DNA of 64,000 bases from Sulfurimonas hydrogeniphila. Lineage in GTDB: Bacteria > Campylobacterota > Campylobacteria > Campylobacterales > Sulfurimonadaceae. Shown one piece after another: positions 1 through 64,000 of this stretch. The translations under genes and the position numbers were made by a program. Numbering within the stretch: position 1 is the stretch's first letter; each line of letters starts with the position of its first letter. The stretch lies in the NCBI RefSeq assembly GCF_009068765.1, contig NZ_CP035534.1, positions 930,001 to 994,000 of the forward strand, read 5' to 3'. Below the pieces are notes generated by a model. It was not told the origin of the DNA. It saw only the letters and a list, made by a program, of their open reading frames with translations, and did not search any database.

Positions 1-756
1 GCCTCCGTCTACAAGGTCATACATACCGCCTTTTATCATGTTTTTGAGTGTATTGGTCAGCATTGTTTTTGCATCGGCATCATTGTAGAGTCTTGCAACA
101 ACAAGCAGGGCATCAAGAGTGGAAGCACGTGGAAATTTCGGTTTATCTGAAAAACCGCCGTTTTGTGCGTCATAATTGTTTTTGGCTTGGAGCAGAAAAT
201 TTTTATAAAACTCCTCTTTTAACACAGTCGCTTCTTTTGGATGCTCTTTTTGACCCAAAAAGCCTTCTATCTCATTGGCATTTTCAAAGAGTTTGGGATC
301 TCCCTCTTTTACTTTTCTTGCTATAAGTTGTGTAATCTCTTTAAAACCCATGCCTTCTATGCTGCCAGAATTTGATTCAGGCGGTATGTAAGTGGCGGCA
401 AAAAAGGGTTTGTTCTGTGGTGTACAAAAGATACTTGTCGGCCATCCTCCGGCGCGACGATTCAAAAGCATATATACTTCCTGATAATATTTATCTATAT
501 CCGGACGCTCTTCTCTGTCTACTTTTATAGAGATGAAACTTTCATTTAAAATATCCGCACACTCTTTGTTTTCAAATACTTTTTCTTCCATTACATGGCA
601 CCAGTGACAGGAACTGTAGCCTATGCTGATGAAAATTGCTTTGTTTTGGGCCTCAGCCTGAACAAAAGCCTCCTCACACCACGGCCACCAGTCTACGGGA
701 TTGTCTTTGTGCTGCTGCAGGTATGGAGAATCTTCGTTTGCTAATCTGTTTGACAT
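1..756 (-). CDS. Thioredoxin-domain protein, DUF255/YyaL family (N-terminal part)
   Basis: The gene starts at 756 on the minus strand and runs off the left edge, leaving about 252 residues. The protein begins [20 protein letters not shown] and carries the SCHWCHVM motif, the two-cysteine signature of the DUF255 (YyaL, spermatogenesis-associated protein 20-like) thioredoxin-fold domain. Full-length members run to about 650 residues or more, with a glycosidase-like alpha/alpha toroid after the thioredoxin domain; the visible end (around [10 protein letters not shown]) is where that part should begin. Its biochemical role is unsettled. No signal peptide is seen, so it is probably cytoplasmic. 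The MITE-like repeat lies just upstream of the start. Confidence 0.88.
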
Positions 757-784
757 AGTTTGTAACCTCTTGTATTTTATAGGG

Positions 785-920
785 TCAATGCCATTAAGTT
801 AAGCAATTTTTTCGGAACCCGTACTTTAGTGCGGGCTTTGTGTCTTTCAAAATTAAAGCCTAGGGTAAAACCTGGGTTCCAAGAAAACATCAAACTTATT
901 TCTTAACTTAATGGCATTGA
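785..920. repeat. MITE-like palindromic element with perfect 19 bp terminal inverted repeats
   Basis: The left end TCAATGCCATTAAGTTAAG (785-803) is the exact reverse complement of the right end (902-920). Between them, TTCGGAACCCGTACTTTAGTG is followed by an imperfect reverse-complement copy ending near 878-893, so the whole 136 bp can fold into one long hairpin. It has no coding capacity. Left-end copies recur at 35956-36019 and 42779-42830, and the core recurs at 21862-21910. I see no clear target-site duplication. It fills most of the gap between the divergently transcribed neighbours. Confidence 0.75.
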
Positions 921-1033
921 TTTTGTATGGTAGGGTATGAAAAAAGGGCTGATGCTTTGCTTAAGCGTGTAATTTACACAACTTGTATAAAAACATGATA
1001 CAATAGTGTTGAATTTAGTGAATAGAGTATTGT

Positions 1034-1534
1034 ATGAAAAAAATCTATATAGCCGGACCTGATGTTTTTGAGCCTGATTCTGTTGCAATTGGAAAAAATT
1101 TAGTGCAATTGTGCCAAAAATATGGATATGAAGGTCTCTACCCGCTTGACAACATTGTTGATTTTTCACAGCAAAAACATAAAATTGCACAGGATATATT
1201 TGATGCAAATATTGCAATGATACAAGAGGCTGACATAGTGATAGCCAACTTAAATCCTTTTCGCGGGAAAGAGCCTGACAGCGGAACTGTTTTTGAGTGC
1301 GGATATGCCTATGGACTCAAAAAAGAGGTATACGGATACTTAAGTCCTGCCTGTAATTATATTGACAGATTTACAGAAGATGAAAGATTTGCAAAAGAGG
1401 GATCTTTTTACGATTTGGATGCAAGAGTGATAGAAGATTTTGATTATCCGCTTAATCTAATGCTCTCCTGTTCTACAAAAATTATAGAAGGCAGTTTTGA
1501 AACAGTTTTAAAATTTTTAAAAGGCAGAGAATGA
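1034..1534 (+). CDS. Nucleoside 2-deoxyribosyltransferase family protein
   Basis: 166 residues starting MKKIYIAGPDVFEPDSV. The N-terminal IYIAGPDVF strand-loop, the central DSGTVFECGYAYGL stretch with the family's catalytic-type glutamate, and the length all fit the nucleoside 2-deoxyribosyltransferase family. Known members exchange the base of 2'-deoxyribonucleosides in purine/pyrimidine salvage; some relatives are nucleotide hydrolases. It is probably a soluble cytoplasmic enzyme. A TACAAT -10-like box lies about 30 bp upstream. Its stop overlaps the next start as ATGA, so the two genes are translationally coupled, an unexpected pairing with a sensor kinase. The exact substrate cannot be read from the sequence. 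Confidence 0.82.
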   Translation: MKKIYIAGPDVFEPDSVAIGKNLVQLCQKYGYEGLYPLDNIVDFSQQKHKIAQDIFDANIAMIQEADIVIANLNPFRGKEPDSGTVFECGYAYGLKKEVYGYLSPACNYIDRFTEDERFAKEGSFYDLDARVIEDFDYPLNLMLSCSTKIIEGSFETVLKFLKGRE

Positions 1535-4122
1535 GATTTTTCCTATTGATACTCTTCTTTTTATGTGGTTTCACAGAAGCCGATACAAACCGAGGACATG
1601 CTGCAGATGCCTTGGAAAAAGTCTCTTTGCAACTCCACTGGAAATATCAGTTTGAGTTTGCGGGATTTATTGCTGCCAAAGAAAAGGGATTTTACCGTGA
1701 TGCCGGTCTGGATGTGGAGATCAAAGAGTACAGGACGGGGATGGATGTCGTTGATGAGGTTCTCTCACAAAGAGCAAATTACGGTATTTACAACTCTTCT
1801 ATTTTACTGGAGTATCTGCAGGGAAAACCCCTGATTCTGTTGGCGTCATTTTTTAAGCGTTCCGCACTTGTATTGATTACACAGCCTTCTATCCATTCTC
1901 CCAAAGATCTGATCGGCAAAACAGTGATGTCTTCGCTAGTTGATGATTTCAGGCTTAATTTTAAACCTTATTTGGATGGATACGGCGTAAAGATAAGTGA
2001 TCTTAAAATGGTTCCGCAAACATACCGTGTGGATGAGTTTGCAAAAGGTGAAGTCGATGCTATGACTGCCTTTATTTCCGATCAGCCTCACAAACTTGAC
2101 AAACTCGGTGTAAAATATAATATTCTGGATCCCTCAAATGATAATCTGTTTGTCTTGCAGGAGGAACTCTTTACCTCCGCTGCTGAACTGAAAAACCATC
2201 CCTACCGGGTGCATGCTTTTAAAAAAGCTTCCATAAAAGGCTGGGAATATGCTCTCTCGCACAGAAAAGAGATTGCCAAAATCATTCATGAAAAATATGC
2301 GCCACAGCTGGACACAGAGACATTGGAATATGAAGCAGAAACAATCAACAAACTGATATTGCCTTTTATATATGACATAGGTTCCATAGACAGAAACTTC
2401 CTGCATAAACAGATGCAGCTTTTTAAAAATGATTTTCATGTGGGTGCGGGAAAAACACTGGATGATTTTATTGTAAAGCCCGGGATAAACGGACTTGCAT
2501 TGACAGATGAGGAACAAAGATATATAGAGCTGCATAAAAAAATACCTTTGTGTGTAAATTATGATTTTTTTCCGATTGACGGATTTAAAGACGGCAGACA
2601 CATTGGTATTATGGCTGATGTGTTTGCAATGATTGGCAATAAAACAGGTTTTGAGTTTATTCCTGTAGAATCACACTCAGAAGAAGAGTTGTTCCAAAAA
2701 CTGCAAGAAAAAAAGTGCAAACTACTTGCAGTCGTGGCAACGAATAACAGGTATTTTACTACTGTCAGACCGACAAAACCTTTCAGCAGTACCCATTTCA
2801 CATTGTTAAGCAGGCTTGACAAATCCTTTGTTGAAAACCCTCTGTTTTTAAAAGGAAAGTTGTTGCTGGTGCAAAAAAACTCATTTAAAAATTATTTAAA
2901 CTATCTGTATCCCTATTTAAATATTGAAGTGGAAGAGAATAAAAATACAATGGTGAAAAAAGTGCTCGACGGCAGAGCCTATGCTATTGCATCCATAGAT
3001 GAACAGGCGGACTATTTTATTGACAAATATGGATACGGAAAGCTGAAGATCAATGGATTCCTGGCAAAAGAGAGGCTGCTGCATGGCAGTATCGGTGTGC
3101 AAAAGGATGAACCGGTTCTGTACTCAATTATGCAAAAAGCTTTGAAGAGTCTTTCCAAAGAGAAGATAGAAGCAATAAAAAACAGCTGGAGACTCACGCG
3201 GTATCATGAAAGGGTTGATTACTTTCTTTTATGGATGGTTTTAGGGGTTGTTGCAATCATTTTTTTTATTATGATTTACTATCAAAGAAAATTGAAAAAC
3301 TTTAATGCGGCACTTGAACAAAGAGTGCAGCAAAAAACAAAAGAACTGCAGGAGACAAATGAAATTTTAAAACACAAAGTACAGGAAAAAGCAAAAGAAC
3401 TGATAAAAAAAGATGAAATTCTGACTGCACAGTCAAAACAGGCTGTAATGGGAGAAATGATCAGTATGATTGCCCATCAGTGGCGCCAGCCTCTAAATAC
3501 AATTACGCTTCAAATCTCAAATTTACAGTTAAAATATCTTATGGGACAACAAATTTCCAAAGAGGATATTATGCAGACTTTGGAAGATATCAGTGATTCT
3601 GTTGTGTATCTTTCAGATACGATTGAGGATTTCAAGACATATTTTCGCCCAAACAAAGCTCCTCAAGAGACTGACATGAGAGGATTGCTAAAAAAAGCAA
3701 TAAAATTTGTTGAGCCAAGACTCAAGTCAAATAAAATTGAACTCCAAACAGAATGTGATTCTGAGTTGCATGCAAATGTATATGCAAATGAACTGATACA
3801 GGTTTTACTGAATCTGTTAAACAATGCCATTGAAGCATACGAAAATAAAAAAACAGAAGATAAGATTATAAAGCTTACATGTAAACAGAGCGGTCCGAAG
3901 ATTCAGATTGATGTGACTGACAAAGCGGGAGGTATAAGAAAAGAACACTTGTCCAAATTGTTTGAACCCTATTTTTCTACCAAAGGCAAAAACGGAACAG
4001 GCCTTGGACTGTACATGTCAAAAATGATTATAGAAAAACAGTTTGGAGGGAGTATCAGTGTGGAAAGTTCAATGTTTGGTACAACTTTTACCATAGTCAT
4101 ACCAAAAGATGTACAAAAATAA
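1531..4122 (+). CDS. Hybrid periplasmic-binding-protein sensor histidine kinase (NMT1 + SBP3 + HisKA/HATPase)
   Basis: 863 residues. After a signal/anchor segment (1-18) comes an NMT1/THI5-like solute-binding domain (about 31-260, with LQLHWKYQFEFAGF and GFYRDAGLDVEI). A second, SBP_bac_3-like domain follows (about 330-550), then one membrane segment (about 563-583) and a coiled coil. The kinase has an H box at His649 (AHQWRQPLN), an N box (LLNLLNNAIEAY) and a glycine box (GTGLGLYMS). It therefore appears to read a small ligand in the periplasm and signal by phosphotransfer. NMT1-type domains bind thiamine precursors, taurine, nitrate-like ligands and others, so the ligand is open. No response regulator is adjacent. 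It overlaps the upstream nucleoside gene by 4 bp. Confidence 0.85.
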   Translation: MRFFLLILFFLCGFTEADTNRGHAADALEKVSLQLHWKYQFEFAGFIAAKEKGFYRDAGLDVEIKEYRTGMDVVDEVLSQRANYGIYNSSILLEYLQGKPLILLASFFKRSALVLITQPSIHSPKDLIGKTVMSSLVDDFRLNFKPYLDGYGVKISDLKMVPQTYRVDEFAKGEVDAMTAFISDQPHKLDKLGVKYNILDPSNDNLFVLQEELFTSAAELKNHPYRVHAFKKASIKGWEYALSHRKEIAKIIHEKYAPQLDTETLEYEAETINKLILPFIYDIGSIDRNFLHKQMQLFKNDFHVGAGKTLDDFIVKPGINGLALTDEEQRYIELHKKIPLCVNYDFFPIDGFKDGRHIGIMADVFAMIGNKTGFEFIPVESHSEEELFQKLQEKKCKLLAVVATNNRYFTTVRPTKPFSSTHFTLLSRLDKSFVENPLFLKGKLLLVQKNSFKNYLNYLYPYLNIEVEENKNTMVKKVLDGRAYAIASIDEQADYFIDKYGYGKLKINGFLAKERLLHGSIGVQKDEPVLYSIMQKALKSLSKEKIEAIKNSWRLTRYHERVDYFLLWMVLGVVAIIFFIMIYYQRKLKNFNAALEQRVQQKTKELQETNEILKHKVQEKAKELIKKDEILTAQSKQAVMGEMISMIAHQWRQPLNTITLQISNLQLKYLMGQQISKEDIMQTLEDISDSVVYLSDTIEDFKTYFRPNKAPQETDMRGLLKKAIKFVEPRLKSNKIELQTECDSELHANVYANELIQVLLNLLNNAIEAYENKKTEDKIIKLTCKQSGPKIQIDVTDKAGGIRKEHLSKLFEPYFSTKGKNGTGLGLYMSKMIIEKQFGGSISVESSMFGTTFTIVIPKDVQK

Positions 4123-4125
4123 TAT

Positions 4126-4347
4126 TTAGATTTGTTTTCTTTTTACCATTGCCAAAACCATCGGGAGGTTGAGCCCGTCGTTATGGTATCCTTCATCTCT
4201 GCATGATTCACATTTGTCACCCATAGGGCATATGTCGTTTTGCAGGAGTTCTTGGAGGGTTGTGAAATTATTCTCTTTTATACAATCAGCTATATCTTTT
4301 AGAGTCAGCGAATTGCATACACATATTTCAGTATCTAAATCTATCAT
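4126..4347 (-). CDS. Bfd-like [2Fe-2S]-binding small protein
   Basis: 73 residues from the ATG at 4347 (MIDLDTEICVCNSLT). A longer reading from 4425 is possible, but its extra N-terminus is not family-like. The cysteine pattern CVC near the start plus C-P-x-G-D-K-C-x-x-C matches the BFD-like [2Fe-2S] fold of bacterioferritin-associated ferredoxins and nitrite reductase middle domains. It is probably a small cytoplasmic electron carrier or iron-handling partner. It is convergent with the kinase gene, separated by 3 bp. The partner protein is not in this window. Confidence 0.7.
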   Translation of the reverse strand: MIDLDTEICVCNSLTLKDIADCIKENNFTTLQELLQNDICPMGDKCESCRDEGYHNDGLNLPMVLAMVKRKQI

Positions 4348-4477
4348 GTTTTTAAAAACCTTTTTCTTTGATATGGAATTATAATATATTTTTATTAACA
4401 CAAATTTTATATTTATGAGATACAATTACACAAAGAATACATACAAAAATGTAATATTTTCCTAAAAGGACAGATAT

Positions 4478-6214
4478 ATGAAACTGTTGAATAAAATATT
4501 TTTAATTTTGACTTTTAGCCTCGGCTTGCTTCATGCAAGCGCTTTTTTAATGCCGGACCAGGCATTTAAACCTTATGCCAAAGTCAATGACACAATGCAG
4601 ATAGAAACAGGTGTGAAAATTGCCAAAGATATTTATCTGTATGTTGATAAATTAAAAATTGAACTGATTGATGCAAAAGGTTTGTCCATACAAAGCATCA
4701 CAAAGCCTGCTGCATCTGAGCACCAGGGCGACAAAGTTTATATCAAGTCACCGAATTTTATTGTTACATTGAAAAAAGATGCTTCCCTGAAAGGGATGCA
4801 AACAATAAAATTAAAAATCTCCTACCAGGGATGTTCGGAGCAGGGCTTGTGTTATGAACCAAGTACAAAAGAGTTTACACTCACAGTGGATACAGACAAA
4901 CTCTCTTCAACAAACGATGCGTTAGGTACAAAAACAGAAAAAAAATCAGAGACTGACTCTATAGCAGATACAATAAAATCAAGCAGTTTTTTTGTTATTT
5001 TGGCAACTTTTTTCGGGTTTGGCGTGTTACTCTCTTTGACGCCTTGTGTATTTCCTATGATTCCTATAATTTCCGGTGTGATAATTTCTCAGGGTGAAGG
5101 ACTTACGACAAAAAAAGCTTTTGCCCTCTCTTTGGTTTATGTACTTGCAATGGCTGTTGCCTATACAATTGCAGGTGTTTTAGCAGGAGTCTTTGGAGCT
5201 AATCTGCAAGCAGCATTGCAAAATCCCTGGGTTGTCTACTCTTTTGCAGGTATCTTTGTTGCTCTTGCTGCAAGTATGTTTGGTTTTTATGAATTGAAAC
5301 TTCCTGATGCACTTGTAACCAAAGTAAGTACAAATACAAATCGTAACGGTTTTATAGGTGTAGCCATTATGGGATTTCTCTCAGCACTTATTGTCGGTCC
5401 CTGTGTTGCTGCTCCTTTGGCAGGTGCTTTGGTATACATAGGACAAACGGGTGATGCACTCTTAGGCGGGGCTGCACTTTTTAGTATGAGTATAGGAATG
5501 GGTGTTTTACTTGTTTTAGTCGGTGTAAGTGCCGGTAAGTTTATGCCTAAACCTGGTCCGTGGATGGTTATGGTCAATGAAATTTTTGGCGCATTAATGT
5601 TGGGTGTTGCTATTTGGATGCTTGAAAAAGTACTGCCGTCATCTGTTACTACTTTGATGTATGCAATTGTCGGAATAGGATTCAGTGTTCATTTTGGAGC
5701 CTTTGACAAAGACGGACACAGTTTCAAGCGGAGTCTGTCTTTGCTCTTGTTTCTCTACTCTTTGGCACTTTTCATGAGTGTTTTAGCAGGCGCACCAAGT
5801 ATAAAACAGCCGCTTGGATTTTTAAAATCACAGGCAGCAGGTACAGTGCTTCCTGCAAATGAGAAAAAGTTGACATTTACAAAGGTAACCTCATTGGATG
5901 AGCTCAATACTTTGTTGGAAAAAAACAGAGGTAAAAAAATAATGCTTGATTTTGCAGCTGACTGGTGTACGGCATGTAAAGAACTTGAAGAGGTGACTTT
6001 TGCAGATCCGAGAGTAAAAGAAAAATTAAGTGAATATGTTCTGATTCGTGCTGACGTTACGGCAAACGGAGCAAAAGAAAAGGCACTCTCTAAGGCATAT
6101 GGTGTTTTTGGTCCTCCTGTGATGATCTTTTTTGACAAAGATTTAAATGTAGAGAAATCCAAAACAATTGTAGGATTTATAGAACCGGAAGCGTTCTTAA
6201 AACATCTTCAGTAA
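4478..6214 (+). CDS. dsbD: Thiol:disulfide interchange protein DsbD
   Basis: 578 residues, the usual DsbD length. It has a signal peptide (1-20), an N-terminal periplasmic domain with a Cys pair (CSEQGLCYE), an eight-helix membrane domain carrying two half-repeat cysteines (LTPCVFPMIP and VGPCVAAPLAG), and a C-terminal thioredoxin domain with DWCTACK (Cys497/Cys500). It moves electrons from cytoplasmic thioredoxin to periplasmic thiols, which supports cytochrome c maturation and thiol-dependent proteins such as SoxY. The sensory and sox genes follow on the same strand with a 30 bp gap, so co-transcription is possible. Confidence 0.95.
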   Translation: MKLLNKIFLILTFSLGLLHASAFLMPDQAFKPYAKVNDTMQIETGVKIAKDIYLYVDKLKIELIDAKGLSIQSITKPAASEHQGDKVYIKSPNFIVTLKKDASLKGMQTIKLKISYQGCSEQGLCYEPSTKEFTLTVDTDKLSSTNDALGTKTEKKSETDSIADTIKSSSFFVILATFFGFGVLLSLTPCVFPMIPIISGVIISQGEGLTTKKAFALSLVYVLAMAVAYTIAGVLAGVFGANLQAALQNPWVVYSFAGIFVALAASMFGFYELKLPDALVTKVSTNTNRNGFIGVAIMGFLSALIVGPCVAAPLAGALVYIGQTGDALLGGAALFSMSIGMGVLLVLVGVSAGKFMPKPGPWMVMVNEIFGALMLGVAIWMLEKVLPSSVTTLMYAIVGIGFSVHFGAFDKDGHSFKRSLSLLLFLYSLALFMSVLAGAPSIKQPLGFLKSQAAGTVLPANEKKLTFTKVTSLDELNTLLEKNRGKKIMLDFAADWCTACKELEEVTFADPRVKEKLSEYVLIRADVTANGAKEKALSKAYGVFGPPVMIFFDKDLNVEKSKTIVGFIEPEAFLKHLQ

Positions 6215-6244
6215 TTTGGACTAAAGAATAGAGGCGGAGTTTAT

Positions 6245-7339
6245 TTGTTAAAAAAAATAGTAATCTTTTTTGGGGGTATTATACTGATCACATTGCTTCT
6301 GAGCTTATACTACAAAAATGAAGTCAAAGAAGAAAAAATTTACCATATTATGGATCAAATGCGGCTGACACTTGACTCACAGCTCAAATCTCATGAAATG
6401 GATGATCTGAAAATTGCGCTGCTCCTTTCAAAAAATGAAGCACTTGTCAATGCCCTGGAAAATGATGATGAAGATCTGGGCTATAAAATTTTAGAAGATA
6501 TTACACAGAATATTGAAAAAAACACCGGTATGCATATACGTGCCCAGGTCATTACAAAAGAGCTGAATATCTTTGCAAGAAGCTGGGATGACATTTATGC
6601 CGGTATGCCGATAGGTGACTACAGACTGGATCTGCAATATTTCTATACGCATACAAACCCCCGTACCTCTGTAGAAATCGGACGCCGTCTGGGTATAAAG
6701 GCAACAGTGCCTGTATATAAAAACGGTAACTTTTTGGGCTTTGTGGAAGTCATCTCTTTTTTTAAATCTATAACAGACTTTTTTAGCTCCATGGGTGTTG
6801 ATTTGTATGTGTTACTCGATGTAAAACACACAGATACTGCAGTTTTGATGATGCAAAACCTGACAATTGACAATTATGTTCTGGCAAACAGAAACTATAA
6901 TTATGCACATATTCAAACCCTCAACCATATTGATTTTAAAGAACTGAAGCTTAACGGTGTTGTTTATGCAGATGAAAAATATATTTTTTATGAAAATATG
7001 AAAGACGGAAGTGGTACAATAATAGGAGCTTTTGTCTTTGTACTGCCAAAAAGATATTTGGATTATTTTAGAAATCCGGAAGATGATATCTCTTTTTTAA
7101 TTAATGTTACAAGAAGCGGACTGTATGATGTTGTCAAAGAAGAAAAATATCAAAACAACATATATAAAGATTACAGTGCCAAATCGATGGTCTATCTGCA
7201 GGATGTAATAGACAAAGAAGAGAGACAGCTGTTTTTTGACGAAGCCTATGAAAAGTTTGACCAATACTCCAAAGACGAGTTGATTCAAATGATGCTTAAT
7301 AGAAAAATTGTAAAAAAAATAGACGGGAAAATTAAATGA
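6245..7339 (+). CDS. Membrane-anchored Cache-type sensor protein without output domain
   Basis: 364 residues from a TTG start at 6245, chosen because an AGGCGG ribosome-binding site lies just upstream and the protein opens with a lysine-rich membrane anchor (about 4-22). A single extracytoplasmic sensor region follows (about 40-280) with R-S-W at 112-114 and E-I-G-R at 144-147. The same R-x-W / E-x-G-R layout is present in the chemoreceptor at 40642-42753, suggesting related double-Cache domains. There is no kinase, HAMP or other output domain. The stop overlaps the response regulator start (ATGA), so it is probably the input component of the regulator/kinase pair. The ligand is unknown; sulfur compounds are an inference from the sox context. 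Confidence 0.7.
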   Translation: MLKKIVIFFGGIILITLLLSLYYKNEVKEEKIYHIMDQMRLTLDSQLKSHEMDDLKIALLLSKNEALVNALENDDEDLGYKILEDITQNIEKNTGMHIRAQVITKELNIFARSWDDIYAGMPIGDYRLDLQYFYTHTNPRTSVEIGRRLGIKATVPVYKNGNFLGFVEVISFFKSITDFFSSMGVDLYVLLDVKHTDTAVLMMQNLTIDNYVLANRNYNYAHIQTLNHIDFKELKLNGVVYADEKYIFYENMKDGSGTIIGAFVFVLPKRYLDYFRNPEDDISFLINVTRSGLYDVVKEEKYQNNIYKDYSAKSMVYLQDVIDKEERQLFFDEAYEKFDQYSKDELIQMMLNRKIVKKIDGKIK

Positions 7340-7989
7340 AAATTTTACTTTTGGAAGATGAATACTCTTTGCGTATCAGCGTAGAAGAATTTTTGAGTGA
7401 TCTTGGATATGAAGTAGACGGGATTACGGATGGACTTGAAGCATATGATGCTGTTTATGATAAAAGTTATGATCTGCTTCTTTTGGATGTAAATGTTCCC
7501 TCTTTGAACGGTTTTGAACTTTTAAAAAAACTGCGTGCAGATGAAATTACAACACCTGCCATATTTCTAACATCAATGACGGATGTTGATGATTTAAAAG
7601 AGGGTTACAAAAGAGGGTGCTGTGACTATATCCGCAAGCCGTTTGATCTCGAAGAGCTTGAACTGCGTATAGATCAGGCAATTGCAAGTCATTTGCAAAA
7701 TGACGGTAACAGTGTAGAACTCGGTTGTGGTCTGGTGTATGATTTGAAAAAAAGCAAACTGACGAAAGATGATGAAGAGATTGTACTGAGAAAAACAGAA
7801 AAAGATTTGCTTGAAGTGCTTATCAAGCATAAAAACTCTATAGTTTCTACAGAAATGTTTCAAGATGAAGTATGGGGAGAGTATGTGGAACCGGCTACGA
7901 TACGAGTTCAGCTCAACAATCTTAAAAAGAAACTTCCACAGGCAGTCATACAAAACAGACGCGGTTTAGGGTACATTATTGAAAGATAA
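7336..7989 (+). CDS. OmpR-family response regulator
   Basis: 217 residues. The receiver domain (1-115) has the acidic pair E7/D8, phosphoacceptor Asp51 in LLLDVNVP, the conserved threonine/serine region (FLTSM) and lysine in IRKPF. The C-terminal winged-helix domain (about 125-217) ends with the RRGLGYII wing typical of OmpR/PhoB proteins. It sits between a sensor gene (4 bp overlap) and a kinase gene (11 bp overlap), directly upstream of sox. The direct repeats at 9153-9171 have the 11 bp spacing preferred by this family, so control of sox is the natural inference. Confidence 0.93.
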   Translation: MKILLLEDEYSLRISVEEFLSDLGYEVDGITDGLEAYDAVYDKSYDLLLLDVNVPSLNGFELLKKLRADEITTPAIFLTSMTDVDDLKEGYKRGCCDYIRKPFDLEELELRIDQAIASHLQNDGNSVELGCGLVYDLKKSKLTKDDEEIVLRKTEKDLLEVLIKHKNSIVSTEMFQDEVWGEYVEPATIRVQLNNLKKKLPQAVIQNRRGLGYIIER

Positions 7990-9136
7990 TAAATATTCGG
8001 CAAAATATGCGCTTATTTATACTTTTTTGGTTTCCGGCATACTGCTGACGCCTCTGTTTTTTTATTTCGTCTATATGAAAAACATCCATTCTATTCAAAA
8101 TGAACTTTTTTTAAAAGAAAAGTCTCTTTTGGTGGTAAAAGCGATGGAAGAATTTAACCAGGATGATGAATATTTTGAGTACCCAAGGTTTAAAACATTT
8201 CAGTCAGGTCTTTATGACGAAGGTTTTCATCCGATTTTTACCTTGATTGACACTCCTATCAATTATTTTAAAGAGGGATATTATTTAGAAGGCAACAACG
8301 CCTACCTCATTGTAACCTTGCCCAAAGAGAGATATTTCGGTGCGAGATATCTTGTGCTGAAAAATGAAATCTCCTTTGCACCGGTTTATGAAAAAGTGTT
8401 TATTATCCTTTTTACCATTGTTGTCTTTGTCTTTATACTGAGTCTCTTTTTTCTAGGCAGTTTCGCCAAACCTTTTCAAAGAATAAACAAGCAGCTGGAC
8501 AACTTTATAAAAGACTCCATGCATGAAATAAATACACCCCTCTCTATCATTAATGTAAATATTGATCTTTACAACAGAAAATATGAACAAAACAAATATA
8601 TGCAGAGAATGAAAGCTGCCGCAAAAGTACTTTCTAATATCTACAATGATATGGACTATCTTATAAAATATGAACGCTTGCATCATGAAAAAAAAGATAT
8701 AGATCTTGCCGAGTTTTTAAAAGAACGTATAGAGTATTTTAATGAAGTTGCCAAAATGAAAAATATTCAGATCAATGCATCAATACAGGAGTGCGGAATG
8801 GTATATATGAATGACAAAGAACTGCAGCGTCTCATAGACAACAATATATCCAATGCCATAAAATACTCGTATGAAAATTCAAATATTGATATTACTCTTT
8901 TTAGGAAAAATGAAAAATGCCATTTGAGTTTTAAAGACTATGGTGTAGGCATTGAAAAAGTTGAAAAGATATTTAGCCGATATTACAGAGAAGACAGCAG
9001 CAAAGGCGGTTTTGGAATAGGGCTCAATATAGTAAAAGCAATCATAGACAAAGAAAATATAGAACTTAAAATAGAGTCACTTCCGAAGCAGGGAAGTCTG
9101 TTTATCTACACATTTCCTAAAAAAAAGACAAATTAA
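7979..9136 (+). CDS. Sensor histidine kinase, partner of the upstream regulator
   Basis: 385 residues from a TTG start that overlaps the regulator gene by 11 bp. There are two membrane segments (about 13-33 and 140-160) enclosing a short periplasmic loop. A HisKA domain follows with the H box MHEINTPLS (His182), then an N box (NNISNAIKYS) and glycine motifs (DYGVGIE, GGFGIGLNI). The small periplasmic domain suggests that ligand recognition is shared with the Cache-type protein encoded two genes upstream. The gene ends 79 bp before soxX, and the putative operator lies in that gap. Confidence 0.92.
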   Translation: MKDNKYSAKYALIYTFLVSGILLTPLFFYFVYMKNIHSIQNELFLKEKSLLVVKAMEEFNQDDEYFEYPRFKTFQSGLYDEGFHPIFTLIDTPINYFKEGYYLEGNNAYLIVTLPKERYFGARYLVLKNEISFAPVYEKVFIILFTIVVFVFILSLFFLGSFAKPFQRINKQLDNFIKDSMHEINTPLSIINVNIDLYNRKYEQNKYMQRMKAAAKVLSNIYNDMDYLIKYERLHHEKKDIDLAEFLKERIEYFNEVAKMKNIQINASIQECGMVYMNDKELQRLIDNNISNAIKYSYENSNIDITLFRKNEKCHLSFKDYGVGIEKVEKIFSRYYREDSSKGGFGIGLNIVKAIIDKENIELKIESLPKQGSLFIYTFPKKKTN

Positions 9137-9152
9137 ATATAAATAAAACTGA

Positions 9153-9171
9153 TTTTACATAAATTTTACAT
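9153..9171 (+). promoter_or_regulatory. Direct repeat upstream of soxX, likely response-regulator site
   Basis: TTTTACAT occurs at 9153-9160 and again at 9164-9171, giving an 11 bp period, one DNA helical turn. Tandem half-sites at this spacing are typical for OmpR-family dimers. The site is 45 bp upstream of the soxX start and just after the regulator/kinase genes. Only a weak -10-like sequence (CATAAA, 9191-9196) follows at a suitable distance, consistent with an activator-dependent promoter. The AGGAGG ribosome-binding site of soxX follows at about 9203. Confidence 0.55.
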
Positions 9172-9215
9172 TTAGTAGTTACACTTACTCCATAAAACAA
9201 ATAGGAGGAACGAGA

Positions 9216-9740
9216 ATGAAGAAAACTGTTATGATGTCATTACTTGTGGGTGTTTCATTATTTGCTACTGATTATAGCAAAGTAATAACACATCCGGATG
9301 CGAGTAAGATGATAGAAAAAGATTTGTTAGCACCACCAAAAGTATATAGTATGCCAGCCGGTTGTGTAACAACTGACCCTGATGCAATAGCAAGAGGTGC
9401 ATATATTTTCCATAATTTAAACGGAAAGAAGGCAAAGAAAAACCCGCCAAAAGGTTTGTCTAGAAAAACGAAAGACGGAAAAGTCAAGCAATACGGAAAC
9501 TGTGTTGCCTGCCATAATATAGAAGGTGCTAAAGGTGCTGGTAATATAGGTCCTGATTTAACTGACTATAGAGAAAACTTTATAGAGAGTGGTGCAAGAG
9601 ACAACCAGTTTGTTTTTCAAAAAATAGCTGATGCCCGTATTGACAATCCGGATACTCATATGACAATTAACTTAACAACCAAGTTATTCACTCCAAGAGA
9701 AATATGTGATATTACTTCATATATTGTTGCTCCAAAATAA
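9216..9740 (+). CDS. soxX: SoxX, c-type cytochrome subunit of the thiosulfate-oxidising complex
   Basis: 174 residues with a short signal peptide (1-18) and one heme motif CVACH (Cys96, Cys99, His100), with candidate methionine ligands in the C-terminal part (for example HMTINL). SoxX pairs with SoxA to couple thiosulfate oxidatively to the SoxY cysteine in the periplasm and pass electrons to small cytochromes. It is the first gene of the soxXYZAB block, preceded by a strong AGGAGG site, and soxY follows after 18 bp. Confidence 0.94.
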   Translation: MKKTVMMSLLVGVSLFATDYSKVITHPDASKMIEKDLLAPPKVYSMPAGCVTTDPDAIARGAYIFHNLNGKKAKKNPPKGLSRKTKDGKVKQYGNCVACHNIEGAKGAGNIGPDLTDYRENFIESGARDNQFVFQKIADARIDNPDTHMTINLTTKLFTPREICDITSYIVAPK

Positions 9741-9758
9741 TTATAAGGAATTTAAACT

Positions 9759-10226
9759 ATGCAAAGAAGAGATTTTTTCAAAAAACTAGGAACAGTAGCT
9801 GCGGTATCAGCTGTTATGCCAGCGATGAGTTTTGCCGGTGGTTCGAAACCTATAAGTCCAAATAAAATGGATTATAATACTGCTGTAAACACGATAACAG
9901 GTGGGAAAACCCCTAAACCTTCAAAAAAAGTAAAATTAAAAGTTCCGGAAATTGCGGAAAACGGTGCAGTTGTTCCTGTAACAGTTACAGTTGATTCTCC
10001 AATGACTGAGAGTAACTATGTAAAAGCTATTCATATTTTAACAGGAAAAAATTCAAATGCTCGTACAATTGATGTTTATTTGACTCCTGCTAACGGCAAA
10101 GCAATGTTTTCAACACGTATTAAACTTGGTGGTACGCAAAAAGTAACTGCTTTGGTAGAGTTGAGCAATGGAGAGTTTTTAACAGCTTCTCAAAGTGTTA
10201 AAGTAACTATTGGTGGTTGTGGTTGA
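9759..10226 (+). CDS. soxY: SoxY, sulfur-carrier protein
   Basis: 155 residues. The N-terminus MQRRDFFKKLG is a twin-arginine export signal, and the protein ends in the swinging-arm motif GGCG, with Cys154 as the penultimate residue. SoxY carries the sulfur intermediate covalently on that cysteine and is exported folded together with SoxZ. The middle part is the expected immunoglobulin-like domain. It lies between soxX and soxZ, in the order usual for Campylobacterota sox cluster 1. Confidence 0.96.
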   Translation: MQRRDFFKKLGTVAAVSAVMPAMSFAGGSKPISPNKMDYNTAVNTITGGKTPKPSKKVKLKVPEIAENGAVVPVTVTVDSPMTESNYVKAIHILTGKNSNARTIDVYLTPANGKAMFSTRIKLGGTQKVTALVELSNGEFLTASQSVKVTIGGCG

Positions 10227-10277
10227 TTCTAACCAAACATTTAAAGTCAAGAAAAATATAAAATAGAGGAATTGAAA

Positions 10278-10613
10278 ATGCAAAAAAGAAAGTCACTGAT
10301 TAAAATCAAGCCAAAAAGATATAAAAACGGCGAGATAGTCAAAGTTAGTTTTATGGTTATGCACCCAATGCATACTGGTATGGCTAAAGATAAAAAAACG
10401 AAAAAAATTATTCCGGCAAAATATATAAACAGTGTAAAGTTTATTTATAACGGAAAAGAAATTACAAGTATGAAAGTCTGGGAGTCATTATCTGTAAACC
10501 CTGTATTTACTACATACATGAAAATTAACGGCAAAGGGAAACTGACTGTTAAATATACGGATAATACTGGCGAAGCGCACGAAAAAACCAAAAAGATTAA
10601 ACCAAAAGGATAA
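10278..10613 (+). CDS. soxZ: SoxZ, partner of the sulfur carrier
   Basis: 111 residues from the ATG at 10278, preferred over the TTG six bases upstream because the GAGGA site at 10266-10270 is then 7 bp away. It has no signal peptide, as expected for a protein exported piggyback with SoxY. The motif VKVSFMVMHPMHTG near the N-terminus is the SoxZ signature. SoxYZ is the scaffold on which the Sox enzymes act. The soxA gene starts 4 bp after the stop. Confidence 0.95.
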   Translation: MQKRKSLIKIKPKRYKNGEIVKVSFMVMHPMHTGMAKDKKTKKIIPAKYINSVKFIYNGKEITSMKVWESLSVNPVFTTYMKINGKGKLTVKYTDNTGEAHEKTKKIKPKG

Positions 10614-10617
10614 TCAA

Positions 10618-11388
10618 ATGAAAACAGGTATTAAAATAGCTCTATCAGTTGCAATGCTTGCTTCATTATCTTATGGTGGTGAGCAATTTGCAATGAGCGA
10701 CGCAGACCGTGCAATGTACGCAGAGATGTCAGAGAACAATCCTGCCGACATTATGGTGGCTGACGGTGAAGAATTACTAGGTTATATGGGTGGAGACGAA
10801 GGTCTTGCAAAATATCTTGGTGTGACCGAAGATGAACTGCCGGCATATATAGCAGGGTTTCCCCGCTATATCAAAAAGTTTGACATGGTTGTAGGAATTG
10901 ACCAGGTAATTCAGGCAATGATGGCAGACGGAGGGCATAAACCGCTGAAGCTTAAAAGCGGAAACATGTTTGCAATGGTGGCATATGTGAAATCTATTGC
11001 AAACGGCGAAAAGATAAACATAGATGTAACAGCAAACAAGCAGATGAAAGAAGCTTATGCACTGGGTTTAAAGACATATATGACAAAACGCGGCGGTCGC
11101 GGACTTTCATGTAACTCTTGTCATGCTCCTGCTGTAGTCGGCCGTATTTTAAGAACACAGCCGCTTCCGGATTTAGGTGCAAAAGGTGCAAAAGCTGCGG
11201 CAACATGGCCGGCATACAGAATGACAAAATCATCTTTAAGAACACTGCAACGCCGTTTTCAGGGATGTATGAAAAATGCACTTTTAAAAGTTATACCGCT
11301 CGGTTCAAAACAGATGGTAGCACTTGAAGTGTATTTAACAAATAAAGCAAAGGGCGCTGAAATTTCAATCCCTGGTTTAAAAAGATAG
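10618..11388 (+). CDS. soxA: SoxA, single-heme type cytochrome subunit
   Basis: 256 residues with a signal peptide (1-19). Only one CxxCH is present (CNSCH, 165-169), in the C-terminal domain. The first domain, which binds a second heme in diheme SoxA proteins, has none. The distal cysteine ligand of the active-site heme is visible as Cys217 in RRFQGCMKN, together with the conserved arginines. With SoxX it forms the c-type cytochrome complex that attaches thiosulfate to SoxY. The gene is 4 bp from soxZ and 11 bp from soxB, clearly one operon. Confidence 0.94.
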   Translation: MKTGIKIALSVAMLASLSYGGEQFAMSDADRAMYAEMSENNPADIMVADGEELLGYMGGDEGLAKYLGVTEDELPAYIAGFPRYIKKFDMVVGIDQVIQAMMADGGHKPLKLKSGNMFAMVAYVKSIANGEKINIDVTANKQMKEAYALGLKTYMTKRGGRGLSCNSCHAPAVVGRILRTQPLPDLGAKGAKAAATWPAYRMTKSSLRTLQRRFQGCMKNALLKVIPLGSKQMVALEVYLTNKAKGAEISIPGLKR

Positions 11389-11399
11389 AAGGTTAATTA

Positions 11400-13160
11400 A
11401 TGGAAATTTCTAGAAGAGATTTTATGCACATTGCAGCGATATTTGGACTGACTGCAGCTACAAGCAGCTTTGCAAGTTCACAAAAAATAGAGCAGATTGG
11501 TTTAAAAGATATATACCAGTTTAATTCAATGGGTAATTTTACACTGATGCATATATGTGATTTACATGCACATATAAAACCACTGTACTGGAGAGAGCCC
11601 TCAACATTGATCTCTGCTCCAAACCTTGTGGGAACACCTGGGTTTTTATGTGGTGAAGCATTTGCAAAGCATTATGGACTTGAACCAAGTTCTCTTGATG
11701 CATATTTCGACACATATATAGACTTTAGCAAATTGGCTAAAAAGTTTGGAAAAATGGGCGGTATCGCGCACATTAAAACTTTGACAAATCACATTATAAA
11801 AGAACGCGGAAAAGAGAATGTACTTTTCCTTGATTCCGGTGATACATGGCAGGGAACTGGTGTGGCACTGAAAACCGCTGGCGAAGCTATTGTAAAAGCC
11901 CAAAATTATCTTGGAATTGACACTATGGTAGGGCACTGGGAATTTACCTATGGGAAAGAGAGAGTCAAAGAGCTGATTGAGATGCTTGATGCGAAATTTA
12001 TTTCTCAAAATATCATAGGTGATGATCCTTTTGCTGATGAGTATGAAGAGTTGATTTTTGAACCGTATACTATTGAAGAGCGTGGTGGGGCAAAAATCGG
12101 AATTATCGGACAATCCTTTCCGTTTACATCTACTGCGAACCCAAAAGAGTTTACAGAGGGTTGGAGTTTTGGTTTAAGACTTGAAACACTTCAAGAATAT
12201 GTAGATGAGTTGAAAAATGAGAAAAAAGTGGACTGCGTTGTTGTGCTTTCGCACGATGGATTCAGCGTTGATCAGGAAGTGGCGCGTAAAGTTAAAGGTA
12301 TCGACTTTATTTTAAGCGGTCATACACATGACCCTTCACCGGAACCTATTGTAATTAACGGTACTGTTATCGTTATTGCAGGAAGTCACGGAAAATATAT
12401 AGGTCGTTTGGATATTGATGCAAAAAACGGAAAAGTGAACGGATATGAGTACAAACTGATTCCTATTGCTTCGCATATTATTCCGGCAGATCCGGAGGGT
12501 GTAAAGCTTGTCAATGAATTGTATGCTCCTTTTGATAAAGAGTTTAATGAAGTGTTAGGCCGAACAAAAGGAATGCTTTATAAGCGTGATACATTCTTCT
12601 CAACATTTGATCAGCTCATCAATGATGCAATTATGGATGAGATGAAATGTGATGTCTCTTTTACTCCAGGGTACAGATGGGGAACAACAGTGCTTGCCGG
12701 TGACAATATTTTAATGGACAATGTATATGAGATGTGTGGGATTACCTATCCTGATGTGTATACATTTGAGTTAAAAGGTGAAAAAATTGCAACACTTTTA
12801 GAAGATATTGCAGATAATGTTTTTAATGCAAACCCTCTATACCAGCAGGGTGGTGACATGAGCCGTCTTGGCGGTGTAACCTATTCTATCGCCGTTTCAA
12901 ACAAAGCGGGTGAGAGAATATCAAATCTTAAGATTGGAGGTAAACCTATAGACTTGAAGAAAACATATATAGTCTCATCATGGGGTGGGAACCTGCAAAA
13001 AGCAGGCGCCAACTTGCAAACTGACAAAATTCGTCCGGTTTATGATGTTGTACGTGATTATATTAAAAAGAAAAAAGTGGTTGATGTGAGTAACAAAGGT
13101 AATGTTACTATACTAGATTACAGTTGTGGCTGTCCGACTAAGGGGTCAAGAGGCTGCTAA
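11400..13160 (+). CDS. soxB: SoxB, sulfate thiol esterase
   Basis: 586 residues of the 5'-nucleotidase/calcineurin-like fold. It has a twin-arginine signal (MEISRRDFMHIAA), metal-binding motifs DLHAH, DSGDTWQG, GHWEFTYG and LSGHTHD, and the SoxB-type YRWGTT segment. It uses two manganese ions to hydrolyse the terminal sulfone from SoxY-bound thiosulfonate and release sulfate. The C-terminus has a small cysteine-rich tail (CGCPTKGSRGC) of unknown use. A GC-rich hairpin and a U-tailed hairpin follow before the porin gene. Confidence 0.96.
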   Translation: MEISRRDFMHIAAIFGLTAATSSFASSQKIEQIGLKDIYQFNSMGNFTLMHICDLHAHIKPLYWREPSTLISAPNLVGTPGFLCGEAFAKHYGLEPSSLDAYFDTYIDFSKLAKKFGKMGGIAHIKTLTNHIIKERGKENVLFLDSGDTWQGTGVALKTAGEAIVKAQNYLGIDTMVGHWEFTYGKERVKELIEMLDAKFISQNIIGDDPFADEYEELIFEPYTIEERGGAKIGIIGQSFPFTSTANPKEFTEGWSFGLRLETLQEYVDELKNEKKVDCVVVLSHDGFSVDQEVARKVKGIDFILSGHTHDPSPEPIVINGTVIVIAGSHGKYIGRLDIDAKNGKVNGYEYKLIPIASHIIPADPEGVKLVNELYAPFDKEFNEVLGRTKGMLYKRDTFFSTFDQLINDAIMDEMKCDVSFTPGYRWGTTVLAGDNILMDNVYEMCGITYPDVYTFELKGEKIATLLEDIADNVFNANPLYQQGGDMSRLGGVTYSIAVSNKAGERISNLKIGGKPIDLKKTYIVSSWGGNLQKAGANLQTDKIRPVYDVVRDYIKKKKVVDVSNKGNVTILDYSCGCPTKGSRGC

Positions 13161-13164
13161 AGGA

Positions 13165-13192
13165 ACAGGAGGCAGCTGCAACTGCCTCCTGT
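13165..13192 (+). other. GC-rich hairpin after soxB
   Basis: ACAGGAGGCAG (13165-13175) pairs perfectly with CTGCCTCCTGT (13182-13192) around a 6-base loop, starting a few bases after the soxB stop. There is no U-tract, so it may act as an mRNA processing or stability element between the sox enzyme genes and the porin rather than as a terminator. Confidence 0.5.
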
Positions 13193-13200
13193 ATCTGAAT

Positions 13201-13245
13201 GTGTTAACAATAACATAATCAAACAAGGTTATTATAACACTTTTT
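13201..13245 (+). terminator. Possible intrinsic terminator between soxB and the porin gene
   Basis: GTGTTAACAATAAC (13201-13214) is almost complementary to GTTATTATAACAC (13228-13240), and the right arm is followed by TTTTT (13241-13245). The stem is AT-rich and has one bulge, so termination may be partial, which would set a lower or separate expression level for the downstream genes. Confidence 0.45.
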
Positions 13246-13266
13246 AAACAAATAAAAGGGAAACAA

Positions 13267-14718
13267 ATGAAAAATATGATTAAATTGGCAGCTGGAACTG
13301 CTGCTTTACTACTAATGGCTACTTCAGCACAGGCAACGTTAAAGACAGATAAGGTTACTTTAAAAGGGAACATGCAAGTGAAGTATAACAAACTTCCATC
13401 TCCAGTTGATTCTTTGAAAGAAGCTTTTACTGAGGGTATGTTCTACGGTCGTTTCAGAACAAACTTTTTCTATTGGGACTGGGATGTAGAAAATTATGCA
13501 ACTGGCGGAAAGCAAAAAGATAACAAAAACAATGGTGTCGGTGGTAGTTTAATCTATAAATCTGCTCCGTTTAAAGGGTTCAGCGGAACTGTTGGCCTGT
13601 ATACATCACAAAACTTAGATTTCTTTCGTATGGATAAACAAGATGCAAAATATGCAAAATCGGGTAAAGATACATTCAGCAGATATAATTTATCAACTGG
13701 CGGGCATTATGGTATTACTGATTTAGGTCAGGCATATTTGCAGTATGATGCTACAAAAAAGACAACTGTTAAAGTTGGTCGTCAAATGTTTGAGACAGTG
13801 TTTACAAAATCAAATGATACAAAGATGATACCAAATACTTTTGACGGTCTTACTGTTGTCAGTAAAGATTTACCAAAAACTACGGTAAAACTTGCATATT
13901 TTACAAAACAAAAACTAAGAGATCATACAGTTGCACATGATGTTCTCGCATTTGATCCAAACAATAAATGGAACCAAAATGATGATTCGGCAATAAACAA
14001 AAACCTCACAGTTGCAAGAATAGGACAGGATAACAAACTTATAGTCGGTACTGTGACAAACAAGTCTGTTAAAAACCTCAAAGCAAGTGTAGGTTATGCA
14101 ACAGTTCCCGGTGTTGTGAGCAATATTACATTGGAAGCACATTATACTATTCCTGTCGGTTCAATGAAAGTTGTCCCTGGTGTGAGATATATGATGCAGT
14201 ATGATGCTTTGGGTGCCAACTACGGTGTGGCAAACTTAAAAGGGAATCAGACAAACTATACTAATCCGAACTCTTTGGATTCAAATCTTTTATGTGCAAG
14301 AATTGACTTTAAACAAGGTGCATTTTTAGGCCGTTTAGGGTACTCAAAAGTAGCTGACAAAGCAGATATCGTTGCTCCATGGCGTGGATTCCCGACGGGT
14401 GGATTTACTCGTGCAATGGCTCAGTATAACTGGTATGCAAACACTCAAACTATTATGCTTCGCGCAGGATATGACTTTGGAAAAGCAAAAATTCTTCCAG
14501 GATTCAGTGTAATGGTCAGATACGCAATGCAGGATTTTGATGACAGTAAACCAGGTGTACAGGCTGATAGTAATATTATTCATATGGATGTTCGTCAGAA
14601 CATCGGACACAGCAGTGAATTAAAATTCAGACTCGGTATGGTTGACGCGAAACCGACAAACGGTAAGACAGATGTATCATACAATGAGTACCGTTTAGAG
14701 TATAACTACTTCTTCTAA
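13267..14718 (+). CDS. Outer-membrane porin (Opr-like family of Campylobacterota)
   Basis: 483 residues with a clear signal peptide (MKNMIKLAAGTAALLLMATSAQA), no further hydrophobic helices, alternating aromatic/polar strands throughout and a C-terminal EYNYFF ending in Phe, the beta-barrel assembly signal. It is probably a 16- to 18-stranded porin letting thiosulfate or other anions into the periplasm; that substrate is inferred from its position after soxB. A good AAAGGG site precedes the ATG. A 10 bp hairpin overlaps its stop codon. Confidence 0.8.
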   Translation: MKNMIKLAAGTAALLLMATSAQATLKTDKVTLKGNMQVKYNKLPSPVDSLKEAFTEGMFYGRFRTNFFYWDWDVENYATGGKQKDNKNNGVGGSLIYKSAPFKGFSGTVGLYTSQNLDFFRMDKQDAKYAKSGKDTFSRYNLSTGGHYGITDLGQAYLQYDATKKTTVKVGRQMFETVFTKSNDTKMIPNTFDGLTVVSKDLPKTTVKLAYFTKQKLRDHTVAHDVLAFDPNNKWNQNDDSAINKNLTVARIGQDNKLIVGTVTNKSVKNLKASVGYATVPGVVSNITLEAHYTIPVGSMKVVPGVRYMMQYDALGANYGVANLKGNQTNYTNPNSLDSNLLCARIDFKQGAFLGRLGYSKVADKADIVAPWRGFPTGGFTRAMAQYNWYANTQTIMLRAGYDFGKAKILPGFSVMVRYAMQDFDDSKPGVQADSNIIHMDVRQNIGHSSELKFRLGMVDAKPTNGKTDVSYNEYRLEYNYFF

Positions 14719-14730
14719 AGAGAAGTAGTT
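14704..14730 (+). other. Hairpin overlapping the porin stop codon
   Basis: AACTACTTCT (14704-14713) and AGAAGTAGTT (14721-14730) form a perfect 10 bp stem around a 7-base loop; the stop codon (14716-14718) lies in the loop. No U-run follows. It could stabilise the porin mRNA end or reduce read-through into the downstream accessory genes. Confidence 0.5.
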
Positions 14731-14755
14731 TAATCACAATTATAAAGGTTATGCT

Positions 14756-15664
14756 TTGAAGTCATTTTTGTTGAGTATTGTATTATTTCATTCTCTCCTT
14801 TCTTACGATTACAAACTTCAGCCTGAAAAAGTAGATGAGATCACCACTCACTGCTTTTTTGGGCTACCAGAAGTGATGGATGAGCATAACAACGGAAACA
14901 TGTCCAATTCATGTTTTGTTACCCTTGGGAGCAGCTATCTTGTGATAGATAGTGGTCCCACGTATCAGTATGCCCAGCAGGCATATCAAAAGATGAAAGC
15001 TATCAAAAATCTTCCTGTCTCTTATGTTATAAACACACATGTTCATGATGATCATTGGCTTGGAAATAGTTACTATGCGACACTTGGTGCCAAAATCATA
15101 GGATCAGAGGCATTTAAAGAACTTCCTAAGTTGGAACAAACACGCATGCAAAGAAGAATATCTGCCGAGGCATATAAAAAAACGACACAGGTCTTTCCGA
15201 CTGTTTTTGTAAAAAAAGAAAAAGTTTTACAGATTAACGGAAACAAAGTATATATCAAAAGTGTAAATCATAAAGCGCACACAAACAGTGATCTTTACGT
15301 TTACATACCAAGTAAAAAAATTGTCTTTGTAGGTGATCTTGTGTTTAATCAAAGACTTCCCTCACTTCGAGATGGAGATATAAGCGGCTGGTTGGAGGCT
15401 CTTGAACAAATAAAGAAAATGGATGTTCAGTATATTATTGGCGGGCATGGAGAAAATATAGATAAAAAAGCCGTTGATTTTACCTATAATTATCTGAAAA
15501 CCTTAAAAAAAGAAGTAAAAAAAAGGCTGGAAGCGGGTGAAGATATCGCTGATGTTGTAAATGAGGTTAAAATGAAAAAGTATGAAAATGACCCTTTTTA
15601 TGATTCCATCCACAGACAGAATGTAGAAACAGCTTATAGAATGTTGGAGTGGGAAGATGAGTAA
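14756..15664 (+). CDS. Periplasmic metallo-beta-lactamase-fold hydrolase (SoxH-like)
   Basis: 302 residues from a TTG start with an AAAGG site 8 bp upstream. The ATG at 14751 is in another frame and stops at once. It has a signal peptide (1-16), the zinc motif THVHDDHWLG, the second-shell motifs NHKAHTNSDL and VFVGDLVF, and GGHGE near the end. It resembles SoxH and quinoprotein-associated zinc hydrolases, which occur with sox genes but are not essential for thiosulfate oxidation. A glyoxalase II-like thioester hydrolase role is possible. It overlaps the next gene by 8 bp. Confidence 0.8.
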   Translation: MKSFLLSIVLFHSLLSYDYKLQPEKVDEITTHCFFGLPEVMDEHNNGNMSNSCFVTLGSSYLVIDSGPTYQYAQQAYQKMKAIKNLPVSYVINTHVHDDHWLGNSYYATLGAKIIGSEAFKELPKLEQTRMQRRISAEAYKKTTQVFPTVFVKKEKVLQINGNKVYIKSVNHKAHTNSDLYVYIPSKKIVFVGDLVFNQRLPSLRDGDISGWLEALEQIKKMDVQYIIGGHGENIDKKAVDFTYNYLKTLKKEVKKRLEAGEDIADVVNEVKMKKYENDPFYDSIHRQNVETAYRMLEWEDE

Positions 15665-16031
15665 AATTATATTTTTAGTTTTGTTAAGTGCTTTTTCTTT
15701 ATGGGGTCTTGAATTTCATACTTATGAAGAAGCGTTAAAAATCCAAAAACAAAACAATAAAATTATTATGATAGATGTCATACGTTCGGATTGTCAGTAC
15801 TGCATCAAAATGAAAAAAGAGGTTTTTGATGATCCGGAAATGTCAGAATGGATAGAAGAGCGTTTCATTCCCGTGGAATTGAACCTTGATTTTGATGAAC
15901 TGCCTTTGGGATTACATGTATATTTTACACCGACTTTTTTCTTTGTAGATAAAAATCAAAAAATAATTAAACAGATTCCGGGTTCATGGAATATTCAGGA
16001 TTTTAAAGATTTAACAAAAAACATAAAATAA
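15657..16031 (+). CDS. Periplasmic thioredoxin-like protein (SoxW-like)
   Basis: 124 residues with a signal peptide (1-17) and a thioredoxin fold with active site CQYC (Cys46/Cys49) and the cis-proline segment YFTPTFFF. In sox clusters such proteins (SoxW) reduce SoxY or other periplasmic thiols; electrons would come from DsbD, encoded 9 kb upstream. The start overlaps the metallo-hydrolase gene by 8 bp, and the DsrE-type gene follows after 10 bp. Confidence 0.85.
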   Translation: MSKIIFLVLLSAFSLWGLEFHTYEEALKIQKQNNKIIMIDVIRSDCQYCIKMKKEVFDDPEMSEWIEERFIPVELNLDFDELPLGLHVYFTPTFFFVDKNQKIIKQIPGSWNIQDFKDLTKNIK

Positions 16032-16041
16032 AGGATAATTC

Positions 16042-16476
16042 ATGCTAAAATTTACACTAATTTTACTAAGCTTTTGTATTCTCTCGTTTGCAGATACAGA
16101 GTATGCAGAGCCCAAACCTTCTATAGACAATCCGAGACAAATTGTCTTTTCAGTCACAGAAGATTCTCCGCATGCACTGGATCACATACTCAGTGTCGCA
16201 AACAATGTTTTGAAGTTTTACGGACCGGAAAAAGTAGAGATGAAAATCGTTGCCTATTCCAAGGGGATAAAACTTTTGGACAGACATGTGAAAGAGACTG
16301 CTGTGCGCGTAGATGCTCTGATGCAGTATGATGTAGAATTTGTTGCGTGTGGTAACACAATGCGGACACTGCATATAAAAAAAGAAGACCTTGTTGACGG
16401 CTCCGTTGTAGTAACCGCAGGTGTGGTTGAACTGCTGGAGAGTGTTAAAGCAGGTTGGATTTATATTAAACCATAG
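16042..16476 (+). CDS. Exported DsrE-family protein
   Basis: 144 residues with a signal peptide (1-17). The mature part has the DsrE/DsrF-like fold: RQIVFSVTEDSP at the start, alternating strands and helices, and a conserved cysteine in VACGNTM (Cys103). DsrE-type proteins bind sulfur as persulfides. A periplasmic version within a sox operon suggests handling of a sulfur intermediate outside the cytoplasm. It is similar in setting to SoxF-adjacent DsrE genes, but the role is not established. Confidence 0.75.
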   Translation: MLKFTLILLSFCILSFADTEYAEPKPSIDNPRQIVFSVTEDSPHALDHILSVANNVLKFYGPEKVEMKIVAYSKGIKLLDRHVKETAVRVDALMQYDVEFVACGNTMRTLHIKKEDLVDGSVVVTAGVVELLESVKAGWIYIKP

Positions 16477-16486
16477 GAAAAGAAAA

Positions 16487-17413
16487 ATGAAAAAACTAAT
16501 TACACTGGCAATTGTACTTTTTTGTGCAGTTTCACTCCAGGCAAAAGGAGACTTGCATCTTTTCAGTATAGAAAACAAAGATGGAAAAATTACTCCATAT
16601 ACTATTGAACAGGCGCTGAACAACGGCGGTTTCCATGTAGAGCTTAACAGCAATATGATAGGACCGTTTAAAAAACAGTTTAAAGAGACACAATACAAAG
16701 TTTTTACTTTAATGACATTCTGGAGTAAAAAATACACAAGAGATTTGGTGATTAAATATCCAAAAGCGGGTGTTTTTACACCGATGGGTATGGGAATCTA
16801 TCAGGCAAAAAATGAAAATACTTTGCATTTTTCTGTGTTGAGCGCAGAGGCACAGGGAAAAATATTAGGGATTAAAGACCTGTCTCTTCTGAAAAAGATA
16901 GAAACAGACGTGCTTGCAGTGATAAAAAAGAATTTTCCAAAAGCAAAGCATACTTACAGTGAAGACAGTTTAAAAACATCACATAATTTAGTAACAGTTT
17001 ATGAGATGGAAGTAGATGAGGATGAAGACCCTGATGATGTGCTGGATGAACTTCAAATGAACCTTGAAGGCGCATTTAAACCATACGGGTTTGTTGTTCC
17101 CCAGTTTATGGATCTCAACGAAGTACTTACACAAGACGGAACAAAAGAATCGCCGTTTGATTTTTATATTACTTACTCTATCTGTAAACTGCCGGTTATT
17201 TATACTGTTTCAAAAAGCAGACCTGAAGCATCGGCATTTGCACCATGTACAACAATGTTGTATAAGAAAAAAGGAGAAAATAAAGTTGTCGTAGGTTTTC
17301 CGGCTGTGTATAACTGGCTGAGTTCTGCAAAAGTTGAAGACAAAGAGGCGAAAGCGACACTCTTAAAAGCACAAAAAGATTTCGAATCTATTTTGAAAGA
17401 TATTACAGAGTAG
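16487..17413 (+). CDS. Exported DUF302 domain protein
   Basis: 308 residues from the ATG at 16487, preceded by AGGAAAAG. An upstream in-frame ATG would lie inside the preceding gene and spoil the signal peptide. Signal peptide 1-20 (MKKLITLAIVLFCAVSLQAK). The mature protein shows the DUF302 pattern (KYTRDLVIKYPKAGVFTPMGMGIY) and then a longer alpha/beta region. The function of DUF302 is unknown; such genes recur next to sulfur-oxidation genes. It is the last gene of the sox strand and is convergent with rhlE at a 5 bp gap. Confidence 0.7.
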   Translation: MKKLITLAIVLFCAVSLQAKGDLHLFSIENKDGKITPYTIEQALNNGGFHVELNSNMIGPFKKQFKETQYKVFTLMTFWSKKYTRDLVIKYPKAGVFTPMGMGIYQAKNENTLHFSVLSAEAQGKILGIKDLSLLKKIETDVLAVIKKNFPKAKHTYSEDSLKTSHNLVTVYEMEVDEDEDPDDVLDELQMNLEGAFKPYGFVVPQFMDLNEVLTQDGTKESPFDFYITYSICKLPVIYTVSKSRPEASAFAPCTTMLYKKKGENKVVVGFPAVYNWLSSAKVEDKEAKATLLKAQKDFESILKDITE

Positions 17414-17418
17414 AAGAG

Positions 17419-18675
17419 TTATCTTCTTGCTCTGCTTCTGTTGGCATTTGAGCCGCGGGAGTTTCCTCTTGGCTTGTTTCTTGAGCCTCGGTTTCCACCC
17501 ATATTGATAGGTTCCGCTTTGATGCTCGGATCGGGTTTAAAACCTTTGAGCCATACCTTTTGTATATCTTTTTTTATCAGCTTTTCTATATTGCCTAAAA
17601 ACTCATCTTCATCAACACAGACAAGGCTGATTGCCTCACCTTTATTGCCTGCACGGCCGGTTCGTCCGATGCGATGTACATAATCTTCGCTGACATTAGG
17701 CAGTTCAAAGTTAACGACATGAGGCAGCTGGTCGATGTCAATACCGCGGGCTGCAATATCTGTAGCTACCAAAACTCTCACATCTCCTTTTTTGAAATCA
17801 GCAAGCGCTTTTGTTCGTGCATTTTGGCTTTTGTTTCCATGAATGGCAACTGATGAAATACCCTCTTTTTCAAGCTGTCCGCTGAGTTTGTTTGCGCCGT
17901 GCTTGGTACGGGTAAAAACAAGAACCTGCTGCCATTTTCCCTCATGTATAAGATGGGTTAAGAGTTCTCTTTTTCTTGTCTTGTCAACAGGATAGACACT
18001 CTGCGCTACACTGGTGTTTGACTCGTTTGTGCGGGCTACTTCTATAAGCGTAGGAGATCTTAAAAACTGGTTTGAGAGTTTTTTAATGGCATCGGAATAG
18101 GTTGCAGAAAAAAGCAGGGTTTGTCGTTCGCTTGGAATAATGTTGACAATTTTTTTAATGTCGTTGACAAAACCCATATCGAGCATTCTGTCCGCTTCAT
18201 CTAGTACCAAAAACTCTATTTCTCTCAAATCGATTGTTTTTTGGGAAATATGGTCAAGCAGACGTCCCGGTGTTGCAATGACAATATCAATGCCTTTTCG
18301 CAGTTGTGTAATCTGCGGGTTAATCTTTACACCGCCAAAAATAACAGTTGATTTAAAAGGGGTATGTTTGGCATACAATGCGACATTTTCGGCAACCTGC
18401 AGTGCAAGCTCACGTGTCGGCGTCAAAATAAGTGCACGGACTTTATGCTTTTGCTTTGAAGATTTTTTGCGTGAAAGCAACTCCAAAAGAGGCAGTGTAA
18501 AACCTGCGGTTTTTCCTGTTCCTGTCTGTGCACCTGCCAAAATATCTTTTTTTTGTAAAATGACGGGAATCGCCTTTGCCTGAATGGGTGTAGGTATATC
18601 ATACCCTTGTTCTTTGACAGCTTTTAAAATCGGCGCTGAAAGACCGAGTGAATTAAATGTAATTTCTTTTTGAAT
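17419..18675 (-). CDS. rhlE: DEAD-box RNA helicase RhlE, apparently using an ATT start
   Basis: About 418 residues. Motifs: Q motif (FNSLGL..PTPIQ), Walker [20 protein letters not shown], and [10 protein letters not shown]; the tail is basic and Gly/Arg/Asn-rich. The first standard start in frame is a TTG at 18540, but that removes the Q motif. Upstream, the frame continues to a TAG just before GAAAAAACG, with no ATG, GTG or TTG in between. An ATT at 18675, 7 bp after an AGGA site, is the best start; a second ATT at 18663 matches the usual RhlE N-terminus. RhlE unwinds RNA in ribosome assembly and decay. Confidence 0.85.
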
Positions 18676-18784
18676 CGTTTTTTCCTAATGAAGACTTAAA
18701 CAAGTCTTTTGTTTATTCTTCTATAATAGCATAATTTATGGCATTTGTGGGTATAATTTCAAAAATACTTTTATAGGACACCAA

Positions 18785-19522
18785 ATGCCTGCTGAGACCA
18801 TTGCCATTAAACCAAACAACCATCGTATTTATCCCTGCCCGGATGATAAAAAAACAGAACTTTTAAATAAAATTATAGAAGAAAACAAGAATGAAGATAT
18901 TTTAATTGTTTGTGCAAGCAATTCTCAAGCACTTAAAGAAGAGCTGGACAATAAAGAGATTCCGGTCATAGAAGACAGAGAACTTGTAAAAAACAAAGAT
19001 TTGACCTGTGGTTTTTTGATCAGTTATGATATGCCGATCAAAGCCATCGTCTATATAGCAAGAGTGTCAAAAGCTACACACAAGGCCGTAATGCTGTTGG
19101 ATGAGAGTGAGCAAAAAGCCCTGCATGCTATAGAAACTTTGCTTGGACGTGCCATTAAACAAGAAACAGTTGAAGGTTTTGCATATCCGCAAAAAGAATC
19201 TAAAGATTCAGATGAACCAAAAAGAAAAAAACTCTCAAAAGATGAGATAAGAGAAGTTGCTAAAAAACGGTATGAAAGTTCTACACAGGAAAAGCCGAAG
19301 TTTGACAAGCCAAAAGGTGATTTTACAAAGGATGATGAAAAAGAGAACAAATGGGCAAAAAAGAAAAAAGTACCCAACAAGTTTTTAGGCAAAGATGAAA
19401 ACGGCAAAGCAAAATTTTCAGGAAAAAGCGGCGAGCGTAATCACCGTTATGACGGGAAGCCAAGAGAAAAGCTTACAGGGAAAAAAATAAGCATTCAAGC
19501 CCGCAAACCAAAAGATACATAA
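18785..19522 (+). CDS. Stand-alone degenerate helicase C-terminal (RecA2-like) domain with basic tail
   Basis: 245 residues. Residues about 10-135 follow the layout of a DEAD-box helicase second domain: the YPCPDDKKTELLNKII entry, LIVCASNSQALKEEL where motif IV would be, and LDESEQKALHAIETLLGRAI at the end. There is no ATPase domain, and motif VI is lost (YIARVSKATHK in place of HRIGRTGR). The remaining 110 residues are Lys/Arg-rich and low complexity. ATP hydrolysis is not possible; RNA binding or an accessory role to RhlE is an inference. It diverges from rhlE, with a TATAAT box at 18752-18757. Confidence 0.6.
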   Translation: MPAETIAIKPNNHRIYPCPDDKKTELLNKIIEENKNEDILIVCASNSQALKEELDNKEIPVIEDRELVKNKDLTCGFLISYDMPIKAIVYIARVSKATHKAVMLLDESEQKALHAIETLLGRAIKQETVEGFAYPQKESKDSDEPKRKKLSKDEIREVAKKRYESSTQEKPKFDKPKGDFTKDDEKENKWAKKKKVPNKFLGKDENGKAKFSGKSGERNHRYDGKPREKLTGKKISIQARKPKDT

Positions 19523-19538
19523 AGGCATTAGTTTGACG

Positions 19539-20582
19539 CTAACGGGAAAGAATTTCTGCCACTCTTTGAGAACTCCCATGCTGCAGATATTCTCTTAAAG
19601 ATTGGGAATTTTGTAAAAATTTCTCTCTGTCATACTCTTTATAAGCATTTAAAAGATTTTCTACAGTCACATCCTTCTGAATAAACTCAGGATGCAGTGC
19701 CTCCTTTTTATACTGTGAAAACATAATATTCCCAAGACCAAGATAATCCAGTTTCACAAGTCTGCTTGCTAGAAAATAATCAAACGGTTTTGCAATGTAA
19801 CTCAAAACAAAAGGCACACCTATGAGTGCCGCTTCAAGTGTAGCCGTTCCACTGCAGATAAAAGCAAAATCTGCATTGTAAAGGGCGTTATGCGGTTCAT
19901 GCGTGATGTCAAAATCACTTATATCTCCATATAATGACTTGATGTCTGTCTGGGAAAAATGCTCAGGTATAACCAGTGTTGCCTTTACATGTAAGTGCTG
20001 CACAAGTTCCCTAAAAACAGGCATGAGTTTTGTAATTTCACCTTTTCGACTGCCGGGCATAAACACGACATTTTGTACTTCGTCCCTGAGGGATTCTTTA
20101 AAGTGTGTAATTTGGTCAAGTAATGGATGCCCGACATATTCTATAGGAGCTTCTTTTGGATAGTAACTCGGCTCAAAAGGTAAAATAGAGCATAACCTGT
20201 CTATAGTTTTGGCAAGCACGGGAATGCGTTTTTTCTTCCAGGCCCAGGCTTGGGGCAGTATATAGTAGATTATCTTTTTTTGCGGGTATCTTTTTTTGAT
20301 TTTTTTTGCCAGAGGCAGGTTGAAGCCGGAAGAGTCTATCAGCAGTATTTTATCCGCCTCTTTTGCAAGTTCTGTCATTTCGTCTGCAAGTTTGAAAAAG
20401 AACCGTAATTTTTTCAAAGCATCCACAAAACCCATAATAGCAAGGCTTCTCAAATCCACAATGGGCTCTCCCAGATTTTTATCAAAGATACCTATAAATT
20501 CAACATCATCGGCCAACTCTTTTTGTAATGATCTGAGATGCATATTTGCAGAGTGTTCGAGTGCTGATACAAGAATTTTCAT
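19539..20582 (-). CDS. lpxB: Lipid-A-disaccharide synthase LpxB
   Basis: 347 residues, close to the short LpxB proteins of Campylobacterota. Recognisable motifs are SALEHSANMH at the start, VDALKKLRFFF, the SSGFNLPLAKK segment, PQAWAWKKKR, VGHPLLDQ, FMPGSRKGEI and CSGTATLEAALIGVPFV. It joins UDP-2,3-diacylglucosamine and lipid X to make the lipid A disaccharide at the inner face of the cytoplasmic membrane. It is a stand-alone gene here, convergent with the helicase-domain gene. Confidence 0.95.
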   Translation of the reverse strand: MKILVSALEHSANMHLRSLQKELADDVEFIGIFDKNLGEPIVDLRSLAIMGFVDALKKLRFFFKLADEMTELAKEADKILLIDSSGFNLPLAKKIKKRYPQKKIIYYILPQAWAWKKKRIPVLAKTIDRLCSILPFEPSYYPKEAPIEYVGHPLLDQITHFKESLRDEVQNVVFMPGSRKGEITKLMPVFRELVQHLHVKATLVIPEHFSQTDIKSLYGDISDFDITHEPHNALYNADFAFICSGTATLEAALIGVPFVLSYIAKPFDYFLASRLVKLDYLGLGNIMFSQYKKEALHPEFIQKDVTVENLLNAYKEYDREKFLQNSQSLREYLQHGSSQRVAEILSR

Positions 20583-20637
20583 GAGTTTTAAGCCTTAATA
20601 ATTTATAATACGGACATTATATCAAAGGTGGTCTGAA

Positions 20638-21852
20638 ATGCTTATATCAAATGCCGTAGTGTGTGACGTAAACGGAGAAAGAAATGTCGATGTACAGATA
20701 CAAGACGGTGTGATTGTCGCCATAGGTGAAAATTTGCAGGATGAAAATGTTATAGATGCCCAAGGTGCCTATCTGTTGCCGAGTCTTATAGATACCAATG
20801 TAAGAGTGCTGGATTCTTCTTTAAATGCAAAAAATATAAAAACACTTGCGAAAGAGGCAAGAAAAGGCGGAGTAGGGCATATTGTATTAAATGCCGATGC
20901 AACACCTGCTATTGACAATGAAGTTGTTTTGGAATTTGCACAAAACGGTGTCAAAGATATCAAGGGCGTAAAGATTGATTTTATGCTGAACGCTTTAAAA
21001 GAAGATATGGCGCTTTCAAATATCGCGATTTTATTAAAAAAAGGTGTTGTGGCCCCTTATATGAGCACGATAGCAAAAAACAATATTGCTATTAAAATAG
21101 CAGAATATGTCAAGATGTATGACGTAACACTCTTTTGCAAGCCTGAGGACAACTCTTTGATTAATGCCGGTGTAATGCTTGAAGGAGATGTCAGCTCAAA
21201 ACTCGGACTGGCAGGAATTCCTGAGCTGAGTGAAGTATTACATGTATCACGAATGATAGAAATAGCAAGATATTTCAATATTAAAATACTCTTTAAGTCC
21301 ATTGCCTCACCTCGTTCTATAGAGCTTATCACTAAGGCAAAAAAAGAGGGTGTCCATGTAAGCTGTGAAGTCTCCGTACATCACTTGATTTATTCCGATG
21401 AAGCCTGTGAAGGTTTTAATACAACGGCAAAACTCAATCCTCCTTTAGCAAGCAGGGAAGATGTCATTCTTTTGCAAAATGCTTTAAAAAATGGTGATAT
21501 TGATGTTCTGAGTGTTTTGCATCAGCCAAATTCACCTGTAAATAAAGAAGTGGCGTTCTTTGATGCGGCCTATGGATGTGAAGCACTTGAAGATGCACTT
21601 TCGATTTATTATACAAAACTGGTAAAATCAGGGATGATCTCTATGAGCGAATTAGTAAAATTGACTGTACAAAATCCTGCCAAATGTATCAATACGAAAG
21701 CAGGAATTATAGAGGTAGGACAAAATGCAGCAGACATTGTGCTTTTTGACACAAATGAAAAAAAAGTTATCCACAATGCCCAGTCGCTTTATAACGGCGA
21801 AGCACTTTTTGGAACTGCTATTCCAATGCCGGAAGAGAGTGATAAAAAGTAA
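20638..21852 (+). CDS. Dihydroorotase-like protein lacking metal ligands (PyrX type)
   Basis: 404 residues of the amidohydrolase family, type I dihydroorotase group: CEVSVHHLIYSDE, KLNPPLASREDV and DIVLFD are intact landmarks. The metal-binding HxH of active enzymes is replaced (LIDTNVRVLD, with Asn54 and Arg56), and the late TDHAPH motif reads SVLHQPNS. This resembles the inactive PyrC' (PyrX) proteins that stabilise aspartate transcarbamoylase. It is therefore probably structural in pyrimidine synthesis, with the active dihydroorotase elsewhere. No pyrB is adjacent. Confidence 0.8.
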   Translation: MLISNAVVCDVNGERNVDVQIQDGVIVAIGENLQDENVIDAQGAYLLPSLIDTNVRVLDSSLNAKNIKTLAKEARKGGVGHIVLNADATPAIDNEVVLEFAQNGVKDIKGVKIDFMLNALKEDMALSNIAILLKKGVVAPYMSTIAKNNIAIKIAEYVKMYDVTLFCKPEDNSLINAGVMLEGDVSSKLGLAGIPELSEVLHVSRMIEIARYFNIKILFKSIASPRSIELITKAKKEGVHVSCEVSVHHLIYSDEACEGFNTTAKLNPPLASREDVILLQNALKNGDIDVLSVLHQPNSPVNKEVAFFDAAYGCEALEDALSIYYTKLVKSGMISMSELVKLTVQNPAKCINTKAGIIEVGQNAADIVLFDTNEKKVIHNAQSLYNGEALFGTAIPMPEESDKK

Positions 21853-21861
21853 CAACAGTCG

Positions 21862-21910
21862 GCACTGAAGTACCGATTCCGAAGTCTTTTTGGAACCCGT
21901 ACTTCAGTGC
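21862..21910. repeat. Repeat-core hairpin between the convergent pyrX-like and tgt genes
   Basis: GCACTGAAGTACCGATTCC (21862-21880) faces GGAACCCGTACTTCAGTGC (21892-21910); the two arms are reverse complements except at two positions, with an 11-base loop containing TTTTT. The right arm is the core of the dispersed repeat found at 785-920, 35956-36019 and 42779-42830. Its position between converging genes suggests use as a two-way terminator. Confidence 0.65.
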
Positions 21911-21946
21911 GGGCTGAATTGCTTTTATGTTTAAATTACTTGAAAA

Positions 21947-23080
<1,134 letters not shown>

Positions 23081-23107
23081 TTAAAATTTTGTGAAATTAT
23101 AGCTAAT

Positions 23108-24259
23108 TTATGTCAGTAAAATATAGGTGATATCATCTTCTTGTATTTCTATCTTTTTTTGATACAAATTTTCAAATTCCTCAACACTGTTTGCCTGCAT
23201 AAAATCTTCTGCAATATATGCATTATAACTCTCTTGTGAATTATGAACCGTGTTCTCATTCAAACCGTCACTGTAGAGAATCATTTTTTTAAGTTTTTGT
23301 ATATCCAGTGTGTCAACAGTAAATTTTTTTGTATAGGATGCCAGAGGAGTATTGTTGGATTTGAGTTTGCATACTTCATCGGTATCGAGCATATAGAGTA
23401 GAGGAGGCATAGAAAAAATCGCATAACTCAGGGTATTGTGCTTAAAATGTAAAAAATGCGCACAAAGTACTTCATATTTTAGTAAATTTGGTCGTATAAA
23501 CTTCACTAACGAGTTGAGTAATGTCTCAAGCGAAAACAGTTTTTTTTCTTCTTTTAGCAAATCAACAGAGTAGTTGACAAAAGAACTGCACAGCATTGCA
23601 GTCACAGAAGCAGAGATGCCTTTGCCCATACCGTCTACCAAAAAGATAAAATACTCATTTTCATTTAACTTTCGTATAATATAGCTGTCTCCGCTGAGCG
23701 TGTCTTTTGGCTTATAGACGGCTTTACATGTAAGTTTTAGAAGCCTGTTGTCCTCTTCCAAATCATTTTTTGTAATAATTTTTTCTTTTGCAAAAGTAAT
23801 ACCTTCCTGATAATTGCTGTATTTTATTTTTTGGTCCTGTTCTTTCATAATACATCTGTCAACTATGATGGATTTTACTGCCTGATTGAATATTGAGACT
23901 AAAGAAGAGACAGTAAAAGGTCGTTTTAAAAAGCTTGCAATATGCAGATCAATTGCTTCTTTGAGAATTTCAATACTTTGAAAAGAAGTTACCAGTACTA
24001 TTGGAACAGAAGTATCCACTTTGCGTATTTTTTTGCTCATTTGCAGTCCGTTGCATATCGGCATACTGTATCTGGTAATAACAATATCTATTTCATTTTT
24101 TTGAAAGCTGTTAAAACCTTCTAGACCGTTTTTGGCACAATATACATTTTTGAACATATCGGTAAAAATGTTTTTATATATCTGTATCGTTTTTGTATCG
24201 TTTTCAACACATAATATATTTAAAGTTTTATATATGTCTGATATATAGTCATTCATCAA
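23108..24259 (-). CDS. Receiver-PP2C (SpoIIE-type) phosphatase with substituted phosphorylation site
   Basis: 383 residues. The receiver domain (about 10-125) keeps SFLKRPFT and a Val-Glu-Asn-Asp acidic region, but the acceptor aspartate is replaced by arginine (VITRYSMP, codon AGA). The C-terminal PP2C/SpoIIE domain (about 185-383) has GDSY, DGMGKG and YSDGLNEN motifs expected for metal-dependent phosphatase activity. Such proteins dephosphorylate STAS-domain antagonists in partner-switching pathways. The STAS gene lies directly upstream and overlaps by 4 bp, so the pair almost certainly works together. Control would have to be phosphorylation-independent. Confidence 0.82.
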   Translation of the reverse strand: MMNDYISDIYKTLNILCVENDTKTIQIYKNIFTDMFKNVYCAKNGLEGFNSFQKNEIDIVITRYSMPICNGLQMSKKIRKVDTSVPIVLVTSFQSIEILKEAIDLHIASFLKRPFTVSSLVSIFNQAVKSIIVDRCIMKEQDQKIKYSNYQEGITFAKEKIITKNDLEEDNRLLKLTCKAVYKPKDTLSGDSYIIRKLNENEYFIFLVDGMGKGISASVTAMLCSSFVNYSVDLLKEEKKLFSLETLLNSLVKFIRPNLLKYEVLCAHFLHFKHNTLSYAIFSMPPLLYMLDTDEVCKLKSNNTPLASYTKKFTVDTLDIQKLKKMILYSDGLNENTVHNSQESYNAYIAEDFMQANSVEEFENLYQKKIEIQEDDITYILLT

Positions 24260-24558
24260 TGCGCGGAGAGTTTTTTTACATTCAATAAAGGAACCAGATT
24301 CAAATCATCCAAAAGTTCATGCAAACCTTCATTTTGTATGTGTACCTCAAGATTTATCCCGTCGTCCACGAGTTTACACAGGTATCCTATAATAGAGGAG
24401 GTAATGGAGATGGATTCCAAAATGAGAATTTTTATATATTTTATATCCGGAGAATTGTCAATCATCTTTTCAATTTCGTTTTTTATTTCTTCATAATGGC
24501 TTATAGCCTTGATATTGCCTTTTACAGTTATAGTATTTAATGATGATGAAATTTCCAT
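24256..24558 (-). CDS. STAS-domain anti-anti-sigma-like protein
   Basis: 100 residues matching a single STAS domain: N-terminal strands (TITVKGNIKAISHYEEI), a central hydrophobic strand (IKILILESISI) and the helix start TSSIIGYLCKL that usually bears the phosphorylated serine. It is the probable substrate of the PP2C phosphatase encoded next to it (ATGA overlap). The cognate serine kinase and final target are not in this window. Confidence 0.75.
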   Translation of the reverse strand: MEISSSLNTITVKGNIKAISHYEEIKNEIEKMIDNSPDIKYIKILILESISITSSIIGYLCKLVDDGINLEVHIQNEGLHELLDDLNLVPLLNVKKLSAH

Positions 24559-24737
24559 TTTTAGCTCCAGTTTGCTTTTTATAAATAGTACGCCTCTATA
24601 TATTAAGAATTGCTTAATCTTGCGATTTAAAATAGCAAATAATTATAAAATGTCACTAATCAGATATTTGCAATGCTATTAGAGACTTCTAAGCCCATTT
24701 ATTATAGAATTGTAAAAATATTTTTAAAGGTGAGTGA

Positions 24738-25304
24738 ATGGCAACAATCGGTATGAGTGATATCAAAAAAAATGTGCGTCTGATAGTAGGGGAAGTTCCG
24801 TATAAAGTAGTAGAGTTCCAACATGTAAAACCGGGGAAAGGGGCAGCATTTGTCCGTATGAAAATGAAAAGCTTTTTAAACGGTAAAGTAGTGGAAAAAA
24901 CAGTGCATGCGGGTGACAAGTTTGAAGTGCCTGTGATTGAATACAAAACAATGCAGTACCTGTATGATGACGGAGAGATGTATCAGTTTATGGATAATGA
25001 AACATATGATCAGCTTGGCTTGACATATGAGCAGTGTGATGATGCTTCTAAATGGTTTAAAGACGGTATCAACGTTGATATTGTGTTTTACAAAGGCAAG
25101 GCGATTTCTGTGCAGGCTCCGGAAGTAATGGAATTTGTTATCACAGAAACACCGCCGAATTTTAAAGGTGATACATCAAGCGGAAGCAAAAAACCTGCAA
25201 CACTCGAAAGCGGTGCTGTTGTTCAGGTACCGTATCATGTGCTAGAGGGTGATACTGTTAAAGTCAATACAGTTGACGGCGAGTATTTAGAAAAAGTTAA
25301 ATAA
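24738..25304 (+). CDS. efp: Translation elongation factor P
   Basis: 188 residues with the three OB-type domains of EF-P. It enters the ribosome between P and E sites to rescue stalls at polyproline. The tip loop reads HVKPGKGAAF, with a lysine at position 34, the position lysylated in E. coli. No epmA or epmB is nearby. The ATP-grasp gene follows after 30 bp on the same strand and is a possible, untested, modification enzyme. Confidence 0.97.
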   Translation: MATIGMSDIKKNVRLIVGEVPYKVVEFQHVKPGKGAAFVRMKMKSFLNGKVVEKTVHAGDKFEVPVIEYKTMQYLYDDGEMYQFMDNETYDQLGLTYEQCDDASKWFKDGINVDIVFYKGKAISVQAPEVMEFVITETPPNFKGDTSSGSKKPATLESGAVVQVPYHVLEGDTVKVNTVDGEYLEKVK

Positions 25305-25334
25305 TTTAACTTCACTGATTAAGGAATAAGCAGC

Positions 25335-26753
25335 ATGGGATTAAGCAATAAAGAGTTACCGAAATTAGGCCTTTTGTATATGGACTATGTCCTGAGATTT
25401 TTTGACCACTCCAATTTCAAAGGGTGGCCAAACAAAATAGAAACAGTGACATATCACTGGAAAAATGATAAAGAGAGATTTATTCAAGAGGTCAAAGACA
25501 AAAAAATTGATGTACTTATCGGCAATATTCCTGCTACTGCTTATGAGACATTTCGTGAAATTGCTCGAGCCTTGCCTCATGTGCGTTTTATTCCTTCTTT
25601 GGATACACAGTTTTCTAACAAATCAAAAGAGAATGTGACACGGTTTGCCTGGAAATATGACTTGCCGATTCCAAAGACCTATATTTACTACAATCATAAA
25701 AAAGCGGATGAAGCACTGAAAAAAGCAAAGTACCCTAAAATCATAAAAAAGTCCTACGGACCTTCAAATTACGGCGGTTATTTTGTGCATAAAGTCGACA
25801 GTTATGAGGAAGCAAAAGCACTTTTGGAAGAAAAAAGATATCATCCCGTTTATGTGCAGGATTTTGTGCCGATGGAGGCAGACATTCGTGTTATGCTCAT
25901 AGGGCATAAACCTGTATGTGCCTTTTGGCGTCGTGCGCCTGAGGGGGAATGGCTGACAAATACTTCCCAGGGCGGCAGTATGGATTATAATGATGTACCA
26001 AAATCCGTACTTGATTTGGCAGTAAAAGTCTCCAAGGCTGCAAAAGCAGAATACTGGGCCTGTGATGTGGCTTACGGTAAAGACGGGAAGGTCCGTATTT
26101 TAGAGTGTGCGACTGCATTTGCCGCTTTTCCTTATATAAGAGACTGGATCGGGGAATACCTGATGTGGCTTTTAAGCGAGGGAAGATTTAGAAAACCGCA
26201 TATTCCAATGTTTAACTGGGAAGAGCTGGGAAAAATCTCTCCGGATTTACTGCGAACAATGCGACACATTACTTTTGGTGAATATCGTGCAAGTTATGAC
26301 GGTGCCTACTTTGGTAAAAAGAAGAAAATGTATGGTGACAAAGAAGTTTATCTGCATGAACTGGATAAAAAGTATAAAATTTCTGCCGTCAAACCACGAT
26401 ACAGTGAGGAGTGGCCGAGTGAAAAATGGAATTATCAGGATAAACTCTCGCTTAAACCGTTGCGTTCTTTGAAGAAAGATTCGAATGTAGAAGTTCCAAA
26501 GCCTACGAAAGATGAATCACAGGAGTCTTTTAGTGATGAGGTGAAAATTACACAAGAAGAACTGAGTGATTTTTTAACATCTGTAAAAGGCATAGGGAAA
26601 AAGAAAGTAAAAAAAATAGTGGAACATTTTGGTGATGTGGATGAGGTAATTGGTGTATTGCATCAAAATCCGAATATGCTGACAGAAATAAAAGGCATTA
26701 CGGAGAAGCTTGTAAAAAAAATAAAAAAAGCATGGAAAAAGCTTCTTAAATAA
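25335..26753 (+). CDS. ATP-grasp protein with C-terminal helix-hairpin-helix domain
   Basis: 472 residues. Residues about 95-290 look like a RimK-type ATP-grasp ligase: PKIIKKSYGPSNYGGYF (phosphate-binding lysine and glycine loop), VQDFVPMEADIRVMLIG, and VRILECATAF, where the usual metal-binding Glu-x-Asn reads Glu-Cys-Ala. A charged linker is followed by two helix-hairpin-helix motifs (VKGIGKKKV, IKGITEKLV; about 405-472), normally nucleic-acid binding. I do not recognise a characterised relative. It lies 30 bp after efp and ends in a strong terminator. The substrate is unknown; peptide or protein ligation is the family's usual chemistry. Confidence 0.65.
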   Translation: MGLSNKELPKLGLLYMDYVLRFFDHSNFKGWPNKIETVTYHWKNDKERFIQEVKDKKIDVLIGNIPATAYETFREIARALPHVRFIPSLDTQFSNKSKENVTRFAWKYDLPIPKTYIYYNHKKADEALKKAKYPKIIKKSYGPSNYGGYFVHKVDSYEEAKALLEEKRYHPVYVQDFVPMEADIRVMLIGHKPVCAFWRRAPEGEWLTNTSQGGSMDYNDVPKSVLDLAVKVSKAAKAEYWACDVAYGKDGKVRILECATAFAAFPYIRDWIGEYLMWLLSEGRFRKPHIPMFNWEELGKISPDLLRTMRHITFGEYRASYDGAYFGKKKKMYGDKEVYLHELDKKYKISAVKPRYSEEWPSEKWNYQDKLSLKPLRSLKKDSNVEVPKPTKDESQESFSDEVKITQEELSDFLTSVKGIGKKKVKKIVEHFGDVDEVIGVLHQNPNMLTEIKGITEKLVKKIKKAWKKLLK

Positions 26754-26766
26754 GGAGCTTTTTTTC
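26736..26766 (+). terminator. Intrinsic terminator of the efp/ATP-grasp operon
   Basis: AAAAAGCTTCTTA (26736-26748) pairs with TAAGGAGCTTTTT (26751-26763) with a single T-G wobble, and the run of T continues to 26765. The stop codon of the ATP-grasp gene is inside the hairpin. The dnaE promoter (TATAAT at 26798-26803) follows, so dnaE is a separate transcript. Confidence 0.8.
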
Positions 26767-26840
26767 ATCTTCTTACCTCAAATTAAGTCATTTTAACTAT
26801 AATCACTCTATTCTTTACATACTAAAAAACGGAGTGATTT

Positions 26841-29800
26841 TTGAGTGCAAAACCTTCCTTTACACATTTACATCTTCATACAGAATACTCACTGTTAGAC
26901 GGTGCAAACAAACTCTCAAACCTTGTTTCAAGAGTCAAAGAACTTGGGATGACAAGTGTTGCTATGACAGATCACGGCAATATGTTTGGAGCTATTGATT
27001 TTTACAAGCAGATGAAAAATGCCGGACTCAAGCCTATTATCGGTATGGAAGGGTACATTCACAACGGTGAGACTCTTGGCGATAAAAGTACAAAACAGCG
27101 TTTTCATATCTGTTTATATGCCAAAAATAAAAAGGGATATGAAAATCTGATGTACCTCTCCTCCAAAGCCTTTATAGAGGGCTTTTACTATTTCCCGCGA
27201 ATCAACAAAAAAGAGCTGAGAGAACACAGTGAGGGGATTATCTGTACCTCTGCATGTCTTCAGGGAGAAGTAAACTGGCACCTAAATCTGCAAAATGAAA
27301 GAAATGTCAAAAACGGTGCGCTCGGATATGAGGGTGCTTTAGATGTCGCTCGGGAGTATCAGGATATTTTCGGTGATGATTTTTACCTTGAACTGATGCG
27401 TCACGGTATCGGGGATCAACTCTACATAGATGAGCAGATTTTAAAAATTTCCAAAGAAACAGGTATTAAAGTTGTGGCGACAAATGACACACACTATACC
27501 TATCCTGAAGATGCCCAGTACCATGAGGCCTTTATGTGCATAGGGATGAATAAACTTTATGATGATCCAAATCGTATGCGTCACTCGGTACATGAGTTTT
27601 ATATAAAATCTCCTGATGAGATGGCACGGCTTTTTGCCGATATTCCGGAAGCTTTAGAACATACGCAGGAAATTACAGACAAAATAGAAGATTTTGTACC
27701 CATTGTAAAATCACCGACACCGCCCAACTTTAAATTTACGCAGGAGTATGCAAAAGAAGAGGGGCTTGATATAGACTTTGAAGATGATCCCCCTTTACCT
27801 GAAAATGCCACAGAAGAAGAGAAAAAAAAGTGGATGAGTGCTGCTGATAAGAATGATGCTGAATTTTTCATTGTCAAATGCCGACAGGGACTCCAAAAGC
27901 GTCTGAAAATTGTTCCAAAAGAGAAGCATCAGGAGTATCGTGACAGGCTGGAATTTGAGATGAACATCATTAACTCTATGAAATTTCCCGGTTATATGAT
28001 GATTGTTTGGGACTTTGTTAAAGAGGCAAAGCGTCTGGGTATTGCAGTAGGTCCAGGACGGGGAAGTGCTGCCGGAAGCCTGGTTGCCTACTCTTTGGAG
28101 ATTACCGACATTGACCCGATGAAATACGACCTGCTTTTTGAGCGTTTTTTAAATCCTGAGCGTGTGAGTATGCCCGATATTGATATGGATTTTATGCAGG
28201 CGCGCCGCGGAGAAGTGATAGACTATGTCACAAAAAAATACGGGCGTAATCAGGTTGCCCAAATCATTACTTTTGGTTCTTTGCTTGCCAAGGGAGTCAT
28301 TCGGGATGTGGCACGTGTTTTGGATATGCCGCTTAGTAAAGCCGACCAGATGGCAAAACTTGTACCCGATGAACTCGGCATTACACTTAACGGTAAAACA
28401 AAAAACGGAGAGTTTAAAGAGGGTGCTTTTCAAAAAGAGCCAAAACTTCGAGAACTCATAGAGAGTGATCCTCAGGTCGGACGGGTTTGGGAATTTGCCA
28501 AAAAGCTTGAAGGGCTCAAGCGAAATGCAGGAATGCACGCTGCCGGTGTCGTTATAAGCAATGAAGAGTTATGGAAAAAAACACCTATATACAAGCCTTC
28601 CGGGGAAGATACCTTTGTCACACAGTATTCACTCAACTATATGGAAGATGTCGATTTAATCAAGTTTGACTTCTTGGGTCTAAAAACACTCGATGTTATT
28701 GACAATGCAATCAAACTCATTAAAAGAAGATACAACAAGGAGATAGACTGGCATCAGATAGACGAAAATGACAAAAATGTGTATGATGTCATTCAGACCG
28801 GTGAAACAGTCGGAATGTTTCAGATAGAATCATCCGGTATGCAGGATCTGAACCGTCGTTTAAAACCTTCAAACTTTGAGGATTTGATTGCGGTCCTGGC
28901 ACTGTATCGTCCGGGTCCTATGGAATCAGGGATGCTTGATGATTTCATCGAGCGTAAACACGGACGACAGGAAATTACCTATGTTTTTCCCGCACTTGAA
29001 GAGATACTCAAGCCTACCTACGGAGTTATAGTTTATCAAGAACAGGTTATGCAGATTGTGCAGACTATCGGTGGATTTTCTCTCGGTGGTGCAGATATTG
29101 TGCGCCGTGCCATGGGGAAGAAAAAAGTCGAGGAGATGCTTAAATACAACAAAGAGTTCTCCGAGGGTGCAGCCAAACAGGGGCTTGATTATAAAACGGC
29201 TTCAGAACTCTTTGATTTGATTGAAAAGTTTGCCGGATACGGTTTCAACAAATCACACTCGGCAGCCTATGCCATGGTTACTTTTCAAACGGCATGGCTC
29301 AAGACATATTATCCCAATGAATTTATGGCAGCACTTTTAACCTCAGACAAAGACAATACAGAAAAAGTAGTGCGCTATATAGATGAAGTCAAGCGAATGG
29401 GCATAGCACTTTCTCCTCCTGATATCTGTGACTCTTATTTGGAATTTTCTGCTATTACGAAAAATCAGCAGGAGATTATTTTGTTTGGTTTGGGCGGTAT
29501 AAAAGGGGTTGGAGAAGCAGCTATTTATGCCATGATAGAAGAGCGCGAAGAAAACGGCGACTATACCTCTTTGCAGGATTTTGTCAACAGAATCGAGCCA
29601 AGTAAAGTAAACAAGCGTGTTATTGAAGCCATTATAAAGTCAGGCGGATTTGACAGATACGGCTACTCACGAAAAGCACTCTTAGACCAGATAGAACTGA
29701 TTGTGGAGACGGCAAAAAAAGCGAGTGAAGCAAAGAAAAATGCAGTTGGTTCTCTTTTTGGAGATGATGAAGAGATTACAACCGTAAAACTCGAACTTAC

Positions 29801-30458
29801 AAACTCAGACGAATATGAACTCAAAGAGATTTTAGAGTTTGAAAAAGAGACTTTGGGATTTTATGTCTCCGGGCATCCGATGGATAATTTCAGACAAGAA
29901 TTGGATGAGCTAAATTATACACTCTCATCAGAACTTGAAAGCATCAAAGACGGCTCTTTTGCTATATTTATAGGAAAAGTAGAAGAGATAACGAAAAAAA
30001 TCTCTAAAAAAGGGAATCAGTTCGGTATTGTCAACCTGATGGACTTTCATGGAAATATTGAAATTATGCTTTTTTCCGATAAGCTCGAACAACTCAGTGA
30101 AATGGACTTGGAAGAACCTGTTGCTTTTAAGGCAAGAGTCACGCATACTGATTTTGGACCACGACTCAATGTTACAAAGCTAATGACACTCAAACAGGCA
30201 AAGAAAGAGACAAAAAAAGTAAAAACAGAGATTCAAGAAGCGCCGCCGGAGCCAATTAATTTGGCTGTACGACTGAGCAGTAATTTTGATGTACTGGAAA
30301 AACTTTATACGCTTATCAGGCAAAATCCGGGGAACAGACCGCTTAAAATTACCATAGTATCAAAACTGCACAATGTCGTCATAGATTCCGCCATACATGT
30401 AAATGCACAGCTCATAACTGCGCTTGAAGGCAATGAATTTGTGGATATAATAGGATAA
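26841..30458 (+). CDS. dnaE: DNA polymerase III alpha subunit DnaE
   Basis: 1205 residues from a TTG start with a GGAG site. The N-terminal PHP domain (HLHLHTEYSLLDGA), the palm with the catalytic aspartates (PDIDMDF), the fingers, the helix-hairpin-helix region and an OB-fold (about 985-1075) are all in the standard order of replicative C-family polymerases. It is the catalytic subunit of the replisome. A TATAAT box is at 26798-26803. The aminopeptidase gene starts 5 bp after its stop. Confidence 0.97.
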   Translation: MSAKPSFTHLHLHTEYSLLDGANKLSNLVSRVKELGMTSVAMTDHGNMFGAIDFYKQMKNAGLKPIIGMEGYIHNGETLGDKSTKQRFHICLYAKNKKGYENLMYLSSKAFIEGFYYFPRINKKELREHSEGIICTSACLQGEVNWHLNLQNERNVKNGALGYEGALDVAREYQDIFGDDFYLELMRHGIGDQLYIDEQILKISKETGIKVVATNDTHYTYPEDAQYHEAFMCIGMNKLYDDPNRMRHSVHEFYIKSPDEMARLFADIPEALEHTQEITDKIEDFVPIVKSPTPPNFKFTQEYAKEEGLDIDFEDDPPLPENATEEEKKKWMSAADKNDAEFFIVKCRQGLQKRLKIVPKEKHQEYRDRLEFEMNIINSMKFPGYMMIVWDFVKEAKRLGIAVGPGRGSAAGSLVAYSLEITDIDPMKYDLLFERFLNPERVSMPDIDMDFMQARRGEVIDYVTKKYGRNQVAQIITFGSLLAKGVIRDVARVLDMPLSKADQMAKLVPDELGITLNGKTKNGEFKEGAFQKEPKLRELIESDPQVGRVWEFAKKLEGLKRNAGMHAAGVVISNEELWKKTPIYKPSGEDTFVTQYSLNYMEDVDLIKFDFLGLKTLDVIDNAIKLIKRRYNKEIDWHQIDENDKNVYDVIQTGETVGMFQIESSGMQDLNRRLKPSNFEDLIAVLALYRPGPMESGMLDDFIERKHGRQEITYVFPALEEILKPTYGVIVYQEQVMQIVQTIGGFSLGGADIVRRAMGKKKVEEMLKYNKEFSEGAAKQGLDYKTASELFDLIEKFAGYGFNKSHSAAYAMVTFQTAWLKTYYPNEFMAALLTSDKDNTEKVVRYIDEVKRMGIALSPPDICDSYLEFSAITKNQQEIILFGLGGIKGVGEAAIYAMIEEREENGDYTSLQDFVNRIEPSKVNKRVIEAIIKSGGFDRYGYSRKALLDQIELIVETAKKASEAKKNAVGSLFGDDEEITTVKLELTNSDEYELKEILEFEKETLGFYVSGHPMDNFRQELDELNYTLSSELESIKDGSFAIFIGKVEEITKKISKKGNQFGIVNLMDFHGNIEIMLFSDKLEQLSEMDLEEPVAFKARVTHTDFGPRLNVTKLMTLKQAKKETKKVKTEIQEAPPEPINLAVRLSSNFDVLEKLYTLIRQNPGNRPLKITIVSKLHNVVIDSAIHVNAQLITALEGNEFVDIIG

Positions 30459-30462
30459 ACAG

Positions 30463-31725
30463 ATGAATAAACAAGATTTCAACGAAGGACTTTTAGGCTT
30501 TTTGGATGCTTCGCCTACGCCTTTTCATGCGACGCAAAATATGGCAATGATGTTTGAAAATGCAGGATTTATCAAGCTTGATGAAACAGATAAATGGGAA
30601 CTTAAAGCAGGACAAAAGTATTATGTCACACGCAATGGCTCTTCAATAATTGCCTTTACCTACCCAAAAACAGAAAAAAATTATGTGATGGTTGGGGCAC
30701 ATACCGATTCGCCAAACCTGAAACTCAAGCCAAATCCTGTAATAAAAGAGCATGGTGTGGTGAAATTCGGTGTTGAGCCTTACGGCGGACTGCTCTTAAA
30801 TCCCTGGTTTGACAGAGATTTGTCTTTAGCGGGTCGGGTAAGTTATCTTGATGCAAACAAGACTTTGCAAAGTATCTTGATTAATGTGCAAAAGCCAATC
30901 GCTGTTATTCCATCGCTAGCCATTCATTTGGACGACAAAGCCAACAAAGAGAGAACGGTGAACAAACAGACAGATATCTGTCCGGTTTTGAGCACAAATG
31001 AAGATTTTGATTTTGATGAATTTATTAAATGGCAGCTTGCAAACAACGGTATTGGAGATGTCGAAGAAATTTATGCAAGTGAGTTGAGCTTTTATGATAC
31101 ACAAAAAGCAGAATTTGTAGGGCTGCGGAATGATTTTATTGCAAGTGCGCGGCTTGATAATCTGCTGAGTTGTTACACAGGCATGGTTAGTATTTGCAGT
31201 GTAAATACAGACAAGCCTATGCTTTTCATCGCAAGTGACCATGAAGAGGTGGGGAGTGAATCGACGAGCGGAGCAGGGGGCAGTTTTTTAGAAAATACCC
31301 TGCACAGAATGTTTGATGATTATGAAGAGTATATGCAGATGACAAGAAGCTCTTTGATGATAAGTGCAGACAATGCCCATGCAATTCATCCAAATTACCC
31401 GGCAAAACATGACAGCAATCATGCCCCGCATATAAACAAAGGTGTTGTCATAAAAGTCAATGCAAATCAGCGATATGCCTCCAATGACAAAACAATAGCA
31501 AAGTTTAAGTATAACGCTTCATTGTTACATGTAAGGCTGCAAAATTTTGTGACAAGAAGCGATATGGGATGTGGCTCCACCATAGGACCCATCACGGCTT
31601 CGCGTTTAGGAATAGACACCATAGATGTAGGACTGCCAACCTGGGCAATGCATTCCATACGCGAACTTGCCGGCAGTGATGATGCACATGATTTGTATAA
31701 AATTTTGACAGGACTCAGTGCTTAA
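30463..31725 (+). CDS. M18 family aminopeptidase
   Basis: 420 residues of the aspartyl aminopeptidase (M18/ApeB) family. Metal and catalytic landmarks are GAHTDSPNLKLKP, ASARLDNLLSC, IASDHEEVGSESTSGAGG, SADNAHAIHPNYP and TWAMHSIRELAG. It is a cytoplasmic dizinc exopeptidase that typically removes N-terminal acidic or neutral residues and works in peptide turnover. It follows dnaE by 5 bp, and its stop TAA shares its last A with the next gene's ATG. Confidence 0.93.
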   Translation: MNKQDFNEGLLGFLDASPTPFHATQNMAMMFENAGFIKLDETDKWELKAGQKYYVTRNGSSIIAFTYPKTEKNYVMVGAHTDSPNLKLKPNPVIKEHGVVKFGVEPYGGLLLNPWFDRDLSLAGRVSYLDANKTLQSILINVQKPIAVIPSLAIHLDDKANKERTVNKQTDICPVLSTNEDFDFDEFIKWQLANNGIGDVEEIYASELSFYDTQKAEFVGLRNDFIASARLDNLLSCYTGMVSICSVNTDKPMLFIASDHEEVGSESTSGAGGSFLENTLHRMFDDYEEYMQMTRSSLMISADNAHAIHPNYPAKHDSNHAPHINKGVVIKVNANQRYASNDKTIAKFKYNASLLHVRLQNFVTRSDMGCGSTIGPITASRLGIDTIDVGLPTWAMHSIRELAGSDDAHDLYKILTGLSA

Positions 31726-32708
31726 TGGCATCTATTACACCGCAGGAACTTAATGTTCTTATTCAGCAGACTTATAAGGTTGAGAATGAGTTTAATGAGT
31801 TAAAGGCCTCGTATGCACACCTGCAGGATACTGTTGAAAAGGTTGTTGAATTTCTCCCTAATGCTATTTGGATTCTTAACAGTGATAACACTGTTTTTTT
31901 GCAAAATTCCCATGCAAGAGAGTTATGGGAGCTTTTAAAGCTTTTGGAGTACCGTGATGAAGATTATGAAATTACTTTTAATGCACACTCCTACCTTGTC
32001 AAGAGTTCTACCTATAAAGACAAAGTGATGCTCTCTGCAACAGATATTACAGAACAAAAGCGAAAAGAAAATCTTGCCACTATGGGACAGATGGCAGCCC
32101 ACCTTTCCCATGAAATACGGAACCCTATAGGTGCGATTTCTTTGATGAGTTCGACACTTAAAAAACGGGTACTTCCTGAAAATATTCCAATAGTCGAAGA
32201 GATACAAAAATCAGTTTATAGAATTGAGCGAATCATTAAAGCGACACTGATGTTTTCAAAAGGTGTGCAGACACAAAAAGATCTTATACCGTGGAGTCAG
32301 CTCAAAGAGTCTCTGGATATGGCGATAGCCTATTACGGATATTCAAAAGAGATAGAGTTTGTTTTTCCAAAAGAGGATTTTTTTATGCATGCAGACAAAG
32401 ATTTACTTGAAATGCTGTTTGCAAACTTTATCACCAATGCCATTGATGCGATAGAAGAGGATGAAAACGAAGAGGGAAGGGTTGAAATAACCTATGAAAA
32501 TGATGGAATATATCACATCTTTAAGATATATGACAGTGGTGTGGCTATAGATAATGAAAAAGAGCTTTTTGAAGCATTTAAAAGCACAAAGCTCAAAGGC
32601 AACGGTTTAGGACTTGTTCTTTCCCGTCAGATTGCCGAGGCACACGGCGGAAGTGTAAATTTATGCACTGTGCAGAAAAAATGTTTTGAAGTGAAAATTA
32701 AAATGTAA
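31725..32708 (+). CDS. flgS: Cytoplasmic sensor histidine kinase, FlgS-like
   Basis: 327 residues without membrane segments. A coiled coil leads into a PAS-like domain (about 40-110), then HisKA with LSHEIRNPIGAISL (His129), an N box (FITNAIDAIEE) and a glycine box (GNGLGLVLS). The layout and the AAHLSHEIRNP region match FlgS, which in Campylobacter and Helicobacter senses assembly of the flagellar export apparatus and phosphorylates FlgR to switch on RpoN-dependent rod/hook genes. flgR is not in the window, so the name rests on resemblance. Confidence 0.72.
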   Translation: MASITPQELNVLIQQTYKVENEFNELKASYAHLQDTVEKVVEFLPNAIWILNSDNTVFLQNSHARELWELLKLLEYRDEDYEITFNAHSYLVKSSTYKDKVMLSATDITEQKRKENLATMGQMAAHLSHEIRNPIGAISLMSSTLKKRVLPENIPIVEEIQKSVYRIERIIKATLMFSKGVQTQKDLIPWSQLKESLDMAIAYYGYSKEIEFVFPKEDFFMHADKDLLEMLFANFITNAIDAIEEDENEEGRVEITYENDGIYHIFKIYDSGVAIDNEKELFEAFKSTKLKGNGLGLVLSRQIAEAHGGSVNLCTVQKKCFEVKIKM

Positions 32709-32789
32709 GTTAAAAAGGCGTGATTGTTTTTAGGTTAGTTTATTATTATCTTATTGCAAGTATAATAATTTTTTTTTAAAAGGTTAAAC

Positions 32790-35700
32790 ATGAAAAAAAT
32801 TCTCTCTTTAATTGGTTCAATGCATACGATGGCAATTTTAATGCTTATTTTTGCATTTACAATAGGGTATGCAACGATAGTTGAAAATGACTATGGAACG
32901 ATGACTGCAAAAGCAGAAATCTATAATGCACGATGGTTTGAGGTTTTGCTGGGTTTATTGGCTTTGAATCTTTTGTATAATATCTATCGATTTAAGATGT
33001 ACAAACTCTCTAAAGCGCCTATTTTTATCTTTCATATTGCGTTCTTGGTGATATTGGTCGGTGCGGCAGTGACGCGGTATTTTGGTTATGAAGGGACTAT
33101 GCATATTCGTGAAGGAGGCAGTGCTTCTTCAATTGTAAGTGCTGATCCCTATATAAGCATAAAAGTCAGTAACGGCAGTGACACAAAAAAATTCTCTAAA
33201 GTTTTATATCTTTCAAAAAGAGGAAATAATGATTTTGAGGCGTATTTGAAGCTTGAGAATAAAAAGGTTGATGTGAAGCTTGTAGAGTACATTCCTAATG
33301 CCATAGAAACTTTGGTGGCAGACAAAAACGGCAAGGCAATAGCAAAACTTATGGTTACAGGCAGTGGACAGGGAAAACCTGTAGCACTTGAAGAGGGCAA
33401 GTTTTATAATGCGGGAAGTTTTATTCTGGATTTTAATTCAGGCGAACATTTTGATAAACCGGTTTTGTTTTTGTATATAAAAGACGGCAGGTTGTACCTG
33501 AAGCATGATATGAAACTTTCTTACTTAAAAATGGCTGACCGATCCAGAGGCAGTTTGGATGCAAATGATCATGAAGCGCTTCAGACAAGAGTTCTTTACA
33601 GCAGTGATTTAGGCGGTTTTGTTTTGCGTGATTTTATGCTGCATGCACATAAAAAAGTGGTTTCAAACCCAAAATCCATACTGCGGGCTTCCGGTGTAGA
33701 TGCGCTTAAATTTTTGGTTCACAGTGGCGATAAACAAAAAGAAGTCCTGGTATACTCACAAAAAGGTATGCTTGGTGTTCCCAGTGAAGTGGATATAAAT
33801 GGTTTACATGTAAGTGTTGCCTATGGTTCAAAAGAGATAAAAATTCCTTTTACCTTAAAACTTTTGGATTTCCAGCTTGACAGATATCCGGGATCTATGA
33901 GTCCGGCATCGTATGCAAGTGAAGTGGAACTTATAGACAAGGAAATGGGAATTGATATGAAATACAGAATATATATGAATCATATTTTGGAACACAGAAA
34001 TTACAGATTTTTCCAATCTTCTTATGATATGGATGAAAAAGGAACAATTTTGTCAGTAAACCATGACCCAGGAACACTGCCGACATATATAGGGTATTTT
34101 TTACTGGCACTCGGAATGTTTTGGGCACTCTTTTCCAAAAAACACAGATTTGCCAAACTTTCGGCAAAAGCAAAAAAAGCGAGTGAGTGTAAAATAGTTC
34201 CGGCATTGTTGATTGCAGGTTTGGCATTTGCAGTGACACCGGCAAAAGCCGCTGAACTTGATCCGGCTATAAAAACCATACTTTCTTTTGATGAAGAGCA
34301 TGCACAAAAATTTGGACATTTGATAGTGCAGGATACACAAGGACGCATGAAGCCGATAGATACACTTGCTTTGGAAGTATTGGCAAAAATACACAGAAGT
34401 TCTACATTGCAAGTCGGAGAAACAGAGTTAAGTGCAAATCAGGTAATCCTGGGCATGATGATACGACCGGATGTTTACAAAGACATAAAACTTATTCGAA
34501 CGGGTGATGAAAGAATAAATGAGGCCATAGGAATAAAAAAAGATGCAAAATATGCCTCTTTTGCACAGTTTTTTCAGGATCCTGCAGGTATGCGGGGTTA
34601 CAAGCTTTTGTCTCTTGTTGAACAGGCTTCAAGAAAAGCTCCAAAAGACAGAAACAAGTTAGACAAAGCTGCCTTGAAAATTGATGAAAAAGTAAATGTT
34701 GTTTATATGGTTTTTACAGGTTCACTGTTGAAAATATGGCCAAAACCGAATGACCTTAATAACAAATGGTATGCAACAATTGAGGCTTTAAAAACATTTG
34801 ATGCTTCTCAGGCTGAAAAAGTCAGAATGATTGCGATAGCCTATTTCACAGCTGTCGATGCTGCTCTTTCAAACGGAGAATGGAAAATCGCTGATGCAGG
34901 ATTGAAAAAGATAGACGAATATCAGAGGTTCTACGGTTCTGCTGTCTATCCGAGTGAAAATAAAATAAAAGCAGAGATTTTTTACAACCACTCAAATGTT
35001 TTTGAAATTCTTTGGCCATTGTATTTCATTATGGGCTTTGTATTGTTGATTTTAAGTTTTGTGAAAATTTTAAAACCGAAATTTCAAATGCAAAAAATTA
35101 CAAAAGTTTCTTTGGGACTTTTAGGTATCTTTTTTATTGCACATACTTTGGGTCTTGCACTGCGATGGTACATATCGGGACATGCTCCATGGTCAAACGG
35201 TTTTGAATCAATGACATATATTGCATGGGCAACGGTTCTGGCAGGATTTATTTTTTCCAAGCAGTCTCCTATTACGCTGGCATCTACGTCAATTTTGGCA
35301 GGTCTGATTCTGTTTGTGGCACATTTGAGCTGGATGAACCCGCAGATTACCAATCTTGTGCCTGTACTTAATTCTTACTGGTTGAGTATACATGTATCAA
35401 TGATTACGGCAAGTTATGGTTTTCTGGGGCTTGGAGCATTGCTTGGATTTATCACCCTGTTGCTGTTTATTGTAAAAAATGACAAAAATGACAAGCAGAT
35501 TTCGCTCTCTATTAAAGAGTTGAATGCCATTAACGAAATGAGTTTGATCATCGGGCTTGTTTTGTTGACAGTCGGAAACTTTTTAGGCGGTGTCTGGGCA
35601 AATGAATCCTGGGGCCGATACTGGGGATGGGATCCAAAAGAGACATGGGCACTGGTGACTATTTTAGTCTATGCCGTTGTTATCCATGTACGGTTTATTA

Positions 35701-35912
35701 AATCTATTTACAATGACTTTAATTACAGTGTAATCTCGCTCTTGGCATTTACATCGGTTTTGATGACATATTTCGGAGTGAATTATTATCTTGCGGGTAT
35801 GCACTCGTATGCAAAAGGGGATCCGGTACCTATTCCTGACTTTGTTCCGGTAACCTATGCAATAGTGTTTATAATTATTGCACTTGCTTTTAGAAACAGA
35901 AAATTAGCATAG
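32790..35912 (+). CDS. ccsBA: Fused cytochrome c synthetase CcsBA (system II)
   Basis: 1040 residues. The N-terminal half is ResB/CcsB-like: three membrane segments within the first 100 residues, a large periplasmic domain, then another membrane pair. The C-terminal part is CcsA, with many helices and the heme-handling WWD segment around residue 943 (GRYWGWDPKETWA) and conserved histidines (for example HAPWSNGFESM). It exports heme and attaches it to CxxCH motifs, serving SoxXA, SorB and the pentaheme protein encoded here. A single fused gene is typical of Campylobacterota. Promoter: TATAAT at 32761-32766. Confidence 0.95.
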   Translation: MKKILSLIGSMHTMAILMLIFAFTIGYATIVENDYGTMTAKAEIYNARWFEVLLGLLALNLLYNIYRFKMYKLSKAPIFIFHIAFLVILVGAAVTRYFGYEGTMHIREGGSASSIVSADPYISIKVSNGSDTKKFSKVLYLSKRGNNDFEAYLKLENKKVDVKLVEYIPNAIETLVADKNGKAIAKLMVTGSGQGKPVALEEGKFYNAGSFILDFNSGEHFDKPVLFLYIKDGRLYLKHDMKLSYLKMADRSRGSLDANDHEALQTRVLYSSDLGGFVLRDFMLHAHKKVVSNPKSILRASGVDALKFLVHSGDKQKEVLVYSQKGMLGVPSEVDINGLHVSVAYGSKEIKIPFTLKLLDFQLDRYPGSMSPASYASEVELIDKEMGIDMKYRIYMNHILEHRNYRFFQSSYDMDEKGTILSVNHDPGTLPTYIGYFLLALGMFWALFSKKHRFAKLSAKAKKASECKIVPALLIAGLAFAVTPAKAAELDPAIKTILSFDEEHAQKFGHLIVQDTQGRMKPIDTLALEVLAKIHRSSTLQVGETELSANQVILGMMIRPDVYKDIKLIRTGDERINEAIGIKKDAKYASFAQFFQDPAGMRGYKLLSLVEQASRKAPKDRNKLDKAALKIDEKVNVVYMVFTGSLLKIWPKPNDLNNKWYATIEALKTFDASQAEKVRMIAIAYFTAVDAALSNGEWKIADAGLKKIDEYQRFYGSAVYPSENKIKAEIFYNHSNVFEILWPLYFIMGFVLLILSFVKILKPKFQMQKITKVSLGLLGIFFIAHTLGLALRWYISGHAPWSNGFESMTYIAWATVLAGFIFSKQSPITLASTSILAGLILFVAHLSWMNPQITNLVPVLNSYWLSIHVSMITASYGFLGLGALLGFITLLLFIVKNDKNDKQISLSIKELNAINEMSLIIGLVLLTVGNFLGGVWANESWGRYWGWDPKETWALVTILVYAVVIHVRFIKSIYNDFNYSVISLLAFTSVLMTYFGVNYYLAGMHSYAKGDPVPIPDFVPVTYAIVFIIIALAFRNRKLA

Positions 35913-35955
35913 AAATACCAGATTTTAGGCAAGCTTAAAACCTTGGTTTTAAACG

Positions 35956-36019
35956 CAATGCTATTAAGTTAAGCGACTTTTTTGGAACCCGTACTTTAGT
36001 ACGGGCTTTGTGTCTTTCA
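35956..36019. repeat. Left-end copy of the dispersed palindromic repeat
   Basis: CAATGCTATTAAGTTAAG followed by TTTTTTGGAACCCGTACTTT and GTACGGGCTTTGTGTCTTTC matches the left half of the 785-920 element with only a few differences. CCCGTACT/AGTACGGG here forms a perfect 8 bp stem. The right terminal repeat is absent. It lies between ccsBA and the DUF2461 gene. Confidence 0.7.
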
Positions 36020-36072
36020 TGACTAAGTTTTAGTTTGACACATATATTTGTAATGTAAAAAAGGAAATACCT

Positions 36073-36777
36073 TTGGAGTTTACAGGTTTTAGTAAAAAAA
36101 CACTGCCGTTTTTGGCAGCAATTCGAAAAAACAACAACAAAGAGTGGTTTTCGGCTCATAAACAGGAGTACGAAACACTCATTCTCAATCCCTCCCGTGC
36201 TTTTGTCACAGAGATGGGAGAGCATCTGCAGGCACTTGAACCATCCATAAACGCAATACCAAAAATCAACAAATCTCTGTATAGAATCTACCGTGATTCA
36301 AGACGTCCAAATGCGCTTGCCATGCCTATAAAAGAGCGCATCGGCATAATATTTTGGCAGGGAAACAGCAAGAGAATGCAAAGCTCCTCTTTTTATCTGC
36401 ACTTTTCGCCTGAAGAACTTTATGTAGCCGTGGGTGTACGCTGGTTTGAAAAACCGATGCTTGATGCTTTTCGGCAAACCATTAAAAATGATGCCAAACG
36501 TGCCGAACTCGCAAATATACTTAAAGTTATCAAAGCAAAAAACAAAAACTACACCCATCTTGAAAAAGGCTATAAGCGTTTTCCTAAAGGATTTCATGCT
36601 GATATGGAACATGCTGATTTGAGCCTTTATAAAGGTATGGCAACCTATACGATACTCGACCCGCATCTTATAGAAGACGGGGAGAAGCTTATAAACAGGC
36701 TTTATGAAATTTATGAAGATATGCTGCCTCTGCAACAGTTTATGTATGAAGTCAGCCTGAGAGTCGAAGATGAGTAA
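36073..36777 (+). CDS. DUF2461 (TIGR02453) family protein
   Basis: 234 residues from a TTG start with AAGGA at 36061-36065. The sequence FLAAIRKNNNKEWFSAHKQEYE, RDSRRPNALAMPIKERIG and SFYLHFSPEELYVAVGVRWFE fits the DUF2461 family, whose biochemical role is unknown. It is soluble, with no signal peptide. It overlaps the cupin gene by 8 bp. Confidence 0.8.
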   Translation: MEFTGFSKKTLPFLAAIRKNNNKEWFSAHKQEYETLILNPSRAFVTEMGEHLQALEPSINAIPKINKSLYRIYRDSRRPNALAMPIKERIGIIFWQGNSKRMQSSSFYLHFSPEELYVAVGVRWFEKPMLDAFRQTIKNDAKRAELANILKVIKAKNKNYTHLEKGYKRFPKGFHADMEHADLSLYKGMATYTILDPHLIEDGEKLINRLYEIYEDMLPLQQFMYEVSLRVEDE

Positions 36778-37069
36778 TATTTTTGATTATGAGCTGCCTG
36801 AACCTGACAGTGAGAAATTTCAAACACTTTTAAAAAAGAAAAATGTAGAAATAAAAACTATAGTAAGCAACACCCTGAAAACTCCGCAAACCTTTGTTGA
36901 GGAGAGAGATGAATGGCTTGTCGTTCTCAAAGGTTGTGCAAAATTGGAAATAAATGGTATAGTACACAAATTAAAAAGCGGTGATACTCTGTTTATAGCT
37001 GCAAATACAAAGCATACACTTCTCAAAACAAAAAAAGTCGTTGTCTGGCTGAGTGTATATATACAATAG
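36770..37069 (+). CDS. Small cupin-domain protein
   Basis: 99 residues forming one cupin barrel: EERDEWLVVLKGCAKLEING is cupin motif 1 without the usual histidine pair, and GDTLFIAANTKHTL is motif 2 with a retained histidine. Metal binding is therefore uncertain. It starts inside the end of the DUF2461 gene and is followed 8 bp later by hemH, so the three are co-transcribed. Confidence 0.8.
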   Translation: MSNIFDYELPEPDSEKFQTLLKKKNVEIKTIVSNTLKTPQTFVEERDEWLVVLKGCAKLEINGIVHKLKSGDTLFIAANTKHTLLKTKKVVVWLSVYIQ

Positions 37070-37077
37070 GAAGTAGA

Positions 37078-38031
37078 TTGAAAAAAGAGGCGATAGTATT
37101 ACTGAATATGGGTGGTCCAAACAACCTGAATGAAGTAGAAATGTTTTTAAAAAATATGTTTGCAGATAAAAACATACTGACGATGAAAAGCAATCTTGTG
37201 AGAAAAATGGTTGGCGGACTGATTGTCTTTAACCGTGCGGAAGCATCTCAGGAAATATACAGAGAACTGGGCGGAAAATCGCCTATAGTCGGGCATACAA
37301 AAAATCTTGTGTCAAAACTGCAAAAAAAACTGGGTGAAAAATTTATAGTTGATTTTGCCATGCGATATACACCGCCTTTTGCCTGTGAAGTAGTGGAAAA
37401 ACTGGCTAAAGAGGATGTGGACAAAATATACTTGATTCCTTTGTATCCGCAATACTCTACAACGACGACAAAGTCCTCTCTTGAAGATTTTGAAGAGTGC
37501 TATCACAAGAGTAAAGGCAATGCACTTTTGGTGGAAATAAAACATTTTTTCCAAAATGAAACATATAACAGGGCAGTTATTCAAAGTATTCAAAATACAG
37601 TGGGAGAGAGTGAGTATCGTGATTTTGACATTGTTTTTTCAGCACACGGACTTCCGCAAAAAATTATAGATGCGGGAGATGTGTATGAAAAACATGTGAA
37701 ACGTCATGTGGAAATTTTAAAAGAGATGATGCAAAAAGAAGGGATGGCATTTCATGATGTTCATTTGGCATACCAGTCAAAAGTAGGGCGTATGGAGTGG
37801 CTCAAACCTTCACTTGAGGACAAACTCAAAACAGTCAGAAACAGGGGTGTTGTCATTTTTCCTATCGCCTTTACTATTGACAATTCGGAAACAGACTATG
37901 AGCTGGATGTAGAGTACAGAGAAATAGCACAGGATTTGGGATTTAAAGAGTATAGAGTCTGTAAATGTCCAAATGACAGTGATTTGTTTGTTGAAGCACT
38001 TGTGGAAATTTATAAAAAGATGAAATCATGA
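37078..38031 (+). CDS. hemH: Ferrochelatase HemH
   Basis: 317 residues from a TTG start. Motifs: LLNMGGPNNLNEVEMFLKNMF, the PLYPQYS loop, the catalytic histidine in FSAHGLPQKII, and the distal acidic cluster FTIDNSETDYELDVEY. It inserts ferrous iron into porphyrin to complete heme, needed here for numerous c-type cytochromes. The next gene overlaps by 4 bp (ATGA). Confidence 0.94.
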   Translation: MKKEAIVLLNMGGPNNLNEVEMFLKNMFADKNILTMKSNLVRKMVGGLIVFNRAEASQEIYRELGGKSPIVGHTKNLVSKLQKKLGEKFIVDFAMRYTPPFACEVVEKLAKEDVDKIYLIPLYPQYSTTTTKSSLEDFEECYHKSKGNALLVEIKHFFQNETYNRAVIQSIQNTVGESEYRDFDIVFSAHGLPQKIIDAGDVYEKHVKRHVEILKEMMQKEGMAFHDVHLAYQSKVGRMEWLKPSLEDKLKTVRNRGVVIFPIAFTIDNSETDYELDVEYREIAQDLGFKEYRVCKCPNDSDLFVEALVEIYKKMKS

Positions 38032-38663
38032 AAAAAATAGTTATATTTGATATGGACGGGACATTGATTGATTCAAAAAAAGATATTACCATCTCAGTCA
38101 ATTATGTAAGAAAAACAAATCATAACCTGCCTCCACTAAGCGAAGAGTTTATAGTGGATGCTATTAACAAAGAGGTAAGAAATCTTCCTAAACTCTTTTA
38201 CAATACTGAAATCTATGAAGAAAAAGACAGAATTCTTTTTGAAAAACATTATAAAAAGCAGTGTATAGAACATCCTTACCTTTATGATGGTGTCCAAGAG
38301 ATGCTTGAGCGGTTACATGTAAAGGGGGTAAAGCTTTCAGTTGCGACAAATGCACCGACACAGTTTGCCCTGACAATGCTGGAACATTTACATGTAGCCG
38401 ATTTGTTTGACATGATAGTCGGTGCAGATAAAGTACAGGCATCAAAGCCGCATCCCGATATGATACACAAGATTTTGAATTTTTACAGTTATGATGCAAA
38501 AAAAGATAAGGCATGGATGGTGGGGGATAATTCAAAAGATATTAAAAGTGCACACAATGCCGGCATTGAAGCGATTTTTGCAGCATGGGGATTTTCTGCG
38601 CATGGAACACATACCGTAGTAGTAAAAGATCCAAAAGAAATAGTAGATATCGTTTTACAATAA
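38028..38663 (+). CDS. HAD-superfamily phosphatase (Gph-like)
   Basis: 211 residues. Motif I DMDGTLIDS with both aspartates, motif II VATNAP, the lysine in ASKPHPD and motif IV MVGDNSKDI are complete. The helical cap of about 80 residues places it with phosphoglycolate phosphatase/beta-phosphoglucomutase-like HADs, but the natural substrate is not determinable. It is coupled to hemH. Confidence 0.85.
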   Translation: MKKIVIFDMDGTLIDSKKDITISVNYVRKTNHNLPPLSEEFIVDAINKEVRNLPKLFYNTEIYEEKDRILFEKHYKKQCIEHPYLYDGVQEMLERLHVKGVKLSVATNAPTQFALTMLEHLHVADLFDMIVGADKVQASKPHPDMIHKILNFYSYDAKKDKAWMVGDNSKDIKSAHNAGIEAIFAAWGFSAHGTHTVVVKDPKEIVDIVLQ

Positions 38664-38708
38664 ATTATGATACAATAAATCCTAACTCGGTTGAGGAGGG
38701 ATGTCAAA

Positions 38709-39026
38709 ATGTTTCATAATGATTTACTGATAGCTTTTATTGTAATGGGCATTTTATTTTTACGACAAATAGCAATTTTGAAACGTCCGGACAAAATTAA
38801 CTATGCTCCTCTAAATGTCAAGAATCAAAGTGAAATGATAATAAAACAGATTGTTTTATCAGTGAAGAATATGCAGGAACTTGAAAAAACAACAGCAAGT
38901 TTTCCAAAAATATTTTCTCAATTAAACAGTGTGATTCAAGAAATAGAAGCGATAAAATCGGATTATATAACATCATACAAAGAGCTTGAAAATCTTTTAA
39001 AAAGATTGGAAAAAAAGCTCTTTTAA
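38709..39026 (+). CDS. Small single-pass membrane protein with coiled coil
   Basis: 105 residues from the ATG at 38709, which sits 8 bp after a strong GAGGAGG site; an upstream in-frame TTG would overlap that site. One N-terminal membrane helix (about 5-19) is followed by a long, probably coiled-coil, cytoplasmic or periplasmic region rich in Leu, Glu and Lys. I do not recognise it. A TACAAT box lies at about 38670. Confidence 0.6.
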   Translation: MFHNDLLIAFIVMGILFLRQIAILKRPDKINYAPLNVKNQSEMIIKQIVLSVKNMQELEKTTASFPKIFSQLNSVIQEIEAIKSDYITSYKELENLLKRLEKKLF

Positions 39027-39084
39027 GTCATTTTAAATATTTGTCGATATAATCCAAACCAAAATAACAATTATAAGGAAAAAT

Positions 39085-40284
39085 ATGAAAAGAAGAGAAT
39101 TTCTTAAAACTTCTATGGCTGCTTCAGCTGCTATTTTAGGTACAACTGCATTATCAGCCGGTGAAACACATCAGCCAATTGATACCAGAAAAGTCTCTGA
39201 TATGGCTTTCCCTGAAAAAAGACCATTGATAACCTATTCGGACAGACCACCGCTTTTGGAATCACCAAGAAGCACATTTGCACGCGGCATCACTGAAAAT
39301 GATGAATTTTTTGTCAGATGGCACCTTCCGGATATTCCGACTTATATTGATACAGATTCTTTTACTATTAAAATCGATGGTTTGGTTGAAAAAGAGTTGG
39401 AAATTTCTCTTAAAGAGTTGAAAAATGATTTTGAACAAGTTGAAGTAACTGCAGTACTGCAATGTGGTGGTAATTCCCGTTCAGCTTTTACACCAATAGC
39501 AGGCGGTATTCAATGGGGAAGTGGTGCTATGGGATGTGCAAAATGGAAAGGTGTACGGTTAAGTGATATTTTGAATCGTGCAGGCTTGAAAAAAGATGCT
39601 CATTGGATCGGTTTCAACGGTAAGGATAATGCAGCTTATTATGAAACACCGAATTTTGTAAGAGAATTAGAGATTGAAGAGTTAAATGATCATGTCATTA
39701 TTGCGTATGAAATGAATGGTGAGGATTTACCTTATTTAAATGGCTTTCCTCTTCGTTTGGTTATTCCTGGATACTATTCGGACAGTTGGGTTAAAATGTT
39801 AAGTAATATTACAGTTACAAATAAATACAAATCTCTTTTCTTTATGGATGTAGCATACCGTGTTCCAGACAATAAATGTGAATGTGAAACGCCAAAGCAT
39901 AAATTTAAACCAACAAAGCCAATAACAAATATGAATGTAAAATCAGTGATAGGGTATCCTGAAAACGGGATGAAACTCTATCATAATTCACATGTAGTTG
40001 TAAGAGGTGTGGCATTTGATGACGGACATGGAATTAGAGAAGTTTTAGTCTCTGTTAATGGTGGGAAAACATGGGAAAAAGCAGAACTCAAACAAGAAAA
40101 TGGACGTTATGCTTATACGGAGTTTAGGTATTCATATAAACCTACAAAATACGGAAAACTGACATTTATGGCAAAAGCAGTTAATCGTCTTGGAGATGAA
40201 CAGCCATTTGCAAAAGATATCGGATGGAACCATGGTGGATATAAGTACAATGGTATTGATGAAGTTACAGTAGAAGTGGTTTAA
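39085..40284 (+). CDS. sorA: SorA-type sulfite:cytochrome c oxidoreductase, molybdenum subunit
   Basis: 399 residues. A twin-arginine signal (MKRREFLKTSMAAS) is followed by a sulfite oxidase-fold molybdopterin domain with the molybdenum-ligating Cys127 in VLQCGGNSR, then the dimerisation domain (about 290-399). It oxidises sulfite to sulfate in the periplasm and passes electrons to the small cytochrome encoded 9 bp downstream. It complements soxXYZAB, which lacks soxCD in this window. Promoter: TATAAT at 39048-39053. Confidence 0.87.
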   Translation: MKRREFLKTSMAASAAILGTTALSAGETHQPIDTRKVSDMAFPEKRPLITYSDRPPLLESPRSTFARGITENDEFFVRWHLPDIPTYIDTDSFTIKIDGLVEKELEISLKELKNDFEQVEVTAVLQCGGNSRSAFTPIAGGIQWGSGAMGCAKWKGVRLSDILNRAGLKKDAHWIGFNGKDNAAYYETPNFVRELEIEELNDHVIIAYEMNGEDLPYLNGFPLRLVIPGYYSDSWVKMLSNITVTNKYKSLFFMDVAYRVPDNKCECETPKHKFKPTKPITNMNVKSVIGYPENGMKLYHNSHVVVRGVAFDDGHGIREVLVSVNGGKTWEKAELKQENGRYAYTEFRYSYKPTKYGKLTFMAKAVNRLGDEQPFAKDIGWNHGGYKYNGIDEVTVEVV

Positions 40285-40293
40285 GGAGAAAAA

Positions 40294-40602
40294 ATGAAAA
40301 AATTATTATTAATAGCAATACTGTCCGCAGGTTCACTCTTTGCACAAGTAAAGGGAGATATTGAAGTCCCGTATATATCTTATCAAATCAAAATGGGTAA
40401 AGGATTTGATGCTGTTCAGGCAAACTGTCTGATGTGTCACTCTTTTGGATATATTATTAACCAAGGTCCTCAATCACGTGAGTTTTGGCATAAAAAGATA
40501 GAGAAGATGATTGTACATTTTAAAGCACCTATCACAAAAGAAGATGAAAAAATTGTGACTGACTATCTCTTTAAGCACTATGGAAACGGCAAATTAAAAT
40601 AG
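40294..40602 (+). CDS. sorB: SorB-like monoheme cytochrome c
   Basis: 102 residues with a signal peptide (1-18) and one heme site CLMCH (45-49). The size and position directly after the sulfite oxidase gene identify it as the cytochrome subunit or acceptor of the sulfite dehydrogenase. Confidence 0.83.
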   Translation: MKKLLLIAILSAGSLFAQVKGDIEVPYISYQIKMGKGFDAVQANCLMCHSFGYIINQGPQSREFWHKKIEKMIVHFKAPITKEDEKIVTDYLFKHYGNGKLK

Positions 40603-40641
40603 TACCTGTCAAAAAAAATTGCAGGAATGGAGGTAAATTTC

Positions 40642-42753
40642 ATGTCAATCAGTAAAAAAATACATATACCATTGGTAGTTTCTATTTTAGCAGGATTTAT
40701 TGTTATTTTGGTGAACTACTATTATTCTATTAAAGACTTGGAACATGAGGTTTATACTTCAGAATCTGCTTCTTTGCATCTTAGCTACAAGCAAGCAATG
40801 CAAGCAAAGGAAGACATCGGTCTTACCAATGCTATAAACATATCGCAAAATTACAGTGTGATACGCTCATTGATGGAAAACAACAGAACTGTTGCCATCA
40901 ATGGTTTAAAAAGCCTGTCTCAGGAATTTAAAAAATACACAAAATATAAAAATATTAAAATACATATACATGATGCAAATGTACATAGTTTTTTACGTGC
41001 TTGGAAGCCAAAGAAATTTGGAGATGATTTAAGTTCTTTTAGAAAAACAATAGTTGCCGTTAAAAGAGATAAAAAACCTATTGTCGCTATTGAGCTTGGT
41101 CGTGCAGGGCTTGTACTCAGAGGCTTAGCTCCTGTTGAGCTCAATAATCGCTATTTAGGTTCTGTTGAATTTATGCAAGGTTTAAATTCTATAATAAAAT
41201 CTGCGAGAAAAAACAACGGATACGAAATAGCCATTGTCATGAAAAACGAATATCTCTCAACAGCACGTTCATTAAAATCTGCTCCAAAAGTCGGTAATTT
41301 TACACTTGCAGTCAAAGAAAATGTCGTTAATAAAGAGTTTTTTAATGATTTGGCTCATATTTCTATTGAGAAGACAGATAGACCACAAATAACTGATAAG
41401 TATTTTATAGTCTCAGAACCTATAAAAGATTTTTCAAACAATGTTGTTGCTTATGCACTGATCGGTGAAGATATCAATAAAGTAAACAGCGTCATTTCTC
41501 AATCTGAAGACTCTCTTTTGAGACAAGTATATATTATGTCTTTGGTTGATCTGTTTATTTTACTGTTTTTAATGTACATTATCAAAAAAACAATTACTGA
41601 CCCTATAGTAAACCTTGCAAATGTTGCTGATGAATTGGCACAGGGTGATGCTGATTTGTCAAAGAGACTTCCCGTGGTATCAGAAGATGAATTAGGGCAG
41701 GCGAGTAAAAATTTCAATGCCTTTTTAGATAAAGTCGAAGCGCTTGCACTCGAAGCAAAAGAAGAAGCTTTAAGAGCTGAAGATTCTGCAAAACATGCTG
41801 CGGAAATTGGCGAGAAGAACAAACTGACTCTTGCGCTGTCGGGAGAGATGATAAGCGGTGCACTCAACAATGCAGAAAATTTAAGAAACAGCATGTCTCA
41901 GAGTGTTGAAAGTGTCAATCAGGTAAATATACTCAATGCCAAAACATCCGAAGTCATTAAAGAAGTGACACACTCTACGGATAACATTAAAGATGCAATT
42001 GGCAGTATTACAGAGATGGTTTCAGAATCACGGCATTCTGCAGAGGAACTGAATGCAAATGTTGAAGAAATTTTTAATGTGATCTCTCTTATTAAAGATA
42101 TTTCAGACCAGACTAACCTGCTTGCACTGAATGCGGCTATAGAAGCAGCACGTGCAGGTGAACACGGACGAGGATTTGCAGTAGTTGCCGATGAAGTTCG
42201 TAAGCTTGCAGAACGAACGCAAAAAGCTACAAGTGAGGTAGAAGCAAATATAAGTGTACTTAAGCAAAATTCGATGAATATGAGTGAAAACAGTGAAAAA
42301 ATTGAAGAACACTCCATAAGTTCACAGCAAACACTCGAGGACTATGTTGACACGCTTTCTCAGTTGATTTCCAACAGTGAAGCTATCACAAAAGACAATG
42401 AAATCATAGGATACGAACTCTTTGCAAATATGGCTAAACTTGATCATATGGTCTATAAAAACAATGCATATTCATCAATGCTTGAAGGGAAATTGAAATT
42501 TGAATTGAGTGACCATACTCAATGCAGACTAGGCAAATGGTATGCAGATGAAGGTAAAAAACTATTTGGAAAAAGCAGTTTTTATACCAACCTGCAAGAG
42601 CCGCATAAAAAAGTGCATGATGATATAGCAAAAGCTATGCGTATGCTTGGCAGTGATAAAGTTGATGAAATCATAAAAATATTTAAAGATGCAGAAAAAG
42701 CATCACAGGAGTTGTTTACTTATTTAGACAATATGGTTAAAGAGAAATTATAA
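40642..42753 (+). CDS. Methyl-accepting chemotaxis protein with Cache-type sensor and C-terminal CZB domain
   Basis: 703 residues from the ATG at 40642 (GGAGG 8 bp upstream). Layout: TM (about 9-28), double-Cache-like sensor (about 35-290) with R-A-W (119-121) and E-L-G-R (151-154), TM (about 297-318), HAMP, signalling domain with the hairpin tip [20 protein letters not shown], and a zinc-binding CZB domain at the end ([19 protein letters not shown]). CZB domains sense zinc and, in some receptors, oxidants such as hypochlorous acid. It lies 39 bp after sorB, so steering by a sulfur compound is plausible but unproven. Confidence 0.9.
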
Positions 42754-42765
42754 TTCTCTTTAACC
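42735..42765 (+). other. Hairpin overlapping the chemoreceptor stop codon
   Basis: GGTTAAAGAGAA (42735-42746) and TTCTCTTTAACC (42754-42765) make a perfect 12 bp stem with a 7-base loop that contains the stop codon. There is no U-tract. It resembles the hairpin over the porin stop at 14704-14730. Confidence 0.5.
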
Positions 42766-42778
42766 CGCTATTTATACA

Positions 42779-42830
42779 CAATGCCATTAAGTTAAGAAAA
42801 TTAATGTTTTTTCGGAACCGGTACTTCAGT
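42779..42830. repeat. Degraded left-end copy of the dispersed repeat
   Basis: CAATGCCATTAAGTTAAG (42779-42796) is identical to the left end at 787-804 apart from the last base, and TTTTTTCGGAACCGGTACTTCAGT follows. The remainder of the element is missing. The roughly 210 bp from here to the fic remnant contain no gene that I can support. Confidence 0.65.
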
Positions 42831-43044
42831 CATAAGTATCTACACAACTCAAAACTCCATCTACATCAGATATCTTGTTCCTGGTTACGAGCCTGCAGCT
42901 TAATCGAACTAAAAAAACTTTCTGATTTCCAACATATTTTTACTGTTTGTATGTTCTGTCTCTCATACAAGCAAACAGGCATAAGAGGCAACAAACAAGC
43001 GTTTAAATATAGCCTGTGCACTCTTATGTTGCCATTTTTCCAAA

Positions 43045-43366
43045 TTAAACCCTGAACTCTTTAGCAGTTGTTAAACGAGTGCTTTCATTGATTTCATTGA
43101 AAAAGATAGCATATGCTTCTTCTAGGAGCTCTTTTTCTATCTCATGGATAGTTTGAGTGTCTTTGATGTTAAATTTGTTTCTAGATACATCACTGTTCTC
43201 GTAGTAAAACTCACTACTTACTAACTGATACTTTGATGCCATACTTTTTTCTGAGGAGTTGAGCTTTTTTTATAACAGAAGTATTTTGTTGTAGTATATC
43301 CTTCAATAGCTTGAAAGATAGATACAATTTTTGAGATAATATTTTTATTGTTCGGATTCTTGCTCT
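43045..43366 (-). pseudogene. Decayed second copy of the ficA-ficT module (5' part only)
   Basis: On the minus strand, 43242-43045 reads MASKYQLVSSEFYYENSDVS and continues to residue 65, nearly identical to the first 55 or so residues of the intact Fic protein at 44340-44951, then ends without the catalytic HPF motif. The antitoxin region upstream (to 43366) has lost its ATG (TGCTCT in place of TACTCA on the plus strand), carries one extra base that shifts the frame, and has Phe in place of the inhibitory-motif Ser. It is a non-functional duplicate. Confidence 0.85.
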
Positions 43367-43407
43367 GCCAATTCAAATTTAAAGTGCTTATTTTAGGGGT
43401 TTTAAGG

Positions 43408-43425
43408 GGTGGATGGGGTAGAGGG
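43408..43425. repeat. Duplicate of the tRNA-Gln 3' end (att-like site)
   Basis: GGTGGATGGGGTAGAGGG is identical to 45268-45285, which covers the CCA end and acceptor/T-stem of tRNA-Gln. The roughly 25 bp before it (from 43381) also resemble 45239-45267. Identity stops where the real tRNA continues. This is the classic mark of site-specific integration into a tRNA 3' end, and it bounds the 1.8 kb toxin-antitoxin/ficTA island. Confidence 0.7.
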
Positions 43426-43497
43426 TTTCACTGTATCCCTGTTTTATTGTATTTTTTAAATACAAAATAAAAATATACCCCTAAAAATTAAAGTGAC

Positions 43498-43767
43498 CTA
43501 CAATTCTGCTTTATACTTTTTAATACCTAAAACTGTAATGATTGATTTTTCTTCATCAACTTTATACCCTTTATAAATCAAGTCTCGGATATTATCATCA
43601 TCAAAGTAAATTGATTTTCTACATTTGTAAGGCATATGGTGTATATCTTCAATTAATTTTTTTATCCCTTTTTTAAATTGATTTGCTCTATTTTTGTTAT
43701 CTTGTGCAATATAGTCCCAAATGTTATTAAAAGAATTTATAAACCTTGGCTCATAGATAATTTTCAT
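43498..43767 (-). CDS. RelE/ParE-family toxin
   Basis: 89 residues of the compact RelE/ParE fold: MKIIYEPRFINSFNNIWDYIA, a helical pair, then the strands RKSIYFDDDNIRDLIYKGYKVDEEKSIITVLGI. Members either cut mRNA on the ribosome or poison gyrase; the sequence alone does not decide. The antitoxin gene ends 2 bp upstream, a standard toxin-antitoxin layout. Confidence 0.8.
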   Translation of the reverse strand: MKIIYEPRFINSFNNIWDYIAQDNKNRANQFKKGIKKLIEDIHHMPYKCRKSIYFDDDNIRDLIYKGYKVDEEKSIITVLGIKKYKAEL

Positions 43768-43769
43768 AC

Positions 43770-44021
43770 TTAATTGCTAGTATGATGTTCTATTGTATTC
43801 CATACTTCTGTATGTGAAAGAGGTTTTGTCTTTCCACTTTCAATATTTTCTAAAGCATTTTGGAAATAAGCTTTATCCTCTTGAAATTGCTTAGAGTTTA
43901 AGTAATCATCTTTTCTATCTACTAGATTCAGAAGGTATTCATTAATTTTTGATTGCATATCAATGCCAGCACTCTTGAGTTTTTGATAAACATCATCTTG
44001 AATATTTAAAGATATTTGCAT
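43770..44021 (-). CDS. Antitoxin of the RelE/ParE-type pair
   Basis: 83 residues. The N-terminal MQISLNIQDDVYQKLKSAG is a ribbon-helix-helix-like DNA-binding start, and the C-terminal part ending TEVWNTIEHHTSN is the toxin-binding tail often seen in ParD/RelB-like antitoxins. An AGGAGG site precedes the ATG on the minus strand, and a TATACT -10-like box is near 44047. It probably represses its own operon. Confidence 0.75.
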   Translation of the reverse strand: MQISLNIQDDVYQKLKSAGIDMQSKINEYLLNLVDRKDDYLNSKQFQEDKAYFQNALENIESGKTKPLSHTEVWNTIEHHTSN

Positions 44022-44143
44022 CTGTAATTACCTCCTTTAGTTACCTAAGTATAACATATTTTTGATGATACAGGTTAATTGTAATTATAATATTTATTTG
44101 TATTTTGTTGTATTTTGGGACTGTGATTAACTTTGCTATTTGA

Positions 44144-44242
44144 TTATTTTAGATTTAGAGCATGAAAAAAATCAGTTAAATCTACTTCTAATACATTTGC
44201 AATTTTTGCAAGGTGTTCAATATTAAAATGTATAATGCCCCT
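44144..44242 (-). pseudogene. C-terminal remnant of an XRE-type regulator
   Basis: The minus strand encodes RGIIHFNIEHLAKIANVLEV followed by DLTDFFHALNLK and a stop. This is the end of a Cro/C1-type helix-turn-helix domain (typical form ISLEHLEKIAKALNVDLSDLF). No start or recognition helix precedes it in frame. The rest of the gap 44022-44339 holds the antitoxin promoter and an 18-codon reading frame after fic, nothing else that I can support. Confidence 0.55.
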
Positions 44243-44339
44243 AAAAATCAAGACAGCATCTCCAGAAATCTAATTTCATCTTCATCTGTTACCTTATGCC
44301 ACATTTTTTAGATATTCAAACGCCAATTATCAACAGTTA

Positions 44340-44951
44340 CTACTTCGATAGTCCATTGAAAATGATTTTTTCTAAAGCTGAGCTATCTGCAAACTGTACA
44401 CACTCTATAGCAGCATCAATGTACTCACTTGGAGTAATGTGAGAATAGTCTATAAACTGATACCCATTATATGCAGCTATCATATCAATAAACATCCTTG
44501 TAATTCTCCCATTGAGCTCATAAAAAGGGTGTAGGGCATTAAGTTCACATTTGTAATAAGCCAGCTTTTTTACAAACTCTGATTTTGGACGTGATGTATA
44601 ATCTTTGAGAAAATTATCATTAGCTAAATCTGTAAATATTTTTTGAGATGAACTTTTGACAAATTCACCTTGACAAAATCTTGACTCACCTTTTGCCATG
44701 TTGAAATCCCTGTATAGTCCAGCCCAATCATATAGTGATTCAAACGTTCTTTTGTGTAGTGAAATGAAATATATCTCATCAAAATGAGTGTTCTCGTTAA
44801 GTTCATTGAAAAAGACAGTATATGCTTCTTCCAGGAGCTCTCTTTCTATCTCATGGACAGTTTCTGTGTCTTTGATATTAAATTTGTTTCTAGGAACATC
44901 ACTGTTATCGTAGTAAAACTCACTACTTACTAACTGATACTTTGATGCCAT
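44340..44951 (-). CDS. Fic-domain protein (probable AMPylating toxin)
   Basis: 203 residues. The Fic core is intact, with HPFYELNGR at 141-149 (canonical HPFxEGNGR with Leu for the first Gly), preceded by the flap region GESRFCQGEF (88-97). Fic enzymes transfer AMP or related groups to target proteins; class I members such as VbhT and FicT modify gyrase and topoisomerase IV. The start at 44951 overlaps a 50-codon antitoxin frame, the usual ficA-ficT arrangement. A truncated second copy lies at 43045-43366. Confidence 0.88.
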   Translation of the reverse strand: MASKYQLVSSEFYYDNSDVPRNKFNIKDTETVHEIERELLEEAYTVFFNELNENTHFDEIYFISLHKRTFESLYDWAGLYRDFNMAKGESRFCQGEFVKSSSQKIFTDLANDNFLKDYTSRPKSEFVKKLAYYKCELNALHPFYELNGRITRMFIDMIAAYNGYQFIDYSHITPSEYIDAAIECVQFADSSALEKIIFNGLSK

Positions 44952-45075
44952 ATTTTTTTCTAAGGAGTTGAGCTTTTTTTATAACAGAAGTATTTGTTGT
45001 AGTATATCCTTCAATAGCTTGAGAGACAGATACAATTTTTGAAATGATATTTTTATTGTTTGGATTCTTACTCAT
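44923..45075 (-). CDS. Fic antitoxin (FicA/VbhA-like), 50 residues
   Basis: A 50-residue frame begins MSKNPNNKNIISKIV at 45075 and ends at 44923, overlapping the Fic start by 29 bp. It contains S18-Q-A-I-E22-G23, an exact match to the inhibitory motif (S/T)xxxE(G/N) of class I Fic antitoxins, whose glutamate blocks ATP gamma-phosphate binding. The size, order and motif together make the call strong although the gene is very short. Confidence 0.82.
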   Translation of the reverse strand: MSKNPNNKNIISKIVSVSQAIEGYTTTNTSVIKKAQLLRKKYGIKVSVSK

Positions 45076-45267
45076 AAAATACTTCCTTAAATAGATAAGC
45101 TATTATAACAAAAAATAGATGATGAATGGATAAGTTGTATGTTTTTGAAAAGTTGTAAAAATGTTACTGTAAGTGTCAGTCATATTGTCAGTAAAAATCC
45201 TATAAAATCAGCTGACAGTTATTAAATCAATTACTTGAAAGTGCCTATTTTATGGGTATTTGAAATA

Positions 45268-45285
45268 GGTGGATGGGGTAGAGGG
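45268..45285. repeat. Attachment-site copy at the tRNA-Gln 3' end
   Basis: GGTGGATGGGGTAGAGGG covers the tRNA CCA end and acceptor stem; an exact copy is at 43408-43425. It is the tRNA-side boundary of the accessory island. Confidence 0.7.
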
Positions 45286-45344
45286 ATTCGAACCCCCGAA
45301 TGCCAGTACCAAAAACTGGTGCCTTACCGCTTGGCGATACCCCA
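45270..45344 (-). tRNA. tRNA-Gln (anticodon TTG)
   Basis: Read on the minus strand from TGGGGTATCGCCAAGCGG, it folds as a complete cloverleaf. The acceptor stem is TGGGGTA/TACCCCA, the anticodon arm CCAGT-TTTTGGT-ACTGG has anticodon TTG, and the T arm contains GTTCGAATC. CCA is encoded. The discriminator base reads T. The 3' end is the integration target of the neighbouring island. Confidence 0.93.
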
Positions 45345-45364
45345 ATGCTTTGTAGATTAAAGAT

Positions 45365-45441
<77 letters not shown>

Positions 45442-45478
45442 GTGTTTCAAACACTTTTACTCTGTGTTTGTGAGCGAA

Positions 45479-45507
45479 ATTATAGACAAAAATTTCTTTT
45501 ATGTCAA
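45479..45507 (-). promoter_or_regulatory. Consensus sigma-70 promoter of the tRNA-fMet/tRNA-Gln unit
   Basis: On the minus strand TTGACA (45507-45502), a 17 bp spacer and TATAAT (45484-45479) are perfect consensus boxes. Transcription would begin near 45472, about 30 bp before the mature fMet end. A CAAACAC/GTGTTTG hairpin (45448-45470) lies in the leader and may guide processing. Confidence 0.85.
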
Positions 45508-45607
45508 GAGTTTTTTATTAAAAGTATTAATTTTTTTTTTGAACTCTTTTTAATACTAATTTTCCTATAATAAAGAAAAGAAAAATATTAATAAATAAAG
45601 AGAAAAT

Positions 45608-46635
45608 ATGAAACCGATAGAAAGAGTTTTACAGGCTATAGAAGATATTAAAAAAGGTAAAATGGTTATTATGGTTGATGATGAAGACAGAGAAAACGAG
45701 GGCGATCTGGTCTATGCAGCCGCCTTTTCTACACCGGCACATGTAAACTTTATGGCAATGCACGCACGGGGGCTTATATGTGTTGCTCTTTCTAAGTCTA
45801 TTGCCGACAGACTTGATTTGAATCCTATGGTGAGTTCAAATACTTCTTCGTATGAAACTGCCTTTACAGTCTCTGTTGATGCTAAAGATGCACTGACAGG
45901 AATTTCGGCTAAAGAGCGGGACGATACTATAAAAATATTAGCCAACCCCATTTCAAAGCCGGATGAACTGGTAAAACCGGGACATATTTTTCCTCTCATT
46001 GCAAAAGAGGGCGGTACACTTGTAAGAACAGGCCATACGGAAGGCTCTGTTGATCTGTGCCGTTTGGCAGGGCTGAGTGAAGCGGGGTAATTTGTGAAAT
46101 AATTAAAGATAACGGTGAAATGGCCCGTCGTGATGATTTGGATATTTTTGCCAAAAAACATGATCTGCATACAGTATTTATTTCTGATATTGTTGAGTAT
46201 AGACTTTCGAATGAAAGACTTGTAAAAGAGACAGAGGTGCAGGAGATAGAGTTTTTCGGTGTCAAAGTGCAGCAACATACATTTGAAGACCATGATGGTA
46301 TAAAACATACAGCGATACTTTTTTACAATGCAGGAGAAGTTGCAAATGTACGGGTTCATAATGTAATTCCTGACTGTGAACTACTTTTGCAACAAGAGAA
46401 ATACAATAATTTGATCAATTCTATAGAATATCTGAAGCAAAACAGCGGTTTGTTGGTTTTTATAAACAAAACACATCATCAGGACAATGCGGCCATAAAA
46501 GAGTTTGGAATAGGGGCGCAGATTATTAAATCATTTGGTATTTCAAAAATGAATCTTATTACTTCTATGAAAAAAACCGACTTTGTAGGACTGAGCGGAT
46601 TTGGACTTGAAGTAAATGAGATTATTGATATTTAA
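45608..46635 (+). pseudogene. ribBA: ribBA (DHBP synthase + degenerate GTP cyclohydrolase II-like domain), frameshifted
   Basis: The first frame (45608-46090) encodes the RibB domain: [26 protein letters not shown] and [11 protein letters not shown]. It stops at GLSEAG, just before the expected VICEI catalytic segment. That segment and the rest (46091-46635) are in the -1 frame. One missing G in the GGGG run at 46084-46087 explains it. The C-terminal part lacks the zinc cysteines of active GTP cyclohydrolase II, as in several Campylobacterota RibBA proteins. Either the gene is broken or there is a base-calling error; no riboflavin riboswitch is evident upstream. Promoter: TATAAT at 45566-45571. 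Confidence 0.8.
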
Positions 46636-46638
46636 CTG

Positions 46639-47571
46639 ATGTACAAATTTTTTCTTCTTGTCTCTGTGTTTGTTGCATGTAATGCAGATTCACAGATGAT
46701 ACAGCGTACAAAAGTATTGATGGGTACTTTTGTGTCAATATCTGTCGACAAGGAAGATAAAAAATTTCTTAAACCCTCTTTTGAGATTATCAAAAGGGTC
46801 GATAACTCGCTCTCTACCTATAAAAAGAATTCTCCAATATCTCAACTTAATCAAAACAGACATGCATCTTTAGACAAGTATTCTTATGAAGCTTTGACGC
46901 TTTCTTTAAAATACTATAAGCAAACACATGGATACTTTAATATTGCGATAGGAACAATTACGAAAGATTTATACAGATTTGGTGCCAAAGAGCGTATTGC
47001 TTTGAAAAATGAACTTGAAAAAAGTTCTGTTTCTGTCAATGAGCTTAGATTTGATAAAGATGAGGCTTTTTTAGGCAATGCAGTAAAAATAGATCTTGGC
47101 GGTATGGGAAAGGGATTTGCAGCAGACAAAGTCAGTGAATTTTTACTGCAAAACAAGGTGAAAAAGGCAGTTGTTGCCCTGAGCGGAGACATTCGATGCA
47201 TAGGCAGCTGTAAAATTGCCGTTAATAATCCTTTGGATGTGACACATCCTTTGGTTACATTTATAATGCATAACAGCGGTGTGAGCACAAGCGGAAATTA
47301 TAATCGTTATATAAAAAGCACAAAGCATAATCATCTCATTAATCCAAAAACAAAAGAATCAGAACAAAAATTTATCTCTATAACGCTTGTCTCAAAACTT
47401 CCATCAGCAACACTCGATGCATATGCAACGGCTGCGAGTGTTATGCCGATAAAAGAAACATATGCATTTTTAGATTCTAAGAAGATAGGCTACATTATTT
47501 TGCAAGCAGATAAAAAACTTGTTATAAGCAAAAATATAGCTGAATATACTGATATGTTTATTAAAAATTAA
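46639..47571 (+). CDS. apbE: FAD:protein FMN transferase (ApbE)
   Basis: 310 residues. The hydrophobic start ends in a lipobox-like FVAC (Cys14), so it is probably a periplasmic lipoprotein. ApbE landmarks: GTFVSISV, VDNSLSTYKKNSPISQLN, KIDLGGMGKGFAADKV, GVSTSGNYNRY, HLINPKT and DAYATAASVM. It attaches FMN covalently to Ser/Thr in proteins bearing a flavinylation motif, such as the FMN-binding protein encoded at 49595-50116. It lies 3 bp after ribBA, so flavin supply and attachment are linked. It converges with the cytochrome gene, overlapping by 11 bp. Confidence 0.92.
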   Translation: MYKFFLLVSVFVACNADSQMIQRTKVLMGTFVSISVDKEDKKFLKPSFEIIKRVDNSLSTYKKNSPISQLNQNRHASLDKYSYEALTLSLKYYKQTHGYFNIAIGTITKDLYRFGAKERIALKNELEKSSVSVNELRFDKDEAFLGNAVKIDLGGMGKGFAADKVSEFLLQNKVKKAVVALSGDIRCIGSCKIAVNNPLDVTHPLVTFIMHNSGVSTSGNYNRYIKSTKHNHLINPKTKESEQKFISITLVSKLPSATLDAYATAASVMPIKETYAFLDSKKIGYIILQADKKLVISKNIAEYTDMFIKN

Positions 47572-48664
47572 ATGATTCAGTTTTTAGAATTCTTATTTTG
47601 GTAAGCTCTTTGTTATGTTGCAGCTTTAACTCTTTTGCTGCTTTTTTTGAGATAAGCCGAAAACCAAGTGTTAGTACAATTTTATCACCTTTTTGCAGCT
47701 TTGTATTGTAGACAATATTTTTTTTCGCATAAATAAGGGTATCTTTTAAAATATTCGTCGCTTCAAAAGGCATACTTTCTTTGTTGCCTTTTCCGAAAAT
47801 ACGTGTAAATATATAAGGTTCCTGAACTATTTTGTCTGCTCCGCGAATGATTGTAACATTGAGGACTCCTTCTCTGTAGGCCTGTCCGAACAGAGCATGA
47901 TTGGCAAGATTTTCAATGCTTACCTGAAAGCCTTTTTCATGTTTTTGTACATGAAAATTGATATATTTTCCGAGACTTTTGCTGAGTTTGTGCAGACCTG
48001 CTATGCCATGATAGGCATGAGTCTTACTGTCGCTGAGTGTTGTTTTGCTGCCCATGGTTTGCGGCATATGACAGGATATGCAGGTGTTTTTGTCTTTTTT
48101 GTCAATATACGCATCAAGCATGATGATATCAAAATCATGCGCATTGTTTACATGTGAATGGCATCCCATGCAGACATTGCCGTTATAGTAGTTTTCATTG
48201 TTGTATTCAATTTGGTGATAAGGAGAATTTTTAGAGCGTTTGATAAGACCAAAAAAAGAAGTTGTTGTTTCATATGTAACTTTGGATCTGTTTTTTTTAT
48301 CTTCTTGGGCGCTAAAGAAGTCTTTTTTCTTTCCTGTTAAAATATTTTTGTTTGCTTCATCATATTTTTGAATATTTTTGATTGTATGGCAGTAGATACA
48401 TGATATCGGTTCTTCTTTTTCCTGTTGCAGGTTTTTTGCGCTTGGTGCATGACAGCTGTTGCATTTGCCTCTTTCTTTTTCTTTGTGTTCTTTCTCAAAG
48501 ACCGCTCTATATATTGCATCATTAGCAAGCGATGACTTTCTGTGAATTGAATCATAATATTCTTTATAGATTAAAGGATGGCATTTTTGACACACTTTGT
48601 TGTCGTTTGCAAAGGAAGCATTACATGTAATAAGAAGTAATAAAAATAATAAAAGTGTTTTCAT
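47561..48664 (-). CDS. Periplasmic pentaheme c-type cytochrome
   Basis: 367 residues from the ATG at 48664 (MKTLLLFLLLLITCNASFA signal peptide); a start six codons earlier is less signal-like. Five heme motifs: CQKCH, CNSCH, CIYCH, CMGCH and CISCH, all in the first 55% of the protein. The last 150 residues have no heme and look like a beta-rich domain. It resembles the cytochrome c554-type multiheme group, but I cannot assign a specific member. It is the last gene of a minus-strand operon that also encodes two membrane proteins, an FMN-binding protein and a porin. Confidence 0.85.
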   Translation of the reverse strand: MKTLLLFLLLLITCNASFANDNKVCQKCHPLIYKEYYDSIHRKSSLANDAIYRAVFEKEHKEKERGKCNSCHAPSAKNLQQEKEEPISCIYCHTIKNIQKYDEANKNILTGKKKDFFSAQEDKKNRSKVTYETTTSFFGLIKRSKNSPYHQIEYNNENYYNGNVCMGCHSHVNNAHDFDIIMLDAYIDKKDKNTCISCHMPQTMGSKTTLSDSKTHAYHGIAGLHKLSKSLGKYINFHVQKHEKGFQVSIENLANHALFGQAYREGVLNVTIIRGADKIVQEPYIFTRIFGKGNKESMPFEATNILKDTLIYAKKNIVYNTKLQKGDKIVLTLGFRLISKKAAKELKLQHNKELTKIRILKTESFNF

Positions 48665-48682
48665 AGCAAATATTGTAGCCAA

Positions 48683-49171
48683 TTAATCATATAAAATACT
48701 TTTAAAGAGTATAAACAAAGTATACAATATGACAATTTCAAAGAAAAAAAATGAAAATATTTTTAAAAATGCAAGCGATTCAAAACCGTTTATAAGAGCA
48801 AATGGTGTAAAAATTTCTAAAAATGAGAGTATAAACAGAGCAGATGTAAGCAGTCGCAGTTCTTTTGTTCTTTTTTTGTGTGTAAAGAGCAAAAAGTGCA
48901 CGGTAACCATTACGAAAAGTCCAAAGGCAAAAATATGCGGCAAGATGATTTTCAGTATGCCGCCTGGTGTTTTAGGTGCTATGAAAAGTGCTTCATTTCC
49001 AAGATAGTATGTTAATACACCTTCAGTCGTGAAGCCGATCTTGGATGCAAAAAGAATACTGCTGCTCAGAAGAAGGAGTATTGAAAAGAGAATAAAGTAA
49101 AATATAGCAAGGTTATAGGCTTTTTGCAAAATTAAGGCTCCATAATGAATAAATAACCATGTAAAATGCAC
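48683..49171 (-). CDS. Four-helix membrane protein of the flavin/cytochrome module
   Basis: 162 residues from a GTG start; no ATG in frame is available near the expected start. There are four hydrophobic helices and several membrane-region histidines (IHYGALIL, TVHFLLFTH), which could ligate heme b or bind a quinone. I do not recognise the family. It sits 18 bp upstream of the pentaheme cytochrome gene and is likely the inner-membrane partner that feeds or drains it. Confidence 0.65.
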   Translation of the reverse strand: MHFTWLFIHYGALILQKAYNLAIFYFILFSILLLLSSSILFASKIGFTTEGVLTYYLGNEALFIAPKTPGGILKIILPHIFAFGLFVMVTVHFLLFTHKKRTKELRLLTSALFILSFLEIFTPFALINGFESLAFLKIFSFFFFEIVILYTLFILFKSILYD

Positions 49172-49192
49172 ACAAATGCCATAAATAATATG

Positions 49193-49594
49193 TTACAAGA
49201 TAAATATACACAAAAAAGGATGTATATAATATGAAAGCGTAAGGGCAATGAGCATAATCAGCGCACTTGTCATCACACTGTTAAGGCAAAAAAGTTTCAG
49301 AGTGTCATTTGCGGTTAAGCGGATAAATATAGCACTGAGTGTGAGAAGTATCATCATCATGAAAAATATTTTGGTATGAATATATTCCAAAAACGAGGCT
49401 TCGGAGATGGGTTCGAGGAAATTTTCTTCATTTCCAAAAAGTGTGAATTTTACCTGTTCATAAAAAAGACCAAAGTTGCTGGAATCTACAAAAACTTCAG
49501 CAGCAAAATACAAAAGCATGAAAACGAGCAAGCCGTTGAGCATAGGTTTGATCGATGAATCTTTCTTTAAGTCTTTTATAAGAGTAAAACGCAA
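49193..49594 (-). CDS. Second four-helix membrane protein of the flavin/cytochrome module
   Basis: 133 residues from a TTG start with AAGGA 8 bp upstream. The start directly abuts the stop of the FMN-binding gene. Four hydrophobic segments; histidines in EYIHTKIFFMMM and YYIHPFL lie at membrane positions suited to heme or quinone contact. The family is not recognised; its layout recalls the small DUF4405-like membrane partners of flavinylated proteins. Confidence 0.65.
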   Translation of the reverse strand: MRFTLIKDLKKDSSIKPMLNGLLVFMLLYFAAEVFVDSSNFGLFYEQVKFTLFGNEENFLEPISEASFLEYIHTKIFFMMMILLTLSAIFIRLTANDTLKLFCLNSVMTSALIMLIALTLSYYIHPFLCIFIL

Positions 49595-50116
49595 TTATTT
49601 ATCCTTATAGAGCATATTGTATATGGCAAATGCTATACGCGAACCATCAGTAAGACTCTTTGCGCTCATTGTTGCACCTGAGATATTTGTTATTTCACGA
49701 TTGAGTTTTAACAACTTGTCAGTTTTTTTGTTTTTAAACTGTTGCGTCCATCTTTTTGGCGGAAGATATTCCAGTGTTTCATTAAAGGCAATGACTTCTA
49801 TCCCCTGCAAAACAGAGTCTTTGAAAAAATAGAGTGTTACTGCATTTTTGGAACGAACTTTTCTGTTAACAAGTATGCCGTATCCTAATATTTTTCCGTT
49901 TTTTTCGGCTATATATACTCTGTAGATTTTTGTAGTCAGTTTTACACCTGCATTTTTTTGTACTGTTTTAAATTTTTCATGGGTCAGAATAATATTCTTC
50001 TTGGTAATTGTTGCATTAAGATCAAAATTTTCTTTCATTGCATCAATAGGAGATACAAGGAGTTGGGCTGATAGCTGTTGTGTCAATAGCAGTATAAATA
50101 GTGAAATATATTTCAT
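49595..50116 (-). CDS. Exported FMN-binding domain protein (flavinylation target)
   Basis: 173 residues with a signal peptide (MKYISLFILLLTQQLSA). The C-terminal FMN-binding domain carries NISGATMSAKSLTDG, the SGAT-type motif whose threonine receives FMN from ApbE. It would serve as a periplasmic one-electron carrier between the membrane proteins and the cytochrome. apbE is 2 kb downstream, convergent. Confidence 0.85.
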   Translation of the reverse strand: MKYISLFILLLTQQLSAQLLVSPIDAMKENFDLNATITKKNIILTHEKFKTVQKNAGVKLTTKIYRVYIAEKNGKILGYGILVNRKVRSKNAVTLYFFKDSVLQGIEVIAFNETLEYLPPKRWTQQFKNKKTDKLLKLNREITNISGATMSAKSLTDGSRIAFAIYNMLYKDK

Positions 50117-50224
50117 AGCTTAATTCTTTAAATATTTTATTTTTAAAATTCTAGCAAAATAATTGGGGTTTTGCAGTAAAATTGCTGCAAAACCTTATAA
50201 AGGAGAAAATATGTCCGAATGTTT

Positions 50225-51430
50225 TTAAAAAACAAAACCTAAAGATATGCCGGTAATATTCCCTGTCGCCGCATTGTCTGAGACAACATATTCAGCTTTA
50301 AGGACTACCTGCTCATGTGGGAAAAAGTTAATCCCAAGTGTCACATCTGTTATGGCATCACCTGCAGTTCCGCCGTTGCTTACTTCTGATTGCGGATTAT
50401 ATCGTTCATATTGCACAAAAAGAGGTGTTTTTTTGTCTGTACCTATTAAAGAGGCAATATTGTAACTTGCATTTAAGAAACCGCCGTAATTTGCTGTAAC
50501 CTGTTGACTTGCATTTGTATCAAGTCTTTTGTTTTGTGCATAGGTACCGTAAATTCTTGCTGCGCCTATTTTGTAGTCAAGATGAACATCTACCATAAGC
50601 AAATCTTTTGAAAAGTATGATGAAGCACCGATAAGCAAACCGCTTTTTCCGGTGTAGTCAACTCTTATCTGTCCTGCTGCATCCGGATTTTTCACTAAAC
50701 GCCCGCTGCCGCGGCCGTTTCTTACCCACTTGTCCCCGGTATCCGTTATCTGCAGTGCTGTGACTATAGAGGCTTTGTACTCTATGCCATCTGCAATTTC
50801 ACCGTAAACCATTGCCCCTGAAGTATTCCATGTAGTCGGAATAATATACTTCGCTGTATTTGGACGCTGTATCGTTGTAAAGAGTGTCGGTTCGTGCTGT
50901 TCATTCATTAAACCCATCGGGAGCAAGAAGTTACCAAGACGTGCATTGAAGTTTTTGTTCCCGATGAAGTCAAGGTACATAAATTCAACAGCTACAGTAT
51001 CACCGGTCGCACCTGTACTGGTAGCCTTTACTCCGCCGCCTTCATACTCAATTTCCGAGTTTAAAATGATATTGTCAGCAAACTTATATCCAAAATATGT
51101 TATAAATCTTTTTATCTGTGTTTCAGAACCAGCCTTTTGTGTACTTGAATAATACATTTCACCGTATCCGCCGATACTTAACGGTGATTTTGAGTAATAA
51201 ACTTTAGAAGCAGCACTACCTAGACCGGTATAACGCTTTTTCTCATCAACTTTGGTATAATTAAAGCCGGTTTTTAAATCACTTGTTTCATCAACAAGAA
51301 TCTGTGTCATTTCTTTGAGATCTTTCACTTCCTGTTGAAGCTTGAGAATATCTGTTTTGTCATCCCCGAAAGAGGCACTGCTTACCAGTAACATGCTTGC
51401 TAATACTAGTGATACGTTTGTTTTTTTCAT
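50225..51430 (-). CDS. Outer-membrane porin of the OprO/OprP-like type
   Basis: 401 residues from the ATG at 51430 (MKKTNVSLVLASMLLVSSAS signal peptide); an upstream in-frame start at 51469 would disrupt the signal. A short N-terminal coiled coil (ILKLQQEVKDLKEMTQ) precedes a beta-barrel with YGEMYYSS, the LGNFLLPMGLMNEQHEPT region typical of phosphate-selective-like porins, and a C-terminal Phe. It heads the minus-strand flavin/cytochrome operon and probably admits the substrate. Its -10 box is TATAAT at 51493-51488. Confidence 0.82.
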   Translation of the reverse strand: MKKTNVSLVLASMLLVSSASFGDDKTDILKLQQEVKDLKEMTQILVDETSDLKTGFNYTKVDEKKRYTGLGSAASKVYYSKSPLSIGGYGEMYYSSTQKAGSETQIKRFITYFGYKFADNIILNSEIEYEGGGVKATSTGATGDTVAVEFMYLDFIGNKNFNARLGNFLLPMGLMNEQHEPTLFTTIQRPNTAKYIIPTTWNTSGAMVYGEIADGIEYKASIVTALQITDTGDKWVRNGRGSGRLVKNPDAAGQIRVDYTGKSGLLIGASSYFSKDLLMVDVHLDYKIGAARIYGTYAQNKRLDTNASQQVTANYGGFLNASYNIASLIGTDKKTPLFVQYERYNPQSEVSNGGTAGDAITDVTLGINFFPHEQVVLKAEYVVSDNAATGNITGISLGFVF

Positions 51431-51517
51431 TTTTCTATCCTTTGTCTTGATTATGATATTTACTATCAAAATCTTTTTGATGCAGAAATTATATACTTTT
51501 TTTTTAAAAATATTCTT

Positions 51518-51543
51518 AATTTTAATAATTATTATCGATATTA
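51518..51543. promoter_or_regulatory. Fur-box-like AT palindrome between divergent promoters
   Basis: ATTTTAATAATTATTATCGA and the following TATTAA contain the palindrome AATAATTATT and overlapping ATAAT/ATTAT half-sites, similar to Campylobacterota Fur boxes. It lies upstream of the porin -35 position and overlaps the -35 region of the plus-strand promoter (TATAAT at 51559-51564). AT-rich background makes chance similarity possible. Confidence 0.35.
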
Positions 51544-51588
51544 AAGAATAATCTTTGATATAATAAAGAAAAAAAAGATTGAGAGTAT

Positions 51589-52311
51589 ATGAGAGAAATA
51601 TTTATAAGAAACGAAGACGGTAATCAAGTGTCGATAGAAGTAGATTTAAATGCTTATGCATATAGTAACAAGTACGGATGGCTGCTTAGTGTATTTATAA
51701 AGTTTGATGCTCTTGATGAAAGCGCAGAGGGCTTTGAAGAGTTTTTGGATGTAAAAGAATCTTTGATTATAACTCTTGAACATGAAGACAAAGCAAAGTA
51801 CGTCGGTTCAAGAGTTGTAGATGGATGGAGTGAGCTCTATTTTTACGCGGCTGACTCAAAAGGCTTGGATGCTGCAGTGGCAAATATGCTAAAACCAGCT
51901 CATTATATTTATGAAAGCAATGTAGTCCGTGATACAAAATGGGATTTTCATTATAAAAACCTTGCTCCGAATGATTTGGAACTGTGTCATATAGAAAGCG
52001 AAAAAATTATTTTTTTACTCAAAGAAGAAGGCGATAATTTAGAAATTCCAAGAGCAGTGGAACATTATGTTTCATTTACAACACCTACGCAAAAAAATAA
52101 ATTTATAGATTCTTTACAGCTTGAAGGCTTTAGTTTTAAAGACGAAATAAGCAGTGACGAATTTGAAAACGGTATTGCTCTTGTGAAAACACATGCAGTA
52201 ACTACAGAGGAAGTAAAAAAAGTTGTCAATGAACTTTTTGAAGCAATAAAAAAAGAGCAGGGCTATTATGAAGGATGGAGTACGCTTTTAGCACAAGAAG
52301 AAAATGTTTAA
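51589..52311 (+). CDS. DUF695 plus RraB-like domain protein
   Basis: 240 residues. Residues 1-140 fit DUF695 (an RNDDGNQVSIEVDLNAY-like opening and EHEDKAKYVGSRVVDGWSEL). Residues about 155-238 fit the RNase E inhibitor RraB fold (LQLEGFSFKDEISS, GIALVKTHAVTTEEVKKVV, GYYEGWSTLL). A role in RNA turnover is suggested by the second domain, but Campylobacterota lack a standard RNase E, so the partner is unclear. It overlaps the acyltransferase gene by 8 bp. Confidence 0.7.
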   Translation: MREIFIRNEDGNQVSIEVDLNAYAYSNKYGWLLSVFIKFDALDESAEGFEEFLDVKESLIITLEHEDKAKYVGSRVVDGWSELYFYAADSKGLDAAVANMLKPAHYIYESNVVRDTKWDFHYKNLAPNDLELCHIESEKIIFLLKEEGDNLEIPRAVEHYVSFTTPTQKNKFIDSLQLEGFSFKDEISSDEFENGIALVKTHAVTTEEVKKVVNELFEAIKKEQGYYEGWSTLLAQEENV

Positions 52312-54133
52312 AATAGCAGGTGTTATCAATTATCTTGCAGTGGTTTTTCTGAATGCTTTTACAGATCTCGGGCATAAAATCATTATACAAAACACGATAT
52401 TTAAGGTTTATGACGGAAGTACACAAATTGTCTTGACGGCAATCGTTAATGCCTTGGTTTTACTTCCTTTTATTTTGATTTTTTCTCCTTCGGGTTTCTT
52501 GGCAGACAGATTTGCCAAAAACAAAATTATGGAGTATGCTGCTCTTTTTGCGGTGATTATTACCCTTGGTATTACCTATGCCTATTATCATGGGTATTTT
52601 GTTTTTGCTTTTATTTTAACCTTTTTGCTTGCGATGCAGAGTGCAATTTACGGCCCGGCGAAATACGGATATATAAAAGAATTGGTTGGTGTGAAATTTC
52701 TCAGCAGTGCCAACAGTGCTGTTCAGGCAATCACAACCGTTGCGATCCTTGGCGGTATTATTTTTTATACGGTTTTATTTGAGGGAATGTACAGGGATAC
52801 TTTGGTAACAGAGTCCCAAATTTTGCAAACTGTTGCGCCTCTGGGCTGGCTTTTGGTGATCGGTTCGATAATTGAGTGGTTTTTAGCCTCAAAACTGCCA
52901 AATAAAATGATAGAAGCGAGTAAACGGGATTTTCGCTTAAAAAAGTATGTGAGCGGTGTCTATTTGTTCAGAAACATTAAAACAGTCAGAAGAAACAGAG
53001 AAATCTTTGATGCGATTATCGCACTCAGTCTTTTCTGGTCAATATCACAGGTTGTTTTGGCTGTATTTGGCGAATATGCAAAAGATGAGCTACATGTAAC
53101 CAACACCATCTATGTTCAGGGTGTGATGGCACTTGCAGGGATAGGCATTGTTGTCGGATCAGTTATGGTTGCAAAACTCTCAAGATTTTATATTAATGTC
53201 GGTTTGGCGGGGATAGGGGCAACCATTATAACGCTTATTGTTTTGAGTGTGCCGTTTTTGCATTCTATGACATTCATTGCAATTATGTTTACACTCTTTG
53301 GTATTTTTGCGGCATTTATTTTGGTACCGTTAAATGCAAGAATTCAGTATCTGGCTTCACGTGTACATCTTGGAATTATTTTGGCAGCAAATAATTTTAT
53401 ACAAAACATATTTATGTTTACTTTTTTATTGTTGACAACGGTATTCGCATATTTAGGGATGAATGCAGAACTGCTTTTTTATTTTATGGGGATGATAGGC
53501 ATTTATCTGGTACGTAATTTATATAAAAGATATGTAGTAGAGATGTTTTTTTCACTTATGGGTCTTATTGCGGCATTGCGGCATAAATATATTTACATAG
53601 GATTAGAAAATATCCCGGAGGACAAAGCTGTTTTATTACTGGGAAATCATGTCAGCTGGCTTGACTGGATTTTATTGCAGTTGCCTATAGCAAGACGAAT
53701 AAATTATATGATGGACAAAGATATTTATAACTGGAAATTTTTTCACGCTGTTTTTAAAAAGGGGGAAGCAATCCCGCTTTCGCCAAGAGCATTCAAAGAT
53801 GCAATGAAAGAGGCACATAAAAGATTAAAAAAAGGCAGCATTGTCGCTTTGTTTCCCGAAGGCGAAATATCACAGGACGGAAATATACATGAGTTTAAGA
53901 GAGGGTATGAGCTGATTCCAAAAGATTATGAGGGTGTTATTGTTCCTTTTTATATAGATAAAGGTATATTTGGCAGTTCTTTTGCAAAATATAGGCCAAA
54001 AGGTGCCAAAAGGAATATTTTTAAGCGCAGAGTAGTTAAAATCTATTTTGGAAATCCTCTGCCGATTGATACAAAAGCAAAAGAGTTACGGGATATAATT
54101 TTACAAATGAGAGAAAAATATGAAGCTGAATAA
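52304..54133 (+). CDS. LplT-like transporter fused to PlsC-type acyltransferase
   Basis: 609 residues. The first 400 form a 12-helix major-facilitator domain like LplT, which flips lysophospholipids inward. The last 200 are a glycerolipid acyltransferase with GNHVSWLD (HX4D) and LFPEGEIS. It lacks the acyl-ACP synthetase part found in longer fusions. It should recycle lysophospholipids by import and reacylation. It overlaps dgkA by 14 bp. Confidence 0.88.
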   Translation: MFKIAGVINYLAVVFLNAFTDLGHKIIIQNTIFKVYDGSTQIVLTAIVNALVLLPFILIFSPSGFLADRFAKNKIMEYAALFAVIITLGITYAYYHGYFVFAFILTFLLAMQSAIYGPAKYGYIKELVGVKFLSSANSAVQAITTVAILGGIIFYTVLFEGMYRDTLVTESQILQTVAPLGWLLVIGSIIEWFLASKLPNKMIEASKRDFRLKKYVSGVYLFRNIKTVRRNREIFDAIIALSLFWSISQVVLAVFGEYAKDELHVTNTIYVQGVMALAGIGIVVGSVMVAKLSRFYINVGLAGIGATIITLIVLSVPFLHSMTFIAIMFTLFGIFAAFILVPLNARIQYLASRVHLGIILAANNFIQNIFMFTFLLLTTVFAYLGMNAELLFYFMGMIGIYLVRNLYKRYVVEMFFSLMGLIAALRHKYIYIGLENIPEDKAVLLLGNHVSWLDWILLQLPIARRINYMMDKDIYNWKFFHAVFKKGEAIPLSPRAFKDAMKEAHKRLKKGSIVALFPEGEISQDGNIHEFKRGYELIPKDYEGVIVPFYIDKGIFGSSFAKYRPKGAKRNIFKRRVVKIYFGNPLPIDTKAKELRDIILQMREKYEAE

Positions 54134-54485
54134 ACCAAAACATAATCTTTATAAAAATGGTATGTATGCAGTAGAGGGTTTTATAGATATAGTGAAAAAT
54201 GAAACATCATTTAAGTGGCAGCTTTTCATGCTTGCGGTGATGGGTATTGTTGCCTGGAGTTTGCCGGTAGGTTTTGTACACTCAAGTATCCTTTTTATTT
54301 CACTGTTTATACCTGTTTTGGCAGAAGTTGCAAACAGTGCCATTGAAAGAGTTGTGGATTTGGTGACTAACGAGTATCATATTTTGGCAAAACAGGCAAA
54401 AGATGCCGGTGCGACTTTAGTTTTGTTAAGCTTATTGGTTACACTTTTGATATGGATTTTTACATTAGCTGACGCTTTAGTATAG
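54120..54485 (+). CDS. dgkA: Diacylglycerol kinase DgkA
   Basis: 121 residues with three membrane helices and the signature AEVANSAIERVVDL. It phosphorylates diacylglycerol released during envelope lipid turnover to phosphatidate. The overlap with the acyltransferase gene makes a small phospholipid-recycling unit. Confidence 0.93.
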   Translation: MKLNKPKHNLYKNGMYAVEGFIDIVKNETSFKWQLFMLAVMGIVAWSLPVGFVHSSILFISLFIPVLAEVANSAIERVVDLVTNEYHILAKQAKDAGATLVLLSLLVTLLIWIFTLADALV

Positions 54486-54496
54486 GGAGAATTATA

Positions 54497-55678
54497 ATGA
54501 ATACAACGTTAATAATAGGTGCGGGCGGCGTAAGCCGTGTAGTTGTGCATAAATGTGTACAGAATGCAGAGGTATTTGGAAAAATAGTACTTGCAAGCAG
54601 AACAAAATCAAAATGCGATGATATTAAATCAGAACTGCCAGATGCAGATATAGAAACCTATGCGCTTGATGCCGACAATACGCAGGAGATAGCAGATTTG
54701 ATAAATAAAGTGCAGGCGGATATTGTTATCAATGTGGCACTCCCTTACCAGGACCTAACAATTATGGACGCCTGTATTGCAACAAAAACAGATTATTTGG
54801 ACACTGCAAACTATGAACATCCCGATGAGGCAAAATTTGAGTATAAACTGCAATGGGAAAAAGACGAAGCCTTCAAAGAAGCAGGTATTATGGGTTTGCT
54901 TGGCAGCGGTTTTGACCCGGGTGTGACAAATGTTTTTTGTGCCTATGCGCAAAAACACTATTTTGACGAAATTCATACTATTGATATTCTTGATTGCAAT
55001 GCAGGTGATCACGGCTATCCTTTTGCAACAAACTTCAATCCTGAGATCAATCTTCGTGAAGTTTCTGCAAACGGGCGATACTGGGAAAACGGCAAATGGA
55101 TAGAAACAGAGCCGATGGAGATAAAAATGGTCTGGGATTATCCTGAAATCGGACCTAAAGATTCTTATTTGCTTTATCATGAAGAGATGGAATCCCTTGT
55201 CAAGCATATAAAAGGGCTTAAGCGTATTCGGTTTTTTATGACCTTTGGCGAGAGTTATCTTACGCATATGAAGTGTCTTGAAAATGTAGGCATGCTGGGA
55301 ATTGAGCCGATTGAGCATCAGGGGCAACAAATTGTTCCGATAGAGTTTTTAAAAACACTGCTCCCTGATCCGGCTTCTCTTGGTCCCCGTACAAAAGGAA
55401 AAACAAATATCGGTATTGTGGCAGAGGGCATAAAAGACGGCAAAAAGAAAAAAATCTATATTTATCAGGTAAGTGATCATGAAGCATGCTATAAAGAGGT
55501 GAACTCTCAGGCTGTCTCTTATACGACGGGAGTTCCTGCGATGATAGGTGCAAAGTTGATGCTTGAAAAAGTCTGGTACAAAACAGGGGTGCATAATATG
55601 GAAGAGTTTGATCCTGATCCGTTTATGGAAGAGCTCAATAAACAGGGATTGCCTTGGAAGATTCAAGAACTAGACTAA
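54497..55678 (+). CDS. Carboxynorspermidine synthase (saccharopine dehydrogenase-like)
   Basis: 393 residues. An N-terminal Rossmann motif (IIGAGGVSRVVVHKC) and the saccharopine dehydrogenase C-terminal domain are present, with GSGFDPGVTNVF and TKTDYLDTANYEHPDE landmarks. With the decarboxylase gene 4 bp downstream it makes carboxy(nor)spermidine from aspartate semialdehyde and a diamine, the alternative polyamine route used by Campylobacterota. Confidence 0.9.
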   Translation: MNTTLIIGAGGVSRVVVHKCVQNAEVFGKIVLASRTKSKCDDIKSELPDADIETYALDADNTQEIADLINKVQADIVINVALPYQDLTIMDACIATKTDYLDTANYEHPDEAKFEYKLQWEKDEAFKEAGIMGLLGSGFDPGVTNVFCAYAQKHYFDEIHTIDILDCNAGDHGYPFATNFNPEINLREVSANGRYWENGKWIETEPMEIKMVWDYPEIGPKDSYLLYHEEMESLVKHIKGLKRIRFFMTFGESYLTHMKCLENVGMLGIEPIEHQGQQIVPIEFLKTLLPDPASLGPRTKGKTNIGIVAEGIKDGKKKKIYIYQVSDHEACYKEVNSQAVSYTTGVPAMIGAKLMLEKVWYKTGVHNMEEFDPDPFMEELNKQGLPWKIQELD

Positions 55679-55682
55679 ACAA

Positions 55683-56822
55683 ATGAATCCAATTAAAACA
55701 CCGTGTTATATATGCGAGGAAACCCTTTTAGAAAAGAATCTGCAAACTTTAGCGTATGTGCAAGAACAAAGCGGTGCCAAAATTATTTTGGCACTCAAGG
55801 GCTTTGCAATGTGGAGCACTTTTGAACTGGTGGCAAAATATTTAAAAGGCTGTACAGCCAGTGGTCTGTATGAGGCAAAACTTGCCCGTGAAGAATTTTG
55901 CAAATACAACCCGGATGCAGAAGTGCATACTTATTCTCCGGCATATAAAGATGATGAGATTGAAGAAATAGCCAAAATATCTGATCATATAGTCTTTAAT
56001 TCCCCAAATCAATTGGAAAAATATATTTGGAAAGTCAAAGAAATCAATAAAAATATTCATGTTTCTCTGAGAATAAACCCTGAAGTCTCTTCTTCTCCGG
56101 TCGATATATACAACCCCTGCGGTTTGTACAGCAGACTGGGAACAACTCTGCAGAATTTTGATGAAAAACTGCTTGAAAAGATAGACGGACTCAATTTTCA
56201 TGCGCTTTGTGAGCAAAATGCAGATGCGCTTGAACAGGTCTTAGCGGCTTTTGAAGATAAATTCGGAAGATATTTGAAAAATTTGCAATATATTAATTTT
56301 GGCGGAGGACATCACATAACCAAAAAAGGCTATGATATAGAGAAACTTGTTTGGATAATCAAAGAATTTCGTAAAAAATATAATATTGATGTCTATTTGG
56401 AACCCGGAGAGGCCGTCGGTTGGGAAACAGGATATCTGCAGTCCACTGTTTTGGATGTTTTTCAAAACGGTATGAATATTGCCATTCTTGACACCTCTGC
56501 AGAAGCACATATGCCTGATACACTGGCAATGCCGTATCGTGCCCAAGTAAGAAATGCAGGCATGGCAAATGAAAAAAAATATACCTACCGTTTAGGCGGA
56601 AACACCTGTCTTGCAGGTGACATCATGGGGGATTACTCTTTTGATTCTCCTTTACATGTAGGAGATACTGTTATATTTGAAGATCAAATTCATTATACTT
56701 TTGTCAAAAATACCACCTTTAATGGTGTGAAACTTCCTTCTTTGGCGATAAAGCGCAAAAACGGAACAATTGAACTTGTAAAAGAGTTTGGATATGAAGA
56801 TTACAAAAACAGACTTTCATAA
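55683..56822 (+). CDS. nspC: Carboxynorspermidine decarboxylase NspC
   Basis: 379 residues of the PLP-dependent alanine-racemase-fold decarboxylases. The PLP lysine is in IILALKGFAMW, with HALCEQNAD, FGGGHHITKKGYD, EPGEAVGWETG and GNTCLAGDIMGDY as further landmarks. It releases CO2 from carboxyspermidine or carboxynorspermidine. It is coupled to the synthase gene. Confidence 0.95.
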   Translation: MNPIKTPCYICEETLLEKNLQTLAYVQEQSGAKIILALKGFAMWSTFELVAKYLKGCTASGLYEAKLAREEFCKYNPDAEVHTYSPAYKDDEIEEIAKISDHIVFNSPNQLEKYIWKVKEINKNIHVSLRINPEVSSSPVDIYNPCGLYSRLGTTLQNFDEKLLEKIDGLNFHALCEQNADALEQVLAAFEDKFGRYLKNLQYINFGGGHHITKKGYDIEKLVWIIKEFRKKYNIDVYLEPGEAVGWETGYLQSTVLDVFQNGMNIAILDTSAEAHMPDTLAMPYRAQVRNAGMANEKKYTYRLGGNTCLAGDIMGDYSFDSPLHVGDTVIFEDQIHYTFVKNTTFNGVKLPSLAIKRKNGTIELVKEFGYEDYKNRLS

Positions 56823-56845
56823 AAAATTGTGTTACAATAAATATT

Positions 56846-59110
56846 ATGAATATAGTAAAAAATAAATGGACTATCTTTTATGTAATTATGATAAGTGCTG
56901 CAGTAGTATTTGCTGCTTTTACATATACAAAATATACAGAGTTGCAAAATATTGTACGTAAAAAAAATGAGCAGGATACTGCAAATGTTACAAAAATTTT
57001 TCATGATTTTTTAGTACAATCCGAGACGATGCTGCAAGTTGTGGGAACAACAGTTGTTAATCCTCATATCTCAAAAGACCCTAAAGAAAAAACAAAAATT
57101 TTCGATACATTACAAGAGATGAACCCTGCAGTTATAGGTTTTGGATATCTTGATCCAAAAGGAAATCTGCTTATTTCGAATAAAGAACTTCATGGAAAGA
57201 AAATAAATGCTTTGCAAATCAAAGAAGCAAAAAGTTCTTTCAAAGAAACACTCAGAAGTCACCATTTAGTGATTGGAAGAAGTTTCTTTTTTAAACCGCT
57301 TGGACAATGGATTTTACCATTGCGAAAAGCAATTCGTGATAAATATGGCAGAGTTGTCGGTGTCATGGCTATTGCTATAATTAATACACAGAAAAAAAAT
57401 CTTTTTTCCGGTTTTGAAACAGAACCTGATGAAGATGTGCTGCTGATTAAAAAATTTTCTGACGGCTATTATCGTCTTTTTTATTCAAATAAAAAAGGCA
57501 ATGCCGACGCACAAATTCTTTATGGCGAATCCTGCCCTAAAAATATATGCACATCCGTTGTAAATCAGATATTAGTAATGAATCATATTACGCTGCAAGA
57601 ATTAAAAAACAGTGCTAGAATTTTTTCTTTTTTTTCAAAAGATATGCAAGGAAGACCTATAAACGGAGCTCTTTATTATGATAAAAAATACAAAGTTTGG
57701 ATAAGTGTATATCATTACAACAGTGCTATAACGCAAGAGATATATAAAGATATTGCTTTGTTGGTATTACTTTATATTGTTATGATGCTTCTATTTTACT
57801 TTTTGTTTAAATCGATGGAAAAGTATGAAAATGCAAAAGAGCGTGATTTACTCTTTAAAACGACGCATGATTTATTGACAAATTTGCCAAACAGGGCATT
57901 TATTTATGAAAATATTTATCATTCAGGTAAGTTTGTTATGCAAAAAGGCGCACAGATTATTTTTATTGATCTTGATAATTTTAAAAATATTAATGATACT
58001 TTCGGGCATATTTTTGGAGATAAAATACTTGTTATTATTGCGAAGAGACTGCGGACTTTCTTTACAGAAAAAGATTTGGTAGCACGACAGGGCGGGGATG
58101 AATTTATCATTATAAATAATTCTCAAGATAAAAATTTGCAAGAGATGATAGAAATTATCTCAATGCCTTATATTGTAGATGATATAGAAGTAAGATTGGG
58201 TGCGAGTGTCGGTGTGTCTGTATACCCTGACGATGCTCATGATTTTGACACTTTACTCTCGTTAGCAGATATGGCTATGTATGAGGCAAAAAAAGTAAAA
58301 AATTCTTATGCTTTTTTTACAAAAGAGATGCAAGAAAAAAACAATGCAAATATGATAATTGAACAAGAACTCAGAAGTGCTTTGCAAAAAAATGAAATTT
58401 ATATGGTGTATCAACCGCAAATAGCCGCAGACGGAACACTCCATGGAGTAGAAGCACTTGTACGATGGGAAAATATAAAACTTGGCTTTGTCTCTCCTGA
58501 AGATTTTATTCCTATTGCAGAAGCAAGCGGATTGATTTTAGAACTTGGCAACTATATCACAAATCGCTCTCTTGTAGAGATAAAAAAAATATATGCAGAA
58601 CTCGGCAGGACATTTCAGCTCTCTGTCAATGTTTCTATTGTTCAACTTATGGAGAATCATTTTCTCAAAAATCTTCTGAAAGTGATTCGTAAAGTGCAGT
58701 TTGATCCATCGTTGCTTACTTTGGAAGTAACGGAGCGTTTGCCTATAGAAGATCTGGACTGTGTTTTGCCGATACTTAAATCGATACGGGCAGAAGGTAT
58801 TTCAATCTCTTTAGATGATTTTGGTACAGGGTATTCATCATTAAGCATTTTAACAAAACTTCCAATCAATGAACTAAAGATTGATAAGGCCTTTGTTGAT
58901 GAACTGTTGTATTCAAACAAAGATAAAAATCTTGTCAAAACAATTATTAATATTGGTAAAAATTTTTCCATGGATGTTTTGGCTGAAGGCACAGAGAGTA
59001 AAGAACAGGTTGATAAACTTAGAGAATACGGATGTGATATATTTCAAGGATACTATTATTCAAAACCATTAAAAAAAGAAGATTTGATTGCTTTTATTAG
59101 GAGTTTGTAA
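56846..59110 (+). CDS. Membrane GGDEF-EAL protein (c-di-GMP turnover)
   Basis: 754 residues. Layout: TM (about 8-28), a periplasmic Cache-like sensor (about 35-300), TM (about 308-326), GGDEF domain with intact RQGGDEF, and EAL domain with EALVRW and DDFGTGYSSL. Key catalytic residues of both domains appear intact, so it may both make and break cyclic di-GMP depending on the ligand. It starts 24 bp after nspC with a TACAATAAATATTATG leader, leaving co-transcription possible. Confidence 0.9.
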   Translation: MNIVKNKWTIFYVIMISAAVVFAAFTYTKYTELQNIVRKKNEQDTANVTKIFHDFLVQSETMLQVVGTTVVNPHISKDPKEKTKIFDTLQEMNPAVIGFGYLDPKGNLLISNKELHGKKINALQIKEAKSSFKETLRSHHLVIGRSFFFKPLGQWILPLRKAIRDKYGRVVGVMAIAIINTQKKNLFSGFETEPDEDVLLIKKFSDGYYRLFYSNKKGNADAQILYGESCPKNICTSVVNQILVMNHITLQELKNSARIFSFFSKDMQGRPINGALYYDKKYKVWISVYHYNSAITQEIYKDIALLVLLYIVMMLLFYFLFKSMEKYENAKERDLLFKTTHDLLTNLPNRAFIYENIYHSGKFVMQKGAQIIFIDLDNFKNINDTFGHIFGDKILVIIAKRLRTFFTEKDLVARQGGDEFIIINNSQDKNLQEMIEIISMPYIVDDIEVRLGASVGVSVYPDDAHDFDTLLSLADMAMYEAKKVKNSYAFFTKEMQEKNNANMIIEQELRSALQKNEIYMVYQPQIAADGTLHGVEALVRWENIKLGFVSPEDFIPIAEASGLILELGNYITNRSLVEIKKIYAELGRTFQLSVNVSIVQLMENHFLKNLLKVIRKVQFDPSLLTLEVTERLPIEDLDCVLPILKSIRAEGISISLDDFGTGYSSLSILTKLPINELKIDKAFVDELLYSNKDKNLVKTIINIGKNFSMDVLAEGTESKEQVDKLREYGCDIFQGYYYSKPLKKEDLIAFIRSL

Positions 59111-59236
59111 TGTTGGAAGACAAAGAGAGATAGAACAAAAGGTTTCAAGAAAAATCTTTTTGTGATTATGCTCTGGCTTGTGTGAAAATGCAGAAGGTAT
59201 TTATAAAATTGATGCTGAGTTTGGAACGGTCTCCTT

Positions 59237-60192
59237 TTAGTCAAAATCGCCAAAATAAAGATTTATTAAAAATGCAATTGCATAATTTGCTTTGTAACTG
59301 TTTTCCTTGTGAAAGTTTACAGAGGGACTGATCTGATAAAAAAACCATTTTTTCCATATGTTTTTTCTAAAAGTCAAAACTGTAGCATAATTATTTATAC
59401 CGCTGTACTTTTTAGAAGACTGTTCTGTTGTATATTCTGTATTACCGGAAAATATTTCAGATATACTTAGGATGTTTTTTTTGTTAAAGTTCCAATAGTA
59501 TTGTGCCGAGATATCATAGTCCATTCCCTTTACCTTTGTTTTTGTTTCTCTGTGTAAGGTGAGCCTTAACAGTGATCTGTCTGTAAGTGTATTGTCGAAA
59601 TAGATGAAAGTTCTTTCTGTAAAACTCTCTTTACTCGAATACTCAAAAATCTGCATAGGTTCGATTTTCCAGTTTTTTGCAATAAAAACTTTATAATATC
59701 GTGCTCTGACAAACGGATAAAAGCCTCTGATTCCAATGGAATACCTGCTTTGGATCTCGTAACTGTCTGATCTGAAATAGTTGAGACCAAGTTCTGTGGC
59801 AGCATTTTTGTCTATTATGTTTTTCTTTTCATTGATGCCTGAGATAAAAAGATTAAGCTTCTGATTTGTTCTTTTGAGGGCAATGTTGGCATTTATGTTC
59901 AGGGTACTTTTTTCTTTGTATTTTGACTGAAATTGTGTATTTAGATTTACACTGACAAATGATTTTTCTGTTTCATTGAAATATTTTTCATTTTTAAAAA
60001 ATCATCATAGCTATTTTGTGCTTTTTTTCCTGTGAACAGTTTGCTGATCGTCTGATCAAGGGTGTCTGAATAGCCTGTGACTTTGTCAGAAATTATTTTA
60101 TGCGCAGTATCAAGATACGATGAATTTGTATCTGTGGATTCGGCACGGAGCACACAAAGTAAGAAAACAAATAAAAATAAAAAAAATTTCAT
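59237..60192 (-). pseudogene. Exported outer-membrane-like protein, split by a frameshift
   Basis: The start at 60192 gives a signal peptide (MKFFLFLFVFLLCVLRA) and about 68 residues to YDDFLK. Reading then must shift by one base in the run of five A on the minus strand (59991-59995) to continue as NEKYFNETEKSFVSVNLNTQ for another 240 residues to the stop at 59237. The body is rich in alternating aromatic/polar strands and lacks helices, like an outer-membrane barrel. One missing A would explain everything. I do not recognise the family. The 126 bp between it and the GGDEF-EAL gene hold nothing obvious. Confidence 0.7.
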
Positions 60193-60322
60193 ACTAAAGC
60201 TTCCTGAAAATAATATATGTTTGTTTTATCGGTTCAAGGTGTATACAAAAAAATTTCAATATAATAGCATATAAAGTTTATGCTGAGTAACTCCGAAACT
60301 CTTAAGATAAGAAAGGTTGAGA

Positions 60323-60877
60323 ATGATAGAAGATAAAGAACGTTGGAATATTCGCCATGTAGAGAAGCCGATGCGAAAAAATGTAGAACCGATAGTTGAA
60401 AAGTATATAGATTGTGCAGCAGGAGACAGAGCCCTGGATATTGCCTGCGGAATTGGCAGAAATACGCACTTTTTAGCAGAAAAAGGTTTTGAAGTTGATG
60501 CTGTGGATTTTAGTGATTATGCACTTTCTCAGATAAAAGATGATGAGAAAATAAATAAAATAGAAGCTGACCTGGACAGTTATAATTTAGAGAAAAATAC
60601 GTACGATCTCATTATCAATATTAACTATTTGAGCAGAAGGTTGTTGCCGCAGATCAAAGAAGCTCTCAAGCCGAACGGCCTGTTGATTTTTGAAACTTTT
60701 ATTGTGGCACACGGCGATTTTAATCAGCCGGCAAACCCTGAATACCTTTTGCGTACAAATGAATTGCTGCATGCTTTTATCGGGCTTGATATTATCTACT
60801 ATGAAGAAAAAGACGAAGTGAATCTGCGAGGCGAAGATACCCGTGTAGCCTCTCTTGTGGCAAGAAAGAGATGTTAG
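60323..60877 (+). CDS. SAM-dependent methyltransferase (TehB-like)
   Basis: 184 residues from the ATG at 60323, 6 bp after AAAGG; a TTG two codons upstream would overlap that site. Motif I ALDIACGIGRNTHFLAEKGF, motif II VDAVDFS and the NYLSRRLLPQI region are those of small class I methyltransferases related to TehB. The substrate is unknown. Confidence 0.82.
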   Translation: MIEDKERWNIRHVEKPMRKNVEPIVEKYIDCAAGDRALDIACGIGRNTHFLAEKGFEVDAVDFSDYALSQIKDDEKINKIEADLDSYNLEKNTYDLIININYLSRRLLPQIKEALKPNGLLIFETFIVAHGDFNQPANPEYLLRTNELLHAFIGLDIIYYEEKDEVNLRGEDTRVASLVARKRC

Positions 60878-60911
60878 GTTTTTAGAAGTACCCATTTAGA
60901 TAAAGGTTTAC

Positions 60912-61514
60912 ATGTACACAAATTCTCTGCAGATATATGAATTTTTAGAAGCAAAAAACCTGTTGCAGTATTCGCCGAAATTGTGGTGGCCCAATGCGGG
61001 AACCTTTGAAGTTGTTGTCGGTGCAATTCTAACACAAAACACGACATGGAAAAATGTTGAAAAGTCTTTGAAAAATCTGGAATTATTTTTGGATCTGGAC
61101 CGCTTTGCCGCTTTACATGTAGAGAGGCTAAAAGAAAAGATTCGTCCAAGCGGATTTTATAATCAAAAGGCACCGAGACTTTTAGCATTGGCAAATAATA
61201 TCAAAGCAGAGTTTGGCACTTTTGAACAGTTTCAAAAAGAAGTAACAAGAGAGTGGCTTTTGCTGCAAAAAGGCATCGGACAGGAGAGTGCGGACGCTAT
61301 TCTCTGTTATGCCTGTTTTAGAGATGAGATGGTTGTAGACAGTTATACAAAAAGGCTGTTAAAGAGTTTTGACATAGAGTTTAAAAATTATATGCAGTAT
61401 AAAGAATTTTTGGAATCAGGCATAAAAGAGGCCTTTACATGTAAAGATTTAAACCTTATATATGCCCGATATCATGGCATGATAGTAGAATACAACAAAA
61501 TATGTAAATTATAA
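60912..61514 (+). CDS. magIII: 3-methyladenine DNA glycosylase, MagIII type
   Basis: 200 residues of the endonuclease III/HhH-GPD superfamily. The opening WWPNAGTFEVVVGAILTQNT, RPSGFYNQKA, the hairpin GIGQESADAILCYA and catalytic-region VVDSYTKR correspond to Helicobacter MagIII, which lacks the iron-sulfur loop of Nth, as here. It excises 3-methyladenine in base-excision repair. Its ATG lies within a TTACATGTAC near-copy of the over-represented palindrome. Confidence 0.88.
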   Translation: MYTNSLQIYEFLEAKNLLQYSPKLWWPNAGTFEVVVGAILTQNTTWKNVEKSLKNLELFLDLDRFAALHVERLKEKIRPSGFYNQKAPRLLALANNIKAEFGTFEQFQKEVTREWLLLQKGIGQESADAILCYACFRDEMVVDSYTKRLLKSFDIEFKNYMQYKEFLESGIKEAFTCKDLNLIYARYHGMIVEYNKICKL

Positions 61515-62126
61515 ACCTTCAAGCAGAACATTCCAGAGCCGATTTACTTCCTGGTTGCCTAAAAAAAGAGAAGATTTGTTTTCAAAGAGTTCTTTTAGTC
61601 CTTTTTTGTTGATTGCGAGCGTATGCGAACACTGTTCATGCGTTGGAAGATATGCACGCAAGAGCGAGACATCCCCATCAATTTTTTTGGAACATAAAAA
61701 GCAGTGCATATCTTTATGCAGCCGTCCTTCATGCTCCAAAAGTTTGGTATAGGCTTCAATAGCTACGCGTTTGGGGTTTTGTCTGTTCCAGTTTTGTGAA
61801 GCTTCCTCAATTAAATCAAAATAAAAAGAACCAATATCTTCAGAGTCTTTCAAGTGCTTATAGAAAAGCCCTAAAAAATCCTGCCATAATCGCAAAAGAT
61901 TATAATCATTTATCCAGCTGTATCCAATGTGTATAACATCTTTAAGTCTTGATATAGTGGATTTTGCCGAGTTTTCGACTTCATAATCAATTTTAAAACC
62001 TATATTTATCACACCATGGCGTGCACCGTAGAATCTGTAAAGGGTATCTAAGCTGTTTTGAGATAAAATATTTACTATTAAATCTTCGTCTTTGACGCGA
62101 TTTAAATTAATGATAAAACCTTGCAC
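61509..62126 (-). CDS. recO: DNA repair protein RecO (short epsilon type)
   Basis: 205 residues. The N-terminal OB-like part (MQGFIINLNRVKDEDLIVNI) and the CFLCSKKIDGDVSLLRAYLPTHEQC region fit the compact RecO of Campylobacterota, with the zinc-finger-like cysteines partly kept. RecO with RecR loads RecA on SSB-coated single strands. It is convergent with magIII, overlapping by 6 bp. Confidence 0.82.
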   Translation of the reverse strand: MQGFIINLNRVKDEDLIVNILSQNSLDTLYRFYGARHGVINIGFKIDYEVENSAKSTISRLKDVIHIGYSWINDYNLLRLWQDFLGLFYKHLKDSEDIGSFYFDLIEEASQNWNRQNPKRVAIEAYTKLLEHEGRLHKDMHCFLCSKKIDGDVSLLRAYLPTHEQCSHTLAINKKGLKELFENKSSLFLGNQEVNRLWNVLLEGL

Positions 62127-62304
62127 CTAATTGCTTCCTATATACACACTTTTTAATTTTTTTTAAAATATTTTACACTTATTATGCTTATTTAAACCAA
62201 AAGAAAGTATAATTTACATGCTTTGTCTAAATAGACTAAGTTTCTTTAAAAAGAGATTAAATTTATATGTTTTGCATATAAAATTTACAAATTTGGGAGT
62301 TGAA

Positions 62305-64000
62305 ATGGTTGAACATCATGATTTATTAAGATCATTTAAGGATAATTGCGGTTTTGGTCTTGTCGCCAACATCAAAAACAAACCTTCACACAAAGTGCTC
62401 AATGATGCAGTGACTGCGCTTGAACGCATGATGCACCGTGGTGCTGTTGCTGCAGATGGAAAAACGGGGGACGGAAGCGGTTTACTGCTTTCCATGCCGA
62501 CTGATTTTCTTAAAAATGAAGCAAAAGAAAAAGGTATAGAATTACCGTCTCAGTTTGCAGTAGCTGTAGTTTTTACCAAAGAAAAAAAGCATTTGCAGAC
62601 ACTGGAATCTATTTGTAACAACAATGATTTAAAAGTGGTTTTACACCGTGATGTTCCAATTGACACCAATGCTCTAGGAGACCAGGCACTGGCCTCACTG
62701 CCTCACATCGTACAGCTTTTCATTGTTCCTAATTCAATCATGGCCACAAACAGATTTGATGCACTTTTATATCTTTCACGCAAAGAAGCAGAACATGAAA
62801 TGATTTCTGAAAGAGATTTCTATATAGCATCTATGAGTTCGAAAGTGCTATCGTATAAAGGGCTTGTTATGCCTACGCATATCAAAGAATTTTACAAAGA
62901 TCTGCAGAATGAAAATTTTAAAATCTCTTTTTCACTTTTTCATCAAAGATTTTCAACAAATACACTCCCTGAATGGCGTCTTGCACAGCCGTTTCGTGCT
63001 GTAGCGCATAATGGAGAAATCAACTCTGTTGAAGCCAACCGCATTAATGTGGCTATAAAATCTGAATCAATAAAAAGCGAAGTATTCAGCGACGAAGAAA
63101 TTAAAAGACTGCTTCCTATCCTGCAGCCCGGTGCTTCTGACAGTGCTTCAGCCGATAACTTTTTTGAATTTTTAATTGTAAACGGTATGGACTTTTTCAA
63201 AGCTGTCCGTGCAGTGATTCCTCCGGCATGGCAGAATGCACCGCATATGGATCCTGAATTACGAGCTTTTTATGAATATCATTCAACTGTATTTGAAGCA
63301 TGGGACGGTCCGGCTGCATTTTCAGTAACAGACGGACGATATATAGGCTGTGTACTTGACAGAAACGGTTTGCGTCCATCAAAATACATCGTAACAAAAG
63401 ATGACAACCTTCTGATAGCTTCCGAGTACGGTGTTGTAGATATTCCCGAAGAAGAGATCAAAGAGCGTGGACGTCTGCAGTCAGGGGAAATGATAGGACT
63501 TGATCTGAAATTTGGCAAGCTTCTGAAGAGTCAGGAAATTGATGATTATTTAAAAGGTTCCAATCCGTATATGAAGTGGCTGAATGAACATATGATTTAT
63601 TTGCAGGAACATGTGGAAGAGCAGTATGTTGTATGCAGAGAAGTTGATGAGGCAGATTTGATTGCCAAACAAAGATATTTTAATGTTACGCAGGAAGTTA
63701 TTGAACAGGTAATCGAACCAATGGTAAAAGAGGCAAAAGAAGCCGTGGGTTCTATGGGTGATGACACACCTCTTGCAGCTTTTTCTAAAAAACAGCGTAA
63801 TTTTACTGATTTTTTCAAGCAAAAATTTGCACAGGTTACCAATCCGCCAATTGATCCTATTCGTGAAAAAGTTGTAATGAGCTTAAATACCGGTTTTGGT
63901 GAAGTGCATAATATTCTGGATGAAATTCCGTCACATGCGCACAGGCTGAAGTCTATTTCTCCGATAATAACGACTGAAAAGTTAGAAGTGCTCAAGTCTT
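62305..64000 (+). CDS. gltB: Glutamate synthase large subunit GltB (N-terminal part)
   Basis: The first 565 residues are present; the gene runs off the right edge. After a short leader the glutaminase domain begins at CGFGLVANIKNKPSHKVLND, whose Cys is the N-terminal nucleophile after processing. MHRGAVAADGKTGDGSGLL, HQRFSTNTLPEWRLAQPFR and AHNGEINSVEANR are class II amidotransferase motifs. It transfers glutamine amide nitrogen to 2-oxoglutarate. A GGGAG site and TATAAT at 62208-62213 precede it. Confidence 0.96.
   Translation, partial: MVEHHDLLRSFKDNCGFGLVANIKNKPSHKVLNDAVTALERMMHRGAVAADGKTGDGSGLLLSMPTDFLKNEAKEKGIELPSQFAVAVVFTKEKKHLQTLESICNNNDLKVVLHRDVPIDTNALGDQALASLPHIVQLFIVPNSIMATNRFDALLYLSRKEAEHEMISERDFYIASMSSKVLSYKGLVMPTHIKEFYKDLQNENFKISFSLFHQRFSTNTLPEWRLAQPFRAVAHNGEINSVEANRINVAIKSESIKSEVFSDEEIKRLLPILQPGASDSASADNFFEFLIVNGMDFFKAVRAVIPPAWQNAPHMDPELRAFYEYHSTVFEAWDGPAAFSVTDGRYIGCVLDRNGLRPSKYIVTKDDNLLIASEYGVVDIPEEEIKERGRLQSGEMIGLDLKFGKLLKSQEIDDYLKGSNPYMKWLNEHMIYLQEHVEEQYVVCREVDEADLIAKQRYFNVTQEVIEQVIEPMVKEAKEAVGSMGDDTPLAAFSKKQRNFTDFFKQKFAQVTNPPIDPIREKVVMSLNTGFGEVHNILDEIPSHAHRLKSISPIITTEKLEVLKS

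Follow-up and report, generated by a model that had tools for sequence, protein, structure and literature searches.

The Sulfurimonas hydrogeniphila operon analyzed here on balance probably encodes a flavin-based ferric reductase that is repressed by Fur and serves iron assimilation; in it, two membrane proteins, TM1 and TM2, would act as the electron conduit, and the product would feed FeoB. The core of the module is a porin, an FMN-binding protein, TM1, TM2, and ApbE. A preliminary description of the window, the 64,000-nucleotide stretch of DNA under analysis, had proposed an electron-transfer module of the envelope that belongs to the flavinylated kind and has a dedicated porin, and our computations upheld this. 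For the part of the proposal concerning respiration or an extracellular acceptor we found little positive evidence, and the Fur box favors iron assimilation.

Organization of the Locus

Open reading frames and Pfam matches placed the six genes in the Sulfurimonas window where they had been described (Table 1). The genes for the porin, the FMN-binding protein, TM1, TM2, and the cytochrome share the minus strand and are faced by apbE on the plus strand. The ribBA open reading frame is broken near 46090 in this assembly, while relatives have an intact gene product of 342-355 aa. TM1 is 133 aa long here versus 155-163 aa in 20 relatives, and the helix that would end the protein, bearing a conserved Trp-His and the second conserved His, runs on in another frame to about 49113. 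Because the neighboring ribBA is also split, sequencing indels are likely in the window strain. Alignment places the TM2 start at a TTG codon, with an alternative GTG at 49171. Four terminator-like sites are found in the region versus 2.7 expected, so the hairpin count is not significant.

Table 1. Features of the operon and its surroundings, in window coordinates.
Feature	Position	Strand	Remarks
ribBA, riboflavin synthesis	45608..46635	+	ends 3 bp before apbE
apbE, FAD:protein FMN transferase	46639..47571	+	Pfam ApbE, E 5e-55
Pentaheme c-type cytochrome	47561..48664	-	367 aa, five CXXCH; optional add-on, outside the core
TM2, four-helix membrane protein	48683..49129	-	invariant His65 and His78 (helix 2)
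TM1, TM2 homologue	49193..49594	-	ORF shortened in this assembly
FMN-binding protein, periplasmic	49595..50116	-	173 aa, SGAT motif; Pfam FMN_bind, E 5.2e-5
10-bp hairpin and AT-rich tail	50167..50194	-	porin/FMN gene interval; possible partial terminator
Outer-membrane porin	50225..51430	-	N-terminal coiled coil; from Pfam matches of the family and an AF2 model
Fur-like box 1	51454..51468	.	12/14 match, 23 bp ahead of the porin ATG
Fur-like box 2	51523..51537	.	12/14 match, 92 bp ahead of the porin ATG

Conservation and Co-Inheritance of the Module

We searched for TM1, TM2, and the FMN-binding protein in genomes of the phylum and in one scan of genome contigs, the latter recovering a single relative. 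In the phylum sample the three proteins co-occur in the same 33 of 347 genomes, representing 7 genera and 5 families. One further candidate TM2 carrier (G286) was dropped, as the gene had three stops and surroundings without the module. A plasmid-borne module was also rejected, the FMN-binding protein having no match in a plasmid collection. The family sample consisted of 151 genomes, 93 carriers and 58 non-carriers. Genes for both the FMN-binding protein and TM2 are found in 89 of them; in 87 the two lie on a single contig, always on the same strand and 418-570 bp apart. Among the 34 loci that we read, which as relatives are not independent of one another, the FMN-binding protein is encoded in 34, TM1 in 33, TM2 in 33, the porin in 31 (all but L066, L067, and L073), and ApbE in 28. 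The preliminary description had made its case depend on synteny reaching beyond close strains, and the gene order does so. The module is missing from many Sulfurimonas and is therefore dispensable.

When the flanks were tested with Pfam, some distant genomes showed copper- or ferric-receptor-related neighbors. A multicopper oxidase was found to adjoin apbE in L120 and L121, both from one genus. The flank of L118 codes for an E1-E2 ATPase, and that of L116 for the end of a TonB receptor.

The FMN-Binding Protein and ApbE

The SGAT-type motif is nearly invariant across 60 distinct relatives of the FMN-binding protein (G in 59/60, A in 60/60, and the last T in 60/60), and the protein has a Sec-type leader that, judged by eye, looks cleavable. 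With the family profile the nearest solved structure was RnfG (9eri, E 3e-10). All 29 FMN_bind matches in the 33 carriers are members of this protein's own family. ApbE is encoded in 90 of the 93 carriers of the family sample versus 16 of the 58 non-carriers, and the window genome has one ApbE match only. In 77 of the 93 carriers ApbE is within 5 kb; none lies that near in the other 16, several of them on broken contigs. No ApbE was found for L117, one of the 34 loci read. Two features of a flavinylation system are thus present, namely ApbE encoded with its substrate (77/93 carriers, 28/34 loci) and an exported FMN_bind domain with a [S/T]GA[S/T]-type motif. Given these sequence features, we infer that ApbE attaches FMN to the threonine of the SGAT motif.

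The TM1/TM2 Pair

TM1 and TM2 are homologous to one another. Four histidines are invariant in the aligned relatives, two in TM1 (59/59 and 57/57) and two in TM2 (59/59 and 59/59). The AlphaFold2 model of TM2 is a four-helix bundle (pLDDT 90.6). For TM2, this agrees with the earlier view of two small four-helix membrane proteins. A fold search with the TM2 model returned generic helical bundles only (best Foldseek E 3.8, best Z 9.5), and the TM2 profile had only chance matches to solved structures. Pfam searches with 20 TM2 and 19 TM1 members likewise gave matches at chance level only, to other families, and assignment of the pair to a known Pfam or NCBIfam family was rejected for this reason. 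The conserved histidines suggest that TM1 and TM2 may bind heme, and the two may represent an unnamed pair of flavin-linked membrane cytochromes.

The Porin and the Pentaheme Cytochrome

The window porin itself matched no Pfam model. In its family, 14 of 18 members, the window porin not among them, match Porin_O_P at E ≤1 (best 4.2e-9), and 10 of 18 match KdgM. An AF2 model of the porin (pLDDT 77.6) resembles general porins, with OmpU as the best Foldseek match (E 1.9e-14). The porin profile gave chance matches only against solved structures.

The pentaheme cytochrome had been described as part of the module. It adjoins the FMN gene in only eight of the 93 family carriers and not in the other 85, ruling it out as a core component, and its relatives are encoded in 112 of the 151 family genomes. 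The cytochrome is a local add-on. At the end of the operon in eight Sulfurimonas genomes it is perhaps an extra electron carrier. Cytochrome c552 (5ze8, E 1.6e-10) is a solved relative; a literature search on pentaheme c552 found nothing.

A Fur-Type Operator Ahead of the Porin

Several genera have a Fur-type operator, TGATAATnATTATCA, ahead of the porin gene, and the operon is apparently Fur-regulated. The first promoter scan used TAATAATnATTATTA, which we take to be a Fur pattern, and gave a weaker result than TGATAATnATTATCA. As TGATAATnATTATCA was chosen post hoc, after the TAATAATnATTATTA sites had been seen, we added 19-mers from the literature and a control with the pattern reversed. 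Across the 34 loci, 22 sites matching TGATAATnATTATCA at 13/14 or better were found in 8,508 promoter positions versus 0 in 454,711 positions elsewhere. The best TGATAATnATTATCA site of the locus is the upstream one in 28 of 34 loci (1 tie), compared to 2 of 34 (10 ties) for the reversed pattern. We also considered TTATAATnATTATAA, which we assume to be the PerR-type operator pattern, as a better fit; it was rejected, being strictly best in 8 of 34 loci (17 ties), where the Fur type reached 28 (1 tie). The 15-mer TGATAATnATTATCA is contained in the Vibrio Fur consensus, bound by Fur in gel shifts according to the part of PMC7536154 that treats it.

The preliminary description noted a Fur-like palindrome at the head of the operon. 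It is real, with two 12/14 sites before the porin, but weak within the window alone: four 12/14 sites are found in the 64 kb, where 0.89 would be expected, and a count of four is attained in 2 of 100 shuffles. The Fur box is convincing because it is conserved over the loci and not from the window by itself, and this conservation over 34 loci supports the suggested iron control. The position of box 2 is similar among close relatives. A good box is missing at five of the 34 loci (L066, L067, L073, L074, and L079).

Allowing no more than one mismatch, we found 24 sites in seven genomes (10 with the backward control), eight of them in the porin promoter and three at feoAB. The window operon is not among such sites of its own genome. 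The feoAB operons bear the same Fur-type box, and in G051 a paralogous FMN/ApbE pair is encoded head-to-head (divergently) with feoAB. Fur-family proteins are encoded in all 10 genomes checked. FeoB is present in 33 of 33 carriers; as FeoB is near-universal, this is simply consistent with iron uptake. The operon itself contains no ferrous transporter gene.

Proposed Function and Alternatives

In the proposed mechanism, iron scarcity would lift Fur repression and turn the operon on. The porin would admit small ferric complexes to the periplasm, where the soluble FMN-binding protein would carry FMN linked by ApbE to its SGAT threonine. TM1 and TM2, binding heme b or quinone, would take electrons from the quinol pool of the membrane and hand them to the FMN, the reduced FMN would convert Fe(III) to Fe(II), and Fe(II) would be imported by FeoB, whose genes bear the same kind of box. 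We infer the quinol donor, the ferric substrate, the porin cargo, and Fur binding. A precedent is FsrB, which in the portion of PMC10760861 describing it reduces in the periplasm ahead of FeoAB uptake. It is possible, though short of probable, that the module represents a new class of non-TonB reductive iron uptake in Gram-negative bacteria, with a dedicated porin, a flavinylated ferric reductase, and a split two-gene membrane cytochrome from a new family leading to FeoB under one Fur-type switch.

The operon could instead pass quinol electrons to a terminal acceptor such as a metal oxide or an organic compound, in respiration or extracellular electron transfer, with the porin admitting the acceptor and the pentaheme as outer carrier. 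Flavinylated proteins serve respiration in other systems, as parts of PMC8238504 describe, the operon here holds the pentaheme gene, and in L073 a run of multiheme genes follows those for the FMN-binding protein, TM1, and TM2. We nevertheless consider this unlikely: 85 of 93 carriers lack an adjacent pentaheme, the Fur-type operator is common to the module and feoAB, and by eye the loci viewed have no recurrent terminal reductase or surface cytochrome. A role in keeping periplasmic proteins reduced, or otherwise in envelope redox repair or reductant supply under iron limitation, without iron reduction, is very unlikely. The operon encodes no iron-binding protein and many partners are conceivable for the FMN-binding protein as a reductant, but the feoAB-linked FMN/ApbE paralogue and the common operator point to iron, and inspection of the viewed loci by eye showed no thioredoxin-like or Msr gene recurring next to the core.

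The substrate might also be another scarce one, with ferric siderophores or heme being stripped of their iron, or copper being reduced, and the porin acting as a specific receptor. LbtU-type barrels act as the receptor for a siderophore. Both Fur control and the strong conservation of the porin are compatible with such a role, and PepSY clusters with TonB receptors have been interpreted this way in sections of PMC8238504. The TonB-receptor end (L116), the multicopper oxidase (L120 and L121), and the E1-E2 ATPase (L118) in the flanks make the ferric-reductase reading slightly weaker and this one slightly stronger. These copper and TonB genes are found in few loci only, however, the porin is closer to general porins than to receptors, and the conserved operator is Fur-type, not copper-type, leaving this alternative improbable.

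Sulfurimonas and its relatives occur widely in sulfidic marine waters and at vents. Our literature search, judged by title or the start of the abstract, found no work on Sulfurimonas iron uptake, for which the operon is a concrete, testable candidate. The TM1/TM2 pair joins the few candidates for flavin-linked membrane cytochromes, and the operon suggests a porin can be the fixed partner of an iron reductase.

Comparison with Known Systems

The PepSY-like and MsrQ-like systems (Meheust 2021, PMC8238504) also combine ApbE, a flavinylated periplasmic protein, and a His-bearing membrane conduit, and in the sections devoted to them are tied to Fur and iron assimilation, as is the module here. Their conduit is one multi-helix protein whereas here there are two of four-helix size. 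The PepSY clusters, as far as that source details them, have a TonB receptor and mostly a DUF2271 substrate in place of the porin and FMN_bind substrate. None of the 20 TM2 and 19 TM1 members had a Pfam match to the PepSY, MsrQ, NapH, DsbD, or NQR-RNF-like families. DUF4405/FezC (Huang 2024, PMC10979944 / PMC11334425) likewise comprises small membrane proteins near apbE with an iron link. DUF4405 has four central histidines while here the histidines are divided between two homologous genes; FezC is thought to act as a dimer (PMC10979944 / PMC11334425). The same TM2 and TM1 members gave no match to DUF4405 in Pfam at E ≤10.

The P19/FTR1 iron uptake cluster, in the part of PMC8238504 covering it, also encodes a flavinylated FMN_bind protein. 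The module was not assigned to this system, the P19 family being present in 0 of 151 family genomes. Subunits G/C of Rnf/Nqr share the FMN_bind domain; the FMN-binding protein here is soluble, with its cleavable-looking leader. We know of no covalent flavoprotein or dedicated porin for the ferric-siderophore reductases FsrB and FoxB. With these enzymes iron is reduced in the periplasm before FeoAB uptake (for FsrB, in the relevant passages of PMC10760861), as proposed here. By sequence the module stands outside the flavinylated PepSY, MsrQ, and DUF4405 systems, which it appears to resemble in its working.

Conservation and co-inheritance of the module

We surveyed 151 genomes of the family and 347 across the phylum for the module, which comprises a porin, an FMN_bind protein with an SGAT motif (FMN protein), two small membrane proteins (TM1 and TM2), and ApbE. 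Of the 151 family genomes, 93 encode the FMN protein and 89 TM2, and no TM2 genome lacks the FMN gene. The two genes share a contig in 87 genomes, where they are on the same strand and 418-570 bp apart, and are on different contigs in two. Four genomes (G021, G033, G050, G118) encode only the FMN protein. In the phylum sample, the profiles of TM1 and the FMN protein match an identical set of 33 of the 347 genomes, and the TM2 profile matches these and one spurious extra. The 33 carriers represent 7 of 63 genera, from five families of one order. Synteny across Campylobacterota, which the preliminary description named as a check, extends beyond close strains.

We compared 34 loci, namely the window, L061-L081 (21 loci of the family), L112-L121 (10 of other families) and a further two family loci, L123 and L124. 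L122, which surrounds the spurious TM2 match, was left out. All 34 encode the FMN protein; TM1 and TM2 are each found in 33, being absent from L074, a second FMN copy. The porin is encoded in 31 (absent from L066, L067 and L073), in L116 on the opposite strand and divergent from the FMN gene. ApbE is present in 28 (absent from L072, L074, L075, L080, L081 and L117). Correlations between the pairwise distances of the five proteins are 0.77-0.89, as co-inheritance would predict, though shared ancestry alone also yields high values. In the family, ApbE is encoded in 90 of 93 carriers versus 16 of 58 non-carriers.

All 29 Pfam FMN_bind matches in the 33 carriers fall on members of the window FMN protein's own family, of which G051, G087 and G077 encode second copies. 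Six of the 33 have no such match; the Pfam model therefore detects this family poorly. The pentaheme (five CXXCH) cytochrome, originally counted as part of the module, proved optional: only 8 of 93 carriers, all Sulfurimonas, have it near the FMN gene, at a distance of 934-950 bp. Its relatives occur in 112 of the 151 family genomes, many of the matches being weak, and its nearest solved relative is cytochrome c552 (5ze8).

Gene arrangement

The host genome is a single contig of 2.34 Mb, and the window FMN protein has a 90% identical relative in a Sulfurimonas MAG. The six genes lie as first described, with apbE (+) facing the porin, FMN_bind protein, TM1, TM2 and five-CXXCH cytochrome genes (-). 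FMN, TM1 and TM2 are tightly packed, and the ends of apbE and the cytochrome gene overlap. The riboflavin synthesis gene ribBA ends 3 bp before apbE and directly precedes it in 10 of the 14 Sulfurimonas loci L061-L074. The ribBA and TM1 frames are apparently damaged in the window assembly, and both are intact in relatives. Sequencing indels are the simpler and likely explanation because ribBA is a housekeeping gene. The window also encodes a ParE-type toxin and a Fic/DOC protein, the N-terminus of which is repeated in a short ORF as if by partial duplication.

Coordinates of features in the window and in related loci
Location	Feature	Position	Strand	Remarks
Window	Short ORF	43045-43242	-	Repeats Fic/DOC N-terminus
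Window	ParE-type toxin gene	43498-44021	-	Pfam E 7e-10; short gene behind, in antitoxin position
Window	Fic/DOC family gene	44340-44951	-	
Window	ribBA	45608-46635		Apparent frameshift near 46090
Window	TM1 end	near 49200		Frame apparently damaged
L073 (G087)	Multiheme gene run	8127-12839		4, 3, 11, 7 and 8 CXXCH motifs
L075 (G025)	Di-heme cytochrome c peroxidase/MauG gene	5543-6754		Between porin and FMN gene; Pfam E 2e-38
L120	Multicopper oxidase gene	8887-10539		Adjoins apbE
L121	Multicopper oxidase gene	9172-10824		Adjoins apbE
L176 (G051:C2:527000-534000)	Paralogous FMN_bind protein, second ApbE, DUF6662 protein	1536-6405		Divergent from feoAB
G000:C1	Conserved Fur-like site	563144-563158		Between EAL-like and bioD-like genes (names by eye; two close species)
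G137:C1	Same site	1768260-1768274		As G000

The membrane pair

Profile comparison shows TM1 to be a homologue of TM2 (probability 97.2%, E 4e-11, 143 columns), so the operon contains a tandem duplication. A Pfam search with 20 TM2 and 19 TM1 members gave no match beyond chance. TM2 is predicted to be a four-helix bundle (pLDDT 90.6), for which a fold search found no solved relative. Among distinct relatives, TM1 has an invariant His (59/59), Arg (59/59) and second His (57/57), and TM2 two invariant His (59/59 each). Judging by charge and hydropathy, three of the histidines seem to face the periplasm and TM2's second the cytoplasm.

A predicted Fur-type box at the module promoter

The palindrome from which iron control was first suggested is weak in the window taken alone; what held up is a conserved predicted Fur-type box across the 34 loci. 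Upstream was defined as the stretch from 250 bp before the aligned porin start to 20 bp beyond it, or around the FMN start where there is no porin. Of 8,508 upstream positions, 22 match the 15-mer TGATAATnATTATCA at 13/14 or better, versus 0 of 454,711 others; at 12/14 the counts are 50 upstream and 8 elsewhere. These and the following counts overstate significance, since the species are related and so not independent of one another. In 28 of the 34 loci the highest-scoring site lies upstream, with a tie in L069. Five loci depart from this: L066, L067 and L073, which have no porin, L079, and L074, the second FMN copy. A reversed-pattern control is strictly best upstream in two loci, with 10 ties. 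By eye, the box keeps its place beside the porin, and the genes across from it vary from genus to genus.

Because the 15-mer was chosen after a first scan, we retested with the Vibrio 19-mer from the literature, a sequence that includes the 15-mer and to which Fur binds in gel shifts (PMC7536154). At 16/19 or better there are 15 sites upstream and none elsewhere, with the locus-best site upstream in 23 loci (6 ties). The E. coli 19-mer gave 5 versus 1 at 16/19 and 39 versus 6 at 15/19, and was best upstream in 23 loci (3 ties). In this phylum the Fur box is itself only partly defined: for C. jejuni, a motif is cited for 11 of the 16 promoters that iron and Fur repress (PMC3167755). A feoAB1 operator without classic hexamers is described in another phylum (PMC4506495). 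Fur-family proteins are encoded in all 10 genomes tested.

In seven whole genomes, 24 sites have at most one mismatch to the 15-mer versus 10 for the backward control. Eight are in the module promoter (six genomes; none in G000, the window's genome, whose boxes have two mismatches), three are before or within feoAB operons (G000, G053, G099), and 13 are elsewhere, 10 inside ORFs and three between genes by our own ORF calls. Of the 39 regions scanned ahead of feoB, each extending to about 3 kb (143,537 bases in all), 31 have a site of at least 12/14 (55 sites) and 20 one of at least 13/14, the promoter position having been checked for only some sites.

Sulfurimonas feoAB operons often begin with a porin of their own with Fur-like boxes ahead, by eye (L141, L144, L151, L167, L175, L177, L183, L189). 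The one tested, in L151 (G000), is OprD-type by Pfam. We read it as a second iron-linked porin beside that of the module. In G051 the second FMN protein and its own ApbE are head-to-head with feoAB (L176), and the divide has two 12/14 boxes, either in the gap or where the feoA frame begins. We take this to be a second arrangement linking the FMN protein's family to ferrous uptake.

Proposed role and alternatives

From its parts, the module may reduce iron: ferric complexes would enter through the porin, the FMN protein would receive quinol electrons by way of TM1/TM2, Fe(III) would be reduced in the periplasm, and Fe(II) would be imported by FeoB. FeoB is encoded in all 33 carriers, which is only consistent with this since it is near-universal.

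Some neighbours point elsewhere. The multicopper oxidase beside apbE in two genomes of one genus is a possible copper or ferroxidase link. An E1-E2 ATPase adjoins apbE in L118, L124 has a cation-efflux gene, and in L116 the end of a TonB-dependent receptor gene lies some 4.6 kb away from apbE. Such flanking genes could indicate that the lineages concerned handle copper or siderophores. The multiheme run after the porin-less FMN-TM1-TM2 of L073 could be a respiratory version of the module.

Comparison with known systems

A survey of flavinylated systems describes NapH-, MsrQ-, PepSY-, DsbD- and NQR/RNF-like membrane parts (PMC8238504), to which a later paper added DUF4405 and FezC (PMC10979944). 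By word search, "porin" is absent from both main texts, and "Campylobacter" is confined to the titles of two references in the survey. The operon was not found described in titles or abstract openings among the best matches listed; subscription papers and supplements were outside the scope of the search, and a supplement may list the clusters without naming them. The four invariant histidines of the TM1/TM2 pair are reminiscent of the four central ones reported for DUF4405 (PMC10979944). Flavinylated PepSY and MsrQ systems have been read as iron reductases (PMC8238504), and FsrB of Bradyrhizobium is a precedent for periplasmic reduction followed by FeoAB uptake (PMC10760861).
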